From positions 27,006-91,005 of the forward strand of contig NZ_JQFJ01000004.1 of NCBI RefSeq assembly GCF_000763945.1: 64,000 bases of DNA, read 5' to 3'. The notes below the pieces were generated by a model, which did no database searches, had not been told where the DNA came from, and saw nothing but the letters and a program-made list of their open reading frames with translations. The DNA comes from Sphingopyxis sp. MWB1. Lineage in GTDB: Bacteria > Pseudomonadota > Alphaproteobacteria > Sphingomonadales > Sphingomonadaceae. The translations under genes were made by a program, and so were the position numbers. Shown here in pieces: positions 1 to 64,000 of this stretch (positions are counted from its first letter, which is position 1; each line of letters opens with the position of its first letter).

Positions 1-1
1 C

Positions 2-1084
2 GATCCCTATTTTTCCGGCAGCAAAATCAGCTGGGCGCTTCAAAACTGGCCGCAGCTTGCCGAAGCCGGGTCGCGGCTCGCGGTGGGGACGATCGAATCC
101 TATCTCGTCTATCGGCTGACTGGCGGTGTCCATGTCAGCGATGCCACCAATGCCTCGCGCACGATGCTGATGGACATTGACGGCAAGGGAGGCTGGGACC
201 CGGCCTTGTGCGAGCTTCTCGGCGTTCCGCAAAGCCTCCTGCCCGAAATCGTCGCATGCACCGCACAGGTCGGCAAGACCGATCCCGCACTGTTTGGCCG
301 CGCCATTCCCATTTGCGGCATGGCGGGCGATCAGCAAGCGGCGACCATCGGGCAGGGTTGCCTGACACCGGGCGATACCAAAGCCACCTTCGGCACGGGA
401 GCCTTCATTCTCACCGCCAGCGGAACCAAAAGGCCCCGCTCGACTAATCGCTTGCTCGCTACGGTGCTTGTACAGGAAGAGCAGGAGCGCAGCTATGCGC
501 TCGAAGGGTCGATCTTTGTCGCGGGCAGCCTCATCAAATGGCTGCGCGACGGATTGGGGCTCTTGTCCAGCGCGGGGGAAAGCGAGGCTTTGGCCCGTTC
601 CCTGAACGACAATGGCGGCGTTTATCTCGTGCCCGCCCTCACCGGCCTTGGCGCGCCCCACTGGCGCCCTGACGCGCTGGCATCGATCACCGGCCTCAGC
701 TTTGCGAGCAACAAAGCGCATGTCGCGCGCGCGGCATTGGAAGCGCAAAGTTATCAGGTGCACGACCTTATGACGGCCTTTGCCGCCGATGGCGTCAAAT
801 GGGGTGGGGTGCGCATCGACGGCGGGATGGCCGCCAATGACTGGATGGCGCAGGATCTGGCCGACATGCTGGACCTTACCGTCGAACGCCCCAATTTTAT
901 CGAAACCACGGCCTTGGGCGCTGCCATGCTGGCAGCGACCGGGGCCGGGCTTTATCCCCGCCTCCGCGACGCTAGCGAGGCGATGCAGGGGCGCACCACC
1001 CGCTTCACCCCCGCAATGGACGCCGACATACGCAAAACGCGCCTTGCCGGGTGGCAAAGCGCGCTTGCGAAGATATTGGAATAA
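2..1084 (+). CDS. glpK: Glycerol kinase, 5' end outside the window
   Basis: C-terminal about 360 residues of an FGGY-family carbohydrate kinase. The open frame runs in from the left edge and begins with DPYFSGSKISWAL, the segment found around residue 135 of glycerol kinases, so roughly the first quarter is missing. Further family signatures are the nucleotide-site segment with FGTGAFIL and the C-terminal ATPase motif RIDGGMAANDWMAQ followed by ETTALGAAMLA. The enzyme phosphorylates glycerol to sn-glycerol-3-phosphate with ATP in the cytosol. The GTG near position 83 is internal and is not the start. A hairpin just after the stop probably ends transcription. Another FGGY sugar kinase is possible but less likely given the DPYFSG segment. 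Confidence 0.9.
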   Translation, partial: DPYFSGSKISWALQNWPQLAEAGSRLAVGTIESYLVYRLTGGVHVSDATNASRTMLMDIDGKGGWDPALCELLGVPQSLLPEIVACTAQVGKTDPALFGRAIPICGMAGDQQAATIGQGCLTPGDTKATFGTGAFILTASGTKRPRSTNRLLATVLVQEEQERSYALEGSIFVAGSLIKWLRDGLGLLSSAGESEALARSLNDNGGVYLVPALTGLGAPHWRPDALASITGLSFASNKAHVARAALEAQSYQVHDLMTAFAADGVKWGGVRIDGGMAANDWMAQDLADMLDLTVERPNFIETTALGAAMLAATGAGLYPRLRDASEAMQGRTTRFTPAMDADIRKTRLAGWQSALAKILE

Positions 1085-1087
1085 CCA

Positions 1088-1118
1088 TCGCCCCCCAAGA
1101 CGGGGGCGACAGTCTTTT
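1088..1118 (+). terminator. Terminator after glycerol kinase
   Basis: An 8-bp perfect GC stem (1088-1095 with 1102-1109, TCGCCCCC/GGGGGCGA) with a 6-base loop, followed by a T-rich run (CAGTCTTTT), begins 3 bases after the kinase stop. On the other strand it also lies just beyond the end of rpmE, so it may serve both genes, but the T-run favours the plus strand. Confidence 0.7.
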
Positions 1119-1344
1119 AGCGCTTGAGCGTAAGGCCGCCGAAGCGCTTGTTGAACTTTGCGACCTGACCGCCCGCATCAAGCATACGGCCCTGCCCACC
1201 GGTCCACGCCGGGTGAGCCGTGGGGTCGATTTCCAGGGTCATCACATCACCTTCGCTGCCCCAGGTGGAGCGCGTCTGATATTCGGTGCCGTCGGTCATT
1301 TTGACGGTGATCATGTGATAATCGGGGTGAATGCCTTTTTTCAT
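1117..1344 (-). CDS. rpmE: 50S ribosomal protein L31
   Basis: 75-residue protein starting [10 protein letters not shown], the L31 signature, with the usual basic C-terminus ([12 protein letters not shown]). It is a component of the large ribosomal subunit at the intersubunit bridge. There are no cysteines at all, so this is the zinc-independent (C-minus) form. The length is normal for the family. It is read in the same direction as fabZ, about 160 bases upstream of it, but separately from the main cluster. The ATG is preceded by an AGGAGC-like ribosome site on the minus strand (GGAGCTTTAAGAA). Confidence 0.95.
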
Positions 1345-1507
1345 TTCTTAAAGCTCCTGTGCCGCTGGTTTCCGACCAGCCGCGTGAGTCTGTGCGTCCC
1401 CGCAATGGGACCCGCGAAGCGGCGTCCCCTAATGGCGAAACGGGCAAATTGCAACAGCTACCCGCATTTCTGAAAGTCCGGGCGCGGGAAAGCCAGTGGA
1501 GGCCCGA

Positions 1508-1987
1508 TCAGTCGGCGGGCGGGTCCGCGATCATGGCCGTGAACTGGCATTCGGTTGCCAATTGGTCGCCCAGCATGGCCCGACCTTCAAATTTGCAGAT
1601 ATTCCGCTTCGCCTGAAGGATGGTGACATGAAGGTCGAGCAAATGGCCGGGCTCCACGGGCTTGCGGAACTTCACTCCGTCAATACCCATGAAATAGACC
1701 AGCTTTCCGCTCCCCGCGAGCCCCAGCGATTCGATCGCGAGAACGCCGCCCGCCTGCGCGAGCGCCTCCACGATCAAAACGCCCGGCATGATCGGCCGGC
1801 CGGGGAAATGCCCTTGGAAAAAGGGCTCGTTCATCGTTACCGCTTTGACCGCGTGGATCGATGTATCTTTCACCATCGATTCCACCCGATCGACGAGCAG
1901 CATCGGATAACGATGCGGAAGAAGCGACAAGACACGGCGAATATCCGCCGGACCCATCGCTTCGCCCTCTTGCGCCCCGTCCGTCAT
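1508..1987 (-). CDS. fabZ: 3-hydroxyacyl-ACP dehydratase FabZ
   Basis: 159-residue hot-dog-fold dehydratase that removes water from (3R)-hydroxyacyl-ACP in type II fatty acid synthesis. Family landmarks are [13 protein letters not shown] near residues 22-34, the catalytic histidine at H60 in [12 protein letters not shown], and the catalytic glutamate at E74 in VEALAQ. It follows skp on the minus strand with a 2-base gap. In most Gram-negative bacteria lpxD sits between skp and fabZ and lpxA follows fabZ; neither is present here. The product therefore most likely serves general fatty acid (and sphingolipid acyl) synthesis, not lipid A. Confidence 0.95.
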
Positions 1988-1989
1988 GA

Positions 1990-2664
1990 TTAGCGCGAAG
2001 TCGGCTGCGTACCGGTCTGGGCGCCGCCCTGCGCCGCGCGCGCCGCATTGATCAGTTGCTGGTTGCGTTCCTGGACCAGCTGGCCGGGCTGATAGCCTGC
2101 GGGAACAGCGATCGACACATTGGGCAGGATCCGGTTGAGTTCAGCAACCACCGCATCGGTGATATCGACATTATTTTCGCGCGCCAGAACCGCATCGGGA
2201 TTGAGCAGCAGATCGACCTTGCGCGCCGTCATTGCGGCCTTGATCGCTTCGTTCATGCGAACGCTGATCTGGTCCTCGACATAAGCGACAGCGAGTTCGA
2301 CCGGCGCACCAATCTGGCCGAGTTCGTTCGCGGCCGCCTGACGCTTGTCCTGCACAGCCTTCGCAGCCGCTTGAAGGGCGGCCTGATTTTGCGGGCTTTT
2401 CTTTGCTTCTTCCTGATATTTGGCGATCAGCACGTTGATTTCGGCCTGCAGCGTCTGGCCGCGCGACTGCTGCTGGTCGATCTGCGCCTTATATGTGGTT
2501 TCAATCTGCTGCGACGCCGTGGTGAAAGCATTGGAACGTGCAGCCGCCGCGCGAACGTCAGCAACCGCGACGCTCTTCGCCTGAGCAATGGCGGGCGCGG
2601 ACAGGATGGGCGAAACGGTCAGCGTGGCAATGGCCATCGCCGACGCGGCAAGAAGTTTTTTCAT
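1990..2664 (-). CDS. skp: Periplasmic chaperone Skp/OmpH
   Basis: 224 residues with a cleavable signal peptide (about 1-28, [15 protein letters not shown] then APAIAQA) followed by a long alanine/glutamine-rich helical region (residues 55-140) typical of the Skp tentacles. Skp binds unfolded outer-membrane proteins in the periplasm and hands them to the BAM machine. The start ATG overlaps the bamA stop by one base (TGATG), indicating translational coupling. The C-terminal 25 residues are a low-complexity Gln/Gly/Thr tail. Assignment rests on signal peptide, helical composition, size and position between bamA and fabZ. Confidence 0.92.
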
Positions 2665-5336
2665 CAGAATTGAGTTCCTACGTTGAATGAGAAGCGTTTG
2701 GTATCATCACCCTCTTCTTTGCGGAGGGCGTAAGCGAAGTCGATCCGGAAGGGACCGAAGGGGGAGTTCCAGTTAACCCCGGCGCCAATTGCGACACGCG
2801 GCAACCATGTATCACCATAAAAGCGCTCTTCAAAGGGCGACATGTTCGACGTCGTCCCCGTGGGGCAGACATTATAGGCCCCGGTTGGCACACCATCGAC
2901 CACCGTCTGTTCGCCAAAGCTGATATCGCCGGTTGCCGAGTTACGGCAGAGATTTTTAGTCAGTCCATCGGTGGGATCGCGGAAATTCTCCAGCGTGGTC
3001 AGCTCAGGCTTGCGCACAGAGAAAACCGACCCGACATCGACAAAAACCGATGGCCGCAGCCCCAGCTCCTTCGCGCCCGAACCCAGCGGAATGTCAATTT
3101 CAAACCGGCCGCGATAATAAGCCCGGCCACCGAGCGCATCGTCAATCCGCCGCCCGTCATTGGTGAGATCGAGCACCGGATTGGCAGGATCGGTGACATC
3201 GACATTGCTGTAGCGAACGACACGCGGACCAATGCCGCGAATGTCAAAGCCGCGCATCTGCGGCTCACCGAGTTGGAAACGATCAATCAAGCGAATCTTG
3301 TCGCTAGTCGGCGTCGGGGCTTCACCAAGCGGGTGAATATATCCACCTTCTGCTGAAATATTGAGGATGAAGTTGCTGCCGAGATTGAAGTGCTTGCTTC
3401 CGGTAGCACGGGTGCGAACATATTTGACGCTGCCACCAAGGCCCGCGAAGTCCTGGCTCAAGGACAGGGCCTGCCCGCGCGTCGGACGAATGCGATTGTC
3501 GCGGTCGTCATAGGCGAGCGTAAAGCCGAGCAAGGAGGTCGTCCGCTTGCCGATCGCATCGCACAAATAGCGTCCGGCAACGAGCGGGTCGCACTCGCCG
3601 TCGAAATAATAAAGACCGCGATCGAGCGTCACATCATCAAAGTTCAGGCTATAGCGCCCGAACAACGACATGAATTCGGTGAGCGGAACGCCCGTATTGA
3701 CCTGGAAACCCGTTGTCACCTGTTCAAAGGTGGTGCGGCGATCATTATTGATGAAGTTGAAGGAGTTAAGGTCGCGGCGATAGATGCTGCCGCCCAGCGA
3801 AATGTTGCGATCGAACAAATAAGGCTCGGTAAAGCCGAACTCGACCGATTTCGAATAGCTGGAATAGTTGACCGACGCCTGAAGCTGCTGTCCCAACCCG
3901 CGGAAATTGCGCTGGCGGATCGAGCCCTGCATCAGGAAATTCTCGATCGACGAGAAGCCCGCCGACAGCGACAACTCGCCCGTCGGCTTTTCCTCGACAT
4001 TGGTTTCAAGGACGATGCGATCGGGCGTCGTGCCTTCCTTGCGCTCAATTTCCAGATTTTCCTGGAAGTAACCCAGGCTGTTCAGCCGGTTCTCGGTACG
4101 CTTCACGCCAAAGCTGTTGAAGGCATCGCCCTCGTTCAAGCGAAATTCGCGGCGCACCACCTTGTCATGGGTCAGCGTGTTGCCGTTGACGTCGATCCGC
4201 TCGACATAGGTGCGCGGGCTTTCGCTAACGTTGAAGGTAATCGCCATCGTGCGATTTTCCGGGTCGCGGCGAAACTCGGGATTGATATCGGCAAAAGCAT
4301 AGCCGAACAGGCCAGCGGTTTCGCTGAGGCTTTCAACCGTATCCTCGACCAGTTTCGCATCATACCAGTCGCCGCTTTTCATGGGCAGCAGGGGCTTCAG
4401 CGTTTCGGCGCGGAAGTCGCGAATCTGGCTCTCGACCTCTACGTCACTGAATTTATAGCGTTCGCCTTCCTCCACCACATAGGTGATGATGAAATCCTGC
4501 TTGTTGCTCGTCAGCTCGGCCACCGCCGAAATGACGCGGAAATCGGCATAGCCATTTTGCAGATAGAAAAGACGCAGCTTTTGCTGGTCATAAGCCAGAC
4601 GGTCGGGGTCATAGCTGGTGTTCGAAGACAGGATCGTAAGAAGCCCCGTCTCCTTCGTCGCCATCTCGTCCTTCAAGTCACCGTCGCTGAACTTCTCATT
4701 GCCGATGATGTTGATCTGGCGAACCTTCGACTTCGGCCCTTCGCTGATTTCGAAAACAACATCGACGCGGTTCTGGTCGAGCTGCACCATTTTCGGCTCG
4801 ACGGTCGCCGCAAAGCGGCCCTGCCGCTTGTAAAGCTCGATAATGCGGGCAACGTCGGCGCGGACTTTGGAGCGCGTATAGATTTGGCGCGGCGCCATCT
4901 TGATCTCGGGGCGAATCTTGTCCTCTTTCAGCCGCTTGTTGCCCTCGAGGATGACGCGGTTGATCACCGGATTTTCGGTGACCTGAATGGTCAGCGCCCC
5001 ATCATTGTCGGTGATCTGATAATCCTGGAACAATTCGGTGGCTGCAAGGTCCTTGAGCGCCTGATCGAGCGTCGCGCGATCATAAGGCTGCCCCACGCGC
5101 AGGCGCAGGTAGGAAAGGATGGTCTGCGCCTCAAGCCGCTGATTGCCGCTAACGGTGATCGACTTGACCGTCGAGGCTGCGGGTGCAGCCTCCGGCGTTG
5201 GCACCGGGACGGTCGACGGGGTGGCGGCTTGCTGCGCCAAGGCCGAGGCTGTCGGCCAGCCGAGCATCGTTCCTGCCAAAAGGAGTGCCGACAGCTGCGT
5301 CCGCGTCGAAAATTTCTGTGAAGCCACGCTGTTCAT
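2664..5336 (-). CDS. bamA: Outer membrane protein assembly factor BamA
   Basis: 890 residues from the chosen ATG at 5336; upstream in-frame codons are GC-rich spacer, and the next start gives a proper signal peptide (ASALAQQ cleavage region near residue 35). The N-terminal half holds POTRA repeats, beginning with the segment KSITVSGNQRLEAQTILSYL and recurring as VILEGNKRLKEDKIRPEIKM and INIIGNEKFSDGDLKDEM. The C-terminal half is the 16-strand Omp85 barrel, which ends in phenylalanine (NVGTQF) as outer-membrane proteins do. BamA folds and inserts beta-barrel proteins. Its place between rseP and skp is the classical envelope-biogenesis order. Confidence 0.97.
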   Translation of the reverse strand: MNSVASQKFSTRTQLSALLLAGTMLGWPTASALAQQAATPSTVPVPTPEAAPAASTVKSITVSGNQRLEAQTILSYLRLRVGQPYDRATLDQALKDLAATELFQDYQITDNDGALTIQVTENPVINRVILEGNKRLKEDKIRPEIKMAPRQIYTRSKVRADVARIIELYKRQGRFAATVEPKMVQLDQNRVDVVFEISEGPKSKVRQINIIGNEKFSDGDLKDEMATKETGLLTILSSNTSYDPDRLAYDQQKLRLFYLQNGYADFRVISAVAELTSNKQDFIITYVVEEGERYKFSDVEVESQIRDFRAETLKPLLPMKSGDWYDAKLVEDTVESLSETAGLFGYAFADINPEFRRDPENRTMAITFNVSESPRTYVERIDVNGNTLTHDKVVRREFRLNEGDAFNSFGVKRTENRLNSLGYFQENLEIERKEGTTPDRIVLETNVEEKPTGELSLSAGFSSIENFLMQGSIRQRNFRGLGQQLQASVNYSSYSKSVEFGFTEPYLFDRNISLGGSIYRRDLNSFNFINNDRRTTFEQVTTGFQVNTGVPLTEFMSLFGRYSLNFDDVTLDRGLYYFDGECDPLVAGRYLCDAIGKRTTSLLGFTLAYDDRDNRIRPTRGQALSLSQDFAGLGGSVKYVRTRATGSKHFNLGSNFILNISAEGGYIHPLGEAPTPTSDKIRLIDRFQLGEPQMRGFDIRGIGPRVVRYSNVDVTDPANPVLDLTNDGRRIDDALGGRAYYRGRFEIDIPLGSGAKELGLRPSVFVDVGSVFSVRKPELTTLENFRDPTDGLTKNLCRNSATGDISFGEQTVVDGVPTGAYNVCPTGTTSNMSPFEERFYGDTWLPRVAIGAGVNWNSPFGPFRIDFAYALRKEEGDDTKRFSFNVGTQF

Positions 5337-5406
5337 CCCGCAAAATAATTCAAAAGCGACGAACCCGCCTGATGGCGGGCCGGCGCCACTCCCTGCCCCA
5401 GTCCGT

Positions 5407-6546
5407 CTATCCAATCAAGCGCGCGATCCGATCCCACAGACCGAATGAGGCCAAATCGTTGAAAGTCACGACCAGCATGAGCGTGACCACGACCACGAAA
5501 CCAAAACGAAAAGCCCATTCCTGTGCCTGAGGGGGCGCAGGCCGCCGCCGGATCGCTTCATAGGCGTAAAAGAGCAGATGTCCGCCATCAAGCATGGGCA
5601 ATGGCAAGAGGTTTATGAACCCCAGATTGATGGAAATCAGCGCCGCGAGGAAGATCAGCGACGCCGCTCCCAGGCTTGCCGCTTCGCCCGACACCTTGGC
5701 GATCTTTACCGGCCCGCTCAGATCTTTGACCGAACGATTGCCGGTAAGCAATTGACCCAGAACCTCAAAAGTCTGACGAATTATCTGCCACGTCTGGCGC
5801 ATCGCGATGACGGGCGCCTCCAGCAACGACGCGCGCTCAAATTCCACCGCGCCCGCCTGAATACCGATCACGCCGCGCTCGAATTTATTGCCGAATTGAT
5901 CGGCATCGCTCACCAGCTTCGGCGTTAAGCGCAGCGTCTCCGTCGCGCCGCCCCGCTCGATCCTGACCTCCATCGATTCGCCGGGACGATGCGCAACCGC
6001 CATGGGAATATCGGTGAAGACTTTCATCTCGCGCCCATCGACCGCGACAATCCGGTCGCCGGGGCGAATCCCCGCCGCTTCGGCTGCCGACCCCTCCATC
6101 ACCGCGCCCGCAACCGGCGGCGTGGTCGGCGTGCCGCTGATCCAGGCAAAGCCGGCAAGGATCAGGATGGCGAACAGAAAATTGGTGATCGGCCCCGCCG
6201 CGACAATGGCCGCGCGCTTCCACACCGGCTGGGCCGGGAAGCTATGCGCCCGTTCGGCGGCAGGCTGGTCGCGCCACCCCGCGTCAGGCTGGCTGACGGC
6301 GTCGCGATCGCCAGCGAACTGGACATAGCCGCCGAGCGGCAACCAGCCGATCTTCCACTCCGTACCGCGCTTGTCGGTCCAGCCGAGAATGCGCCGTCCA
6401 AAGCCGATGGAAAAAGTGTCCGCCTTCACCCCGCACCAGCGCCCGACGATATAATGGCCATATTCATGGACAAAGACAAGCGGGCCGAGAACCAGCAGAA
6501 AGGCGAGGATAGTCAGGCCAAGGCCGGGCGCTTCAAGCATGTTCAT
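5407..6546 (-). CDS. rseP: Site-2 zinc metalloprotease RseP
   Basis: 379-residue inner-membrane intramembrane protease. The first membrane helix carries HEYGH (residues 27-31, the HExxH zinc site), a PDZ domain lies in the middle (GIRPGDRIVAVDGRE), and a later helix has the second active-site motif LPMLDGGH. RseP cleaves anti-sigma factors and remnant signal peptides. The start ATG at 6546 overlaps the 3' end of dxr and has a GTGGA ribosome site 5 bases upstream; ATG 6540 is an alternative. It lies immediately upstream of bamA with a 70-base gap. Confidence 0.95.
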   Translation of the reverse strand: MNMLEAPGLGLTILAFLLVLGPLVFVHEYGHYIVGRWCGVKADTFSIGFGRRILGWTDKRGTEWKIGWLPLGGYVQFAGDRDAVSQPDAGWRDQPAAERAHSFPAQPVWKRAAIVAAGPITNFLFAILILAGFAWISGTPTTPPVAGAVMEGSAAEAAGIRPGDRIVAVDGREMKVFTDIPMAVAHRPGESMEVRIERGGATETLRLTPKLVSDADQFGNKFERGVIGIQAGAVEFERASLLEAPVIAMRQTWQIIRQTFEVLGQLLTGNRSVKDLSGPVKIAKVSGEAASLGAASLIFLAALISINLGFINLLPLPMLDGGHLLFYAYEAIRRRPAPPQAQEWAFRFGFVVVVTLMLVVTFNDLASFGLWDRIARLIG

Positions 6547-7696
6547 ATTGGTCCACAAATTGCTGCGCGGCGGCGCGCGATGCGGCGTCAACGCTGAATA
6601 TGTCCTGAAGCGTCTGCGGCACAGCAGGCACTTCGGCGTCCATTACCCGCTTTACCAGATCGACAATCGCCGGAAAAGCGATGCGCCCTTTCAGAAAAGC
6701 CGCCACCGCCACTTCATTTGCGGCATTGAGTTGCGCGGGCCGCGCTCCCCCTTCGGCCACCGCCGCACGGCAAAGCGCGGTAGCCGGAAAACGCGCCTCG
6801 TCGGGCGCGGCAAAATCCAGCCGCCCGATTTGTGCCAGGTCAAGCGGCATGCAGGGCGTCGCCATACGCTCGGGCCAGGCGAGCGCGCTGGCGATGGGAA
6901 TCCGCATGTCAGGGGAACCAAGCTGCGCCAGGGTCGAACAATCGACATATTCGACCAGGCTGTGGATCACCGATTGCGGATGCACCAATATTTCCAGCCG
7001 GTCGAGGCCGACGGGGAACAGGTGATGCGCCTCGATCAGTTCGAGCCCCTTGTTCATCATCGTGGCCGAATCGACGCTGATCTTTGCGCCCATCGACCAA
7101 TTGGGATGCGCCACCGCCTGCGCCGGGGTCACCCGCGCCATCTCCTCGGCACTCATCGTGCGAAAGGGGCCGCCGCTCGCTGTCAGGATGATGCGCCGCA
7201 CCTGGTCAATCCGTCCGCCGGCAAGGCATTGGAAAATGGCATTATGCTCGCTGTCCACCGGCAGGATGGTCGCGCCCGACAGGCGCGCCGCAGCCATCAT
7301 CAGGGCGCCCGCCGAAACCAGCGCTTCCTTGTTCGCCAGCGCGACATCATAGCCCGCGGCAAGCGCCGCCATGGTTGGCGCCAGTCCAGCGGTGCCAACA
7401 ATGGCGGCCATCACCAGATCGGTGGGCCGTTCCGCCGCTGCAACCAGCGCATCGCTTCCGGCCGCGGCCTCGATCCCCGTTCCGGCGAGCGCTTCTTTCA
7501 GGGCATCATAATGGCGCGGATCGGCAATCACCGCCACGTCAGGGCGAAATTCGCGCGCGAGCCGGGCCAGCTCCGCGACATCGCTATGCGCGGTCAACAC
7601 CGTTACGCGCCAGGCGCCGGGATCGCGCCGGACGAGGTCCAGCGTGGATTGGCCGACCGATCCGGTCGCCCCGAACAGCGACAGGCGGCGCGTCAT
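6533..7696 (-). CDS. dxr: 1-deoxy-D-xylulose 5-phosphate reductoisomerase
   Basis: 387 residues beginning MTRRLSLFGATGSVGQSTLDLV, the NADPH-binding start of DXR. The catalytic and metal region is seen in LPVDSEHNAIFQCL, and the substrate loop in HPNWSMGAKISVDSATMMNKGLELIEA. The enzyme makes 2-C-methyl-D-erythritol 4-phosphate, the first committed step of the MEP isoprenoid pathway. This fits with uppS two genes upstream, which consumes isoprenoid precursors. The ATG at 7696 lies one base beyond the cdsA stop; the longer open frame upstream is inside cdsA and was not used. Confidence 0.97.
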   Translation of the reverse strand: MTRRLSLFGATGSVGQSTLDLVRRDPGAWRVTVLTAHSDVAELARLAREFRPDVAVIADPRHYDALKEALAGTGIEAAAGSDALVAAAERPTDLVMAAIVGTAGLAPTMAALAAGYDVALANKEALVSAGALMMAAARLSGATILPVDSEHNAIFQCLAGGRIDQVRRIILTASGGPFRTMSAEEMARVTPAQAVAHPNWSMGAKISVDSATMMNKGLELIEAHHLFPVGLDRLEILVHPQSVIHSLVEYVDCSTLAQLGSPDMRIPIASALAWPERMATPCMPLDLAQIGRLDFAAPDEARFPATALCRAAVAEGGARPAQLNAANEVAVAAFLKGRIAFPAIVDLVKRVMDAEVPAVPQTLQDIFSVDAASRAAAQQFVDQYEHA

Positions 7697-7697
7697 C

Positions 7698-8375
7698 TCA
7701 GCCCACCGCCCGGACGGCAATATGGCCCGTCAAGGCGAGCAGCCCAAAGATCCACGCGACCGGCAGCAAGCCATCCAGCCGGTCGAACACCCCGCCATGA
7801 CCGGGAATGAGATGGCCCGAATCCTTGACGCCTGCGCGCCGCTTCATCCAGCTTTGGGCCAGATCGCCCAATTGCGCGACCAGTCCGGCGAACAGGCCGA
7901 TCCACAAGGGCACACCCTGCACCCCCGCCCGGTCGCCGATGGTCGCGCTGGCGATCAGCGCAGCGACCATGCCGCCGATCAGCCCCGACCAGGTTTTGGA
8001 CGGGCTGATCGAAGGGGCAAGCCGCGTGCCGCCAAAAGCGCGTCCGGCAAAATAGGCGCCGATATCGGTGGCCCAGACCATGCCGAACACCCACAGGGCT
8101 GCTGTCATCCCCAGACGCTCGCGAATATACCAAAGACCCGCCACCGCGCCGACGACCAGCACCGGCCCGAGCAGCATCAGCGCGCCGCGCGCCGCGCCCG
8201 ACAGTGTCATGGCGCGCACGAGCGCAAACCATTCCACCATGACCAGCGCTGCCCCGACGAGCAGCAACAAGGCGAAGGCGAGCCCGCCGAACCAGAGTGC
8301 AACGCCCGCGATGGCAAAAAGGACAAGAGCCGATCCCGCCCGCACCAGAAGATCCGATTTCCGCGCCGCTGCCAT
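7698..8375 (-). CDS. cdsA: Phosphatidate cytidylyltransferase
   Basis: 225-residue polytopic inner-membrane enzyme that makes CDP-diacylglycerol from phosphatidate and CTP, the precursor of all phospholipids. Several hydrophobic helices are followed by the CDS signature near the C-terminus: SPSKTWSGLIGG and then KDSGHLIPGHGGVFDRLDG. The start at 8375 (MAAARKSDL) is one base from the uppS stop. The product feeds pssA and psd at 13024-14531 in this window. Confidence 0.95.
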   Translation of the reverse strand: MAAARKSDLLVRAGSALVLFAIAGVALWFGGLAFALLLLVGAALVMVEWFALVRAMTLSGAARGALMLLGPVLVVGAVAGLWYIRERLGMTAALWVFGMVWATDIGAYFAGRAFGGTRLAPSISPSKTWSGLIGGMVAALIASATIGDRAGVQGVPLWIGLFAGLVAQLGDLAQSWMKRRAGVKDSGHLIPGHGGVFDRLDGLLPVAWIFGLLALTGHIAVRAVG

Positions 8376-8376
8376 A

Positions 8377-9063
8377 TTATAAGCCTCCGAAACGGCGTTC
8401 ACGCCGCGCAAAATGATCGAGCGCCGCTTTCAAATCAGCGGGTTTGAAATCGGGCCACAGGCAATCGGTAAAATAAAGTTCAGCATAGGCCGACTGCCAC
8501 AAAAGAAAGTTCGACAGACGCACCTCGCCCGACGTGCGGATCAGCAGATCGAGCGGCGGCATATCTGCCGTATCAAGATTGGCTTCAATGGCCTCTGCGC
8601 TGATCTCACCCATGGCCGCCGCCGCGCGCGCCGCGCGCACCAGCTCATCCTGCGCGCCATAGTTGAGCGCCACTGCCAGCGTGGTGCGCTTGTTGCCCGC
8701 GGTCCGCTCCAGCGCCTTGTCGATCAGTTCGACCACATCGGGCGCGAGCGCCCGCCAGTCGCCAATCACCTTGAGCCGCACATCATTGGCGGCAAATTCA
8801 TCAAGGTCGGAAAGGATGAAGCGCTTCATCAGGCCCATCAGGTCGCTGACCTCTTCTTCCGGCCTTTTCCAATTTTCCGAGGAAAAGGCGTAAAGCGTCA
8901 TTGCCTCCAGCCCCATATCCCCCGCAGCGCGGACGATATTGCGCACAGCCTCAACGCCCGCGCGATGACCTGCCACGCGCGGAAGATGGCGCTTCTTCGC
9001 CCAGCGGCCATTGCCATCCATGATGATGGCGACATGGCGCGCGCCGATAGGGGTTTGGGTCAT
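8377..9063 (-). CDS. uppS: Undecaprenyl diphosphate synthase
   Basis: 228-residue cis-prenyltransferase. It starts [24 protein letters not shown], containing the diphosphate-binding MDGNGRWA motif with its catalytic aspartate, and has conserved region V near the end ([19 protein letters not shown]). It condenses isopentenyl diphosphate onto farnesyl diphosphate to make the lipid carrier for cell-wall synthesis. The ATG at 9063 was chosen because homology begins there; an in-frame ATG at 9096 would add 11 unconserved residues. Confidence 0.95.
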
Positions 9064-9166
9064 CTTCAATCCGTCATTCGGTCCAGGGCGCGACATTGTC
9101 CTGCATGAACAGCTGGCGCCTTCCCACGACCCCGCCTTGCGCCGCAAAAGCGGAGCCTCATGCGCG

Positions 9167-9721
9167 TCAGCCCAATATTTCCTTTTCCTTGGCGGTAGCG
9201 GCTGCATCAATATCCGCGATCACCGCATCGGTCATTTTCTGAACCTCGGTTTCGGCACGCTTGCGGTCATCTTCGCTGATTTCCTTTTTGGCCTCATCCT
9301 GCTTCAGCGCATCCATGCCATCGCGCCGGACGTTGCGAACCGCCACACGGGCCTTTTCCGCATATTGTCCGGCAAGTTTCGACAATTCCTTGCGGCGTTC
9401 CTGCGTCATTTCCGGAATGGGCAAGCGCAAGAGCTGCCCGTCAACAATCGGATTGAGGCCCAGGCCAGCCGAACGGATCGCCTTGTCCACGGGACCGACA
9501 TTGGATTTGTCCCACACCTGCACGGACAGCATGCGCGGTTCAGGGACGCTCACCGAAGCCACCTGATTGAGCGGCATTTGCGCGCCATAGACCTCAACCG
9601 TAACCGGATCGAGCAGCGCTGAATTGGCGCGTCCTGTGCGCAGCCCCGCCAAGTCCTGCTTAAGCGATTCGAGTGCGCCATTCATGCGGCGCTCAAGGTC
9701 CGCCTTGTCATATTTCGCCAT
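9167..9721 (-). CDS. frr: Ribosome recycling factor
   Basis: 184 residues, the normal RRF length, starting [32 protein letters not shown]. The helical domain I and the [14 protein letters not shown] hinge/loop region are both recognisable. With EF-G it splits post-termination ribosomes. The start at 9721 is preceded by a GAGAGGAAAGACAG ribosome site. The overlap-free 13-base gap to pyrH and the shared strand indicate the usual tsf-pyrH-frr operon. Confidence 0.97.
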
Positions 9722-9734
9722 CTGTCTTTCCTCT

Positions 9735-10466
9735 CTATGCGTGACCGGCTGCGTCGCCGACGACGGTGGCAACGCCCTCGCCCGCCAGCACGCGCGCCAG
9801 ATTTCCGGGTTCGCGAATGTTGAAAACAACAATCGGGATTTGATTGTCGCGGCACAAAGCCACCGCGCTCGCGTCCATCACCTTCAAATTGTCGGCAAGG
9901 ACGCGGTCATAGCTCAAACTGGCATAGCGGACCGCCTGGGGGTCCTTTTTGGGGTCGGCGTTATAAACGCCGTCGACGCTCGTGCCCTTCAGCAGCGCAT
10001 CGCATTTCATTTCGGCTGCGCGCAGCGCCGCGCCGCTGTCGGTGGTGAAATAGGGGGCGCCGACACCGGCGGCAAAAATCACCACCCGCCCTTTTTCCAT
10101 ATGGCGTTCGGCGCGGCGACGGATCACCGGCTCGCACACCTTGTCCATCTCGATCGCCGACTGCACCCGGGTCTGGACGCCCAATTGCTCCAGCGCATTC
10201 TGCATGGCGAGGGCATTCATGACGGTGGCGAGCATACCCATATAATCGGCCTGCGCCCGGTCCATGCCTTTGGCGGCACCCGCCATACCGCGAAAAATAT
10301 TACCCCCGCCGATCACCAGGCAGATTTCAAGCCCGCGCTCTTTCGCTTCCTTCACCTCCGCGGCCATGCTGGCAACGGTATCGGGATCAATCCCAAAGGA
10401 ATTGGGCCCCATCAGCGCCTCGCCCGATAATTTGAGAAGAATGCGTTTCAGGCCGGGCAATGCCAT
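9735..10466 (-). CDS. pyrH: Uridylate kinase
   Basis: 243-residue hexameric bacterial UMP kinase of the amino-acid-kinase fold. It shows the ATP-binding KLSGEALMG near residue 12, the glycine-rich [10 protein letters not shown], and the UMP/GTP region with YTTDSG and NADPKKDP. It phosphorylates UMP to UDP for nucleic acid and envelope sugar synthesis. The position between tsf and frr is the conserved bacterial arrangement. Confidence 0.97.
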
Positions 10467-10501
10467 GTGATCAAGAACCTTGTGTCAGGGGTTTATATGC
10501 G

Positions 10502-10569
10502 AATGGCGCGCACCCTAGTCAGAGTGCGCGCCATTGCCAAGCGGACTGCCACGCCAAAGCGCGGCAGTC
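10502..10569 (-). other. Two stem-loops between tsf and pyrH
   Basis: A perfect 12-bp stem (10502-10513 with 10524-10535, AATGGCGCGCAC/GTGCGCGCCATT, 10-base loop) and a second 7-bp stem (10544-10550 with 10563-10569, GACTGCC/GGCAGTC) fill the gap after the tsf stop. Neither is followed by a T-run on the minus strand. They may be an attenuator, an RNA-processing site, or a weak or Rho-linked terminator between the two genes. Confidence 0.5.
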
Positions 10570-10581
10570 GCGCAACAAGCC

Positions 10582-11508
10582 TTAGCGGCCAGCCGCTGCG
10601 GCGACTTCGGCTGCGAAGTCGCTTTCTTCCTTTTCAATGCCTTCACCCAGCTGGAAGCGGATGAAGCCCTTGAGCGTGATCGTCGCGCCAACATCCTTGC
10701 CAGCGGCCGCCACGACTTCCGCAACGGGGGTCTTGCCGTCCATCACAAAGGGCTGCGACAGAAGCGCATTTTCTTTGCGGAACTTCGCAATGGCGCCGTC
10801 GACCATCTTGGCGATGATGTCGGCAGGCTTGCCCGACTGGGCGGCCTTTTCTTCGGCAATCGCCCGCTCACGCGCAACCAGTTCGGCATCAAGGTCATCA
10901 CCATTGAGCGCCAGCGGGGTCGCGGCAGCAACATGCATTGCAAGCTGCTTGCCGAGCGGCTCCAGCACGTCCGCACCGGCAGTCGATTCCAGCGCAACCA
11001 GCACGCCGATCTTACCCATTCCGGGGGCGGCGGCATTATGGACATAGCCCGTGACCGCGCCCGATTCGACCGCCAATACGGCAGCACGGCGCAGCGACTG
11101 GTTTTCGCCGATGGTCGCGATATTGTTGGTCAGCTTTTCCGCAACGGTGCCGCCCGACGGATAGGCAGCAGCGCCGAGCGCCTCAATGTCCGAGATATTG
11201 CCGTCGAGCGCCACTTTGGCGACGTCGCTGACAAAAGCCTGGAACTGCTCATTCTTGGCAACAAAGTCGGTTTCGCTGTTGACTTCGACCATGGCACCGC
11301 GCGTCCCGTCGGTGGCAACACCAACCAGACCTTCAGCGGCGACGCGGCCTGCCTTTTTGGCCGCAGCCGCAAGACCCTTGGTCCGCAGCCAGTCGATCGA
11401 AGCTTCAATGTCGCCGCCATTTTCGGCGAGCGCCTTTTTGCAGTCCATCATGCCTGCGCCCGAGCGTTCGCGCAGTTCCTTGACGAGTGCGGCCGTAATT
11501 TCAGCCAT
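10582..11508 (-). CDS. tsf: Translation elongation factor Ts
   Basis: 308 residues starting [27 protein letters not shown], the EF-Ts UBA-like N-terminus. The core motif [11 protein letters not shown] (residues 80-90), which inserts into EF-Tu, is intact. It is the nucleotide exchange factor for EF-Tu. The start at 11508 is preceded by a GGAAAGGAACAC ribosome site. It lies 127 bases after rpsB, the universal rpsB-tsf pair. Confidence 0.97.
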
Positions 11509-11635
11509 GAGTGTTCCTTTCCAAAAGGGGCGGCGCCATCGGGGCCGCCGGACGCCCGCGCGCATGGCGGGGCGATAAGTCAAAGCCATGACAGGGCGGC
11601 GGCTTGATAGCGCGCCGCCCGGTCAAAAGCGCGCC

Positions 11636-12463
11636 TCAGGCGTCGCTCTGGCGTTCGGTTTCCGCTGCCGCTTCGGCAGGGACCTGTTCATCTTCGGTCA
11701 CCGGGGCGGCTTCGGTCAGCGCGGCTTCCGCAACCGGCTCAACCGCTGCACCCAGGTCTTCGCCGCGATCCGCACGGGCCTGCTGGCCGCCACGGGTGGC
11801 CGCCTGGGCCACGGCTTCGCAGTAAAGGCGAATGGCGCGCGCCGCGTCGTCATTGGCCGGAACCGGGAAAGCAATGCCGTCGGGCGAGACGTTCGAATCG
11901 AGGATGGCGACGACGGGGATGCCAAGAACATTGGCTTCCTTGATCGCAAGCTCTTCCTTGTTCGCGTCGATCACGAACATCACGTCAGGAATGCCGCCCA
12001 TGTCGCGGATGCCGCCCAGGCTGAGTTCCAGCTTGTCGCGTTCGCGCGTCTTGTTGAGCACTTCCTTTTTGGTGAGGCCCGAGGTGTCGCCCGAAAGCTG
12101 CTCTTCGAGCGTCTTGAGACGCTTGATCGAGTTCGAGATCGTCTTCCAGTTGGTGAGCATGCCGCCCAGCCAGCGGTGGTTGACGAAATGCTGGCCCGAA
12201 GCACGCGCCGCATCAGCGATCGGCCCCTGCGCCTGACGCTTGGTGCCGACGAACAGCACCTTGCCGCCCGCAGCCGAAGTCGACGCGATAAAGTCGAGCG
12301 CGCGCGCGAACAGCGGCACGGTCTGCGACAGGTCGAGGATGTGGATGCCGTTGCGCGCGCCGAAGATATACGGCTTCATGCGCGGGTTCCAACGGTGGGT
12401 CTGGTGGCCGAAGTGCGCGCCGGCCTCAATAAGATTCTGCATCGTGACGACAGGTGCCGCCAT
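11636..12463 (-). CDS. rpsB: 30S ribosomal protein S2
   Basis: 275 residues; begins [29 protein letters not shown] and contains the S2 signatures [15 protein letters not shown] and the later [16 protein letters not shown] segment. The last 40 or so residues are an alanine/glutamate-rich acidic extension common in alphaproteobacterial S2. The start at 12463 has a GGAAGGAGAAAG ribosome site. As the first gene of the long minus-strand cluster, its promoter must lie in 12464-12785. Confidence 0.97.
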
Positions 12464-12685
12464 AGTCTTTCTCCTTCCGGTTGATCCTCTGGAAGGCAAG
12501 AACCTGGCTCATCCGTTCAAGAATCGCCGGGCACCGGTATGTGCGCCTTCCATGTGGAATGCGCGCGCCGTTACCGGGGTTGAACACGAAAAGCAAGAGG
12601 ACAGCGACATCCCACCAATCCCCGCCGCCGCCATCGACATCTCAGTCTGTCGACAGAAAACACCATTTCACCGCAAATTATTTGA

Positions 12686-12700
12686 GAACAAAAAGGGAAC
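12686..12700. promoter_or_regulatory. Candidate LexA (SOS) box
   Basis: GAAC-AAAAAGG-GAAC is an exact match to the alphaproteobacterial LexA direct repeat GAAC-N7-GAAC. It lies between divergent rpsB and the small membrane protein gene at 12786, 85 bases before the latter's ATG. A match to eight fixed bases is expected about once or twice per strand pair in a window this size, so position is the main support. The rest of 12464-12785 shows no other gene and should hold the rpsB promoter and leader. Confidence 0.4.
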
Positions 12701-12785
12701 ATGGAACATTCCCCTTTAGAAATCGTCGGCACCCTGCCGCTCAGGAAAACGGGTTTCGCACAGAAATGCCGAAAGGACAAATTTG

Positions 12786-13040
12786 ATGCTGCAGATTGCC
12801 ATCGCTCTCCTTTTCACGCTTGCAGGCGGCGGGGCGGTCATGGTCATTTTAGCCATGCTCGCTTCAAATGCCGCACCCATCTGGTCCTCATTAATAGGCG
12901 AAGGGGCGTTCCCGGCTTATCGCACGCCCCAAAGCGGGCTTGCTCCCAACTCCCTGCCCCCGCGGCGCGCGCCCTCAAACCGCCGCAGCCCGCAAGCCAA
13001 GAAAGCGCTACCGGCTGCCGTACTTAATTGCGCCGCCTGA
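12786..13040 (+). CDS. Small single-pass membrane protein, unknown function
   Basis: 84 residues. The N-terminus is one hydrophobic helix (MLQIAIALLFTLAGGGAVMV and on to about residue 27), followed by a short loop and a proline/arginine-rich cytosolic or periplasmic tail (SLPPRRAPSNRRSPQAKK). A good ribosome site (AAAGGACA) lies 6 bases before the ATG; a TTG one codon earlier is an alternative. The 3' end overlaps the convergent pssA gene by 17 bases. No family is recognised. The possible LexA box upstream suggests damage induction, and its shape recalls short SOS-induced membrane division inhibitors such as Caulobacter SidA, but there is no sequence homology that I can see. Confidence 0.5.
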   Translation: MLQIAIALLFTLAGGGAVMVILAMLASNAAPIWSSLIGEGAFPAYRTPQSGLAPNSLPPRRAPSNRRSPQAKKALPAAVLNCAA

Positions 13041-13797
13041 CCTTTGCATAGCTGGCGACGCCAAAAGGCAGTAACGCCACATAAACAGCACAGACAACCA
13101 GCAACGTTAGCCAGGGGACGGTCATCAAGGCGGCGCCCAGCAAGCCGATGCCCGCTAACGCGAACAACCGCCAGGACCGGCGCAGACGAATGGATGACCA
13201 GCTATAGGTCGGCAAGGCGGAGATCATCAGCATCGCCACCGCCAGCGCCCATGGCATCACAATATACCATTGGCGAAACACTTCATTTCCCGTGACCAGC
13301 CAGCAGTAAATGGGCACGAAGGCTAGGCCGGCTCCGGCAGGCGCAGGAATGCCCGTCATAAAACCCGCTGATTTATGCGGCTGAAATTCCGCGTCCATGC
13401 GCGAGTTAAACCGCGCGAGGCGCAAGGCGCAGCATACCGCGAGAGCCAGTGCAGCGGTCCAGCCGAATTTCGGCGCAAATTGCAGGGACCAGAGAAACAG
13501 GACCATCGCCGGCGCCACGCCAAAGGCAATCACGTCGGACAGTGAATCCAGTTCAGCGCCGAAACGGCTTTGCGCGCGCAAAAGCCGGGCGATGCGTCCA
13601 TCCATGCCGTCAAGCACGCCTGCAAAAATGATGGCGGCCAACGCCTTTTCCCATTCCTCGCCAATCGCGAAACGAACTCCGGTCAAGCCAAAGCATAGCG
13701 CCAATGCTGTAATTGCATTAGGCGCAAACGCTCGCAGCGGCATACCGCCGATACGGCGCGCTTCGTCCTGCACACGGTCTTCGCCAGACGCTCCCAC
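13024..13797 (-). CDS. pssA: CDP-diacylglycerol-serine O-phosphatidyltransferase
   Basis: 257-residue multi-pass membrane enzyme that makes phosphatidylserine from CDP-diacylglycerol and serine. The CDP-alcohol phosphatidyltransferase motif is clear at about residues 63-88: DGMDGRIAR followed by GAELDSLSD, giving the DG..AR...G...D...D pattern. The GTG at 13797 overlaps the psd stop by one base, suggesting coupling; an ATG at 13743 (MPLRAFAPNAITAL) starts exactly at the conserved part and is an equally plausible start. It acts directly before Psd. Confidence 0.92.
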   Translation of the reverse strand: MGASGEDRVQDEARRIGGMPLRAFAPNAITALALCFGLTGVRFAIGEEWEKALAAIIFAGVLDGMDGRIARLLRAQSRFGAELDSLSDVIAFGVAPAMVLFLWSLQFAPKFGWTAALALAVCCALRLARFNSRMDAEFQPHKSAGFMTGIPAPAGAGLAFVPIYCWLVTGNEVFRQWYIVMPWALAVAMLMISALPTYSWSSIRLRRSWRLFALAGIGLLGAALMTVPWLTLLVVCAVYVALLPFGVASYAKVRRRN

Positions 13798-14531
13798 TAT
13801 TGAGCGACCCCGTCCATCGTCTCCGCCACGCCGATCCGCGCGATAATCGTTTCGCCCGCCAAGGCTCGCTGGCCCAGCAACACTTGCGGCGTGGTGCCGG
13901 CAGGCAGATAAACGTCGACGCGGCTCCCAAAGCGTATCAGGCCAACACGTTGCCCCGTGCTCACATCCTGCCCCATGCTAACAAAGGGGAGAATGCGCCT
14001 GGCCACCAGCCCGGCAATCTGGGTGAAGCCGATCCGCACTCCGTCCGCGCGCTCGACGACAAAATGCTGCCGCTCATTCTCCTCGCTCGCCTTGTCGAGG
14101 TCGGCATTGACGAACTTTCCGGGAATATAGGCTATTTTCCGCAAGGTCCCGGCAATCGGCGTGCGATTGATATGAACGTCAAACACACTCATAAAAATGG
14201 ACACCCGCAACATCGGCCCCTCACCCAGCCCTTCCGCGCCAGCAATTTCAGGCGGCGGCGGCACTTCGGCGATCTGCGTCACCAAACCATCGGCCGGAGA
14301 GATAACCAAGTCCGGGCTCGTTGGCGTCACCCGCACCGGGTCGCGAAAAAAGGAGCAGACCCAGGCAGTCACGCCCGCCATCAGCCAGCCGACAATCTCC
14401 CAGCCCAAAAGCCAGAAACAAAGGGTGACGATCGCCGCGATCAGCGCAAATTTGCGCCCTTCGGGATGAATCGAAGGCCAGCGCCATTTAATACCGCCGC
14501 CCGGTCGATTGGATGAAATGCTATTCGACAT
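13797..14531 (-). CDS. psd: Phosphatidylserine decarboxylase proenzyme
   Basis: 244 residues, the short type found in alphaproteobacteria. An N-terminal membrane segment ([19 protein letters not shown]) is followed by the catalytic domain with [11 protein letters not shown], the substrate-site histidine region DVHINR, and near the C-terminus [10 protein letters not shown], whose Gly-Ser is the self-cleavage point that creates the pyruvoyl group. It converts phosphatidylserine to phosphatidylethanolamine. It is cotranscribed with pssA and divergent from icd. The ATG at 14531 was chosen because the residues before it look like translated spacer. Confidence 0.93.
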
Positions 14532-14741
14532 GAGCGCCGTTATAAAGCGTGATGGGCGACTGACAATCGAATATGGCGCGTAAATGAAGGCTGGAGGCTC
14601 CCGCAGGGCCAACGGCCTTGCCCGCCCTTCCCCCGTGAACGCCAAACATGCAATAGGTCGGCGCCACCAGGGCGGTTGATCAATCGCGCCGCATTGCCTA
14701 AGGCCCGCTCAACTCAACTCCCCGCAGGAAAAGGCACGAAC

Positions 14742-15956
14742 ATGGGCAAGATCAAGGTAGTAAACCCGGTCGTCGAACTCGACGGCGATGAAATGACCCG
14801 GATCATCTGGCAATGGATCCGCGAACGCCTGATCCAACCCTATCTCGACATCGACCTTCATTATTACGACCTCGGCATCGAGGAGCGCGACCGCACCGAC
14901 GACAAGATCACGGTCGATGCCGCCAATGCGATCAAAAAATATGGCGTCGGCGTCAAATGCGCCACGATCACTCCCGACGAAGCGCGGGTCGAGGAGTTCG
15001 GCCTCAAGAAAATGTGGAAGTCGCCGAACGGCACGATCCGCAACATCCTCGGCGGCGTTGTGTTCCGCGAACCCATCGTGATTAAAAATGTCCCACGGCT
15101 TGTCCCCGGCTGGACCGACCCCATCGTCGTGGGCCGTCATGCCTTTGGCGACCAGTATCGCGCGACCGACTTCCGCGTTCCCGGTCCCGGCAAGCTGCGC
15201 CTGGTGTTCGAAGGCGAAAATGGCGAAACGATCGACGAGGAAGTGTTCCAGTTCCCCTCCTCGGGCGTCGCCATGGCGATGTATAATCTCGACGATTCGA
15301 TCCGCGACTTTGCGCGCGCTAGCATGAATTATGGCCTTGCGCGCCAGTGGCCGGTTTATCTGTCGACCAAGAACACGATCATGAAAGCCTATGACGGGCG
15401 CTTCAAGGACCTGTTCGAGGAAGTGTTCGAACAGGAATTCAAGGCCAAGTTCGAAGCCGCCGGCATCACCTATGAGCACCGCCTGATCGACGATATGGTC
15501 GCCTCCGCGCTCAAGTGGAGCGGCAAGTTCGTCTGGGCCTGCAAAAATTACGATGGCGACGTCCAGTCGGATACGGTCGCACAGGGCTTCGGCTCGCTCG
15601 GCCTGATGACCAGCGTGCTGATGACCCCCGATGGCCAGACGGTCGAATCCGAAGCTGCGCACGGCACCGTCACGCGCCACTATCGCATGCACCAGCAGGG
15701 TAAGGCGACGTCGACCAACCCGATCGCATCGATCTTCGCCTGGACCGGCGGACTCAAGCATCGCGGCAAGCTCGACGGCACGCCTGAAGTAACCAAATTT
15801 GCCGAAACACTGGAGCAGGTTTGCGTCAAGACGGTCGAAAGCGGCAAGATGACCAAAGACCTTGCGCTGTTGATCGGCCCCGATCAGAATTGGCTGACCA
15901 CCGAAGGCTTCTTCGAAGCCATTGCCGAAAATCTAGACAAGACGATGGGTGCCTGA
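14742..15956 (+). CDS. icd: Isocitrate dehydrogenase (NADP+)
   Basis: 404-residue dimeric NADP-dependent isocitrate dehydrogenase of the eukaryote-like type. It starts [23 protein letters not shown] and shows the substrate segment [20 protein letters not shown], the metal/substrate YDGDVQSD region and the cofactor segment [12 protein letters not shown]. It catalyses oxidative decarboxylation of isocitrate to 2-oxoglutarate in the TCA cycle. The ATG at 14742 follows AGGAAAAGG. The 210 bases shared with divergent psd should hold both promoters. Confidence 0.97.
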
Positions 15957-16026
15957 CACCTAATTAAATCAATTTGATTGAGATTAAGCGGTAGCCAAGG
16001 CACGCGCCTCTGCCTAAGACCATCGC

Positions 16027-17814
16027 ATGGTGATGGAAACAACGGCGGACGGTGCGAGCCTTGGTAACGCGCTTATTGTATTGGGCGCGGCAGGAATTGT
16101 AATTCCTGCCTTTGCGCGTTTTCGCATCACACCGGTGATCGGCTTCATTCTCGTGGGCCTGCTCGTCGGCCCTTCCGGCCTGGGGTCCCTCGCGGACGAA
16201 TACCCCTGGCTCCAGCATGTCACCATCGAATCTGCCGACGACATCGCGCTCTTTGGCGAATTCGGGATCATCCTCCTGCTCTTCTCCATTGGGCTGGAGC
16301 TGTCCTTCCGTCGCTTGTGGCAACTGCGGCGCCTTGTTTTCGGGGTGGGCGCTGCGGAACTTCTTTTCAGCGGGCTTATCTTGGGCGGCGCCCTTTACAT
16401 GCTGGGTTCGCTCTCCACGCCCGCAGCTATCGGGCTCGGTGTGGCCCTGGCGCTTTCTTCGACCGCTCTGGTTCTTCCCATAGCGGGCACCAAATCTGCG
16501 GTGGGGCGCGCTTCCTTCTCAATGCTGCTGTTCGAAGATCTGGCAATTGTCCCGATCATCTTCATTCTCGGCGCCTTTGCACCCAATCCGGCAGGGAACA
16601 ACACCGAATTGCTCCTGACCACCTTATGGCAAGGCATGCTGGTGGTCGCGATTCTGGCTGTTGCCGGCTGGTTTCTGCTGCCGCGCATTTTCTCGCAGGC
16701 CGCACGCGCCAAAGACCCCGAACTTTTTCTCGCCGCAAGTCTGTTGGTGGTCATTGTAGCGGCGCTGGCGACAGCCGCGGTAGGGCTCTCCCCTATTGTT
16801 GGTGCGCTTTTGGCCGGTCTCATGATTGCCGAAACCGAATATCATGGAGAAGTCGAAGCCATTACCGCGCCCTTCAAGGGGCTGGCGCTCGGCGTTTTCC
16901 TGATCAGTGTCGGCATGGGCCTCAACCTGGAAACCATCGCCCGGCAATGGCCCTTGCTTGCAGCAGCGGTCATCGGGGTGGTGGCGATCAAAGCCACGGT
17001 TACTGCACTTTTGCTACGCTTTTCGGGCGCTCGACGCGGCACAGCCGCAGAGGTTGGTCTGCTCATGGCCAGCCCTTCTGAAACAACACTCATTGTTCTG
17101 GCCGCCGCCCTTCATGCTCAGCTCATTACGCGGAACACCGCCGAATTCTGGCAGCTGGTTACGGCGATCGGCCTTACCATCACCCCCCTCCTCGCAAGGG
17201 TGGGGCATGATATTTCCCGGCGTATTGAAATGGGGAGCGCCGATGCCGAAGAAGATGTCGACCCCAGCAATCGCACCATCATTGTCGGCTTCGGCCGCGT
17301 AGGACGCACCGTGGTCGAACTGCTCAAAAAGCACGAGCGCCCCTATATCGCACTCGACGCCGATATCGATACGGTGGCGTCGGCACGGCGCGAGGGCCTC
17401 GCCATTCGCTTTGCCGATGTCGCACGTCCCAACAGCCTCGCCAAGCTGGGGATCGAGCAAGCGGACGCCATCGTTCTCACGATGGACGACCCCGTGCAAC
17501 AACTTCGCATGACACGCATGCTGCGACAGAAATATCCCGATCTCCCCATTATCTGCCGCGCCCGCGATGCCGATCACGCCGCGGAACTTTATCGTTCGGG
17601 TGCGACCGACGCCGTGCCGGAAACCCTCGAAAGCTCTTTGCAACTCGCCGAGGCGGTGCTCATCGATCTGGGCGTGCCCATGGGGCCGGTGGTCGCATCC
17701 ATTCATGATATCCGGGCCAAAATGCGGCAGGATATCATGACCAAAGGCGAACTGGAGCGCGAGCCACGTATCCAGCGCGTCCGCATGGCGGGGCTGATGG
17801 ACGACAAAAGATAG
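16027..17814 (+). CDS. CPA2-family cation/proton antiporter with TrkA-N domain (KefB/KefC type)
   Basis: 595 residues. The first 390 form about 12-13 hydrophobic helices with the CPA2 pattern (GFILVGLLVGPSGLG near the N-terminus and LALSSTALVLP in the fifth to sixth helices). After a charged linker comes an RCK/TrkA-N domain from about residue 416, with the Rossmann start IIVGFGRVGRTVVELL. Such proteins exchange K+ or Na+ for protons under nucleotide or redox control. No small KefF/KefG-like partner is adjacent. Cation specificity cannot be read from sequence. Confidence 0.9.
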   Translation: MVMETTADGASLGNALIVLGAAGIVIPAFARFRITPVIGFILVGLLVGPSGLGSLADEYPWLQHVTIESADDIALFGEFGIILLLFSIGLELSFRRLWQLRRLVFGVGAAELLFSGLILGGALYMLGSLSTPAAIGLGVALALSSTALVLPIAGTKSAVGRASFSMLLFEDLAIVPIIFILGAFAPNPAGNNTELLLTTLWQGMLVVAILAVAGWFLLPRIFSQAARAKDPELFLAASLLVVIVAALATAAVGLSPIVGALLAGLMIAETEYHGEVEAITAPFKGLALGVFLISVGMGLNLETIARQWPLLAAAVIGVVAIKATVTALLLRFSGARRGTAAEVGLLMASPSETTLIVLAAALHAQLITRNTAEFWQLVTAIGLTITPLLARVGHDISRRIEMGSADAEEDVDPSNRTIIVGFGRVGRTVVELLKKHERPYIALDADIDTVASARREGLAIRFADVARPNSLAKLGIEQADAIVLTMDDPVQQLRMTRMLRQKYPDLPIICRARDADHAAELYRSGATDAVPETLESSLQLAEAVLIDLGVPMGPVVASIHDIRAKMRQDIMTKGELEREPRIQRVRMAGLMDDKR

Positions 17815-17836
17815 GCGTTAGCAGGATTGGCAGGGG

Positions 17837-20833
17837 TTAGCGTGTTCCGCTGCTGGCCCCTGCGCCACCCGTCACACCGCGCGACGCCTGCGATGTGTGC
17901 CCGCCCTCTCCCTCGTCCAGCGTGGCGGCTTCGGCCAAAGTCATGCCGTGCGGCAGCAAGGCGAGCGACCATCGCCGGTCATCCCGCAGATATTGGCGCG
18001 CGAGCCGTTGAATGTCCGTCGCATCAATCGCGGCCATATCCGTCTGGATCGACAAGGCATTGGCTATGATGCGGGGATCGCGCGTGGCCCCTTCGAGCAG
18101 GAACATCCAATAGACATTGCCCGTGGCAGCCCGCGCGACCTGTTCCCGAATAGGCGTGAGATTGCGGGCTAATTCGTCCGCGCTTACGGGCCGCGCCACT
18201 AGGTCAGCGGCAATCGCATCGGCAATCTCGTAAAAACGCCCTATATCTCCGGGCGCAAGCAGACTGCCGACGAGCAAATAACCGCCATTCGACCCGAAAG
18301 CCGTCGGCCAATGGCTTTCGACCACGGGTCCATAAGAGGCTCCCTGTTCGGCGCGCAGACGATCGAACAGCCGATCATTGAAAATTGCGGCAAGCACCTC
18401 CATGGCCCGCGCGTCGCGTGGATCGTCAACCCCTGCTCCGGCAGGCCACGCCGTAAGCGCCGCGGCCTGCCCGCCGTCGCCGCGATGATAGGCGATCATG
18501 GGCTGCGAATTGGGTGTTGCAAAAGCGACATTGTGGCCGCTCGGCGGGGCGAGCGCAGGCCGCGGCGGCAAAGCTCCCAATGTTTCAGCCAATATCTTGC
18601 GATAATCCACCGATTGCAGGTCACCGAATATCTGGACCTCGACCGGGCCGCTTGCAAGGCGGGGTTCCCAGAATTTCCGAAAGCTGTCGGGAGTGAGCGC
18701 TTCCATCTCGGCACGTTCGGGCGGCGCCCAGCGGCGATCCCCGCCGGTCAACCAACCCTGCAAATGGCGTTCCAGCACGGCGTTGGGCGTTGCGTCATTA
18801 AGATCATAGCCGGTCAGGAAACCGATCCGCAGCCGTTCCACAGGGGCGGCATCCCATCGCGGATGCGAGAGTTTAGCCGCCATCAGCCGAAGCTGGTCGG
18901 CAACATCCGCTGTGCTGCTCTCCGCTGAAAGCTCAAAGGCATCGTCGTCAATGGCGAACACCAGCTGAAGCTGACGGCCATTGGTGATCTGATCGATCTC
19001 ATTCTGGCCCCACGGCCCTAATCCACTGGCTATCAAGGCATAATCGCCAGTCCACAGGAGATTGGGAGCATCGGCGGCCACGCTGCGCCGACCACTGCCA
19101 AAGCGCAGATTCACCCGAACCTTGCCCGGCTCCACCCGATTGTCCGATACAAGCGCGGTGACACCATTGGCAAATTCCAGCCGTTCAGCACCCAGCCCCG
19201 CGATGATCGACGCCTCAACCACCTTCCCAGCCGGCCCGGGCGAAGGAAGCTGCGAAAAATCGACGTCCGCCGCCGCCAGGCGTTCGTTGCGAATCTCAAT
19301 CGGGGCATTGAGCGCGGCTCGCAGCATCGCCTCTCCACCGGGCAAGGGTTCCGGCGTGGTCAGAATAGCGCGCGTCACCGGGGCATTGAAAATCGCACGA
19401 CTGACCTCCAGCATTTTTTCTGGCGTGGCAGCGAGGCGTATGTCCCGGAACAAGTCCACCTGTCCCTGGGGGCTGGTGACGACTTCATTTATGTCAACGG
19501 CCCGCACCAGGTCATCGGCCAATCGCGCGCCAGGTTCGTTACGGGCATTCTCCAATTCCTTGCGAAGAAAGGCCTCAATTTCATTCGCCTCCCGGTCAAT
19601 ATCGGCCTGAGAGGGCGGCGTTTCTATGGCATCGGCGATCACACCGCGCACATCGGCCAGTGCCTCGCGCCAGTCGCCTAGGGGAACGATCTGGGCCAGG
19701 GTTATATCGGCGCTTCGGCTGAGATATTCCTGGGTTATGCTCGCAACCAAATAGCTGCCACCCGTGCGCGCCCTGTTTTCCAGACGGCGATTGATGAGGG
19801 CCTGAGCAAGATATTCGAGATAAAGCCTCTGGGTATTTGCGATGGTGTCCACCCTTTTCTTCCAGGGACGGATCTTGGCCAGTGCCAGCGTGGCGGGCTG
19901 GCCGGGCTCGACCACCAGCTTTGCAACCGGCGCGTCGGGCACGGGCGCGCCAAAATCTGGCGTGGGCGCTGGCGCGCCTTCGCCGCGCCAACCGCCATAA
20001 TGTTTGGCAATCAGCTGCGCGAACTCCTGCGGATCGCCGTCCCCGACCACGACGATCAACGCACGCTCCGGCCGATACCAGCGCCGATGAAAAGCCCCGA
20101 CACTGGTCGCATCGGCGCTTGCCAGCGATGCGCTGGTTCCTATCGGGGATCGATCACCCAAAAGCTGCCCTGCAAAAAAATGAGCGTTCGTTGCATCAGC
20201 AATGCGCTTTTGAGGGCCACTCGATTCGCGCAATTCGGCAAGAACTACCGCCCGCTCCGCCGTCACGGCTTGCGGCGTGATACGCGGCTCCTTGATCATG
20301 CCCGCGAGCAATTTCATGCTGTCATCGAGCGAAGCGGCAGTGACGCTGGGCAGATCAAGCTGATAGACAGTTTGGGTCGGCGTCGTCTGGGCATTGGAGT
20401 CGCTGCCAAAGCTGACCCCGAAGCGCTGCCAGATGCGCTTGGCCTCCCCGTCCGGGATATGAACCGAGCTGCGGAAGCTCAGATGTTCGAGAAGATGGGC
20501 ATAGCCCCGTTCATTCTCCTTTTCGAAAAGCGAGCCGACATCCATTCGCACCCGGATCGACACCTGCCCTGGCGGCACCCCATTGTTGCGGACAGCATAG
20601 CGCACGCCGTTGGGCAGCGTCCCGAAATGCCACGCTGGGTCGCGCGGGATATCGGACCCGCGATAGAGCCAGTCGGACGTGGCGCTATCTGCCGCTGCGG
20701 CGACACGCGGCTCGCGCGCTGAGGCCGACGCAGGCAAGAGCAGCCCAAGGGCTGTGACCAACGCTAATATCACGGCCGAGAGAGCGATAGGCGAGGCTGG
20801 CTTGGTAGAGCCGGGCGCGATCAAATGATTCAT
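17837..20833 (-). CDS. M16-family zinc metalloprotease, secreted
   Basis: About 998 residues, two fused M16 (insulinase/pitrilysin) halves. A signal peptide occupies the first 40 residues (ALSAVILALVTAL then LLLPASASA). The inverted zinc motif HLLEH is at about residues 113-117, with a downstream glutamate in ELRESSG; the second half lacks an HxxEH and is the usual inactive half. It probably degrades peptides in the periplasm or cell envelope. ATG 20833 is preferred to the GTG one codon earlier. It is convergent with the antiporter and divergent from the amidase gene, with an 86-base promoter region between the latter two. Confidence 0.9.
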   Translation of the reverse strand: MNHLIAPGSTKPASPIALSAVILALVTALGLLLPASASAREPRVAAAADSATSDWLYRGSDIPRDPAWHFGTLPNGVRYAVRNNGVPPGQVSIRVRMDVGSLFEKENERGYAHLLEHLSFRSSVHIPDGEAKRIWQRFGVSFGSDSNAQTTPTQTVYQLDLPSVTAASLDDSMKLLAGMIKEPRITPQAVTAERAVVLAELRESSGPQKRIADATNAHFFAGQLLGDRSPIGTSASLASADATSVGAFHRRWYRPERALIVVVGDGDPQEFAQLIAKHYGGWRGEGAPAPTPDFGAPVPDAPVAKLVVEPGQPATLALAKIRPWKKRVDTIANTQRLYLEYLAQALINRRLENRARTGGSYLVASITQEYLSRSADITLAQIVPLGDWREALADVRGVIADAIETPPSQADIDREANEIEAFLRKELENARNEPGARLADDLVRAVDINEVVTSPQGQVDLFRDIRLAATPEKMLEVSRAIFNAPVTRAILTTPEPLPGGEAMLRAALNAPIEIRNERLAAADVDFSQLPSPGPAGKVVEASIIAGLGAERLEFANGVTALVSDNRVEPGKVRVNLRFGSGRRSVAADAPNLLWTGDYALIASGLGPWGQNEIDQITNGRQLQLVFAIDDDAFELSAESSTADVADQLRLMAAKLSHPRWDAAPVERLRIGFLTGYDLNDATPNAVLERHLQGWLTGGDRRWAPPERAEMEALTPDSFRKFWEPRLASGPVEVQIFGDLQSVDYRKILAETLGALPPRPALAPPSGHNVAFATPNSQPMIAYHRGDGGQAAALTAWPAGAGVDDPRDARAMEVLAAIFNDRLFDRLRAEQGASYGPVVESHWPTAFGSNGGYLLVGSLLAPGDIGRFYEIADAIAADLVARPVSADELARNLTPIREQVARAATGNVYWMFLLEGATRDPRIIANALSIQTDMAAIDATDIQRLARQYLRDDRRWSLALLPHGMTLAEAATLDEGEGGHTSQASRGVTGGAGASSGTR

Positions 20834-20919
20834 CACCTGTCCTTATCGCGATCCAAGCTTGCTGACCACTGAACTGCACCGCCCTTGAGGCTTTGCATAA
20901 CCCGGTATAGCGAGGGGTC

Positions 20920-21786
20920 ATGACCACAGCGCAGAAAAGAAGCGACGTGCCACATGCGGCGCTGATTCAAATGACGAGCGGAATCGACCCCCAGCGCAAT
21001 CTGGCGACAATTGAGGAAGCCTTGGGCGAAGCCGCGGCCCAAGGTGCCGCTATGGCCTTCTTGCCCGAAATGTCGGTTCTGCTCGACCGGGATCGCGAAC
21101 GATCAAGCCACCATATCAGCTTGGAAAGCGGCGAAGCTTGGCTCCGCGCCATGCAAGATTTTGCCCGTCGCCATGGCATATGGCTACATACTGGATCAAA
21201 GCCGCTCCTTGCCTCCGACGGAAGGCGGCGCCTCAACCGCAGCCATGTCATCGCCGCCGACGGCAGCCTCCGTGCGCATTATGATAAGATCCATATGTTC
21301 GATGTCGATCTGCCGACGGGCGAAAAATGGGTCGAATCGGCTGCGTTTCTGGGAGGGGAACAGATTTGCGTGGTCGACACGCCGCTGGGTCGGCTGGGCC
21401 TGAGCATCTGTTTCGATGTGCGCTTTCCCGAATTATATCGCCGCCTGGTGGAAGAGGGTGCTGAGTTGCTGGCGGTTCCCGCCGCCTTCACTGTCCCCAC
21501 CGGAGAAGCGCATTGGCATATTCTGCTCCGCGCCCGCGCCATCGAGACGGGCTGCCATATCCTCGCCACGGCGCAGGAGGGGCAGCATGAGGATGGCCGC
21601 GCCACCTATGGACATAGCATCGCTATAAATCCTTGGGGAAGCATACTCATGGAAATCGAAGGTGGAGAAAGCGATGAGAAAGATTATCGCTTGGCGCTTG
21701 TTCCAATCGACCCCGTTGCCACCAAGAAAGCGCGCACCGCCATTCCGCTAAGTCGCTCTCGCGCTGCTCGAAACATCACGCTTTGA
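20920..21786 (+). CDS. Carbon-nitrogen hydrolase (nitrilase superfamily, Nit-like amidase)
   Basis: 288 residues with the full Glu-Lys-Cys triad: E50 in FLPEMSVL, K123 in HYDKIHMFDVD, and C164 in GLSICFDVRFPELYR. The HMFDVD and ICFDVRFPE segments place it near Nit1/Nit2, enzymes that hydrolyse deaminated glutathione or alpha-ketoglutaramate in the cytosol (metabolite repair). The exact substrate is inferred only by resemblance. Length fits the family. A terminator hairpin lies just after the stop. Confidence 0.9.
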   Translation: MTTAQKRSDVPHAALIQMTSGIDPQRNLATIEEALGEAAAQGAAMAFLPEMSVLLDRDRERSSHHISLESGEAWLRAMQDFARRHGIWLHTGSKPLLASDGRRRLNRSHVIAADGSLRAHYDKIHMFDVDLPTGEKWVESAAFLGGEQICVVDTPLGRLGLSICFDVRFPELYRRLVEEGAELLAVPAAFTVPTGEAHWHILLRARAIETGCHILATAQEGQHEDGRATYGHSIAINPWGSILMEIEGGESDEKDYRLALVPIDPVATKKARTAIPLSRSRAARNITL

Positions 21787-21797
21787 CCAAAAGAAAA

Positions 21798-21820
21798 GGG
21801 CCCCGGAATATCCGGAGCCC
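21798..21820 (-). terminator. Terminator between convergent genes
   Basis: A 10-bp stem with one mismatch (21798-21807 with 21811-21820, loop ATA). Read on the minus strand it is followed by CCTTTTCTTTT, so it mainly ends the small gene at 21848-22075; on the plus strand it also sits 11 bases after the amidase stop. Confidence 0.75.
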
Positions 21821-21847
21821 TTCTCTAAACTATCAATCGACAGCCTA

Positions 21848-22075
21848 TTAGGGGCTGGTCGGATTGTCGTCGTCGTTGTCCGAAGCAATCACGATACCGC
21901 CGATGATGGCAGCAAGCGCGAGAACTGCAACGATCCAACCCGAACCACCGGCCAGTTCGCTCTGACCGTCAACGGTCGAAACCGAAGGCGTAGCATCGGC
22001 TGCCGATGCTGCAACCGGAGCTGCAATCATCGAGGTTGCCGCGAGAGTGATCGCGGCCTTCTTCAGCAGGTTCAT
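21848..22075 (-). CDS. Small secreted or membrane protein, unknown function
   Basis: 75 residues from ATG 22075, which has GGAGA five bases upstream; a second ATG lies one codon earlier. A signal peptide (MNLLKKAAITLAATSMIAAP, cleavage after VAASAA about residue 25) is followed by a short linker, one strongly hydrophobic helix (WIVAVLALAAIIGGIVIA) and an acidic tail (SDNDDDNPTSP). Similar two-segment short proteins are common in sphingomonads, but no function is known to me. It has its own terminator, so it is a monocistronic gene. Confidence 0.75.
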   Translation of the reverse strand: MNLLKKAAITLAATSMIAAPVAASAADATPSVSTVDGQSELAGGSGWIVAVLALAAIIGGIVIASDNDDDNPTSP

Positions 22076-22250
22076 CATATTCTCCGTCCACTGGATAGCT
22101 ATCTTCGAATCACACCAGAAATTTTCCCCGGTCTGCTTCTGCATCGCCTGTTTAGGCATCGCCACACCCAAATGCAACGATGATTTGCCCTAGACCAGCA
22201 ATTCTTATCAAAAGGCTAAGTATCGTTAAAGTTGCAACGAACCGGGTTTT

Positions 22251-23051
22251 TTATCGGCGCCGAACGCTCTCCAATGGCTCGCTCGTCACCGGATAGCCAA
22301 GATGATCGGGAATATGCAGCCGCTCTTGCCCGTCCTTAATTTCAACCCAAGGCGTGATGACTTCGATGGGATATTGCGCTGAATGCACGCAAAACTGCTG
22401 AAAATCCGGCACATGGGCGAGACGTTCGAGATTGCGGCGCGTCGGAAAGATGACGGACACCTCGCCCTTGTCGGCCATGGTGAGCGCCGACTGGGCGCTT
22501 GCCCAGAAAATATCGCTATGTTCGGCCTCTTCGACGGTCAATTCATGTTGGTGCTGGGGAGCGCGAACCGCGTAGAAGCGGGTGTCGAAACTGCGCGCCT
22601 TTTTGAAATCGGGACACCAGCGCGCAAAGGGAATGAGCGAATCCAGCGCGAGCCGTGCGGAACAGCTTTCGAGAATCGTGGACAATAAGGTGCCACCGAG
22701 AAGGGCCTTGCGAACCTCGGTGCGCGCCGCGTCTCCGAGATGGGGCCAGCCTATCGGCAGGCCGGTTTCTTCCATTGTCTCTCGCAAGGCGGCGACGCGC
22801 GCCGCACCGTCAGGGTCGCCTTCGGCAAAGCCATGGCGCGAGGCGACCAGATAGTCATCGGGATCGACGCGGCCGCCCGGAAAGACCACGGCGCCCGGAG
22901 CAAAGGACATGGTCTGGGCGCGCTTTACCATCAATATTTCGTCAGGCCCGCCATCCGCCGCGGGGCGCATGATCACAAGGGTCGCGGCCGGCACGGCGCC
23001 TTCGGGAAGCTCGGAAGAAGGGGATGAGGAAGAAGACACCGAATTGTTCAT
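22251..23051 (-). CDS. NUDIX hydrolase
   Basis: 266 residues. After a serine-rich N-terminus, the Nudix fold begins with ATLVIMRPAADGGPDEILMVKRAQTMSFAPGAVVFPGGRVDP, and the Nudix box is completed by RETMEETGL near residue 90, with all metal-binding glutamates. The size and the FPGGRVDP...E pattern resemble the NUDT7/NUDT19-like CoA-diphosphatase group. It cleaves a nucleoside diphosphate linked to another moiety; CoA esters are a likely but unproven substrate. It is divergent from the DUF4126 gene. Confidence 0.85.
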   Translation of the reverse strand: MNNSVSSSSSPSSELPEGAVPAATLVIMRPAADGGPDEILMVKRAQTMSFAPGAVVFPGGRVDPDDYLVASRHGFAEGDPDGAARVAALRETMEETGLPIGWPHLGDAARTEVRKALLGGTLLSTILESCSARLALDSLIPFARWCPDFKKARSFDTRFYAVRAPQHQHELTVEEAEHSDIFWASAQSALTMADKGEVSVIFPTRRNLERLAHVPDFQQFCVHSAQYPIEVITPWVEIKDGQERLHIPDHLGYPVTSEPLESVRRR

Positions 23052-23154
23052 TTGAATATTGGAATAGCATAAGAAAAGCCGTTGTCATCCCGACCTTGCA
23101 GTTTCGCCCCGCAAGTTCCAAAGTGACACCGCTGCACAGAGCGGGAGCGAGCCC

Positions 23155-23775
23155 ATGGGAATCGCGGAGATTTTGGGAGTTGCGGGCAGTTTGAGCCTTT
23201 TGGCTGGCTGGCGATTATATTTGACTATATTTGCAACCGGCGTCGCGATGCACTTCGGCTGGCTGCCGCTGCCCGATCATTTGCAATCGCTGCAAATATT
23301 GGCAAACCCCTGGATTATTGCCGTGGCTGCCGCGGGCACGACCGCCGAGTTTCTGGCCGACAAGATCGCATGGGTCGATACGGCATGGGATTCGATCCAT
23401 AGCCTGATCCGCCCTCTTGGCGGGGCGCTTCTGGCGCTGGCGCTGGTCGATGCGTCCGATCCCGTCTGGCAGGTTGTTGTGTTTCTGCTGGGCGGTGGCG
23501 GCGCCCTGCTGAGCCATGGAGCCAAGGCGATGACGCGCACGGCGGTCAATATGAGCCCCGAGCCCTATAGCAATGCCGCTGTTTCAACAGGCGAAGATGT
23601 GGCGACCGGTGGTTTGCTGGCTTTGGCCATCGCCTTTCCGCCGCTGGCCATTCTGATTGCCATTTTTCTGATGGCGGCGGCGGTTGCGGTGCTGTGGACG
23701 TTGCAAAAGGTGCTGCGCAACGTGAAGGCGAGCCTGAAAGGCCTGGTCCCTGCGCGGACCGATTCCCCCGTGTAA
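23155..23775 (+). CDS. DUF4126 family membrane protein
   Basis: 206 residues with about five hydrophobic helices. Family features are the N-terminal GVAGSLSLLAGWRLYLTIFATG, the WVDTAWDSIHSLIRPLGGALLAL segment, GAKAMTRTAVNMSPEP, and a terminal basic tail (KVLRNVKASLKG). DUF4126 proteins are inner-membrane proteins without an assigned role. The likely start is the ATG at 23155, preceded by GGGAGCGAG. It stands alone between a NUDIX gene and the autotransporter. Confidence 0.85.
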   Translation: MGIAEILGVAGSLSLLAGWRLYLTIFATGVAMHFGWLPLPDHLQSLQILANPWIIAVAAAGTTAEFLADKIAWVDTAWDSIHSLIRPLGGALLALALVDASDPVWQVVVFLLGGGGALLSHGAKAMTRTAVNMSPEPYSNAAVSTGEDVATGGLLALAIAFPPLAILIAIFLMAAAVAVLWTLQKVLRNVKASLKGLVPARTDSPV

Positions 23776-23847
23776 AATTAGTATTTTAGCAATAGATGAC
23801 CCTTAAGTTTCCGTGGGGACCGAAATTGCCGCCAGGGAGCGAGGCTT

Positions 23848-26800
23848 ATGCCGCTTATATCCGTTGCGCCTATTCTTTCCTCTGAACCCGTTATCAAAAG
23901 TTACGCCGCACGCGGTTCAAAGCGATTGCTTCTCGCCGGCGTTGCGGGCCTTGCCGTTGGATATGCAATTCCTGCTCAGGCCGCCTGCGACTTTACCCCG
24001 ACAATTGGCGACGACAGCTATGTTTGCGATAGCGGAACCTCCGTTGGCGGGCTGGAAGATTTGCAGGGTAGCAACAGCCTGACCTTTCCGGCGAATGGCA
24101 CCGGCATTCTGGATGGCAATGTGCGCTTTGGCGGCGGGAATGACCGGATCATCATGCGGTCGGGCCGGGTACAGGGAAATATCGATCAGGGTCATGGCGC
24201 CAATATTCTGGAGCTAAGCGGCGGGACGATTACCGGCAATATCAGCCAGGGAAATGGCGCGGATCGCTTCGAAATATCGGGCGGAACGGTCAGCGGCGGC
24301 ATATGGCAAGGCCATGGCACCAATGCTTTCATGATGACCGGCGGCTCCGTCAGCGGCGATATTGGCCAGGGCGATGGCGACGACCGATTTGAAATCACCG
24401 ACGGCACCATTGGCGGCAATGTTCAGCAAGGCGACGGGCTCGATCATTTCGAGATGAGCGGCGGCGTGATCCAGTCGCTCAATCAAGGCGGCGACCTCGA
24501 CACTTTTGTCATGACCGGCGGCCGGATTATCGACGCCTTTGACGATGGCGACCATGCCATCATGACCGGGGGCCGCATCGGCCGCGTCAATCTGAAGCTG
24601 GCGGACAATGTCTTCGACATGTCGGGCGGCACGATCGACCGCAATCTGGTCGCAGGCTTTGGCAATGACACCATCATCCTGTCCGCCGGCACCATCGGCG
24701 GGAACATCAGCGTGTCGGGCGGCACCGACAGCGTGACCATCACCGGCGGATCGGTCGGCGGTGAGGTTCGCATGAGTGTGGGCGAGGATATTTTCGTCTG
24801 GGACAGCGGCGGCATCGTTCACGGCATGATCGACATGGGGGGCGATGATGACGTCGCGACCCTCACCAACCTGACCGCCGCCCATATGGGCAACACGCCT
24901 GAAATCAGCGGCGGTACGGGCAATGACCGGATCGACCTGTCCAATATCACCGCCAACCGCGTCTCGCGCTTTACCGGGTGGGAGACGGTCAACGTCACCA
25001 ACGACAGCGAGCTGACCTTTGATTCCTTCCTGACCCTCGGCGACGCCGGGACGGGGACGGGACAGATGATGGTGGACGCCACCAGCAGCCTGTTTGGCGG
25101 CGGCCAGAATGGCGGCATCATGCCCTTTACCGCCGGACAGCGCGCGCGGCTGGTCAATGCCGGCCGCATCGACCTGACCAATGGCGGGGGTAATGCCGGC
25201 GACAGTTTCACCATATTCGGCGATTATGTCGGTCAGGGCGGAATGCTGTTGCTCAACACCGTGTTGGGTGACGACAGCTCGGCGTCGGACAAGCTGGTCA
25301 TCGACGGCGGCAGCGCGTCGGGAACGACGGGCGTCAGCATTCTGAACGCGGGCGGAAGGGGCGCGGCGACCATCGCCGACGGCATCATGATCGTCCAGGC
25401 GCTTAACGGCGCGACGACGAGCAGCGGCGCCTTTGCGCTCAACCACCGTGTTGCGGTGGGCGCGTTCGAATATCTGCTGTTCCGCGGCGGCCTGTCAAAC
25501 GGCAGCGAGAATAGCTGGTATCTGCGCTCCACCATCGTCAATCCGCCCGCGCCGCCGGCACCGCCGCCCAATCAGCCGCCGCCGCCACCCCCTCCCCCGC
25601 CGCCGCAGCCCGCGCCGGCGCCGTCGCCCATTCAGCCCCCTCCGCCGCCGCCCCCGCCACCGGTAGCGCCGGAACCCCCGGCTCCGCCTCCACCGCCCGC
25701 GCCGCCACCACCGCCGCCGCCGCCCGAACCGACGCCGGAAAATCCCGACCCCGTCGATCCGGAACCGCCGGTGGTCATCACCGATCCGCCGCCTCCACCG
25801 GCACCCCCGCCGCCGCCCGCGCCGGAGCCTTCGCCGCCGCCGCCGCCGCCCGAGCCGCCGACGCAGCCGGCACCGGTTCCCGCGCCGCCGCCGGAACCCG
25901 AGCCCGGTCCCGATCCGGAGCCCGCGCCGCCGCCGCCCCCGCCGCCCACGTCCAAGGCGACGGTCGACACCGCCGAAGTGGTGCCGCTCTATCGCCCCGA
26001 AGTGGCCGCCTTTGTCGTGTCGGCCCCCGTTCTGCGGCATTTGTCGGACCTTTCGATCCGCAGTTTCCACACGCGCCGCGGCGGTCAGCCGCTGCTGCGC
26101 GGTGGCAGTGTCCTGCCCGCCACCTGGGGCCGCGTTTTTGCCGAGGACAGCGAACTGAAATGGAAAGGCGACGTCGCCCCATCCTTTGACGGCGATGTCT
26201 CCGGATTTCAAATTGGTCAGGATCTGGCCAATCTGGGTCCCGAGGACGGCGCCAATATCCGCCTGGGCGTATTTTACAGCCAGGTGGACGGCGACGGCAC
26301 CACACGCGGTCGCTCGCTCGGATGGAATGACCTGACCGTCGGTCAGATCGATGCTCATGCCAAAAATCTGGCTGGATATATCACCGTCGTCGGCGAACCC
26401 GGCTGGTATGTCGATGCCGTCGTCATGCATAGCTGGTTCGATGGGAAAACCGTTGCCGCCAGCGGCATGGGGCTCGATATCGATGGCAAGGGGCTGTCCG
26501 CCTCTTTCGAGACCGGCTATCCGCTCGCCCTCTCAAGCCGCTGGACGCTCGAGCCGCAAGCGCAGGTCGTCTGGCATCGTATCCGCCTCGACGATGGTGA
26601 AGATGCTTTCTCGACCGTCGATTATGGGACGGCGAAGTCGCTGACCGGCCGGTTGGGATTGCGCCTGCAGGGCGATTCGGGCGGCGAAGGATCGCGTCTG
26701 CGCCCCTATCTCCACGCCAATCTGATCCACAATCTGTCGGGTAGCCAGACCACCTGGTTCGACACCGATCCCATTCGCACCGAATTCGACGGCACCCAGG

Positions 26801-26934
26801 CCGAAGTCGGCGTCGGTTTCCTTGCGACATTTGGCGCCGTCGCGCTGCATGCCAAGGGCGATTATGGTTTTGAGGTCAAGGGGCCGCGCAATCGCCGCAT
26901 GGGCGGCACGGTGGGTCTGACGATCCGCTGGTAA
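23848..26934 (+). CDS. Autotransporter with 20-residue repeats and long proline-rich linker
   Basis: 1028 residues. An extended signal peptide ends near residue 46 (LLLAGVAGLAVGYAIPAQAA). Residues about 85-340 form roughly twelve 20-residue repeats of the pattern GNI.QG.G...FEISGGTVSG, which should fold as a right-handed beta-helix passenger. A more variable passenger part (340-560) is followed by about 140 residues of Pro/Ala/Glu (565-705) and a C-terminal autotransporter barrel (about 750-1028) ending in an aromatic residue (LTIRW). It is probably secreted through, or displayed on, the outer membrane. Only two cysteines, near the N-terminus, are seen. The ligand is unknown. Confidence 0.88.
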   Translation: MPLISVAPILSSEPVIKSYAARGSKRLLLAGVAGLAVGYAIPAQAACDFTPTIGDDSYVCDSGTSVGGLEDLQGSNSLTFPANGTGILDGNVRFGGGNDRIIMRSGRVQGNIDQGHGANILELSGGTITGNISQGNGADRFEISGGTVSGGIWQGHGTNAFMMTGGSVSGDIGQGDGDDRFEITDGTIGGNVQQGDGLDHFEMSGGVIQSLNQGGDLDTFVMTGGRIIDAFDDGDHAIMTGGRIGRVNLKLADNVFDMSGGTIDRNLVAGFGNDTIILSAGTIGGNISVSGGTDSVTITGGSVGGEVRMSVGEDIFVWDSGGIVHGMIDMGGDDDVATLTNLTAAHMGNTPEISGGTGNDRIDLSNITANRVSRFTGWETVNVTNDSELTFDSFLTLGDAGTGTGQMMVDATSSLFGGGQNGGIMPFTAGQRARLVNAGRIDLTNGGGNAGDSFTIFGDYVGQGGMLLLNTVLGDDSSASDKLVIDGGSASGTTGVSILNAGGRGAATIADGIMIVQALNGATTSSGAFALNHRVAVGAFEYLLFRGGLSNGSENSWYLRSTIVNPPAPPAPPPNQPPPPPPPPPPQPAPAPSPIQPPPPPPPPPVAPEPPAPPPPPAPPPPPPPPEPTPENPDPVDPEPPVVITDPPPPPAPPPPPAPEPSPPPPPPEPPTQPAPVPAPPPEPEPGPDPEPAPPPPPPPTSKATVDTAEVVPLYRPEVAAFVVSAPVLRHLSDLSIRSFHTRRGGQPLLRGGSVLPATWGRVFAEDSELKWKGDVAPSFDGDVSGFQIGQDLANLGPEDGANIRLGVFYSQVDGDGTTRGRSLGWNDLTVGQIDAHAKNLAGYITVVGEPGWYVDAVVMHSWFDGKTVAASGMGLDIDGKGLSASFETGYPLALSSRWTLEPQAQVVWHRIRLDDGEDAFSTVDYGTAKSLTGRLGLRLQGDSGGEGSRLRPYLHANLIHNLSGSQTTWFDTDPIRTEFDGTQAEVGVGFLATFGAVALHAKGDYGFEVKGPRNRRMGGTVGLTIRW

Positions 26935-26957
26935 GCGACCAAGGGCCTGATATCCGG

Positions 26958-26987
26958 TGGCCGCGCCCCTTTGCGGGGGTGCGGCCA
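26958..26987. terminator. Terminator between autotransporter and oxidoreductase genes
   Basis: Two 12-base arms (26958-26969 and 26976-26987, TGGCCGCGCCCC and GGGGTGCGGCCA) form a GC-rich stem with one irregular position, between two convergent genes. There is no long T-run in either direction, so efficiency is uncertain. Confidence 0.6.
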
Positions 26988-26994
26988 TCGGCAT

Positions 26995-28230
26995 TCAGGC
27001 AGCCGGAAGCAGCGCCTTGAGCGGCGTGGCGACGTCGGCCAATTGTTCGCGCGGCGCCATCAACCCGGCGGTGACCGCCATCCGCCCCTGTACATAATCC
27101 CTGGTTGCATTGACGCAGTCGAGCGCGATCACCCGGCCCGCCTTCAGATAAAGGATCGAAAAGCTGCGCGTTGCCGGATCGCCGCGCAGCACCGTTGCAT
27201 CATGGCCGCCCGAAAGCCCGGCGGTCTGCAATTTCAGATCATATTGGTTCGACCAGAACCAGGGGATGGCATGATAGGGCGCCTCTGCCCCGCAAATCCC
27301 CTTGGCCACCACATTCGCCTGATCATTGGCATTTTGCACCGATTCCAGCCGGATATGGGCGCCATCGGCAAAATCATTCACATGTTCGGCGCAGTCGCCA
27401 ATGGCGTAAATGTCGGGAAGGCTGGTCTTGCAAAGCGGGTCGACGCGCACGCCATTTCCGCCCTCGGCCCCCGCCGCGAGCAAAGGTTCGACCGCCGGGA
27501 CAATGCCGATGCCAACGATCACCAGATCGGCGGGAATCACCTCTCCATCCGACAGGCGGATGCCGGTAACATGACCATCGCCCTCTAGGGCGGAAATGCC
27601 AACGCCCAGGCGAATATCGACGCCGTGTGCGCGATGCTCCTGTTCGAAAAAGCGCGACAGCTCCTCCCCCGCGACACGCGCGAGCACGCGCGGCTGGGCT
27701 TCCAGCAGCACGACTTTCTTGCCCGCCTTGGTCAAAACCGCGGCGGCTTCCAGCCCGATATAGCCGCCGCCGATCACGACGATCTGGCGCGCGGTGTCCG
27801 ACGCGGCTTTCATCGCATCGGCATCGGCGCGGGTGCGTACCCCCTGCACCCCCGGCAGGTCGGCGCCCGGCACCGGCAACATCCGCGGCGTGCCGCCGGT
27901 GGCCCACACCAGCTTGCCATAACCGATCACCGTGCCATCGGCGGTGGTGACCTGATGCGCCGCCGGGTCAACGCCGACCACGCGCCGGCCCAGCAACATG
28001 GTGACGCTGCGTTCTTCCCAATATTTGGCGGGGCGAATCTGGATCCGTTCGAAGCTTTTTTCGCCCGCGAAATATTCCTTCGACAAGGGCGGGCGCTCAT
28101 AAGGCAGTTCCGGCTCTTCGCCGATGATCGCGATGCTGCCTTCGAATTTCTGGGTGCGAAGCATCACCGCGACCTGCGCGCCCCCATGGCCGCCGCCCAC
28201 GATCACCACGTCAAACTGCATCGCCGTCAT
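26995..28230 (-). CDS. FAD/NAD-dependent ferredoxin-type reductase
   Basis: 411 residues. FAD-binding motif [14 protein letters not shown] at the N-terminus, NAD(P)H motif [15 protein letters not shown] near residue 150, the second FAD motif YAIGDCAEH near residue 280, and a C-terminal reductase domain. This architecture is that of rubredoxin/putidaredoxin/ferredoxin reductases feeding electrons to P450s or dioxygenases. No oxygenase or ferredoxin is adjacent, so the partner is unknown. The ATG at 28230 (MTAMQF) or 28221 (MQFDVV) is the start; the latter has better spacing to GGGAG. Confidence 0.88.
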
Positions 28231-28350
28231 TCTCCCGATCAGACACGCTTGCCCTTTGGCAGCGTCCCTTGCACGGGGAAGACGGCGGTGCAAGCAAGGC
28301 CGCGCGGGGGTTGCCCCCTGCGCGACCTCGCCCGGTTCATTGCTGATCGA

Positions 28351-30924
28351 TCAGGGTTTGACCTGTACCGTGCGGCTTGTCCGGCGACCGTCGGCGGAAC
28401 GGCTGCGCAGTTCCACCACACCGTTGACCGCCACCGGCCCCGCATAGGGGGTCCAGTCTCCGCCCGAGGCGCGATATTCGATGGCGGTGCCCGGAAACAC
28501 GCTGTTCGCCTCCAGCATGCCGCCCTTTATGCGAGCGCCGGGAGGCGCGACGCGATAGGCGATGTCGAGCCGGTCGAGCATCGGGAATTGCGCGGCGACG
28601 CGGCCCGCGAAATCCTGCCACCCTGCCTTGAGCGCAGCGTGATCAACCCGCTTGTCCTGCCATTCATAGCTTTGGCCCGCCCGATAAGCGGGCGCCCAGT
28701 CGGCCGGCGCCCAGGCCCGTTCGGCGAGCGCGAGAAGGCGCGGGAACAGCATGTAATCGGCGCGAGCGGGAATGCGGATCGTCTCGCTCCACAACTGGCC
28801 CTGCAGCCCCGCGATCCGCTGCCCGGCGCCGCGCACCGGGTCATCGGCAATGGGGCGCGCCCGTGCCATGATGTCGCGCATCGTCGCGGCATTGGCGGGC
28901 AGATTGTCGGGCATGAAACCAAAGACGCCATATTCATCGACGACACGCGCCGCCCAGTCATAGCCGCCATCGGCCGGATGCGTGGTGTGGGGCATGTCGA
29001 AATAGGTGACATCGGGGATCGAAAGCACCGTTTCCCAGCCGCGCGCCAGCTGCTCATGGGTTTCGCGAACCGCATTCTGGTGGAGCACGCCCCAGATATT
29101 GGTCTGGGCATTGGCGGGCATGGCGGCGGCCCGGGTATGGCCCATGCCGTCGCTCCACCCGGCGGTGCGAATGCCCTTGGCTTCGAGCTGTTTTGCCACC
29201 TTCTCGATGAAGCGCGGCCCCAGTTCGCTCGCCTTGCCGCCATTTTCGGCGATCATCGCCTGGCAGGCCGGGGAATTGACCCAGGCGCCCGCGGTTTCGT
29301 CGGCGCCCAGGTGAAAGACCTTGAGCGGCGCGCCCGCCTGCTGGTGCATCTCGGCCAGCGCATCGACCACCGTATCGATGAAGCGATAGGTGCTGGGCAG
29401 GCAGACATTGACCGTATTGTCGTCATAATGCTGGATGCTGCGATAGCGGGTGGTGTCGGCAGGGTCGATCAGCCGATATTCGGCGGCACCCGCCTTGTCG
29501 CCCGCCGCGAGCAGGCGCTTGGCGCGCGCCTCCATCGAACGCACGGCGGCGCGCGAATGGCCCGGCGTGTCGATCGAGGGGATGACCTCTATCTGCCGCG
29601 CGGCAGCGGCGCGGACGATATCGACATAATCGGCGACGCTGAAATAGCCATCCGCCCCGCCCTCGCCATTGGGCCCGGCGCCTAGCTGCGGGAGGAGGCA
29701 GCGCGTCTCGCTCGGGTCGTGGCAGCGTTTGGCGCCGACTTCGGTCAGTTCGGGCAGCGCGGGCACTTCGAGCCGCCAGCCCTCGTCATCGGCAAGATGA
29801 AGGTGGAGGCGGTTGAGCTTGAAAGCGGCCATGCCGTCCAGCAGCTTCAGCATCTGGTCGCGGCTGTGGAAATTGCGCGCGACATCGACATGGAGACCGC
29901 GAAAAACATATTCAGGACGGTCAGCAACACGCAGCGGACGCATCTGTCCCTTTTCAAACGCCGCCTGCTGCGCGAGCGAGCGCAGCGCATAATGGGCGCC
30001 CGCAAGATCGCCCGCGCGGATGGCGATGCCGCCCCTGGCCACCTGTAAAGCATAGGATTCGGAGGTAAATCCCGCCGCTCCCACTTCGATGGTGAGTGGC
30101 AGCTTGCCGCCCTCCGCCACGCCCGCACCGGCCAGCGCGGTGAGCGCGGGGGTGAGCTGGTCGCGCGTCACGCCATCGAGCTTCAGCGCCACCCCGCGGG
30201 TGAGATCGACGCGCGCGCCCGGCAGATGCTGGGCCTCCCTCGGTTTCGGAAGGATGGCGAAGCCCTTGGCGGCGGGGGCGGCGCGTTCGGCCTGCTGTTC
30301 GAAGGCGCGCTCTGCCGTCAGCCAGCGGGTTTCATCGACAGGCGCCTGTCTCGCAAGCTGCGCTTCATCCGTCATCGGCGCAAGGAACGGCAGGGTGTCG
30401 AGACCCGTATCGGGATCGACCTTGACCCGCGTCGAGGCAATCACGCGCGGTTCCACCCCCTCGGCAACCAGATAGGCGTTGGGCATGGCGCGGAACCGGC
30501 TGAATTGATTGCCGACGCCCCAGAGGCGGATTTCGTGGCGCGCACCGGGGCGGAGCTTCGCGCCGGGCTTCAGCGTCAGGCGCTGAACATCGCCATTGAT
30601 CTGGCGATGCTCGAAAATGTCGCTTTCGACGAGCGGCAGCTGATTGACGTAGCTGAAATAGAGCGAGAGCCCCTCGCGCGGCAGGTCGGCCGGAAGATCG
30701 GCTGGCAAGGTCAAGCTGATGGTCGAGAGGAAGCAATTGGAAATGCTGGCGGGGCAATCGGGCCGGTTGCTGACCACTTTATACCGGTAATCCAGTTCAC
30801 CGGCAAAACGGTCAAATGCCGATTGGCTTGCGGATTCCTTCGCCAGAACCGGAGAAGACCCGCTTGCTGCCAAGGCGAGAATCGCCGCGGCCGTCTTGAT
30901 TTTACGCACTTCCCACTCTCCCAT
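28351..30924 (-). CDS. Beta-N-acetylhexosaminidase (GH20), secreted
   Basis: 857 residues. A signal peptide lies in the first 30 (TAAAILALAASGSSPVLA). A chitobiase-type N-terminal carbohydrate-binding domain is followed by a GH20 accessory domain, then the catalytic barrel with FRGLHVDVARNFHSRDQMLKLL and the catalytic pair in FHLGADETAGAW (Asp-Glu near residue 540), then a small C-terminal domain. It releases N-acetylglucosamine from chitooligosaccharides or muropeptides. It is divergent from the GntR regulator and supplies the GlcNAc island. ATG 30924 is the first start; a GTG at 30909 (VRKIKTAAA) gives a more standard signal peptide and has GGGAGAG upstream. Confidence 0.93.
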   Translation of the reverse strand: MGEWEVRKIKTAAAILALAASGSSPVLAKESASQSAFDRFAGELDYRYKVVSNRPDCPASISNCFLSTISLTLPADLPADLPREGLSLYFSYVNQLPLVESDIFEHRQINGDVQRLTLKPGAKLRPGARHEIRLWGVGNQFSRFRAMPNAYLVAEGVEPRVIASTRVKVDPDTGLDTLPFLAPMTDEAQLARQAPVDETRWLTAERAFEQQAERAAPAAKGFAILPKPREAQHLPGARVDLTRGVALKLDGVTRDQLTPALTALAGAGVAEGGKLPLTIEVGAAGFTSESYALQVARGGIAIRAGDLAGAHYALRSLAQQAAFEKGQMRPLRVADRPEYVFRGLHVDVARNFHSRDQMLKLLDGMAAFKLNRLHLHLADDEGWRLEVPALPELTEVGAKRCHDPSETRCLLPQLGAGPNGEGGADGYFSVADYVDIVRAAAARQIEVIPSIDTPGHSRAAVRSMEARAKRLLAAGDKAGAAEYRLIDPADTTRYRSIQHYDDNTVNVCLPSTYRFIDTVVDALAEMHQQAGAPLKVFHLGADETAGAWVNSPACQAMIAENGGKASELGPRFIEKVAKQLEAKGIRTAGWSDGMGHTRAAAMPANAQTNIWGVLHQNAVRETHEQLARGWETVLSIPDVTYFDMPHTTHPADGGYDWAARVVDEYGVFGFMPDNLPANAATMRDIMARARPIADDPVRGAGQRIAGLQGQLWSETIRIPARADYMLFPRLLALAERAWAPADWAPAYRAGQSYEWQDKRVDHAALKAGWQDFAGRVAAQFPMLDRLDIAYRVAPPGARIKGGMLEANSVFPGTAIEYRASGGDWTPYAGPVAVNGVVELRSRSADGRRTSRTVQVKP

Positions 30925-30929
30925 TCATT

Positions 30930-31059
30930 AATTTGTATCTAATTTGTCATGCAGTGGGCGGATGGTCAACAAAGTTATATACTATTGAATTATAATCACT
31001 TAGGAAAAATGCCCTGCTTTGCATCCAGTGAAATGCAGCCATTGGTTGTATTGGTATCC
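30930..31059. promoter_or_regulatory. Regulatory gap between hexosaminidase and GntR gene
   Basis: Intergenic 30925-31159 has no gene. It holds a direct repeat AATTTGT-ATCT-AATTTGT (30930-30947, 11-base period) next to the hexosaminidase start, and ATTGGT repeated at 31041-31046 and 31050-31055; the second copy extends to ATTGGTATC, a sequence also present inverted before nagB-II. These are candidate operators for the adjacent GntR protein. Confidence 0.35.
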
Positions 31060-31159
31060 TCCGGAATCCGGCAAAAATCCGCCGTCTGGCCACAGCAAAC
31101 TATCCCTTGGACAATGATTGACGCCGCGATAGCAATGCAACAGAGCAATTGGCGGCGCG

Positions 31160-31945
31160 ATGAACGACGACGCGCCGATGGCATCAAATCTGGCTGGAGC
31201 ATCATCCTTGTCGCTGATCGAACATATGGGTCCCCTCCAGAAGTCCGACCCGACGCCGCTGTATTTGCAACTGCAAAAGCTGCTGCGCGACGCCATTGAC
31301 AATCAGGTGGTAAAGGCGGACGAAGCCATCCCGACCGAGCGCGATCTGGCAGAAGAATTTGAGGTTTCGCGCATCACCGTTCGCAAGGCGATCGACGGGC
31401 TGGTCGAAGACGGCATTGTCGCACGGCGCCGCGGCGCCGGGACATTCGTCACCCGCCCCCGCGTCGAGAAAAGCTTTTCCAAGCTCACCTCCTTTTCGCA
31501 GGACATGCGCTCGCGCGGCCGGCAACCCCACAGCAAATGGGTAAGCAAGACCGCAGGCAGCGTAACGCCGGAAGAAGCGCTGTCGCTGGGCCTGTCCCCC
31601 GGCTCGCTCGTCTATCGCTTTCACCGCATCCGTTATGCCGACGATACGTCGATGGCGCTCGAATTTGCGACCATCCCCGCTTATTGCCTGTCCTCGGTCG
31701 AGGCGGTGGGCGCCTCGCTTTACGAAGCGCTTGAGGCGGCGGGCCATTTGCCCGTGCGCGCCCTGCAGCGACTTCGCGCCATTGCCTTCAACGCCGAACA
31801 GGCCGAGACTCTGGGCATAGAAGCGGGAATGCCGGGATTGTTCATCGAACGACGCGGATTTTTGGCCGATGGCCGCACGGCTGAATTCACCCAAAGCTAC
31901 TACCGCGGCGACGCCTATGACGTGGTCGCCGAACTGAACGGCTAG
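31160..31945 (+). CDS. GntR/HutC-family regulator of GlcNAc genes
   Basis: 261 residues. The winged helix-turn-helix is at about 35-95 (PTERDLAEEFEVSRITVRKAIDGLVEDGIV), followed by a UTRA ligand domain at about 110-255. The family includes NagR, NagQ and DasR, which bind phosphorylated amino sugars. Its place between a secreted hexosaminidase and nagB-nagA-PTS genes makes it the probable local repressor, released by GlcN-6-P or GlcNAc-6-P; the ligand is inferred. The start ATG at 31160 may be replaced by ATG 31178 or a later one, since the first 20 residues are not conserved-looking. Confidence 0.88.
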   Translation: MNDDAPMASNLAGASSLSLIEHMGPLQKSDPTPLYLQLQKLLRDAIDNQVVKADEAIPTERDLAEEFEVSRITVRKAIDGLVEDGIVARRRGAGTFVTRPRVEKSFSKLTSFSQDMRSRGRQPHSKWVSKTAGSVTPEEALSLGLSPGSLVYRFHRIRYADDTSMALEFATIPAYCLSSVEAVGASLYEALEAAGHLPVRALQRLRAIAFNAEQAETLGIEAGMPGLFIERRGFLADGRTAEFTQSYYRGDAYDVVAELNG

Positions 31946-32137
31946 CAAACGGAGTGCAACCCGGGGCGTCATGCCCTGAGCATTGGCGCCCCTCGCCTTC
32001 AAGCCTCCACCCATCTTCGGCTGTTTTCGAAGCCAGCGCGTGCGCAGCCCTACGCGCGCGGTGCCATTATCTCGTCATCAAATGGAAGCATATTACAGGA
32101 TCGAAGAAAAAGCGGTTGCGCCCCCTCTCCATTGCCG

Positions 32138-32168
32138 ATAGGTATATAACCTATGTGATACCAATATC
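32138..32168. promoter_or_regulatory. Candidate GntR operator before the nag operon
   Basis: ATAGGTATATAACCTAT (32138-32154) is an inverted repeat, and GATACCAATATC (32157-32168) follows. GGTAT at 32141-32145 and ATACC at 32158-32162 form a wider inverted pair. ATTGGTATC, read on the minus strand here, recurs at 31050-31058 ahead of the regulator gene. It lies about 35 bases before the nagB-II start. The rest of 31946-32137 shows no gene. Confidence 0.4.
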
Positions 32169-32203
32169 GGAGCATAAGCTTCGACACCGGGGAGATGGAG
32201 TTG

Positions 32204-33247
32204 ATGGACGGCATGCCCGATCCGCGCACCTATAGCAGCTTGATGGAAGCCGAAGCGGGCGAAGCCGGCGCGGTTGTGCGGCGGATGCTCGCGGCGAATC
32301 GCGAGACTTTTGAACAGATTGGCGAAAGGCTTCGCGCATCACCGCCAACCGGCGTGATCAGCTGTGCGCGCGGTTCGTCGGACCATGCGGCCACTTATGC
32401 CAAATATCTGATCGAGACGATGACGGGCACGCCCACTGCCTCTGCGGCCTTATCCGTGGCATCCGTTTATGAAGCGCCCGTTGTTCCGGGCAACCGCCTG
32501 TGTCTTGCCATTTCGCAATCGGGCAAAAGTCCCGACCTGCTCGCCAGCGTGCGACAGCAGCGCGCGGCAGGCGCCTATGTCGTCGCGCTGATCAATGCCG
32601 AAGACGCGCCGCTCGCCGAGATTGCCGATGCGGTGATCGCCCTTTCGGCAGGCCCCGAAAAATCGGTGGCGGCGACCAAATCCTATATCGCTTCGCTCGC
32701 GGCGATTGCCGCGCTGGTCGCCGCATGGACCCGCGACCCCGATCTGGGCGCGGCGCTCGATGCGCTGCCCGCCGAGCTGGAGCGTGCCTTCGCGCTCGAC
32801 TGGTCCGCCGGGGTGGATTTGCTGAAGCCTGCCGCCAATCTGTTCGTTCTGGGACGCGGCCTCGGCCTGGGCATTGCGCAGGAAGCCGCGCTGAAATTCA
32901 AGGAAACCTGCGCGCTTCACGCCGAAGCCTTTAGCGCCGCTGAAGTGCGCCATGGGCCGATGGCGATTGTCGATGCCGATTTCTATATATTGGCCTTTGG
33001 CGGCAATGATCCCGCCGGCGCCAGCGTGCGCGAGACCGTCAGCGATTTTCGCGGCCGCGGTGCCAGGCTTCTTCTTGCCGATCCCGGATCGGACGATGCC
33101 GATTTGCCCACGCTGACCCTGCATCCCGCCCTTGAGCCGATTGCGATGGTGCAGAGCTTTTACCGCATGGCCAACGCCCTGTCGCTGGCGCGTGGGTGCG
33201 ACCCCGATTCGCCTCCGCATCTGAACAAGGTTACGAAGACGCTATGA
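32204..33247 (+). CDS. Glucosamine-6-phosphate deaminase, SIS type (NagB-II)
   Basis: 347 residues with two SIS sugar-isomerase domains. First domain: ISCARGSSDHAATYAKYLIE and ISQSGKSPDLL; second: LGRGLGLGIAQEAALKFKETCALHAEAF, then EVRHGPMAIVD. This is the isomerase half of GlmS without the glutaminase domain, as in the NagB-II enzymes of Shewanella and other proteobacteria that convert GlcN-6-P to Fru-6-P and ammonia. Context with nagA and a GlcNAc PTS supports this. ATG 32204 has GGGGAG nine bases upstream; ATG 32195 is too close to it. It overlaps nagA by four bases (ATGA). Confidence 0.88.
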   Translation: MDGMPDPRTYSSLMEAEAGEAGAVVRRMLAANRETFEQIGERLRASPPTGVISCARGSSDHAATYAKYLIETMTGTPTASAALSVASVYEAPVVPGNRLCLAISQSGKSPDLLASVRQQRAAGAYVVALINAEDAPLAEIADAVIALSAGPEKSVAATKSYIASLAAIAALVAAWTRDPDLGAALDALPAELERAFALDWSAGVDLLKPAANLFVLGRGLGLGIAQEAALKFKETCALHAEAFSAAEVRHGPMAIVDADFYILAFGGNDPAGASVRETVSDFRGRGARLLLADPGSDDADLPTLTLHPALEPIAMVQSFYRMANALSLARGCDPDSPPHLNKVTKTL

Positions 33248-34416
33248 TCTATCGCTTTTACAATGGGCGAATTGCGCTGCCGGATGCAGTCGTCGACAGC
33301 GCACGCTTTGCCATAGCCGATGGAAAGATTGTTTCGATCGACCGTGACAGCGGTGCCAATGCGGCGGGCTGCGATGAAAATATCGATCTGGAAGGCGGCT
33401 GGCTGCTTCCCGGATTCATCGACACCCAGGTCAATGGCGGCGGCGGCGTGCTGTTCAACGATCAGGCGGATATGGATGCGATTGCCGCCATCGGCGCGGC
33501 CCATGCCCGATATGGCACCACCGCCTTTCTGCCGACGCTGATCAGCGACACGCCCCGCCAGATTGCTGCCGCGCTGGAGGCTGTCGACACCGCCATCGCG
33601 CACCAGGTGCCGGGGGTCGTTGGCATTCACATCGAAGGCCCCTTTATCAATGAATTGCGCCGCGGGATTCACGAGGCGCACCGTATCCGCCGCCTTGACG
33701 ATGAAACGCTCGCGCTGCTGACCGCGCCGCGTCGCGGCAAGGTGATGCTGACCCTTGCCCCCGAAATGTGCGATGCCGAGGATATTCATACGCTGGCCCG
33801 TCATGGGGTGATCGTCAGCGCCGGGCATAGCGACACCAGCTATGACGAAGCAATGCGCGGGATCGAGGCCGGAATTACGGGCTTTACCCATTTATATAAT
33901 GCCATGTCGCCGCTGCATCACCGCAAGCCGGGCGCCGTTGGCGCGGCCTTTGATTCCGATTGCTATTGCGGGCTGATCGTCGATGACGTTCACCTGCACC
34001 CCGCCGTGGTGCGGCTGGCGGTGCGCGCCAAGGGCATCGAGCGGATCATGCTGGTGACCGACGCCATGCCAAGCGTCGGCACCGATGCCAGCGAATTCAC
34101 GCTGCAAGGCAAGCGGATCGCGGTGCGCGACGGCGTTTGCATTTTCGAAGACGGGACGCTGGCCGGAACCCACCTCGATATGGCTTCGGCGGTGCGCGAG
34201 ACGGTGAAGGTCACCGGCCTGTCGGTGCCCGAGGTTTCGACCATGGCCAGCGCAACGCCCGCGCATTTTCTGTCGCTCGCCGGCAGCCATGGCACGCTGG
34301 AGCCCGGACGCCGCGCCGACTGGGTGTGGCTGGACGAAGGCCTTTCGGCGCGCCGCACCTGGATCGGGGGCGCGGCATGCGCGGCCCCCGCCCCCGCCAT
34401 CCACGCTTCGCAATAA
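33244..34416 (+). CDS. nagA: N-acetylglucosamine-6-phosphate deacetylase
   Basis: 390-residue amidohydrolase. Landmarks: GFIDTQVNGGGGVLF, the metal-ligand glutamate in IHIEGPFIN, histidines in AGHSDTSYDEA and TGFTHLYNAMSPLHHRKPG, and the catalytic aspartate in LVTDAMPSVG. It removes acetate from GlcNAc-6-P, giving GlcN-6-P for the upstream NagB-II. The start ATG overlaps the preceding stop (ATGA), so translation is coupled. Confidence 0.95.
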   Translation: MIYRFYNGRIALPDAVVDSARFAIADGKIVSIDRDSGANAAGCDENIDLEGGWLLPGFIDTQVNGGGGVLFNDQADMDAIAAIGAAHARYGTTAFLPTLISDTPRQIAAALEAVDTAIAHQVPGVVGIHIEGPFINELRRGIHEAHRIRRLDDETLALLTAPRRGKVMLTLAPEMCDAEDIHTLARHGVIVSAGHSDTSYDEAMRGIEAGITGFTHLYNAMSPLHHRKPGAVGAAFDSDCYCGLIVDDVHLHPAVVRLAVRAKGIERIMLVTDAMPSVGTDASEFTLQGKRIAVRDGVCIFEDGTLAGTHLDMASAVRETVKVTGLSVPEVSTMASATPAHFLSLAGSHGTLEPGRRADWVWLDEGLSARRTWIGGAACAAPAPAIHASQ

Positions 34417-34429
34417 CGGGAATTTGCCG

Positions 34430-36940
34430 ATGAGCCTGATTATTACCTCTCCGCTCAGAGGTTGGGTTTCGGCATTGGACAATGTCCCCGATCCAGTTTT
34501 CGCCCAGCGCATGATGGGCGACGGGGTCGCGATCCAGCCGCTCGCCGATACGATCGTCGCCCCTTTTGATGGCGAGGTGATGACGGTGCATGAGGCGGGC
34601 CATGCCGTCGCGCTACGCAGCAGCGAGGGCATCGAGCTACTGATCCACATCGGCCTCGACACCGTCGCGCTGAAAGGCAAAGGCTTTACGCCGCTGGTTC
34701 GCTCCGGGCAGACGGTGGCGCGCGGCGACGAGCTGATCCGTTTCGATATGGATGCGGTCGCGCTGGCGGCCCCCAGCCTCGTCACCCCGGTCATCATCAC
34801 CAATGCCGAGGCCTTTACCATCCAGCGCCGGACGCTCGATGCCCCGGTGGGCGCGTGCGAGGCGCTGATGACGCTCGCGCCGGTGCAGGCGCAGCAAAAG
34901 CGCTGGTCCGACGACGGGACGATCATCGAACAGGCGGTCACCCTGTCGCTGCCGCACGGCATTCATGCGCGCCCTGCCGCGCGGATCGGCGAATGCGCGC
35001 GGCAGTTCGAGGCGGAAATTTTCCTGCGAAAGGGCGACAAGCGCGGCGATGCGCGCAGCACCGTCGCCTTGCTGGCGCTCGGCACCGCCCTTGGCGATGA
35101 AATCATCGTCGAGGCACGCGGCGACGATGCCGAGGCGGCGCTGGCGGCGGTTGCCGAGCTGGTGGCATCGGACATGGGCGAAGGCGCGGCGCCGGATAGC
35201 GCGCCTGCTGCGCCCGCCACCAAAAGTTTCGATATGCCAGAGCTTCCGGCGCTCGAAGATAATCAAATTGGCGGCGTCATCGCCTCGTCCGGACTGGCCA
35301 TGGGGCCAGCGGCGCGGCTGCGTCAGGTCGATATTGCCGTGCCGCGCGACGGCGCGGGCGCCGAGGCCGAGCGCGCGGCGCTGGACCAGGCGCGCGCCGC
35401 GGTGCGTAGCCGGATCGAAGCGCGCGCCGAAGCGGGGGGCAGCATTGCCGCCGTCATGCAGGCGCATCTTTCGCTGCTCGACGATCCCGCGCTGCTCGCG
35501 GGCGCGGAGACGCGCATTGCCGCCGGGAACAGCGCGGGCTTTGCCTGGCGCGGCGCGGTGCATGACCAGATTGATGCGCTGCGCGCCACCGGGAATAAGC
35601 ACCTGATCGAGCGGATCGACGATCTGGTCGATATCGAGCGCCAGATATTGGGCGCGATCACCGGCACGCCGGGCGACGCCGATGCCGTGCCCGAAGGGGC
35701 GATCATCGTCGCCGATGACCTGTTCCCGTCGCAACTGGTCACGCTGGCGGCGCAAAAGCCTGCGGGCATTGCGCTCGCGCGCGGCGGGCCGACGTCGCAC
35801 GTCGCCATCCTGTGCGCCGGCATGGGCCTCCCCGCGCTGGTCGCCATGGGCGATGCGCTGGGCGATGTTGCCGATGGCACGCTCATGCTGCTCGACGCCG
35901 AGGTGGGTCATGTCACGCTGACGCCGGACGACGCGGTGCGCGAAGCCTTTGCGGCGCGCGTGGCGCAGCGTGAGGAACGGCGCAAGGTTGCCCGCACTGC
36001 CGCTGCCGGGGTCTGCCACACCGCCGATGGCGTGCGGATCGAGATTTTCGGCAATGTCGGCACGGTCGACGATGCCGCCGCCGCTGCTGCACAGGGCGCC
36101 GAGGGATCCGGGCTTGTTCGCAGCGAGTTTCTCTTCCTGGGGCGCGATGCCGCCCCCAGCGAAGACGAGCAATATCAGGCCTATCAGGCAATTGCCGATG
36201 CCCTCGCTGGAAAGCCGGTGATCATCCGCCTGCTCGATATAGGCGGCGACAAGCCCGCGGCCTATATCCCGATGGACGGCGAAGAAAATCCGGCGCTGGG
36301 CCTGCGCGGTATCCGATTGGCAGCATCGCAGCCCGAATTGTTCGAAACGCAGATCCGCGCCATCCTGCGCGTCCAGCCCGCCGGTCAGTGCAAGATCATG
36401 GCGCCGATGGTTGCGAGCGTGGCCGAGCTGCGCGCGCTGCGTGCCACAGTTGACCGCCTCTGCGACGAGCTGGGCATAAAGGAAAAAATCGAGGTCGGCG
36501 CGATGGTCGAAACGCCCGCCGCGGCGATGACCGCCGATCTGCTGGCCGCCGAAGCCGATTTCCTGTCGATCGGCACCAATGATCTGACCCAATATGTCTT
36601 GGCGATGGACCGCGGCAATCCGGCGGTCGCTGCGGGGGTCGATGCGCTGCACCCGGCGGTGCTGCGGATGATCGGCGAGACGTGCCGGCTGGCGGCCACC
36701 CGCGAGTGCTGGGTTGGGGTATGCGGCGGCCTCGCTTCCGACCCCGCCGCGCTGCCTATATTGGTTGGCCTTGGCGTTACCGAATTATCGGCCGTGCCCG
36801 GAAGCGTGGCCGAAGCAAAAGCGATTGTTCGCGGCGTGACAATGGACAGCGCCCGCGCCCATGCGCAGTGCGCCTTGGCCTGCACATCGGCGGCAGAGGT
36901 TCGCGCTTTGGCGCGCCGCTTTGAGGAGAGCGAGCGATGA
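34430..36940 (+). CDS. Fused PTS protein: EIIA(Glc-type)-HPr-EI
   Basis: 836 residues carrying three phosphotransfer units in order. EIIA-Glc type at about 1-150, with phosphohistidine H73 in IELLIHIGLDTV; HPr at about 165-250, with H179 in PHGIHARPAA; enzyme I from about 270, with phosphohistidine near H457 in GGPTSHVAIL and the PEP-binding C-terminal barrel (IGTNDLTQYVLAMDR, CGGLASDP). It carries phosphate from PEP to the GlcNAc EIICB encoded next. The start has ACGGGAATTTG upstream and lies 13 bases after nagA. All three active-site histidines are present. Confidence 0.95.
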   Translation: MSLIITSPLRGWVSALDNVPDPVFAQRMMGDGVAIQPLADTIVAPFDGEVMTVHEAGHAVALRSSEGIELLIHIGLDTVALKGKGFTPLVRSGQTVARGDELIRFDMDAVALAAPSLVTPVIITNAEAFTIQRRTLDAPVGACEALMTLAPVQAQQKRWSDDGTIIEQAVTLSLPHGIHARPAARIGECARQFEAEIFLRKGDKRGDARSTVALLALGTALGDEIIVEARGDDAEAALAAVAELVASDMGEGAAPDSAPAAPATKSFDMPELPALEDNQIGGVIASSGLAMGPAARLRQVDIAVPRDGAGAEAERAALDQARAAVRSRIEARAEAGGSIAAVMQAHLSLLDDPALLAGAETRIAAGNSAGFAWRGAVHDQIDALRATGNKHLIERIDDLVDIERQILGAITGTPGDADAVPEGAIIVADDLFPSQLVTLAAQKPAGIALARGGPTSHVAILCAGMGLPALVAMGDALGDVADGTLMLLDAEVGHVTLTPDDAVREAFAARVAQREERRKVARTAAAGVCHTADGVRIEIFGNVGTVDDAAAAAAQGAEGSGLVRSEFLFLGRDAAPSEDEQYQAYQAIADALAGKPVIIRLLDIGGDKPAAYIPMDGEENPALGLRGIRLAASQPELFETQIRAILRVQPAGQCKIMAPMVASVAELRALRATVDRLCDELGIKEKIEVGAMVETPAAAMTADLLAAEADFLSIGTNDLTQYVLAMDRGNPAVAAGVDALHPAVLRMIGETCRLAATRECWVGVCGGLASDPAALPILVGLGVTELSAVPGSVAEAKAIVRGVTMDSARAHAQCALACTSAAEVRALARRFEESER

Positions 36941-38628
36941 GGAAGATACTCGAAACGCTGCAGCCGCTCGGCCGCGCTTTGATGCTGCCCATTGCGGTGC
37001 TGCCCATCGCGGGGCTGTTGCTGCGCCTTGGACAGCCCGACCTGCTCGACATTGCCTTTGTCAGCGCGGCGGGATCGGCCATCTTTGACAATCTGGGGAT
37101 ATTGTTCGCGATTGGCGTCGCTGTCGGCTTTGCGCGCGATGGCAATGGCGCATCGGCGCTCGCTGGTGTGACCTGTTATCTGATCACCATTACCGGCGCG
37201 CAGACTTTTCTGATCGCTCCGCCGGACATCACGGCCGGGTTGCCCGACGCCGCCGCGGGATTGGCCGCAACCAACTGGGCCGCCGGACAGATCGGGCGAC
37301 TGGAGGTGCCAATCGGTATTATTTCCGGGTTGATTGCTGGGCATTTCTATAATCGTTTTGCCACCATCGCCCTGCCCGAATATCTCGCCTTTTTTGGCGG
37401 TCGGCGCTTTGTGCCCATCGCCAGCGGTTTTGCCGGGCTGCTGCTCGCCGTCGCCTTTGGTTATGGCTATGCCCATATCAGCGGCGGGATCGATACGGCG
37501 AGCCGGGCCATCGTCGACAGCGGCGGGGTCGGCCTGTTCCTTTACGGCACGCTCAACCGTCTGCTGATCGTCACCGGGCTGCACCATATCATCAACAATG
37601 TCGTCTGGTTCGTCGTCGGCGATTTTGCGGGCGCAACGGGCGACCTGCGACGTTTCTTCGCGGGCGACCCAAGCGCGGGCGCCTTCATGGCCGGCTTTTT
37701 CCCGGTGATGATGTTCGGCCTGCCTGCCGCATGTCTCGCCATGTATCATGAAGCGCGCCCTGAACGGCGCAAGGCCGTGGCGGGCATGTTCTTCAGCCTT
37801 GCTTTCACCAGTTTTCTGACCGGGGTGACCGAGCCCATCGAGTTCAGCTTCATGTTCGCCGCGCCGCTTCTCTATGCCATTCATGCAGTGCTGACCGGGG
37901 CGTCGATGGCGCTGATGAATGCGCTCGATATCAAGCTGGGCTTCGGCTTTTCAGCCGGACTGTTCGACTATGTGCTCAATCTGGGGTTGGCCACGCGCCC
38001 CTGGCTCCTGCTGCCCATCGGGGCGGCTTATGCCCTGATCTATTATGGGCTTTTCCGCTTTTTCATCCGCCGATTTGATCTTGCCACTCCGGGGCGGGAA
38101 AAGGATGGGACGCCCGGCGAGGAGAGCGGGAATCCCACCGCCCAAGGCACACGCGGCGCAGCCTTTGTGGCGGCGCTGGGCGGAAGCGCCAATCTGGTCA
38201 GCGTCGATGCCTGCACGACGCGCCTGCGCCTGATCGTCGCCGATCAGGATGCGATTGACGATGGCGCGCTCACCAAATTGGGCGCGCGCGGGATCATCCG
38301 CCCGTCGGCCAATGCCACGCAGGTGGTGCTGGGACCGATTGCCGATCTGGTGGCGGAGGAAATCCGCAGCGCCATGGGCAAAACCGGAGAGGCAGCGCCT
38401 GCGGTCACGCTGGTCGATCAGCCTGCCGAAAAGGAAGAGGCCAGCCTGCCCAATGCACTCGTCGCAGCGCTGGGCGGGGCAGCCAATATTGCCGGAGTGC
38501 GAAAGCTCCATGGCCGCTTCCGCGTCGAACTGGTCGAGGCGAGCAGCCTAGACGAACAGGCGCTCGACCGGCTGACGCACGGCATCGCCCGCCCACGGCC
38601 CGACGTGCTGCATATCCTGCCCGCCTGA
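36937..38628 (+). CDS. nagE: GlcNAc-specific PTS permease EIICB with an extra EIIB-like domain
   Basis: 563 residues. The N-terminal ~370 residues are the EIIC channel (about ten helices; GLHHIINNVVWFVVGDF and GVTEPIEFSFMFAAP match the Glc/GlcNAc family). A first EIIB at about 405-475 has the phosphocysteine at C426 in DACTTRLRL. A second EIIB-like domain at about 500-563 has the fold (ALVAALGGAANIAGV) but LHGRFRVEL in place of the cysteine segment. It transports and phosphorylates GlcNAc. The start overlaps the upstream stop by four bases. Confidence 0.92.
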   Translation: MRKILETLQPLGRALMLPIAVLPIAGLLLRLGQPDLLDIAFVSAAGSAIFDNLGILFAIGVAVGFARDGNGASALAGVTCYLITITGAQTFLIAPPDITAGLPDAAAGLAATNWAAGQIGRLEVPIGIISGLIAGHFYNRFATIALPEYLAFFGGRRFVPIASGFAGLLLAVAFGYGYAHISGGIDTASRAIVDSGGVGLFLYGTLNRLLIVTGLHHIINNVVWFVVGDFAGATGDLRRFFAGDPSAGAFMAGFFPVMMFGLPAACLAMYHEARPERRKAVAGMFFSLAFTSFLTGVTEPIEFSFMFAAPLLYAIHAVLTGASMALMNALDIKLGFGFSAGLFDYVLNLGLATRPWLLLPIGAAYALIYYGLFRFFIRRFDLATPGREKDGTPGEESGNPTAQGTRGAAFVAALGGSANLVSVDACTTRLRLIVADQDAIDDGALTKLGARGIIRPSANATQVVLGPIADLVAEEIRSAMGKTGEAAPAVTLVDQPAEKEEASLPNALVAALGGAANIAGVRKLHGRFRVELVEASSLDEQALDRLTHGIARPRPDVLHILPA

Positions 38629-38636
38629 GGCGACAA

Positions 38637-38984
38637 TCAGGCGATTCGGATCTCGTCAGTGCCGGGCAGAGCGGGGGCGTTCACCCCCTCCCACCAATCG
38701 CCGAGCGCGTCGATCAGGGGCACCAGCCGCTCGCCCGCCGGGGTCAGGTCATATTCGACCCGGCGGGGATAGGTGTCGAAATCGGTGCGCGCGACGATGC
38801 CCGCATCCTCCAGCTTGCGCAGTTCGAGCGTCAGCATCCGGTGCGAAATGGTCGGATTATCCCGCTGCAGGTCGCTGAAACGCTTTGTCCCGTCGCTGAG
38901 ATAATAGATGAGCAGGCTGGGCCAGCGACCGCCCAGCAATTGCATCACCTCTTCGATAGGGCATTGGGAGACCAGATTTTTCAT
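38637..38984 (-). CDS. HxlR-family transcriptional regulator
   Basis: 115 residues with the HxlR winged helix: CPIEEVMQLLGGRWPSLLIYYLSDGTKRFSDLQRDNPTISHRMLT, then LRKLEDAGIVAR and YDLTPAGERLVPLIDALGDWW. The N-terminal cysteine (C8) seen in many redox- or aldehyde-sensing HxlR proteins is present. It is divergent from the GST gene with a 100-base gap, so it probably controls that gene and itself. An AT-rich stretch (38998-39017) in the gap may be its operator. Confidence 0.9.
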   Translation of the reverse strand: MKNLVSQCPIEEVMQLLGGRWPSLLIYYLSDGTKRFSDLQRDNPTISHRMLTLELRKLEDAGIVARTDFDTYPRRVEYDLTPAGERLVPLIDALGDWWEGVNAPALPGTDEIRIA

Positions 38985-39084
38985 CGCGCGCTCCGGTTAC
39001 AAAAATGTGCGTAATTTACGGCGTATCGGCAGTCTTTATAGCAGACATCGCCGCGCGGCTCCTGTTCAAATGACGGAGCAAATA

Positions 39085-39789
39085 ATGGAACCGATTCTTG
39101 TATATGGCTTCCCGCTGGGAAGTTCGATGGGGCTGGTTGCCGCCCTTGAGTGGCTGGGCCAACCCTATCGTCTTTGCCGCGTCGATATGCTGGGTGAAAT
39201 GCGCGAGGCGCGTTATGCCCGTATCAATGCGCGGCATGAAACGCCGGTCTTGATCACCGATGGCAGAGCGCCGCTTAGCGAAACCATGGCGATTGCCGCC
39301 TGGTTCGCCGCGCGCGACCCCGAACGGCGGATCAGCTTTGATCCCCTGTCGCCCGAAGCCGACCGGATGCTGCAGCTCATGGCCTTTATCAATAGCGGCT
39401 TCACCGGGGCGTTCAGCCCGCTTTGGGTCGCGCTCGAAATGGACCCGCCGCGCCCCGCAGTGCAGGACGGTTTGCGTATCTGGGGCAAGGAAGCCGTGAT
39501 CGAGCGGCATGACAAGCTGGAAGCCATGCTGGGCGACACGGCCTATCTCGTCGGCGACCATCCGACGCTGGCCGATGCGCTGTTCATCGGGGTCGCGCGC
39601 TGGCTCGATTTTCATGACGTCGCGCCGCCAGCGCGCTGGCCCAAGATCGCCGCGCTGCGGGCACGGCTGGAAGCCGACCCGGCGGTGATATATGCCACGG
39701 CCATCGAAAATGGCGAGGAGGTGTCCGGCAATGGCGCCTGCCAAGGACATGTTCCGTTGAGCCAGCTCATCAACCAATATAGCGTATAA
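39085..39789 (+). CDS. Glutathione S-transferase-like protein
   Basis: 234 residues. A thioredoxin-fold N-terminal domain starts MEPILVYGFPLGSSMGLVAALEWLGQPY, with the glutathione-site ETPVLITDG and SETMAIAAWFA segments, then a helical C-terminal domain containing LVGDHPTLADALFIGVARW, the conserved GST N-capping aspartate region. The catalytic residue is probably Ser or Tyr in GFPLGSS. The substrate is unknown. ATG 39085 has GGAG seven bases upstream; ATG 39070 is possible. Divergent from, and likely regulated by, the HxlR protein. Confidence 0.88.
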   Translation: MEPILVYGFPLGSSMGLVAALEWLGQPYRLCRVDMLGEMREARYARINARHETPVLITDGRAPLSETMAIAAWFAARDPERRISFDPLSPEADRMLQLMAFINSGFTGAFSPLWVALEMDPPRPAVQDGLRIWGKEAVIERHDKLEAMLGDTAYLVGDHPTLADALFIGVARWLDFHDVAPPARWPKIAALRARLEADPAVIYATAIENGEEVSGNGACQGHVPLSQLINQYSV

Positions 39790-39793
39790 ACCA

Positions 39794-39831
39794 GACCTCC
39801 CGCTTCTGTGCAGCCATGGAAGCGGGAGGTC
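39794..39831 (+). terminator. Strong hairpin after the GST gene
   Basis: A perfect 13-bp stem (39794-39806 with 39819-39831, GACCTCCCGCTTC/GAAGCGGGAGGTC) with a 12-base loop starts 5 bases after the GST stop. No T-run follows, so it may work with Rho or protect the mRNA 3' end. Confidence 0.65.
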
Positions 39832-39953
39832 ACTATCCAATTGACTAAGCACAAGTATATGCCATTCGGCGCACGTCGGGCCGTTGCTCGAATCGTTGGC
39901 GGACGACCGAACCGCGCCCGGTTTCTGCCGGGATCCCCTATATTGGAGGCGCC

Positions 39954-40448
39954 ATGCGCACCACACCTCCCCCCCGCGACGCCGAAATTTCCTTTCGCCG
40001 TATCACCGCGCTGAATGTATGCGAGGTCAGCGAATTGAGCGAGACGCTGCCCGACGAGCAGCGCGAGGCAGTCGCCGACAATGGCACATCCATCGCCGAG
40101 GGATTTTGTTCGCAAAATGCTTGGTTTCGCGCGATCTACGCCGATGAAATTCTCATCGGCTTCATCATGTTGCACAAGGGTTATGATTGGGACGACGGGA
40201 TCGAATGCCCCGGCGTGTATCTGTGGCGTTTCATGATCGCCCATCCCTTTCAGAAGCGTGGATTTGGCCGCCGGGCCATCGAGATCGTCATCACCCATCT
40301 TAAAACCGAAGGGTGGCGTGAACTATACACCAGCTATGGATTGGGGGTCGGAAGTCCCAAGGAATTCTATAAAAGTCTGGGCTTTGAACCGACCGGCGAT
40401 CATTATGGAGAGGAACCGGAAGCGGTTCTGCGATTCAGCGACATTTGA
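39954..40448 (+). CDS. GNAT-family N-acetyltransferase
   Basis: 164 residues. The acetyl-CoA motif A is readable as LWRFMIAHPFQKRGFGRRAIEIVI (Q/R-x-x-G-x-G/A pattern in QKRGFG), with the final strand containing LGVGSPKEFYKSLGFEPTG. The layout (YLWRFMIAHPFQKRG...G...FY.SLGF) resembles spermine/spermidine or diamine acetyltransferases of the PaiA/BltD type. The actual acceptor is unknown. It is convergent with the PepSY genes. Confidence 0.85.
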   Translation: MRTTPPPRDAEISFRRITALNVCEVSELSETLPDEQREAVADNGTSIAEGFCSQNAWFRAIYADEILIGFIMLHKGYDWDDGIECPGVYLWRFMIAHPFQKRGFGRRAIEIVITHLKTEGWRELYTSYGLGVGSPKEFYKSLGFEPTGDHYGEEPEAVLRFSDI

Positions 40449-40521
40449 TCCCGTCGCCTTTGACAAGGGAGAGGCGGTAAGCCTGTCTTATGGCGCTCTC
40501 CCCTATCAAAATTTGCGCACA

Positions 40522-41253
40522 CTATACCAAGGTCTTTCTCCGGGATTCGCGGCGCCGGCGCAGCCAGCGGAAGTCGGCGCGGCTGAAGCTTTTGAACAGA
40601 AGATAAAAGCCGGTCCCCGACAGCCATAGCGTCCCGAAGGCGACGAAGATGATCAGCGGGTGGTTGAAGCTGGAGCGGTTCAAATAATCCATATTGTGCA
40701 GCATCCAGAAAAAATCCCATGTCCGCCAGGCATCGCCGCGCATGACGAGAAATTCGCCGGTTTCGGCCGAAATATAGGCGCTGCTGTTGGCTGGGTCGGC
40801 GAAATCGACCCGCCACATCGGCCCCTGATGATCGCGCGCCTCCAGGTTGGGTTTTGCGAGCAATCGCGTTTCGCGCACCGGCGCCTCGTTCATCATCGCG
40901 GCGACGCTTTCCGCCAAGGCGGCATCGACCTGCACCTGCCTTCCATCGAGAGCGTCGAACAATTGCACCTGCCCCGCGGTCCGCAATTCATACACGGGCC
41001 GCATGGCAAGATCCCGCAGCACAAGGCCCGTGGCTTCCCCGGCGCGGGGCAAGGCCGAAGGGGCGATATAGCTTCCCTCTGCCAAGGCATGGCTGTGCCC
41101 CATGCCCGATGCATGGGCGCGCACCTGATCCTTGTCGAGCAGCGCCATCACCGATCCGCTGAGCGACCAGAGCAGAAATTGGAGGCCGAGGATCAGCCCC
41201 ACCCATTTATGGATGCGGCGAAAGAAAAGCGGCGTCAGACGAATTTTCTTCAT
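40522..41253 (-). CDS. PepSY-associated membrane protein, second in receptor operon
   Basis: 243 residues. An N-terminal RIHKWVGLILGLQFLLWSLSG helix, a periplasmic PepSY-like stretch (VELRT...VQLFDALDGRQV and YISAETGEFLVMRGDAWRTWDFFWMLHNMDY), and a C-terminal helix (LIIFVAFGTLWLSGTGFYLLF) with a basic cytosolic tail. The histidines in RIHKW and LHNMDY are typical of PepSY-TM proteins, some of which act as reductases for imported metal-siderophores. Start ATG overlaps the preceding gene by four bases. The ATG at 41253 was preferred to the longer frame. Confidence 0.8.
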   Translation of the reverse strand: MKKIRLTPLFFRRIHKWVGLILGLQFLLWSLSGSVMALLDKDQVRAHASGMGHSHALAEGSYIAPSALPRAGEATGLVLRDLAMRPVYELRTAGQVQLFDALDGRQVQVDAALAESVAAMMNEAPVRETRLLAKPNLEARDHQGPMWRVDFADPANSSAYISAETGEFLVMRGDAWRTWDFFWMLHNMDYLNRSSFNHPLIIFVAFGTLWLSGTGFYLLFKSFSRADFRWLRRRRESRRKTLV

Positions 41254-41954
41254 GTCTTTTTCCTCCGGCGACGGGGGAAGGACCAGATGAGCAGCCAGGC
41301 GCCGGTGGCAGCCATGGCAAAGGCGCTCCACGTCGCCACTCTCAGCAGCGGATTGTTCACGTCGCTGCGTTCATCATAGTCCATGATGTGCAGCATCCAG
41401 GCGAAGTCGAAGATGCGCCAGAGCGCATGGCGGCGCGAAATCAGCTCGCCAGTATCGGGCGACAGATAAAGGATCGGACGGTTCCAGCCTTCAAACTCCA
41501 CCGCCCAATAGGGCGGCTTTCGCGATTGCATTTCGATAGGGGCCGTTGTCAGCAATTTGACCGACACAATCGCGCCATCGCTGGCATAGATACGGCGGGC
41601 TTGTTCGCGTATCTGTATCTCGCTGGGGCGGGCGAGGGGTTCGCCCGACCGCGCATCGAACAGCCGTGGACCCTCCGGTGTTTGCGCGCGCCACACCGGC
41701 CGTTCCAGAAAGCGCTGCAAGCGAATTTCCGAAACGCCGGGCACAGCAGCAACGAGCCGTGAAGGCGGCGCGAGACCGGCAAGGTCAAAGGGCGCAGCCG
41801 GTGCCTCGCGCACCAGATGATCGCCATGGATGATGTCGATATGCACCGCGACCATGTAAAAACCCGTGACGGTCCAGATCAGCGCCTGAACGCCCACGAA
41901 GAGCGCCAGCCATTTATGGGTCCGCCGGACGAGCAGCGGCCATCTGATTTTCAT
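41250..41954 (-). CDS. PepSY-associated membrane protein, first in receptor operon
   Basis: 234 residues, paralogous in layout to the next gene: RRTHKWLALFVGVQALIWTVTGFYM at the N-terminus, a periplasmic domain ending YLSPDTGELISRRHALWRIFDFAWMLHIMDYDER, and a C-terminal helix with an RRRRKK tail. The conserved histidines of both membrane ends are kept, fitting a heme- or metal-binding transmembrane pair. It follows the TonB receptor by 14 bases and so probably shares its promoter. Confidence 0.8.
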   Translation of the reverse strand: MKIRWPLLVRRTHKWLALFVGVQALIWTVTGFYMVAVHIDIIHGDHLVREAPAAPFDLAGLAPPSRLVAAVPGVSEIRLQRFLERPVWRAQTPEGPRLFDARSGEPLARPSEIQIREQARRIYASDGAIVSVKLLTTAPIEMQSRKPPYWAVEFEGWNRPILYLSPDTGELISRRHALWRIFDFAWMLHIMDYDERSDVNNPLLRVATWSAFAMAATGAWLLIWSFPRRRRKKT

Positions 41955-41968
41955 GTCCCTGCCCCTTG

Positions 41969-44674
41969 TCAGAAAGCGGTACGGAAACCGGCGTAGAAGC
42001 GGCGTCCGAGCAGGTCATAAGTCATGGTGTCGGTGTTGGCATCGGTATAGCTCTGGATGAAGGGCGCTTTACGGTTGAACATATTGTCCACCCCAATCTG
42101 GAAGCGTGTCCGGTCATCCACCGCATAGGCGAGCTGGAGATTGTGGTAGAAGATGTTCGGTGTGCGATAGCCGATGTCACCGGGGTCGGCGTTGAAATCG
42201 GTCGCCTTGCCGATCCATTGGGTGGACCAGGTGGCGCTGATGCCATCCTTTTCAGCGGTCAGCACGCCATAGCCGCGCCATTTGGGATAGCCGCCATTGC
42301 CCCCGCCAATAAAGCCGTCGAAATGGATCGGTGCCCCGCCCGGAAAGGGGTAGACGATATATTCGTTCAGCCATGTCGCATTGACGTCGAGCGAAAACGA
42401 CACATCGCCCAGCATCCGGTTATAGACCAGGCCAAGATCGAGGCCGCTCATTTGCTCGCGTCCCGTATTGATCGGCTGCGCCGACAAGTAGGTGACTTCG
42501 CCGGTCAAGGAACTGCGCGTGAAATCGTCGCAGAAAGGGTGCGAGAGATTTTGACTGGCGTAGCAGACGGCAAGCTTGGTCGAGCCGGGAATGGCGCGGA
42601 TCGCGTCCTTGATCCGGATATCGAACCAGTCGGCGGTCAGCGAAAGGCCGGGAACAATGCCGCGCGGTGAAATCACCGTTCCAACCGTCCAGCTTTTCGA
42701 GCTTTCGGGCTGAAGATTTTCATTGCCGCCAATGGTGGTGAGGATCGTCGAGCCTAGCTGCGTATAACCCGCCGGGACCCCCGACGCCTGGCAATTGGCG
42801 ATCAGCGTGGCATTGCCGCTGCTTGAATAGTTGGAGCAGGGATCGGTGGTCGTCAGATTGCCTTCGGACACACCGCCGAACAGCTCCGGCACATTGGGGA
42901 TGCGAAAGCCGGTGCCATAGGTGCCGCGCAGCCGAATGGCGTCGCTGATCATCCAGTCGACGCCCAGCTTGTAATTCCAGTCGCCGCCAAACAGATCATA
43001 ATCCGAATAACGCACCGCCCCGTCGAGGGTCAGCGCCCGGAAAAAGGGCGTGTCGGCGAGCAGCGGCACCGACAGTTCAAGATAGGCTTCGCGCGCGGTG
43101 CTGGAGCCCGAAATCGGGTCCTGCTGGTTGGTGTTGGCAACGCCCGCCACCGTCAGCGGGTCCGGGTCGCGCCATCCTTTTTCCTTGCGATAGACGACAC
43201 CCGTGGCGAAACCGACCGATCCCGCAGGAAGGGTGAAGAGATTGCCGGCAAGGTCGGCGCTGACCGTCGCCAGTTCATTGCCGCCATGGTCGCGCGAGGT
43301 GAAGAAGATATAGTCGCGCACCGCAGGGCTGATGTCCCCCGCCCCCAGATAATCGCCGCAGGGAATGGCCGCGCCCGGCGCTGTACTGCATTTCGCGGGG
43401 TCGAGCGTATTGGCCACATGCTCCAGATTGGCGATATTGGTCGAGCCATCGATGCCGGTGTTGCGGCCAAAGCTGCCCGACATTTCCCAGCGCCAGTCAT
43501 TGGACAGGCTCCCGCGCAAGCCGAATGTGCCCTGCCAGGTGTTGGTTTCCTGGAAAAAGTGCCGCGGCCCCGGTTCGGCGAGACGGCGCTGGACCAGCAC
43601 AATATCCTCGCCGGTGGGGTTGGTCGGATTGCTGGCCGAGATCGCAATATTGCGGAGCACTCCCGGCGTCGCAATCTGGTTCGATTTGCGGAAGGTGTAG
43701 AGAAACTCGCCAAAAGCCTGAATATCGTCACTGACGGCATAATCGGCGAAAAAGGCCGTGCTGATCCGCTCGACCGGGCTGACCGCATTGAGAAACGGCG
43801 CCGAATTGAAATTATGTTTTGCAGGGCTGTAGGGTTCATAGAAATCCCCGTCGCCGCCGGGGGTCTGGTTGAAGTTGATCTGCTGCCCATTGGGCAAAAC
43901 CGCCCGTCCGCCGACGGTAGCGGCGCTGTTGGAACAGCTCAATGTCCCCGGCGCCACTTCACGCAGGGCGCAGGGCGCGCGGCTCGCCATATTGACCGCG
44001 CTGGTCTTTTGATAGGTCACCGCCGCCATGAAGCCGCCGCGATCGCCGCGCACACCCAACAGCAGGTCGGCGCTGAAATCGGCGCCATCGCCCTTTTCGG
44101 TGATGCCCTGGCGCAAGCTAAGCCCCAGCCCTTCATAATCGGTGCGGGTGATGAGGTTGACCACCCCCGCGACGGCATCGGCACCATAAATGGCCGAGGC
44201 GCCGTCCTTCAGCACATCGGTGCGCGCGAGGGCCGCCACCGGAATCATGTTGAGGTCGGGCGAGGAATTGGCGCCCGTACCGCCCGCGACGAGCCGACGA
44301 CCGTTGAGCAGCACCAGCGTCCGCTTGATGCCGAGCCCGCGCAGATTGACCTGCGCCGTGCCATAGCCATTGCTCGCCCAATAGGCGGAGGATTGATTGC
44401 CCGCAAAACCGGCATTGGCGGGCAGGCGCTGCAACAGCGTCTCGACATTGACGATCCCGGTATTTTCGACCTGTTCCGCCGAAACGACGGTGGCAGGCCC
44501 CACTCCGGCCAGATCCTGACGCGGGATGCGCGACCCGGTGACGACAATCGCATCGCCTCCGCTTTCCACCCCAGCGGACGGCCCCGCCATATCCTGAGCG
44601 AAAGACGGAACGGTAAGAATCGAAAGACAGGCGAGCGCAACGCCCCCTGCGAGAAAATTGGCTTTAACGGTCAT
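41969..44674 (-). CDS. TonB-dependent outer-membrane receptor
   Basis: 901 residues. Signal peptide to about residue 26 (LACLSILTVPSFAQ), a TonB-box-like segment (DAIVVTGSR at about 41-49), plug domain (VNVETLLQRLPAN, VNLRGLGIKRTLVLLNGRR, VLKDGASAIYGADAVAGVVNLIT), then a 22-strand barrel with the C-terminal RRFYAGFRTAF ending in phenylalanine. The plug style is that of the sphingomonad/Caulobacter receptors that carry nutrients as well as siderophores. A HutC-type palindrome 43 bases upstream suggests the ligand relates to histidine metabolism, for example histidine, urocanate or a histidine-metal complex. Confidence 0.92.
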   Translation of the reverse strand: MTVKANFLAGGVALACLSILTVPSFAQDMAGPSAGVESGGDAIVVTGSRIPRQDLAGVGPATVVSAEQVENTGIVNVETLLQRLPANAGFAGNQSSAYWASNGYGTAQVNLRGLGIKRTLVLLNGRRLVAGGTGANSSPDLNMIPVAALARTDVLKDGASAIYGADAVAGVVNLITRTDYEGLGLSLRQGITEKGDGADFSADLLLGVRGDRGGFMAAVTYQKTSAVNMASRAPCALREVAPGTLSCSNSAATVGGRAVLPNGQQINFNQTPGGDGDFYEPYSPAKHNFNSAPFLNAVSPVERISTAFFADYAVSDDIQAFGEFLYTFRKSNQIATPGVLRNIAISASNPTNPTGEDIVLVQRRLAEPGPRHFFQETNTWQGTFGLRGSLSNDWRWEMSGSFGRNTGIDGSTNIANLEHVANTLDPAKCSTAPGAAIPCGDYLGAGDISPAVRDYIFFTSRDHGGNELATVSADLAGNLFTLPAGSVGFATGVVYRKEKGWRDPDPLTVAGVANTNQQDPISGSSTAREAYLELSVPLLADTPFFRALTLDGAVRYSDYDLFGGDWNYKLGVDWMISDAIRLRGTYGTGFRIPNVPELFGGVSEGNLTTTDPCSNYSSSGNATLIANCQASGVPAGYTQLGSTILTTIGGNENLQPESSKSWTVGTVISPRGIVPGLSLTADWFDIRIKDAIRAIPGSTKLAVCYASQNLSHPFCDDFTRSSLTGEVTYLSAQPINTGREQMSGLDLGLVYNRMLGDVSFSLDVNATWLNEYIVYPFPGGAPIHFDGFIGGGNGGYPKWRGYGVLTAEKDGISATWSTQWIGKATDFNADPGDIGYRTPNIFYHNLQLAYAVDDRTRFQIGVDNMFNRKAPFIQSYTDANTDTMTYDLLGRRFYAGFRTAF

Positions 44675-44716
44675 GCAACATCCCCCTGATGCTTTTTCGA
44701 CACCGCCCGCTCATAA

Positions 44717-44728
44717 TTGTATATACAA
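44717..44728. promoter_or_regulatory. Candidate HutC operator before the TonB receptor
   Basis: TTGTATATACAA is a perfect 12-bp palindrome, the classic HutC/GntR operator core. It lies 43 bases upstream of the receptor ATG, where a repressor would block a minus-strand promoter. A related site (47142-47153) lies in the hutF/hutI gap. Confidence 0.7.
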
Positions 44729-44851
44729 ATGAAGGGCTTTTTTTTAATTTATATCAAATACTTATACGTCATATTGCCAGATGAACCGGCATATAGGATA
44801 CGCGTCGGCTACCCCCACCCCTCAATTTTGGAGAAATTTAAGGCGAATGGC

Positions 44852-44893
44852 GTCCCGTGCTGCGTAAGAGTGTGACGCAGCAAGGCTCGGGAC
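44852..44893. other. Strong stem-loop between hutC and the receptor gene
   Basis: Two consecutive stems, GTCCCG/CGGGAC (44852-44857 with 44888-44893) and TGCTGCGT/ACGCAGCA (44858-44865 with 44875-44882), close a 9-base loop with one 5-base bulge. It could be the hutC terminator or a structured leader. The rest of 44675-45016 has no gene; GGACAATATGTCC (44931-44943) is a second small palindrome. Confidence 0.5.
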
Positions 44894-45016
44894 CGTAAGG
44901 AAATATCCGGGGAGCGATCGACCCAGAAGTGGACAATATGTCCTATGGTGGATTGATGCCAAACCTTGGCGGTGTGCAGACGGGAGTTGGTCGGCTCGCC
45001 CGCTCCTGAATTTTGG

Positions 45017-45742
45017 CTAGCTCTGGCCTGTCGTGCTTCGCGCTGAGCCGAAACGGGCCATCATGTCATAGGCGCTGCCCACAAATTGCTGGCGTACCAA
45101 AGTGATGCCCTCCTCGCCGCGCCAGGTCCGCCGCTCAACCAGCAGGCAGGCGGCAGCGACCGCGATCTTGAGGCGCATCGCCGTCAGATGATCGGCGGGA
45201 ACGGCGGCAATGCGCGTTTCCGCTTCGGTCCATGGCACATGTTTGAGAAGCCATGCGCCGGGCGAGGCGGTATCGAAGGCCTGATCGGCGATATCGGGCA
45301 CGGCGTTCAGACTGACCAACCGTTCTTCAAAGGCAAGCGGCGCGTCATCGGCATGATGCACCCCCTCTATTGCAAGCAAGGCGCCGCTTCCGGCCAATTG
45401 CACCTCATCGGGCCGGTCGGGATGCGGTATACGCACCGTCCGCCGGATGAGATTGAAGCGATAGGCCTGCCCGCGCTGCGCGACTTCCTGCTCCAGATCG
45501 GGAACGTCGAGCACCATCGAATGAACCTTGGGCCGCGCGACAAAGGAACCGGCGCGTTTGCGCCGGTCGATCAGACCCGCCGCGGCGAGCGCCGACAGCG
45601 CCTTGTTCACCGTCATGCGCGCGCAGCCATATTGCTGCATCAGCTGTTGTTCGGTGGGCAGGCGCGCGCCGGGCAAAAGTGTGCCTGACAGGATCGACGC
45701 CTCTATCTCGCTGCGGATGCGTTCGTGCAGCGGCAGGGTCAC
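45017..45742 (-). CDS. hutC: Histidine utilization repressor
   Basis: 241 residues; GntR winged helix at about 5-70 (RLPTEQQLMQQYGCARMTVNKALSALAAAGLIDRRKRAGSFVARP) and a UTRA ligand domain. HutC binds urocanate and releases the hut genes. It is cotranscribed with hutF, overlapping it by four bases (ATGA), so it is likely autoregulated through the operator at 47142. Distinct from the GntR regulator at 31160, which belongs to the GlcNAc genes. Confidence 0.93.
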   Translation of the reverse strand: MTLPLHERIRSEIEASILSGTLLPGARLPTEQQLMQQYGCARMTVNKALSALAAAGLIDRRKRAGSFVARPKVHSMVLDVPDLEQEVAQRGQAYRFNLIRRTVRIPHPDRPDEVQLAGSGALLAIEGVHHADDAPLAFEERLVSLNAVPDIADQAFDTASPGAWLLKHVPWTEAETRIAAVPADHLTAMRLKIAVAAACLLVERRTWRGEEGITLVRQQFVGSAYDMMARFGSARSTTGQS

Positions 45743-47115
45743 GCGACCAGCGGCTCCAGCGCGCGACGATAATCGGCGATGACAGCGGCGCGCGCTATAT
45801 GACGCCCGTCGCGCACCACGTCCTTGCCGCGCCGCCAGACCCGGTCGATGGCGCCGCGCCCGGCGGCAAAGAGAAAGGAGTCTAGCAGCGCTGCGCCGCT
45901 GCGCCCGGCAAGCGAGGGATGGTCGGGGTCAAGGCTGATCATGTCGGCCGCATGCCCGACACTCAGCCCCGCGGCAACCCCCAGTGCCTGCGCGCCCCCC
46001 GCAAGCGCGCCCTCGAACAGCACCTGCCCTGTCGACCGCCCGGCGTCCGGGGCCAGCATGTTGCGCCCGCGTGCAAAAAGGCGCTGGCCATATTCGAGCC
46101 AGCGCAGTTCCTCGCTCATGTCGATCAGTACGTTGGAATCGGACCCGATGCCAAAGCGCCCGCCCGCGGCGAGGAAGGCGGGGGCGGGAAACAGACCATC
46201 GCCCAGATTGGCCTCGGTTATCGGGCACAGCCCCGCAACCGCGCCGCTGGCAGCCAGCGCGCGCGTTTCGTCCGGGGTCATATGGGTGGCATGCACAAGA
46301 CACCAACGCGCATCGACGCCTGCATGATCGAGCAACCATTGGACGGGCCGCTGCCCGCTCCACGCTAGACAATCCTCCACTTCCTTCACCTGCTCGGCGA
46401 TATGGATATGGATGGGATTGTTTCCCGCCAAGGCCGGAAGATGGCCCAGTTCCGCAGCCGTCACTGCGCGCAGGCTGTGCGGTGCGACCCCGACAATCGC
46501 GTCGGGAAGCTGCATTGCCGCCGCCCGGGCGCCGTCGAGAAGGCGCGCAAAGCCGTCGAGGTCGTGAAGGAAGCGCCGTTGGCCCGGTTGCGGCGCTGCT
46601 CCGCCGAAACCGGCATGGGCGTAGAAGACCGGCAAGTGGGTGAGCGCAATGCCGGTTTCCGCAGCAGCGGCGATTATGGCGCGGCTCATCTCCGCCGGAT
46701 CGGCATAGACCTCCCCCGCCGGATCATGGTGGAGATAATGAAATTCGCCGACGCGCGTGAAGCCACTTTCGAGCATTTCCATATAGGCCAGCGCGGCAAT
46801 CGCGCGCAGCCCGTCGGGGTCGATGCGGTCGACGAAGCGGTACATGATTTCACGCCAGGTCCAGAAACTGTCGTCGCCCGGTCCGCGCCGTTCGGCCAGC
46901 CCCGCCATGCCGCGCTGGAACGCATGGCTGTGTAGATTGGGCATGCCGGGAAGGCCGATGGCATGACATTCGTCCCCCGCCTCTGCCTCCACCCCCTCGA
47001 CCAGCGTGGTGATGACCCCATCGGCGATGCCGATACGCACATGCTTCGCCCAGCCACCCGGCGAAAGCGCCTGCGCGAAATGCAGATGTTTATCCGCCAT
47101 GACCGGCTTTGCCAT
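45739..47115 (-). CDS. hutF: Formimidoylglutamate deiminase
   Basis: 458-residue amidohydrolase. Metal-site motif [21 protein letters not shown] near the N-terminus, [15 protein letters not shown] and [13 protein letters not shown] in the middle, and the catalytic aspartate in [13 protein letters not shown]. It converts N-formimidoyl-glutamate to N-formylglutamate and ammonia, the step before HutG; having both marks the five-step pathway of pseudomonads. ATG 47115 has GGGA seven bases upstream; the frame extends to a TTG at 47139 that would overlap the operator region. Confidence 0.95.
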
Positions 47116-47141
47116 CGTAGTTCCCATCCACTGTTTCAATT

Positions 47142-47153
47142 ATGTCTATACAT
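47142..47153. promoter_or_regulatory. Candidate HutC operator in the hutF/hutI gap
   Basis: ATGTCTATACAT is a near-perfect palindrome (only the two central-flanking bases differ) resembling TTGTATATACAA at 44717. It lies 26 bases before the hutF start and 44 before hutI, so one site could repress both directions. Confidence 0.6.
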
Positions 47154-47197
47154 TAAAGCAGCGGGATGCAATGATCGTGGCGAAGGGAGATTCGGCG

Positions 47198-48421
47198 ATG
47201 CGATGCGACAGGCTGTGGCGCAATGCGCGGCTGGCGACGATGGCAGGACCATCGGGCGCGGGCGATGGAAGCGCCGCCATGGGGTTCATCGAAGACGGGC
47301 TGCTGGCCGCGCGCGACGGCCGCATTCTCTATGCTGGACCTGCCGCCGATGCCCCCGCCTTTGACGCCGCCGAGGAAGTCGATTGCGCGGGGCGCTGGAT
47401 CACCCCCGGCCTGATCGACTGTCACACCCATATCCTGCATGGCGGCAACCGCGCGCATGAGTTCGAGCTGCGGCTGGAAGGCGCCTCTTATGAAGAAATT
47501 GCCCGTGCGGGCGGCGGCATTGTTTCCACGATGCGCGCAACGCGAGAGGCCAGTGAGGATGAGCTGGTCGCGAGTGCCCTGCCCCGCGTCGATGCGCTGA
47601 TGGCTGAAGGGGTGACGACGCTGGAGGTGAAATCGGGCTATGGTCTCGACACCGCCAATGAGCTGAAGATGCTGCGCGCCGCGCGGCGGCTGGGAGCCGA
47701 GCGCCCGCTGCATATCGCCACGACCTTTTTGGGCGCTCATGCCCTGCCCCCCGAATATGCGGGTGACGCCGATGCCTATATGGCGCTGGTGATCGACGAA
47801 ATGCTGCCCGCCGTACAGCGCGAGGGGCTGGCCGATGCGGTCGATGCCTTTTGCGAAGGCATCGGGTTCAGTGCCGGACAAACCGAGAGACTGTTTGCGG
47901 CGGCGGTGCACGCAGGGCTGCCGGTCAAGCTGCACGCCGAACAATTGTCGAACCAGCATGGCGCGGCGATGGCGGCGCGGCATGGCGCCTTGTCGGCGGA
48001 TCACCTCGAATATCTCGATGAAGCGGGGATCGCCGCCATGGCGCAGGCAGAGACGGTCGCGACGCTGCTGCCCGGAGCCTTTTACTTCATGCGCGAAACG
48101 CGCCTGCCGCCAATTGCGGCGTTGCGCGAAGCAGGCGTCCCGATCGCGCTCGCGACCGACTGCAACCCCGGTACGTCACCGCTGACCTCGCTGCTGCTGA
48201 CCCTCAACATGGGCGCGACCCTGTTCCACCTGACCGTCGCCGAATGCCTCGCGGGCGTCACGCGCAACGCCGCGCGTGCGCTGGGTCTGGCGGACGAGAT
48301 CGGGACACTAGAGGCCGGAAAGCGCTGCGACCTTGCCATTTGGGACATCGAGCGTCCCGCCGAACTTGTCTATCGCATCGGGGCGAACCCGCTCCATGCC
48401 CGTATCTGGAGTGGCCAATGA
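47198..48421 (+). CDS. hutI: Imidazolonepropionase
   Basis: 407-residue amidohydrolase: [41 protein letters not shown] at the N-terminus, [18 protein letters not shown], metal histidine in [12 protein letters not shown], and the catalytic aspartate in [12 protein letters not shown]. It opens imidazolone-5-propionate to N-formimidoyl-glutamate. The ATG at 47198 follows GAAGGGAGA with good spacing; ATG 47171 is less likely. It leads the plus-strand hut operon. Confidence 0.96.
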
Positions 48422-49950
48422 CCGAAATCCTGCTCTCCCCCGGCGCCGTGACGCTGGCCGACTGGCGCGCCATCTATCGCGGCGCGGCGCTTCGGCTGGA
48501 CCCGGCATCGGCGCCGCGCATCGCCGAAAGCGCGGCGGCGGTGGAGCGGATATTGGCCAAGGGGGCGCCCGTTTACGGGATCAATACCGGATTTGGGAAG
48601 CTCGCGAGCGTGCGGATCGACGACGCCGATCTGGCGACCCTGCAACGCAATATCGTGCTGAGCCATGCGGCGGGAACCGGTACGCCCTCCCCCATTCCTA
48701 TCGTGCGGCTGATGATGGCGCTGAAGCTTGCGAGTCTGGCCCAGGGCGCCTCAGGCGTCCGGCTCGAGACCATTGCCCTGCTGGAGGCGATGCTTGCCAA
48801 GGGGCTGACCCCGGTGATCCCGTCACAGGGATCGGTCGGCGCGAGCGGCGATCTGGCGCCCCTATCGCATATGGCGGCGGCGATGATCGGCGTCGGGGAC
48901 ATGTACGTCGGCGAGCGGCGCCTTTCCGCCGCAGAAGCGCTGAAAGAAGCCGGGCTGGAGCCGCTGGAACTGGCGGCGAAGGAAGGGTTGGCGCTGCTCA
49001 ACGGAACGCAATTTTCCGCCGCCAATGCGCTTGCCGGACTGTTCGAAGCCGAATTGCTGTTCCAAAGCGCGCTGGTGACGGGCGCACTTTCGACCGAGGC
49101 CGCCAAGGGCTCGGACACGCCCTTTGATGCGCGCATCCACGAACTGCGCCGCCATCGCGGACAGATCGAAGTGGCTGGCGCGCTGCGCGAACTGATGGCG
49201 GGATCAGCCATTCGCGCCTCGCACCGCGAGGATGATCCGCGCGTGCAGGACCCTTACTGCCTGCGTTGCCAGCCGCAGGTGATGGGCGCCGCGCTCGACC
49301 TGTTGCGGCAGGCAGCAACGACGCTGGAGATTGAGGCGAACGGCGTGTCCGACAATCCGCTGATCTTTGCGGGCGCCGATGAAGCGCTCTCGGGCGGCAA
49401 TTTTCACGCCGAACCCGTCGCCTTTGCCGCCGACATGATCGCGATGGCGATTTGCGAGATTGGGTCGATTTCCGAACGGCGCATCGCGATGCTGGTCGAT
49501 CCCGCGCTGTCGGGCCTGCCCGCCTTTCTGACTCCGCAGCCGGGGCTGAATTCGGGCTTTATGATCCCGCAGGTAACGGCGGCGGCGCTGGTCAGCGAGA
49601 ATAAGCAGCGTGCCTATCCCGCCAGTGTGGATTCGATCCCGACCTCGGCCAATCAGGAAGATCATGTGTCGATGGCCGCGCATGGTGCGCGGCGCCTGCT
49701 GGAGATGGCGGAAAATGCCCAGGCGGTGATCGGCATCGAGTGGCTGGCGGCGGCGCAGGGGTGCGATTTTCATAGCGGGCTGGCCTCGTCCGAAGCGCTC
49801 GAACGCGCGCGGGCGCTGCTGCGTTCGCACGTGCCGATGCTCGACCATGACCGCCATTTCCATCCCGATATGGAAGCGGCCAATGCAATGGTCCGCAACG
49901 GCGCGCTGGTCGAGGCGGCCAAGGTCGCACTGCCGGGCGTAGCCCCATGA
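48418..49950 (+). CDS. hutH: Histidine ammonia-lyase
   Basis: 510 residues. The MIO cofactor is formed by Ala-Ser-Gly at residues 142-144 in [15 protein letters not shown]; the tyrosine/glycine loop [12 protein letters not shown] lies near residue 50. Other family blocks are [16 protein letters not shown] and the DNPLIF segment. It deaminates histidine to urocanate, which is also the HutC inducer. Start overlaps the hutI stop (ATGA). Confidence 0.97.
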
Positions 49951-50753
49951 GCGACTGGCTGCATATTCATCGCGGCGAGGCGCCGCTGGTGGTCGCCTTT
50001 CCGCATGGCGGCACCGGTTTGGCGGGGCGTGAGGATCGCTTCGTGTCGCCATGGCGCGCGCGGCTCGACACTGACTGGTGGATCGCCGAGCTTTACGCCT
50101 TTGTTCAGGACATGGACGCAACGACGGTGGCAACCGACATCTCGCGCGCCGTCATCGACATGAACCGCGACCCGTCGGGCGCATCGCTCTATCCAGGGCA
50201 GGCGACGACCGAGCTGTGCCCGACGACGAGTTTCGAGGGCGATCCGCTCTATTCCGGCGCGGGTCCCGATGCCTATGAGATTGCGGCGCGCAGACAAAAC
50301 TTCTTCGATCCCTATCATGCCGCGCTGGCGGCGGAGATTGATCGGCTGCGCGGCGTCCATGGGCGCGTCGTCCTTTATGATGCGCATTCGATCCGCAGCC
50401 GGGTGCCGCGCCTGTTCGACGGCGAACTGCCGCAATATAATATTGGCACCAACGGCGGTGCGACCTGCGCCCCCGAACTCGAAACCGCCATTGCAGCTAT
50501 CTGCGCGGCAAGCGGCGATAGCCATGTCGTCAACGGCCGCTTCAAAGGCGGCTGGACGACGCGCCACTATGGCCGCCCGGCGGACGGCATCCATGCGATC
50601 CAGATGGAACTGGCGATGCGCGGTTATATGTCCGAGCCTGCTGCGCCGGATGAGGCCAACTGGCCCGCCCCCCTTCATTCCGACCCTGCGATCCTGCCCG
50701 TGCTGCGGCAGGTGATCGCCGCTGCTCTCGACTTTGCGAAAGGACCCGCATGA
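49947..50753 (+). CDS. hutG: N-formylglutamate deformylase
   Basis: 268 residues of the FGase family: [13 protein letters not shown] at the N-terminus, [55 protein letters not shown], and [18 protein letters not shown]. It releases formate and glutamate from N-formylglutamate, the last step of the HutF route. Start overlaps the hutH stop by four bases. Confidence 0.95.
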
Positions 50754-52420
50754 CCACCCGTCTCGACAACAGCCGCATCATCAAGGCGCCGACCGGCACC
50801 GAACTGAACGCCAAAAGCTGGCTGACCGAAGCACCGCTGCGCATGTTGATGAACAATCTGCACCCCGACGTCGCCGAAGCGCCGCATGAACTGGTCGTTT
50901 ATGGCGGCATCGGCCGCGCGGCGCGCGACTGGCAAAGCTACGACCGGATCGTCGAGGCGCTGAAGCGGCTGGAAGATGATCAGACTTTGCTGGTCCAGTC
51001 GGGCAAGCCCGTGGGGGTTTTCCGCACCCACGCCGACGCGCCGCGCGTGCTGATCGCGAACAGCAATCTGGTGCCGCATTGGGCGAATTGGGATCATTTC
51101 AACGAACTCGATAAGCGCGGGCTGGCGATGTATGGGCAGATGACCGCGGGGTCGTGGATTTACATCGGCACGCAGGGCATTGTTCAGGGCACCTATGAAA
51201 CCTTTGTCGAGATGGGGCGCCAGCATTATGGCGGCGACCTGTCGGGCAAATGGCTGCTGACCGCCGGCCTCGGCGGCATGGGCGGCGCACAACCGCTCGC
51301 GGCAGTGATGGCGGGGGCGTCGTGCCTGGCGATCGAATGCCAGCCGAGCCGGATCGAAATGCGGCTACGCACCGGCTATCTCGACAAGGCCGCGCAGACG
51401 ATCGAAGAAGCGATGGCGATCATCGAGCAAAGCTGTGCGGAGAAAAAGCCGGTGTCGGTCGGCCTGCTTGGCAATGCCGCCGAAATATTGCCCCAGCTTT
51501 ATGCGCGCGGCATCCGCCCCGACATGCTGACCGACCAGACGAGCGCGCATGATCCGGTCAACGGCTATCTGCCCGCCGGGTGGAGCGTGGCCGAGTGGGT
51601 CGAGAAGCGGACGAGCGACCCGCAAGCAGTGGCGAAGGCGGCCAAGGCGTCAATGGCGGTGCATGTCCGCGCGATGCTGGATTTTCAGGCGGCAGGGGTG
51701 CCGACGACCGATTATGGCAATAATATCCGGCAGGTCGCGAAAGATGAAGGGGTCGACAATGCGTTCGATTTCCCCGGCTTCGTTCCCGCCTATATCCGCC
51801 CGCTGTTCTGCCGGGGCGTGGGGCCGTTCCGCTGGGCGGCGCTGTCGGGCGATCCGGAGGATATCTACAAGACCGACGCCAAGGTGAAGGAATTGTTGCC
51901 CGACAATGCGCATCTTCACCGCTGGCTCGACATGGCGCGCGAGAAGATCCATTTTCAGGGGCTGCCCGCGCGCATTTGCTGGGTCGGCCTGGGTGACCGG
52001 CACCGGCTGGGCATGGCGTTCAACGAAATGGTCGCGTCGGGCGAACTCAAGGCCCCGATCGTCATCGGACGCGATCACCTCGACAGCGGATCGGTCGCTA
52101 GCCCCAACCGCGAGACCGAGGCGATGCGCGACGGCAGCGATGCGGTGTCGGACTGGCCGCTGCTCAACGCCCTGCTCAACACCGCGAGCGGCGCGACCTG
52201 GGTGTCGCTGCACCATGGCGGCGGCGTCGGCATGGGATATTCGCAGCATAGCGGCATGGTGATCGTCGCCAACGGCACCCCGGAAGCGGCGAAGCGACTG
52301 GAGCGGGTGCTGTGGAACGACCCCGCAACGGGGGTCATGCGCCATGCCGATGCGGGATATGAGATTGCGATCGACTGCGCGCGGGAGAAGGGGCTGGACC
52401 TGCCCGGCATTTTGGGATGA
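50750..52420 (+). CDS. hutU: Urocanate hydratase
   Basis: 556 residues, the normal urocanase length. Family blocks: [69 protein letters not shown] (NAD-binding), and [18 protein letters not shown] with the active-site cysteine. It hydrates urocanate to imidazolonepropionate with tightly bound NAD+. Start overlaps the hutG stop (ATGA). Confidence 0.97.
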
Positions 52421-52986
52421 GCGACGCGCCGCTGATCCTGCGCGCGGGGGAGCGAAGCCTGCAGCCGTGGCGCAATGGCGGCGGGGTGACGCAGGAGATT
52501 TGGGTCGATCCGCCGGGTGCGGGGGATGGCGATTTCCTGTGGCGGGCGAGCCTGGCGACGATTGATACCCCCGGCAACTTTTCCGATTGGCCGGGGATCG
52601 AGCGGCTACTGGTTCCACTGACCGGAGTGCTCGAACTGAACATCGAAGGCGAGACGATATGTCTGGCGCCGGGCGATGAAGGCCGCGCTTTTCCGGGCGA
52701 AGCGCAGGTGAGCGGGCGTCCGCTGGACGGGCGCTGTTCCGTACTGAACATCATGACCCGGCGGGGCCGGATGTTAGCGAAAGTGCCGCGCAGCGTAAGC
52801 TTGGCGGGGCAGGTTCCGGGCCCCCGGCCAAAGCAGCGGCTGGTGGTGGCGCGGGAGCGGGAGGCGGTGGAGACTGGGGAGACGCGGCTGGTGCTGGAGG
52901 CGGGGGATGCGCTATTGCTGAATGGCGATGGCGTGACAGATTTTGAAGATAAATATTTGATTATACTTGATTTATTTTCCGCTTAA
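52417..52986 (+). CDS. hutD: HutD family protein
   Basis: 189 residues, cupin-like. [15 protein letters not shown] at the N-terminus and [31 protein letters not shown] are HutD hallmarks. In Pseudomonas fluorescens HutD is thought to set an upper limit on hut operon activity, perhaps by binding formylglutamate or urocanate. It is the last gene, overlapping hutU by four bases. The G/A-rich codon run towards the end of the gene looks unlike its neighbours but stays in frame. Confidence 0.9.
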
Positions 52987-53006
52987 GGCAGGTGTGAGGT
53001 TGAGGG

Positions 53007-53205
53007 GTGTCTCGACTTCGCTCGACACGAGCGGGGTGAGAAGGAAGTGCCGGGGATTGGGGCCGAGGACCAAGACGCGACGCTCTGCAGCTCGGGCTTG
53101 CTCCCTAGCCTATCTCCTTTTGCCAAATCGATAGATGTGTCCGGCGATGGCTGGGGCCACGCGCGGTTGCGCTTCTCCTCCCCCGGCCCCGGTTTTCGCC
53201 GGGGC
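53007..53205. repeat. Intergenic repeat and hairpins between hutD and copB
   Basis: The gap 52987-53272 contains no gene. A small palindrome at 53007-53028 (arms GTGTC.CGA and TCGACAC around a TTCGC loop) belongs to a repeat type common between sphingomonad genes. A GC hairpin at 53186-53205 (GCCCCGG/CCGGGGC) may terminate copB on the minus strand. Confidence 0.5.
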
Positions 53206-53272
53206 ACATGTAACGGGTGGAAGGATTGCCGCGATCAAGTTCGGGGTGGCGGAGGGGCGCGGTTGCTCTCGC

Positions 53273-54523
53273 TCAGAACCAGATGCGAACGCCGACGATG
53301 AAGGCGGTTGTTTCCACGGCTTTGCCGCTGGCGCGGGCATAGTCGGCGGTGGCGCCAAATTTGCGTTCCCATTGGACGCCCACATAGGGGGCGAATTCGC
53401 GGATGATTTCATAGCGCAGGCGCAGGCCCAGTTCGGCTTTTGAAAGCCCCGAGCCGATGCCGCTTTCGGGCACGCCCTGCAGCGCGAAATCGGCCTCTAT
53501 TGCGGGCTGGAGGACGAGGCGCTGGGTGATGCGCTGGTCATATTCGCCCTCGATCCGGGCAAAAGCGTCGCCCTTGTCCGAGAGGAAGAGCGCGCCCTCC
53601 ACCTCGAACCAATAGGGGGCGAGGCCTTCGAAGCCGATAGTGGCATAGCTTCGGTCGGGGCCGGGGCCGAAATCCCGGCGGACACCCGCCTGCGCGTTGA
53701 AATAGGGACCGATGGCGCGGCTGTAGAGCAATTGCGCCTCGCCGCCTTCAAACCCTTCACCGATTTCGCTTTCGCCCTCGCCCTTGATCGTCAGCCGGTT
53801 GATGTCGCCGCCGAACCAAGCTTCCGCATCCCAGGCGAGGCTGTCATGCCCCTTTCGCGCCAGATATTCGAAATTGGCGCTGATGAAGCCGAAGGTCTGG
53901 TCGCCATTTTCGACCATCATTTCATGGCGCGAATGCTCCATCGCGGCCTTGGGGAAGATGCGGTCGGCATACCAGTCGCCAGGCGGCGGCGGCGCGGGGG
54001 CGTCGCCTGCGGGGAGGTCGGTGCCACTTTTGCCGTCCGCCGCGCCGGGGGTGGCAACATCGAGCGTGCAATGGCCCATGGCGGCATGGTCTGGCGTGCA
54101 GGCGGGCGTAGCCGGGGTTGCCGAAACCGCGGGCATGGCGTGGCTCGGGTGCGGATCGACCGGAGGCGGAGCGGTTTGGCCGCTGTGGGCGCCGTGGACG
54201 CTGTGGGCGCCATGGTCGCCATGATCCGAGTGAGCATCGTGGTTGGCAGGCGCGGTGGGCGCTTGATGGCTCCGATGATCCTGATGACCCGGCTGGCGTT
54301 GGTGCGCGTCATGCCCGCCCTGCCCGGCTTCGGCTTCCATGTTGCAATGGCCCATGGCAGCGTGGTCGGGGGTGCAAGTCGGCGCTTTATGGGCGGAATG
54401 ATCGCCCTGCGCCGCATGTCCCTGATGAGATGTTCCATGCTCGGAGCCATGCGATTGGGCAAGCGCGGGCGCGGCGAGCGCCAGCGCCGAGAGCCCTGCG
54501 AGCAACATCGAGGCGCGCATCAT
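53273..54523 (-). CDS. copB: Copper resistance outer-membrane protein CopB/PcoB
   Basis: 416 residues. Signal peptide to about residue 22 (LSALALAAPALAQ), a histidine/methionine-rich periplasmic region (to about 165) with the unit CTPDHAAMGHC at 50-60 and again at 142-152, and then the CopB barrel domain (GDWYADRIFPKAAMEHSRHEMMVENGDQTFGFI) ending in IWF. CopB sits in the outer membrane and sequesters or exports copper with CopA. It overlaps the copA stop by a few bases, so they are coupled. Confidence 0.93.
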   Translation of the reverse strand: MMRASMLLAGLSALALAAPALAQSHGSEHGTSHQGHAAQGDHSAHKAPTCTPDHAAMGHCNMEAEAGQGGHDAHQRQPGHQDHRSHQAPTAPANHDAHSDHGDHGAHSVHGAHSGQTAPPPVDPHPSHAMPAVSATPATPACTPDHAAMGHCTLDVATPGAADGKSGTDLPAGDAPAPPPPGDWYADRIFPKAAMEHSRHEMMVENGDQTFGFISANFEYLARKGHDSLAWDAEAWFGGDINRLTIKGEGESEIGEGFEGGEAQLLYSRAIGPYFNAQAGVRRDFGPGPDRSYATIGFEGLAPYWFEVEGALFLSDKGDAFARIEGEYDQRITQRLVLQPAIEADFALQGVPESGIGSGLSKAELGLRLRYEIIREFAPYVGVQWERKFGATADYARASGKAVETTAFIVGVRIWF

Positions 54524-56316
54524 ACTGCCTCTCCCTTGGGGCGGACGCTGACGACGCGCATCATCCCCGCGTGCATATGATAGAGAAGATGGCAGTGGAA
54601 CGCCCAGTCGCCGAGCGCGTCGGCGGTGAAATCGAAGGTGGCGATGCCGCCCGGCTGGACGATCACCGTATGCTTGCGCGGCGCGTGATCGCCCTTCCCC
54701 GTCACCAGTTCAAAGAAATGGCCGTGCAGGTGGATGGGGTGACTCATCATCGAATCGTTGATCAGGTTCACGCGCACCCGCTCGCCCTCGATAAAGGGGA
54801 TGGGTTCGTGATGGTCGGACATCTTCACCCCGTCGAACGACCACATGAAGCGTTCCATATTGCCGGTCAGGTGGATGTCGAGCGAGCGTTCCGGCGCACG
54901 CACATCGGGGTTGCGGTCGAGCGCGACGAGGTGGTGATAGGTCAGCACCTCATGCCCCACATCCTCCAGCCCCTGCCCCGGTTCGGCCATGCGGTCGACG
55001 GGCATGGGGGAGATGGACTGGACGCTGGGGTCGCGCTTTACCTGCGGCGCGACGTCGAAATCGCGCATGCTGTGGTCCATGCCGCCCGCACCATGGCCCA
55101 TCGCGGCGTGATCGGCGGCGCCCGAGGCGTCACCAGCTGGCGTGCAATGGCCCATGGCGGCATGTTCGGGGGTGCAGGCGGCGTCGCCGCCGCCCGACAT
55201 GTCCATCCCCATATCCTTCATCGTTGCGAGCGGACGCGCGCGCAGCGCGGGCACCGGCGCGACCAGCCCGACGCGCGGGGTGAGCGTCGCGCGCGCCATG
55301 CCCGACCGGTCATTGGCCTCGGCAACGAAGGTGAAGGCGCGGTCTTCATCCGGCGTGACGATGACATCATAGGTTTCGGCAACGCCGATCTGAAATTCGT
55401 CGATCGCGACCGGCCGGACATGCAGCCCGTCGGCCTGAACCACCGTCATGCGCAGCCCCGGAATGCGGACGTTGAATATCGTCATCGCCGAGGCGTTGAT
55501 GATGCGCAGCCGCACCCGCTCCCCGGGCCGGAACAGCGCGGTCCAATTGTCGCGCGGGCCATAGCCGTTGACGAGGAAAGTATAGGTCGAACCATTGACG
55601 TCGGCGACATCGGTGGGGTCCATCCGCATCGCGCCCCATTCAATACGTTCCTTGAGCGACTGGTCCTTGCCCGCGAGCAGGCCCGCGAACGTCTGGCGCT
55701 GCATGTTGAAATGGCCCGGATTGACCTTCATCTTGCGAAAGATTTCCTCGGGCGCGAGCGTGCTGTGGTCGGACAGGACGATCACATGTTCGCGGTCAAA
55801 AGGCGCGGGTTCGGCGTCCGCCGGGTCGATGACGATGGGGCCATAATGGCCAAGCTGTTCCTGAAGCCCCGAATGGCTGTGATACCAATAGGTCCCCGAT
55901 TGCAGGATCGGAAATTCATAGACGAAACGCGCGCGCGGCTTGATGCCAGGAAAGCTGACGCCGGGGACGCCATCCATGTGAAAAGGCAGGATCAGCCCAT
56001 GCCAGTGGATCGAGCTGTCCTCGTTAAGATCGTTGATGACGGTGAGCTTTGCCTGCTGCCCTTCCTTCAGGCGGATCAGCGGGCCGGGAATGGTGCCATT
56101 GATGCCGATGGCGCGGGTGGTGCGGCCATCGACGCGCAGCGTGCGGCGTGCGATACGAAGCTGAATATCCTCCCCCGAAACGCTGGGGAGCGGGGCGGCG
56201 ATGCCGGGCGAGACGGGCTGCGCCCAGGCGGGAAAATAGGAGGAAAGCGCGGCCACTGCGCCGCCGCCCAAGGCCCCGCCCATGAAAAGGCGCCGGTCAA
56301 TCTGCATGGAAATCAT
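54520..56316 (-). CDS. copA: Copper resistance multicopper oxidase CopA/PcoA
   Basis: 598 residues, exported by the Tat route (twin arginine in DRRLFMGGA at residues 7-15). Four copper-binding motifs are intact: HWHG (104-107), WYHSHSG (144-150), HPIHLHGHFF (526-535) and HCHLLYHMHAGMM (574-586). A Met/His-rich insert at 365-420 includes CTPEHAAMGHC (381-391), the same unit as in CopB. It oxidises Cu(I) in the periplasm. ATG 56316 has AGGAG only three bases upstream; ATG 56307 is an alternative. Confidence 0.95.
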   Translation of the reverse strand: MISMQIDRRLFMGGALGGGAVAALSSYFPAWAQPVSPGIAAPLPSVSGEDIQLRIARRTLRVDGRTTRAIGINGTIPGPLIRLKEGQQAKLTVINDLNEDSSIHWHGLILPFHMDGVPGVSFPGIKPRARFVYEFPILQSGTYWYHSHSGLQEQLGHYGPIVIDPADAEPAPFDREHVIVLSDHSTLAPEEIFRKMKVNPGHFNMQRQTFAGLLAGKDQSLKERIEWGAMRMDPTDVADVNGSTYTFLVNGYGPRDNWTALFRPGERVRLRIINASAMTIFNVRIPGLRMTVVQADGLHVRPVAIDEFQIGVAETYDVIVTPDEDRAFTFVAEANDRSGMARATLTPRVGLVAPVPALRARPLATMKDMGMDMSGGGDAACTPEHAAMGHCTPAGDASGAADHAAMGHGAGGMDHSMRDFDVAPQVKRDPSVQSISPMPVDRMAEPGQGLEDVGHEVLTYHHLVALDRNPDVRAPERSLDIHLTGNMERFMWSFDGVKMSDHHEPIPFIEGERVRVNLINDSMMSHPIHLHGHFFELVTGKGDHAPRKHTVIVQPGGIATFDFTADALGDWAFHCHLLYHMHAGMMRVVSVRPKGEAV

Positions 56317-56341
56317 ATGCTCCTGTCAAACTCTTCATCTG

Positions 56342-56367
56342 TTACGCAGCCGGAGGGCCAGCCCCTT
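56342..56367 (-). promoter_or_regulatory. Candidate ECF-sigma promoter of copA
   Basis: On the minus strand AAGGGG (56367-56362), 13 bases, then TGCGTAA (56348-56342), ending 25 bases before the first copA ATG. The same spacing and hexamers occur before copC and the cnrY-like gene. Confidence 0.65.
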
Positions 56368-56380
56368 AAAAACAGGTCTG

Positions 56381-56962
56381 TTATTCCCCGCCATCCTGCT
56401 TTTCATCCAGCGCATCGCGCAATTGCTGGCGCGCGCGATAGAGGCGGGTTTCGACCGTCTTTTGGCTGACCCCCAGCGTTGCGGCGGCCTCCGCCTGGCT
56501 CATTTCCTCCACCCCGCGCAGCAAGAGGACCTCGCGCAGGCGCGGCGGCAGCGCCGCCATGGCCGCGCGGACGCGCGCCAGTTCGGCGCGGTCGCCCGCC
56601 TGCCGGTCTGGCGGCGGGGCTTCGGCGGCGACATGGACCGCGGTGTCGAGCGGCAGGGCGCGGGCGAAAAAGGCGCGCACCTTGCGCCGCCGCGCCCAGT
56701 CGCGGCATTTGTTGAGCGCGATGCGCGCGATCCACAGGCGAAAGGGACGCGCGCCGTCATAGCGGTGAATGGCGGCAAAGGCGGAGACGAAGGCTTCCTG
56801 TGTCAGATCGAACGCCTCGTCGGCGTCGCCGACATGGCTGTAGACCAGCCGATAGGTAAAGCCCTTGTACCGGCGCAGGATTTCGCGGCAGGCTGCTTCG
56901 CTGCCGGCCTGTGCCATGGCCGCCAGTTGCTGGTCGCTTTCGTGCTCCGTCTGCGCCTTCAC
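56381..56962 (-). CDS. ECF sigma factor, CnrH-like
   Basis: 193 residues. Region 2 (about 25-95): EILRRYKGFTYRLVYSHVGDADEAFDLTQEAFVSAFAAI and the following PFRLWIARIALNKCRDWARR. Region 4 (about 130-185): LPPRLREVLLLRGVEEMSQAEAAATLGVSQKTVETRLYRARQQL, the helix-turn-helix for the -35 box. It is close in size to Cupriavidus CnrH (about 191 residues). It overlaps the sensor gene by four bases and lies upstream of copA, in the order Y-X-H-copA-copB. It probably directs transcription from the AAGGGG-N13-TGCGTA sites. Confidence 0.92.
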   Translation of the reverse strand: MKAQTEHESDQQLAAMAQAGSEAACREILRRYKGFTYRLVYSHVGDADEAFDLTQEAFVSAFAAIHRYDGARPFRLWIARIALNKCRDWARRRKVRAFFARALPLDTAVHVAAEAPPPDRQAGDRAELARVRAAMAALPPRLREVLLLRGVEEMSQAEAAATLGVSQKTVETRLYRARQQLRDALDEKQDGGE

Positions 56963-57399
56963 CGCGCATCGGCGGTCAGCGCCTTGACCACGCTTTTGTC
57001 GAACATCGCCGCCTGGTCGGCGTCGAGCACGTCGCGCATCGCGAAGAGATGCTGCAAGGTTTCCTTTTGCAATTCGCCCATCACCCGGTGGCTGTGGTCG
57101 ATCGCCTCGGTCACTTGCGGGCCATAGCCATGCTCGGCCTCGATCGCGCGGGCGAGCGCGACATTGGCGGCGCGCATTTCGCGCTGCAGCGCGTCGCGGC
57201 GGGCCGCGAAATCGCTCTCGATCCGGTCGAGCCGGGCATGTTGATCGGGCGAAAGATCGAGTTCGTCATGGAGCAGCGCGTGCAGCTCCGTCTCGCTCGC
57301 GCGCGGCTGATCGAGGATCAGCCGCCCCGCGAAAATCCCCGCAAAGGCCGCGATAAAGGCGACCGCCGCGACGAGCAGCAGGCGGCGTGCGCTGTTCAT
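56959..57399 (-). CDS. Periplasmic metal sensor, CnrX-like
   Basis: 146 residues: one N-terminal membrane anchor (LLLVAAVAFIAAFAGIFAG) and a helical periplasmic domain. Residues H40, H44, E61, H117 and M121, in spacing HxxxH...E...HxxxM, reproduce the Ni/Co site known in CnrX (H42, H46, E63, H119, M123). An extra H90 is present. In the Cnr system metal binding releases the anti-sigma factor. Here the neighbours are copper genes, so the sensed metal is open. Length matches CnrX (about 148). Overlaps both flanking genes by four bases. Confidence 0.85.
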   Translation of the reverse strand: MNSARRLLLVAAVAFIAAFAGIFAGRLILDQPRASETELHALLHDELDLSPDQHARLDRIESDFAARRDALQREMRAANVALARAIEAEHGYGPQVTEAIDHSHRVMGELQKETLQHLFAMRDVLDADQAAMFDKSVVKALTADAR

Positions 57400-57683
57400 T
57401 CGCCGCCGCCCAGCAAGGCAGCGGGGGCGAGCGGGCTGGCGGGCGCCAGCGGGGTCAGCGGGCTAGCCGCGACCGCCGGGCCGGGCAGCACGCTGCCCGC
57501 GACCATGCCGCCGCCGAGCGAGACAAAGGCCGCGATGGCGAGCATCCGCCGCATCGCCGCTGCTTCGCGCCGCCGCGTCTCCAGCGCGCCCAGCACGCGG
57601 TCGTCGAGCGCGTCGAGTGCGTCGGGCAATGGCGCCTTGCCCAGCATGGAAAGCTGGCCGGTCAGTGGATCTGTTTCTTTCAT
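57396..57683 (-). CDS. Anti-sigma protein, CnrY-like
   Basis: 95 residues. Cytosolic part (MKETDPLTGQLSMLGKAPLP and a helical DALDALDDRVLGALETRRRE) followed by one membrane helix (about 47-66, MLAIAAFVSLGGGMVAGSVL) and a proline/alanine-rich periplasmic tail. This is the layout and exact length of CnrY, which binds CnrH. Low overall conservation is normal for CnrY. Start at 57683 has GGAAGGGG five bases before TGAGG-ATG. The long open frame upstream of it belongs to the antisense of copC and was not used. Confidence 0.75.
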   Translation of the reverse strand: MKETDPLTGQLSMLGKAPLPDALDALDDRVLGALETRRREAAAMRRMLAIAAFVSLGGGMVAGSVLPGPAVAASPLTPLAPASPLAPAALLGGGE

Positions 57684-57696
57684 CCTCACCCCTTCC

Positions 57697-57722
57697 ATAC
57701 GCATGCGCGCGCCGCGCCCCTT
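57697..57722 (-). promoter_or_regulatory. Candidate ECF-sigma promoter of the cnrY-like gene
   Basis: On the minus strand AAGGGG (57722-57717), 13 bases, then TGCGTAT (57703-57697), ending 13 bases before the ATG at 57683. This would leave only a very short leader, so a slightly different start or promoter use is possible. Confidence 0.5.
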
Positions 57723-57749
57723 GCCCGCCCTGGAAATTTTCCTGGAGCC

Positions 57750-57775
57750 AAGGGGGCTGCGCCCGCCCTGCGTAA
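57750..57775 (+). promoter_or_regulatory. Candidate ECF-sigma promoter of copC
   Basis: AAGGGG (57750-57755), 13 bases, TGCGTAA (57769-57775), then 31 bases to the copC ATG. Same hexamers and spacing as the sites before copA and the cnrY-like gene. A small palindrome-like run TGGAAATTTTCC (57731-57742) lies just upstream. Confidence 0.65.
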
Positions 57776-57806
57776 TAGCAAAGCAAGGGTTCCGATGGAG
57801 GAAATA

Positions 57807-58184
57807 ATGAGCAAATATCTGTTTACTGCGATGGCGATCGCTTCTTTGCTGTTCGCGCCCGGCGCGCAGGCCCATGTCTCGCTGGCGGCATCGACCCCGG
57901 CGGCGGGGGCAAGCGTGGGCAAGGTGACGCAGGTGCAACTGCGCTTCAGCGATGTTATTGCCCCCGCCAGCGCGCGCGCCGAGGTGGTGATGACCGCAAT
58001 GCCGGGTATGACCGATCATCCGCCGATGAAAATGCCGCTGACGAGCGCCATCGGCAAGGATGGCCGGTCGATGACGCTGACGATGAAGCGCGCGCTGGTC
58101 CCCGGCACCTATCAGGTCAAATGGACGGCGGCGGGAAGCGACGGGCACAAGAGGACCGGCGCCTTTGACTTCAAGGTGAAATAG
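57807..58184 (+). CDS. copC: Copper-binding protein CopC
   Basis: 125 residues with a signal peptide cleaved before H23 (APGAQA then HVSLAASTPAAGA), giving the mature N-terminal histidine that forms the Cu(II) brace. The CopC core follows: LRFSDVIAPASARAEV, a methionine-rich loop (MTAMPGMTDHPPMKMPL) and PGTYQVKWTAAGSDGH. It is a periplasmic copper carrier. Start ATG has GGAGGAAATA upstream. The expected partner copD is not adjacent. Confidence 0.93.
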   Translation: MSKYLFTAMAIASLLFAPGAQAHVSLAASTPAAGASVGKVTQVQLRFSDVIAPASARAEVVMTAMPGMTDHPPMKMPLTSAIGKDGRSMTLTMKRALVPGTYQVKWTAAGSDGHKRTGAFDFKVK

Positions 58185-58212
58185 GCCGGGATGGCGGAGC
58201 GGCGGGGCGAGC

Positions 58213-58836
58213 TCAAGGCCGCCCCGCCGCCAGTTCGCCGCGCGCCTGGCGGATGATTTCCGCCGCGCCCCAGATGGCCAGCCCCGCCATGATCGCAGCG
58301 ACGCCAAGGTCGGGCCAGCGCTGTCCCGTGCCAAAGACGCCGAGCGCGGCGCCCATGACGGCGAGATTGCCGATGGCGTCGTTGCGCGAGCAGATCCAGA
58401 CCGAGCGCATATTGGCGTCACCCGCGCGATAGCGATAGAGAAGCAGTGCGACGGCGACATTGGCGACCAGCGCCATGGCACCGATCAGCCCCATGGTTTC
58501 CGCCTGCGGCGCGCTGCCCGAGACCGCAGCCCACAGCGCCGAGCCGAGCACCCAGAGGCCGAAGACGAGCATCGTCAGCGCCTTCACCAGCGCAGCGCGG
58601 GCGCGCCAGGCAAGCGCCATTCCCGCGACGCCAAGGCTGATCGCATAATTGGCGCTATCCCCCAGAAAATCGAGCGCGTCAGCCTGAAGCGCGCGCGAAT
58701 CCGCCGCGACCCCCGCCGCCATTTCAATCGCGAACATCGCGCCATTGACGATCAGCGCGATCCATAAAATTCGCCGCCACCGCGGGTCGTTAAGCGCGGC
58801 CGGGCCGCTTTTGCTGGCGCAGCATTGGTCTGCCAT
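58213..58836 (-). CDS. Cation diffusion facilitator-type metal transporter
   Basis: 207 residues, the membrane half of a CDF protein with about six helices. Helix II has ADALDFLGDSANYAISL and helix V SRNDAIGNLAVMG, the D..D and D..N metal sites of the family. The N-terminal CC in MADQCCASKSG may bind metal. The long cytosolic C-terminal domain of CzcD/FieF is absent. It likely exports Zn, Co or Cd. It is divergent from the MerR gene and convergent with copC. ATG 58836 is preferred over a longer frame. Confidence 0.85.
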   Translation of the reverse strand: MADQCCASKSGPAALNDPRWRRILWIALIVNGAMFAIEMAAGVAADSRALQADALDFLGDSANYAISLGVAGMALAWRARAALVKALTMLVFGLWVLGSALWAAVSGSAPQAETMGLIGAMALVANVAVALLLYRYRAGDANMRSVWICSRNDAIGNLAVMGAALGVFGTGQRWPDLGVAAIMAGLAIWGAAEIIRQARGELAAGRP

Positions 58837-58881
58837 GGCCGAAGCCTCCTTGGTTATTCGAGTCGGCATCCTATATGCAGC

Positions 58882-58896
58882 CTGTAGCCACTACAG
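58882..58896. promoter_or_regulatory. MerR-type operator between the CDF and regulator genes
   Basis: CTGTAGCCACTACAG is a clean inverted repeat (CTGTAG/CTACAG). On the minus strand TTGACC lies immediately before it and TATAGG about 21 bases after TTGACC, the long-spaced promoter that MerR proteins activate, pointing towards the transporter. Confidence 0.75.
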
Positions 58897-58909
58897 GGTC
58901 AAGCCAGCC

Positions 58910-59317
58910 ATGAAAATCGGTCAATTATCGCGCGCCACAGGCACCCATATCGAGACCATCCGCTATTATGAACGGATCGGCCTGCTGCCCGAACCGGGGC
59001 GCACCGCCGCCAATTATCGCAGCTATAGCGACGCGCATCGCGCGCGGCTGCGCTTTGTGCGCCATTCGCGTGAACTCGGTTTTACGATCGAGGAGATACG
59101 CTCGCTGCTCGACCTGTCCGACCATCCGGCGCGCGATTGCGGCGAGGCCGACCGCATTGCGAGCATACATCTGGAACAGGTGGAGGCGAAAATCGCGCAG
59201 CTCGAAGCGCTGCGCGACGAGCTGAGACGCATCGTCGGCCGCTGCCGCGGTGGACAGGCGGGGGACTGCCGGGTGATCGAGGCGCTGGGCGATCATGGGC
59301 AATGCGCGGGGCATTGA
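58910..59317 (+). CDS. MerR-family heavy-metal regulator (CadR/PbrR-like)
   Basis: 135 residues: MKIGQLSRATGTHIETIRYYERIGLLPEPGR is the MerR helix-turn-helix, followed by a dimerisation helix (LEQVEAKIAQLEALRDELRRIV). Cysteines at C77, C112 and C120 match the metal-binding set of CadR/PbrR regulators, with another at C132 near a His-rich end. It activates the divergent transporter through the operator at 58882. ATG 58910 was chosen because the upstream frame overlaps the operator. Confidence 0.92.
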   Translation: MKIGQLSRATGTHIETIRYYERIGLLPEPGRTAANYRSYSDAHRARLRFVRHSRELGFTIEEIRSLLDLSDHPARDCGEADRIASIHLEQVEAKIAQLEALRDELRRIVGRCRGGQAGDCRVIEALGDHGQCAGH

Positions 59318-59330
59318 GGGGTGGTTTATT

Positions 59331-59562
59331 TCGCGCAGAGGCGCAAAGGACGCCGAGTTTTTGGGATTCACGCGGAGACGCGGAGAATTGGCTTAACGTG
59401 GGATCGGTTAGTTCCCGATGAGCTGTCGCCCTTCCCTGCAAGGGAGCAATAACGAGTGGCTTGGCCGCTCCTTTCCTTTCTCCGCGCCTCCGCGCGAAAC
59501 TATATTCTTTTCCGACGCTGGGGCCATGGATGCCAGATCGAGTCCGGCATGACGAATGAGGG
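59331..59562. repeat. Palindromic composite repeat, copy 1 (shorter)
   Basis: Purine-rich arms with CGCGGAGACGCGGAG (59371-59385) and, further right, the complementary CTCCGCGCCTCCGCG (59479-59493) can fold on each other. A small dyad (59530-59550, arms ATGCC.GA and TCCGGCAT) and GACGAATGAGGGG follow. The same order of parts occurs at 63624-63908. The right outer arm present in copy 2 is missing here. A further CCCGG palindrome is at 59586-59604. No gene is seen in 59318-59828. Confidence 0.65.
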
Positions 59563-59777
59563 GTGGGGCGCAAGAAGAAGGCGGGTCCCGGATCAAGCCC
59601 GGGATGACGTAAGGGGACAAGGCCGCGCGGACGGATCGGTGCAGGCGCGGGATGACGACGGGCGGGCGCTCGGTGATGGGTCACGCGGGCCCATTTATCT
59701 GTTCCGCTTGCGGAATCCCACGCGGCACGGCCGCAAAGGTCGTGCAACTTTCAACAATCGTGAGAGGGAAGGTGGGA

Positions 59778-59831
59778 CGATTCTGTTGCCCGGCTCGTCC
59801 CCAGCCGCTGGTATCCGATTCTGTTGCCCGG
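59778..59831. repeat. 16-bp direct repeat next to tmRNA
   Basis: CGATTCTGTTGCCCGG occurs at 59778-59793 and again at 59816-59831, 38 bases apart, at the 3' end of the minus-strand tmRNA gene. Confidence 0.7.
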
Positions 59832-60115
59832 TTCGGTCCGAACCGCGTTCTATTTGTCTAACCTTAGGCCGTGAGGCTTATCGGTTAGGCAGCAAGAGCG
59901 AGTGCTTCGTTATCGTTAGCACCTATTGGTTTTGAGCCTTTAACGGGTTACTCAGCCCGGAAGAAAATATCGTCTTTGAACACACGTCGATCCTGGTTCG
60001 GCCCCGTCAGAAACCCGCGTCCCAAGCGGGAAGCGGATTTGTGGTGGAGCCGCCGGGTACTGCCCCCGGGTCCGCTGTGTCTATTCCACGACACCATTTA
60101 TCCTCATAGCCGGTC
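59829..60115 (-). ncRNA. ssrA: tmRNA, circularly permuted two-piece type
   Basis: Minus strand. The tag frame at 59920-59885 reads ANDNEALALAA then TAA. Upstream on the same strand the coding piece begins GGGGCCGAACC at 60005. Further upstream the acceptor piece ends in CGGCTCCACCA (CCA end at 60042), with a T-arm-like stem CCGGG/CCCGG around GGCAGTA. GGGGCCG pairs with CGGCTCC (one G-U) to make the acceptor stem, which is only possible in the permuted order typical of alphaproteobacteria. The 36-base spacer (60006-60041) is removed on maturation. The 5' limit (about 60115) is approximate; a perfect 8-bp hairpin at 59829-59845 probably ends the transcript. It rescues stalled ribosomes. Confidence 0.93.
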
Positions 60116-60223
60116 GAAACCGGCCCTTCCCATATAGGAAGCCCGGCCTGCCTTGGGAAGAGGGAGGTTCAGACCGGCGTGGGGACAGCGGCACCAGGAC
60201 GCCCCCTCCCCCTTGGTTTCACG

Positions 60224-60652
60224 CTATTTTTTCGTGAGAGCGTCGCGAATTTCGGCCAAAAGCTCCACTTCGGTCGGCGCGGCCGGTTCGGCCTCTTCCT
60301 TTTCTTCCTCCCCGCGAACAATGCGATTAACCCACCGCACCAGCAGGAAAATGATGAAAGCCAGGATCAGGAAATTGATCACCGCCGTCAAAAAGGCCCC
60401 ATAGCCGAACATGGCGACACCGGCCTTTTTGAGCGCGGCATAATCGCCCGCGGCAATACCTTCGGGCAAGGGGCCGAGACGCACATAGAGATAGGAAAAA
60501 TCGACCCCGCCGAAAATGGCGCCGGCGAGCGGCATGAGGACGTCGTCAGTAAGCGATTTGGTAATGGTGGCAAAAGCCCCCCCGATGATAACCCCCACCG
60601 CCAAATCCATAACATTGCCTTTGGCAATGAACTTCTTGAATTCTGCCAGCAT
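60224..60652 (-). CDS. mscL: Large-conductance mechanosensitive channel MscL
   Basis: 142 residues starting MLAEFKKFIAKGNVMDLAVGVIIGGAFATI, the N-terminal helix and pore helix TM1, then a periplasmic loop, TM2 (FLTAVINFLILAFIIFLLVRWVNR) and a charged C-terminal bundle. It is the emergency pressure valve of the inner membrane. The ATG at 60652 was chosen by homology; the frame extends 10 codons further upstream. It lies just upstream of tmRNA on the same strand but with its own 108-base gap. Confidence 0.96.
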   Translation of the reverse strand: MLAEFKKFIAKGNVMDLAVGVIIGGAFATITKSLTDDVLMPLAGAIFGGVDFSYLYVRLGPLPEGIAAGDYAALKKAGVAMFGYGAFLTAVINFLILAFIIFLLVRWVNRIVRGEEEKEEAEPAAPTEVELLAEIRDALTKK

Positions 60653-60771
60653 TGTAACACTCCCAGGCTGATGGCGTTTCATCCGTCTGGCCGGTTACGA
60701 TTGCGTAAACGCCCCGCCCTTCCTATTATCTGTATTGTCACGGCAAAACGCCGATGGAGGGAGATTGACCG

Positions 60772-61368
60772 ATGAACTTTCGTTCCGCCCGCTGGATGAT
60801 CCTGCCGGCCGCCGCCCTGTCGCTGTCGGCATGTGGCATCAACAGTGTGCCGACCAAGGAGGAAGCGGCCAAGGCCCAATGGGCCAATGTCGAGGCCGCC
60901 TATCAACGCCGCGCCGACCTGATCCCCAATCTGGTCGAAACCGCCAAGGGCGCCGCCAATATCGAGAAGGAAACGCTGGAAAGCGTCATCCAGGCGCGCG
61001 CATCGGCCACCCAGGTCAAGCTGGAACCCGGCGATCTGGACGATCCCGCCAAGGTCGAAGCCTTTCAACAGGCGCAAGGCAATGTGTCGAGCGCGCTCAG
61101 CCGCCTGCTCGTGTCGGTCGAACGCTATCCCGACCTCAAAAGCCAAGGGCGTTTCGCCGATCTGATGACCCAGCTTGAGGGCACGGAAAACCGGATCAAC
61201 ATCGCCATTCGCGACTATAATGGCGCGGTGCAGGATTATAATACGACGATCCGCACCTTCCCCGACATTATCGGCGCGAAAATCGTCCATGGCGCCGAGC
61301 CGATGACGCCGTTCAAGGCGGTAACCCCCAACGCCAATCAGGCGCCGAAGGTCGATTTCGGGCAATAA
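60772..61368 (+). CDS. lemA: LemA family lipoprotein
   Basis: 198 residues. Lipoprotein signal with lipobox LSAC (cysteine 21), then the LemA helical domain: WANVEAAYQRRADLIPNLVETAKGAANIEKETLESV and FADLMTQLEGTENRINIAIRDYNGAVQDYN. LemA proteins are envelope proteins without a fixed biochemical role and are often found, as here, with TPM-domain genes. A GGAGGGAGATTGACCG ribosome site precedes the ATG. Confidence 0.94.
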   Translation: MNFRSARWMILPAAALSLSACGINSVPTKEEAAKAQWANVEAAYQRRADLIPNLVETAKGAANIEKETLESVIQARASATQVKLEPGDLDDPAKVEAFQQAQGNVSSALSRLLVSVERYPDLKSQGRFADLMTQLEGTENRINIAIRDYNGAVQDYNTTIRTFPDIIGAKIVHGAEPMTPFKAVTPNANQAPKVDFGQ

Positions 61369-61369
61369 G

Positions 61370-62200
61370 GTGACATTGACCGCCTTTTTCCGCCCGCTGG
61401 CAGCCGCCATCCTTCCCGGGCTGGCGCTGCTGGCGGCAGCGGTGCCTGCCGCCGCGCAGCAGTTTCCCGAACTGACCGGCCGCGTCGTCGATCAGGCCGA
61501 TATCATTCCGCCTGCCGAGGAAGCCGCGCTCAACGCGCAGCTCGCGGGGCTGGAGGAACGCAGCGGGCGGCAACTGGTGGTTGCGACCGTGCCCGACCTT
61601 CAGGGCTATGAGATCAGCGATTATGGCTATCAACTGGGCCGTCACTGGGGCATTGGCAGCAAGGCAGAAAATGACGGCGTTATCTTTCTGATCGCGCCAA
61701 ACGAACGGCGCATGAATATCTCTGTCGGCTATGGGCTTGAACCCGTGCTGACCGACGCCCTGTCGGGAAGGATCATCCGCAACGACGTTACCCCCCATTT
61801 CAAGGAGGGCGATTTTCCCGGCGGCATTCAGGCGGGGGTTAACGCCATCGCCGAGCAGCTGGAGCTGCCCCCCGAAGAAGCCGCTGCGCGCGTCGCGGCC
61901 GCCGACAAGGCCGAACGCAAGCGCGCCGAGGGCGGCAATATGGGCGGGCTGTTCTTTACTCTGTTCGTGGTCTTTTTCTTTTTCATCCTGCCGATGATGT
62001 CCGCCTTTGGCCGGCGGGGGAAAAAGCACGGGCGACGCAGCGGCCCGTGGGGCGCCGCGCCCATCATCATCTGGGGCAATGACGATCATTGGGGCGGCGG
62101 TGGCGGCTGGGGTGGCGGCGGCTTTGGCGGCGGTGGTTTCGGCGGATTCTCCGGCGGGGGCGGCGGCTTTGGCGGCGGCGGCGCGTCGGGTGGCTGGTAG
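61370..62200 (+). CDS. TPM-domain protein (YgcG type) with glycine-rich tail
   Basis: 276 residues. Signal peptide ending near AAAVPAAAQQ, a TPM domain at about 35-160 (VVDQADIIPPAEEAALNAQLAGLEERSGRQLVVATV, NDGVIFLIAPNERRMNISVGYGLE), one membrane helix (LFFTLFVVFFFFILPMMSAFG) and a terminal tail of mostly glycine with Trp and Phe. It starts at GTG 61370, one base after the lemA stop. TPM proteins may act as phosphatases or in photosystem repair elsewhere; here the role is unknown. Confidence 0.9.
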   Translation: MTLTAFFRPLAAAILPGLALLAAAVPAAAQQFPELTGRVVDQADIIPPAEEAALNAQLAGLEERSGRQLVVATVPDLQGYEISDYGYQLGRHWGIGSKAENDGVIFLIAPNERRMNISVGYGLEPVLTDALSGRIIRNDVTPHFKEGDFPGGIQAGVNAIAEQLELPPEEAAARVAAADKAERKRAEGGNMGGLFFTLFVVFFFFILPMMSAFGRRGKKHGRRSGPWGAAPIIIWGNDDHWGGGGGWGGGGFGGGGFGGFSGGGGGFGGGGASGGW

Positions 62201-62210
62201 GGGACGAACA

Positions 62211-62900
62211 ATGGCATTACGCAAGGTCAGCCATGTGAGCGAAGCCGACCACCGCATCGTCACCGATGCCGTGGCCGCGGCCGAGCGCGATACCGATGGC
62301 GAAATCGTCACCATCATCGCCGCGCAATCGGACAGCTATGACGATGTCGCGCTGGTGTGGGCGAGCCTGTGCGCCTTTCTGGCGATGTCGATCGTCGCGC
62401 TGTTTCCCGAATGTTTCCGGGCGCTTTACGATGCTCTGCGCGGCGGATGGGGGCACCAGCCGACCGCCAATGAATGGCTGGGCATCGTCCTCGCCTTTGG
62501 CGCGATCAAATGGATCGGCGTGTGGCTGTTCCTGCTTTGGCGGCCGCTGCGCCTGTTCCTGACCCCGCGCGCGATCCGCGCGGGCCGCGTGCGGGCGCGC
62601 GCCATCGACCTCTTCAAGGTCGGCACCGAGGCCAAGACCATGGGCCGCACCGGCGTGCTCCTGTATGTCAGCCTGAACGAGCATCGCGCCGATATTGTCG
62701 CCGACGAGGCGATTGCCGCCAAGGTGGCACCCGAAATATGGGGCGACGCCATGGCCGCGCTGATCGAACGCATTCGTGCAGGCCATCCGGGCGAAGGCAT
62801 GGCCGAGGCCGTGCGGCAAATGGGCCTTGTGCTGGCCGAGCATTTCCCCAAGAGCGAGGGCAATCCCAATGAGCTGTGCGACCGGCTGATCGAAATCTAG
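62211..62900 (+). CDS. TPM-domain membrane protein
   Basis: 229 residues. A split TPM-like domain: N-terminal VSEADHRIVTDAVAAAERDTDGEIVTIIAAQSDSY, then two or three membrane helices (LVWASLCAFLAMSIVALF; WLGIVLAFGAIKWIGVWLFLLW), then VGTEAKTMGRTGVLLYVSLNEHRADIVADEAIAAKV. Similar second genes follow YgcG-type proteins in many proteobacteria. Start 10 bases after the previous stop with GGGGACGAACA upstream. Function unknown. Confidence 0.88.
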   Translation: MALRKVSHVSEADHRIVTDAVAAAERDTDGEIVTIIAAQSDSYDDVALVWASLCAFLAMSIVALFPECFRALYDALRGGWGHQPTANEWLGIVLAFGAIKWIGVWLFLLWRPLRLFLTPRAIRAGRVRARAIDLFKVGTEAKTMGRTGVLLYVSLNEHRADIVADEAIAAKVAPEIWGDAMAALIERIRAGHPGEGMAEAVRQMGLVLAEHFPKSEGNPNELCDRLIEI

Positions 62901-62937
62901 GGCTCCTTCCTTTCTCCCCATCCACAACAGGAAAAAT

Positions 62938-63480
62938 ATGACTCTCCCCGCGCCCGACGCCCCCATCGAAACCCGGTGGGAAGGCCGCTATATCAGCGTC
63001 AAGACCCAGGAAAGCTGGGAATATGTGTCGCGCCCCGGCGGCATTCACGCCGCCGTGATCCTGCCCATCAACGATGCGGCGGACGGGCGACACATCATAT
63101 TGGTCGAACAATATCGCGTACCGCTGAAGCGCCGCTGCATCGAACTGCCCGCCGGACTGGTCGGCGACGATGTCGCGGGCGAAGCCGTCGAAATCGCCGC
63201 CGCGCGCGAGCTGGAGGAAGAAACCGGCTATCAGGCAAAAAACTGGCGCGTGGTCGGCGAATTTCACAGCTCGCCGGGCATGGTCAGCGAAAGCTTTACC
63301 CTGCTGGTTGCAAGCGATCTGGTGAAAGTCAGCGAGGGCGGCGGGACCGATAGCGAAGATATCGTCGTCCACCGCGTCCCGCTGAACGGCATAGAGGATT
63401 TTCTGGCCGCGAAGCGCGCCGAGGATTGCGGGGTCGATGTGCGGGTGGCGATGCTGATCGCGGGCGGCTTGCTGGGGTGA
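62938..63480 (+). CDS. ADP-ribose pyrophosphatase-like NUDIX hydrolase
   Basis: 180 residues: WEGRYISVKTQESWEYVSRPGGIHAAVILPI, then LVEQYRVPLKRRCIELPAGLVGDD and the Nudix box GEAVEIAAARELEEETGY with its metal glutamates. The EQYR...PAG pattern is that of ADP-ribose/ADP-sugar pyrophosphatases (NudF group). It hydrolyses ADP-ribose to AMP and ribose 5-phosphate. Start ATG has ACAGGAAAAAT upstream. Last gene of the lemA group on this strand. Confidence 0.88.
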   Translation: MTLPAPDAPIETRWEGRYISVKTQESWEYVSRPGGIHAAVILPINDAADGRHIILVEQYRVPLKRRCIELPAGLVGDDVAGEAVEIAAARELEEETGYQAKNWRVVGEFHSSPGMVSESFTLLVASDLVKVSEGGGTDSEDIVVHRVPLNGIEDFLAAKRAEDCGVDVRVAMLIAGGLLG

Positions 63481-63522
63481 CAGCGGGGCTGCGGATCGTT
63501 TTCCGCTTGTCTTTCATTCGTC

Positions 63523-63543
63523 ATCCCGGACCTGGTCCGGGAT
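63523..63543. repeat. Small CCCGG palindrome
   Basis: A 9-bp perfect dyad (arms ATCCCGGAC and GTCCGGGAT, loop CTG). Variants of the same dyad family occur at 59530-59550, 59586-59604 and 63876-63896, all in gene-free gaps. Confidence 0.7.
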
Positions 63544-63623
63544 CCATGTGCCAGCGTCTTCCGGGTGTCAAAAGGTTTGGATTGACCATCGGGACCATTC
63601 TGAGGGGATAGGCTTGGATGGAG

Positions 63624-63908
63624 ATTCGCGCAGAGGCGCAGAGAGCGCAGAGATTTTTTTGGGATTCGCGCGGAGACGCGGAGGCGCTGAGAGATGTTGT
63701 TGGGAGAGGTTGGCGCCCTATGAGTTGCCGCCGCGGCTCGTAAAGGAGACACTATTGAGCGGCTTTGCCGTTCCTCTCTTTTCTCCGCGTCTCCGCGGGA
63801 ATGCTATCTCTTCTCCCTCTGCGTTCTCTGCGCTTCTGTGCGAATCGGATTCTTTTCCTGCGCGCCGGGGCGTGGATGCCGGATCAAGTCCGGCATGACG
63901 AATGAGGG
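63624..63908. repeat. Palindromic composite repeat, copy 2
   Basis: Outer arms 63624-63652 and 63817-63845 are imperfectly complementary, and inner arms 63664-63683 and 63783-63802 likewise, so about 220 bases can fold into one long hairpin. A dyad (63876-63896) and GACGAATGAGGGG follow, as in copy 1 at 59331-59562. No gene in 63481-63941. Confidence 0.7.
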
Positions 63909-63941
63909 GAAGCGGATAGCCCGAAGGCGCATGATGAGGGC

Positions 63942-63998
63942 TCAGCGTACGCCGAACCGCCAGCGCAGCAGGGGGCGGGCGAGGAGGAGGCCGGCCAG
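63942..63998 (-). CDS. C-terminal end of a gene running off the window
   Basis: A minus-strand frame entering from the right edge ends with leucine/arginine-rich residues LAGLLLARPLLRWRFGVR and a TGA at 63944-63942. It resembles the end of a membrane protein or a basic tail. Too little is visible to name it. Confidence 0.35.
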   Translation of the reverse strand: MAGLLLARPLLRWRFGVR

Positions 63999-64000
63999 AA

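Follow-up and report, generated by a model that had tools for sequence, protein, structure and literature searches.

The window analysed here, a 64,000-nucleotide stretch of contig NZ_JQFJ01000004.1 from Sphingopyxis sp. MWB1, contains copper resistance genes arranged around an ECF sigma factor unit, together with a more distant operon headed by the gene of a TonB-dependent receptor (TBDR). Reading the minus strand from position 57683, a gene for a 95-residue protein is followed by those for a Metal_resist sensor, an ECF sigma factor, CopA and CopB, and copC lies divergent to this series. The coordinates of all features are collected in Table 1.

Table 1 Genes and predicted regulatory sites of the window
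Feature	Coordinates	Strand	Basis or remark
Second PepSY_TM-like protein, TBDR operon	40522..41331	-	Pfam PepSY_TM, 40 bits
PepSY_TM-like inner-membrane protein, TBDR operon	41250..41954	-	Pfam PepSY_TM, 27.4 bits, just under the 28.8 cutoff
TBDR, 901 aa, predicted fourth target	41969..44674	-	Pfam Plug and TonB barrel
TGTATATACA palindrome in TBDR leader	44718..44727		Matches HutC operator TGTA-N2-TACA
Fourth predicted ECF promoter, before the TBDR gene	44798..44824	-	TGAGGGG-N13-CGCGTAT; overlooked in the preliminary description
hutC, histidine-utilization repressor, beside the TBDR gene	45017..45742	-	TIGR02018, 273 bits against a cutoff of 220
copB, outer-membrane copper resistance protein	53273..54523	-	Pfam CopB
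copA, copper-resistance multicopper oxidase	54520..56316	-	TIGR01480, 798 bits against a cutoff of 479
Predicted ECF promoter of copA-copB	56342..56367	-	Kept in 47/49 dereplicated loci
ECF sigma factor, 193 aa, CnrH-like	56381..56962	-	Pfam Sigma70_r2/r4_2
CnrX-like periplasmic metal sensor, 146 aa, N-terminal membrane anchor	56959..57399	-	Pfam Metal_resist
Probable anti-sigma factor, 95 aa, one membrane segment	57396..57683	-	Role by position
Predicted ECF promoter of the anti-sigma/sensor/sigma operon (autoregulatory)	57697..57722	-	Kept in 50/51 dereplicated loci
Predicted ECF promoter of copC	57750..57775	+	AAGGGG-N13-TGCGTAA; kept in 42/44 dereplicated loci
copC, periplasmic copper-binding protein	57807..58184	+	Pfam CopC

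The best PDB sequence match of the sigma factor is CnrH (4cxf, E 6.6e-30), with 39% identity to CnrH over 183 columns; its region 4 match ends at residue 181, 12 residues before the C-terminus, and the protein contains two cysteines. NccX and CnrX are the best PDB sequences for the sensor, whose structure model (mean pLDDT 83) is closest to CnrX 2y3d with a TM-score of 0.87 by target length. Residues H40, H44, E61, H117 and M121 of the sensor align with H42, H46, E63, H119 and M123 of CnrX, which we take to be the metal ligands of that protein, a role with which PDB titles on E63 and M123 mutants partly agree. These five positions were kept in all 57 sensor sequences compared (the methionine in 56). 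In addition, D101, H104 and M107 of the sensor were found in 56 of the 57, with CnrX as the sole exception, and H90 in 54; a preference for copper may lie in these four residues. For the 95-residue protein, no Pfam or NCBIfam family was found, and a clear match was obtained to its Caulobacterales counterpart. The preliminary description had called its gene cnrY-like, which holds for position, size and the single membrane segment but not for sequence, as similarity to CnrY was undetectable (hhalign probability 0.2%, E 0.27). Working in the manner of CnrYXH still stands for the unit as a whole, with this subunit akin to CnrY only in size, place and its one hydrophobic segment.

The same description had proposed that three matched AAGGGG-N13-TGCGTA(A/T) sites, at 56367-56342 (-), 57722-57697 (-) and 57750-57775 (+), mark an ECF sigma regulon over copper genes, and all three were recovered with these coordinates and strands. 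The pattern has exactly three matches in the window, and a genome-wide search, which had been suggested as a check, returned the same three and no others from the 3,118,428-base assembly. The view that such a triple match would hardly arise by chance was likewise upheld, with a mean of 0.00 exact-pattern matches per shuffled window and none of 100 shuffles reaching three. When one mismatch was allowed, three more places appeared in the assembly, all on another contig, compared to four for a reversed control pattern at up to one mismatch. Across 298 genomes of the family, the exact pattern showed no excess, with one match each in 16 other genomes compared to 25 for the reversed control.

For the comparison with relatives, loci were taken from a scan of named genomes with a sensor gene, the best 80 of 173 being used; their titles name mostly sphingomonad genera or families, and a few just Proteobacteria or Alphaproteobacteria. 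With the window proteins as queries, 78 of these 80 loci yielded the anti-sigma gene, 69 a divergent copC and 76 copA, some of the missing genes reflecting contig ends and others real gaps. A relaxed (A/G)AGGG-N14-(C/T)GCGTA site preceded 77 of 79 anti-sigma genes, 67 of 70 copC genes and 74 of 77 copA genes in these best 80 of 173 loci plus the window, and dereplication to 53 loci (window included) gave the proportions listed in Table 1. The site was not found before the anti-sigma gene in L113 and L114, before copC in L093, L109 and L116 (a looser match is present in L116) or before copA in L109, L126 and L132. In the dereplicated loci, the core reads (C/T)(A/G)AGGG-N14-(C/T)GCGTA(T/A), broader than the pattern first proposed, and AAGGGG as the true -35 element was rejected, as relatives mostly have G in its first position and vary in its sixth. 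A single spacing is used, with 161 sites at spacing 14 and 0 to 3 at each other spacing from 6 to 22 in 433 kb of dereplicated loci, and the 14 spacer letters are only weakly conserved, which is the pattern expected of a promoter under selection. The first frame of at least 60 codons mostly begins 26-39 nt downstream of the sites. Opposite-strand counts (42 anti-sigma and 41 copC regions) were rejected as a sign of bidirectionality, since both are explained by the site of the divergent partner, which falls within the 150 bases scanned.

The distribution of the site follows that of the sensor gene. Among 60 genomes of the genus, YRAGGG-N14-YGCGTAW occurred at 390 places compared to 63 for the reversed pattern, with at least one in 53 genomes. 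The 49 genomes with a sensor gene held 381 of these sites (control 50) and the 11 without it held 9 (control 13), a difference with a Mann-Whitney P of 1.3e-6 that is to be read as one among related lineages rather than independent samples. Six of those 9 sites are in one genome, G342, in which the sensor gene was not found, and four of the six fall in one stretch with copC, one site preceding copC and another a DUF2231 gene. In this copper cluster (L209, G342:C24:92000-110000), where ECF sites surround copC and a sensor was not found, transcription may depend on a sigma factor that has diverged or is distant.

Besides the three core promoters, 20 sites were present in the dereplicated loci. 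Seven precede frames with the start of a YHS-type copper ATPase, one of which (L056) was scanned and contains YHS and E1-E2 ATPase domains; one precedes a TonB-receptor-like start, three are letter-identical to receptor sites, and two precede anti-sigma-like frames that the protein search had missed. Another lies before a frame with what is presumably a DUF411-like start, although a Pfam scan of this cut frame gave no match, and the remaining six precede a DUF305 gene, a weak-DUF305 frame, a similar-looking frame, a methyltransferase gene and, in two cases, no clear gene. In genome G330, further sites precede genes for a P-type ATPase, a DUF411 protein, a cytochrome c, a second TonB receptor and a PAS histidine kinase. 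Two other places in the genome of the window were set aside as targets: C2:1624778 matches the core but departs from the consensus at the flanking letter and does not look like a target, and C2:2170283 matches the full consensus but is antisense within a coding frame and looks like a chance match.

The closest characterised counterpart is CnrYXH of Cupriavidus metallidurans, encoded on pMOL28 and composed of the ECF sigma factor CnrH, the sensor CnrX and the anti-sigma factor CnrY. Gene order and protein sizes are alike, sigma factor and sensor are homologous with the sensor ligand positions kept, and in both systems the regulatory operon, like the first effector gene, is preceded by AGGG and CGTA blocks. 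On pMOL28, AAGGGG and CGTA blocks precede cnrY, and GAGGGG and CGTA blocks precede cnrC. PMC9045368 places the starts 24 and 25 nt upstream of cnrY and cnrC and reports two promoters upstream of cnrY, one for RpoD and one dependent on CnrH, and an entry in PMC11647585 gives a cnrY start at 53286, labelled RpoD. By our own arithmetic, both published starts (cnrYp and cnrCp) lie 9 nt after CGTA. The systems differ in their effectors, which are CopC, CopA, CopB and a TonB importer here rather than the CnrCBA Ni/Co efflux pump, in the distance from AGGG to CGTA, which is one base shorter in sphingomonads, in the additional divergent promoter, and in the proteins themselves, with no CnrY similarity detectable in the anti-sigma factor and the extra conserved D101, H104 and M107 in the sensor. 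Within the 12.6 kb cnr stretch that was fetched, the sole strict sphingomonad-type match is inside cnrB, as chance would give.

With the 9-nt offset after CGTA borrowed from cnrYp and cnrCp, transcription of copC is predicted to start at about 57783, 24 nt before its ATG at 57807, and that of copA-copB at about 56334. The anti-sigma mRNA is predicted to start at about 57689, which leaves a leader of just 6 nt ahead of the ATG at 57683, shorter than in most relatives. With a leader of about 6 nt, or an in-frame GTG start, in the interval 57683-57698, translation of the anti-sigma protein may be leaderless or begin further in.

A scan of the window with the broader consensus, which is itself partly derived from these sites, found four matches compared to 0.02 expected, the fourth lying about 12 kb from the others and 124 nt before the ATG of the TBDR gene, with a predicted leader of 116 nt. 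Orthologues of the receptor (rows with E = 0) numbered 50 in 41 of the 60 genus genomes, and of these 50 rows, 30 loci were fetched. All 30, the window's own included, carry the site at a nearly constant distance; the distances of 84-85 nt come from the use of an upstream in-frame start, and the near-constancy holds once they are set to the common start. The receptor was present in 41 of the 49 genomes with the sensor gene and in none of the 11 without it. In 9 of the 30 loci, the 1.5 kb upstream of the receptor gene includes copB, and in genome G310 there is no frame of at least 120 codons between the two. The TBDR gene and the two PepSY_TM-like genes are probably co-transcribed, judging by their overlap and spacing. 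Small reading frames were also sought in the leader, and none was common to all 24 distinct leaders.

The leader contains a further conserved element. The palindrome TGTATATACA is invariant in the 24 distinct TBDR leaders from the 30 loci, and TTGTATATACAA occurs at one place in the whole genome, the TBDR leader. Pseudomonas HutC binds TGTA-N2-TACA according to the operator described in PMC12977541, and proteins of the HutC type may act at the leader box as well. A convergent HutC-family gene was found within 3 kb at 47 of 50 TBDR orthologues, and the two such genes that were scanned both exceed the TIGR02018 cutoff. The window genome has no such convergent copy at E 1e-30, and hutC adjoins the receptor gene instead. 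The likeness to a HutC regulon consists of the operator in the leader and the adjoining hutC; the gene concerned differs in that it encodes an outer-membrane receptor with a predicted promoter of the copper circuit and is not a hut enzyme gene. A histidine utilization cluster occupies 45017-52986 between copB and the receptor gene, with hutC, hutF, hutU and a Ves/HutD-like gene by NCBIfam and, presumably, hutI, hutH and hutG, which were named by their reading frames. In this cluster, TGTCTATACA at 47143-47152 is one mismatch from the HutC-type box and lies near the divergent starts of hutF and hutI. No hut cluster was found between copB and the receptor gene in G330 or G310.

We regard these sites, with a probability of about 0.9, as promoters of a CnrYXH-type ECF circuit in which the sigma factor serves its own operon, copC, copA-copB and the TBDR/PepSY operon, the last of which also carries a HutC-type box. 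The comparisons presented above establish site placement, spacing, conservation, co-occurrence with the sensor gene and homology of sigma factor and sensor. RNA polymerase carrying the sigma factor encoded at 56962-56381 would read the sites as -35/-10 promoters. In the absence of metal, the 95-residue membrane protein would hold the sigma factor, aided by the CnrX-like periplasmic sensor, and binding of periplasmic metal, most likely copper, by the sensor would free it to transcribe the anti-sigma-sensor-sigma operon, the divergent copC and copA-copB, and, from the fourth site at 44824-44798, the receptor/PepSY operon. About 65 nt downstream of its predicted start, the fourth transcript would run through the HutC-type operator, and the import branch would then be set jointly by metal and a histidine- or urocanate-type signal.

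The proposal of ECF promoters over copper genes, including the sigma operon itself, is supported by the conserved placement and spacing and by the homologous CnrH sites that precede mapped starts. A conserved two-block site of fixed spacing could also be the operator of a repressor or activator instead of a sigma promoter, but here we find this barely credible, as neither block repeats the other and both are oriented toward a gene that mostly begins at the short downstream distance given above, the mapped starts at the homologous CnrH promoters lie where a -35/-10 pair would place them, and the sole regulator found in the shared copC-to-copB block, searched with the window's own genes, is the sigma unit. 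The fourth site could be a chance match with the receptor outside the regulon, and its position some 12 kb away behind the hut genes, its long predicted leader and the existence of a chance-like consensus match elsewhere in the genome (C2:2170283) would agree with this. Such a coincidence is very improbable given the site at all 30 orthologue loci, the loci in which copB is close by and the co-occurrence of receptor and sensor. With this fourth promoter and the further targets in relatives, the circuit, first described as self-contained, appears not to be closed on three genes, and its fourth branch would join copper-sigma control to a histidine-type repressor.

Copper as the signal of the circuit, as named at the outset, is suggested by gene context. 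The five positions that bind Ni/Co in CnrX are conserved in the sensor, and with these unchanged, copper is not proved as the metal. The same circuit might have nickel, cobalt or zinc as its physiological signal, with the copper genes a by-product of gene context, and the structures closest to the sensor model, which are of Zn-bound, mutant and Ni-bound CnrX, point in this direction along with the ligand positions. We nevertheless consider another metal unlikely, as the three sites first described stand before copC, copA-copB and the regulatory operon, genes for a heavy-metal P-type ATPase with a YHS domain and for DUF411 proteins follow the sites in relatives, D101, H104, M107 and H90 are conserved with CnrX lacking the first three, and a copper-bound CnrX structure exists, judging by the title of 3epv. 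In addition, the counterparts on Caulobacter and Asticcacaulis plasmids lie among copper-annotated genes. On the Asticcacaulis plasmid pASTEX02, three sites have the sphingomonad spacing, two of them before genes for a multicopper oxidase and a copper-binding protein; no strict site was found at two Caulobacter plasmid loci.

Under the preferred reading of a copper-responsive CnrYXH-type circuit, a signalling unit of the Ni/Co type precedes copper detoxification genes in many sphingomonads, and the promoter consensus obtained for this CnrH-type sigma family of alphaproteobacteria is sharp and has the specificity needed for proposing regulon members from sequence. The literature searched on ECF sigma factors and copper resistance, with most subscription papers outside its scope, yielded no description of such a circuit. 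CorE of Myxococcus xanthus, as portrayed in PMC10141476, is likewise an ECF sigma factor with a link to genes for multicopper oxidases and copper ATPases, but its control lies in a Cys-rich extension at its own C-terminus, unlike that of the sigma factor here, which is co-encoded with a sensor and a membrane partner. A CorE-type sigma factor was rejected on its size of 193 aa, its two cysteines and these partners in the operon.

The predicted import branch, under double control, is the unexpected part. It is conceivable, though doubtful, that an outer-membrane importer working with inner-membrane PepSY reductases is under the joint control of a copper-sensing ECF sigma factor and a repressor of the HutC family, and that it brings in histidine or a chelate resembling copper-histidine. 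If true, copper defence would be coupled to uptake of a copper ligand, opposite in logic to copper importers induced by starvation. Two possible models for an import branch tied to copper are CrtA and CciT. In the accounts of PMC12914433 and PMC13038864, CrtA/CrpH of Bordetella pertussis comprises a TonB-dependent copper importer and a PepSY_TM protein encoded in one operon, a layout resembling that of the receptor and PepSY_TM-type genes here; that operon is upregulated by copper starvation, in contrast to the predicted control by a metal-stress sigma factor here. An invariant histidine characterises the CrtA receptor subfamily. CciT of Caulobacter crescentus is presented in PMC12004943 as a TonB-dependent receptor that increases under copper stress and is required for resistance to copper, against which it protects through iron uptake; it differs in importing iron under Fur, its commonest neighbour being the oxygenase CciO.

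Finally, two observations concern the copper genes and their neighbours. Beside copC, a gene for a CDF-family efflux protein (58213-58869, -) is divergent from one for a MerR-family regulator (58910-59317, +), whose best NCBIfam scores, to CadR-PbrR and CueR, are both below cutoff; no ECF consensus site precedes either gene in the window scan. CopB and CopA are rich in histidine, methionine and cysteine, with CTPDHAAMGHC occurring twice in CopB and CTPEHAAMGHC once in CopA, and these segments are likely metal-binding.
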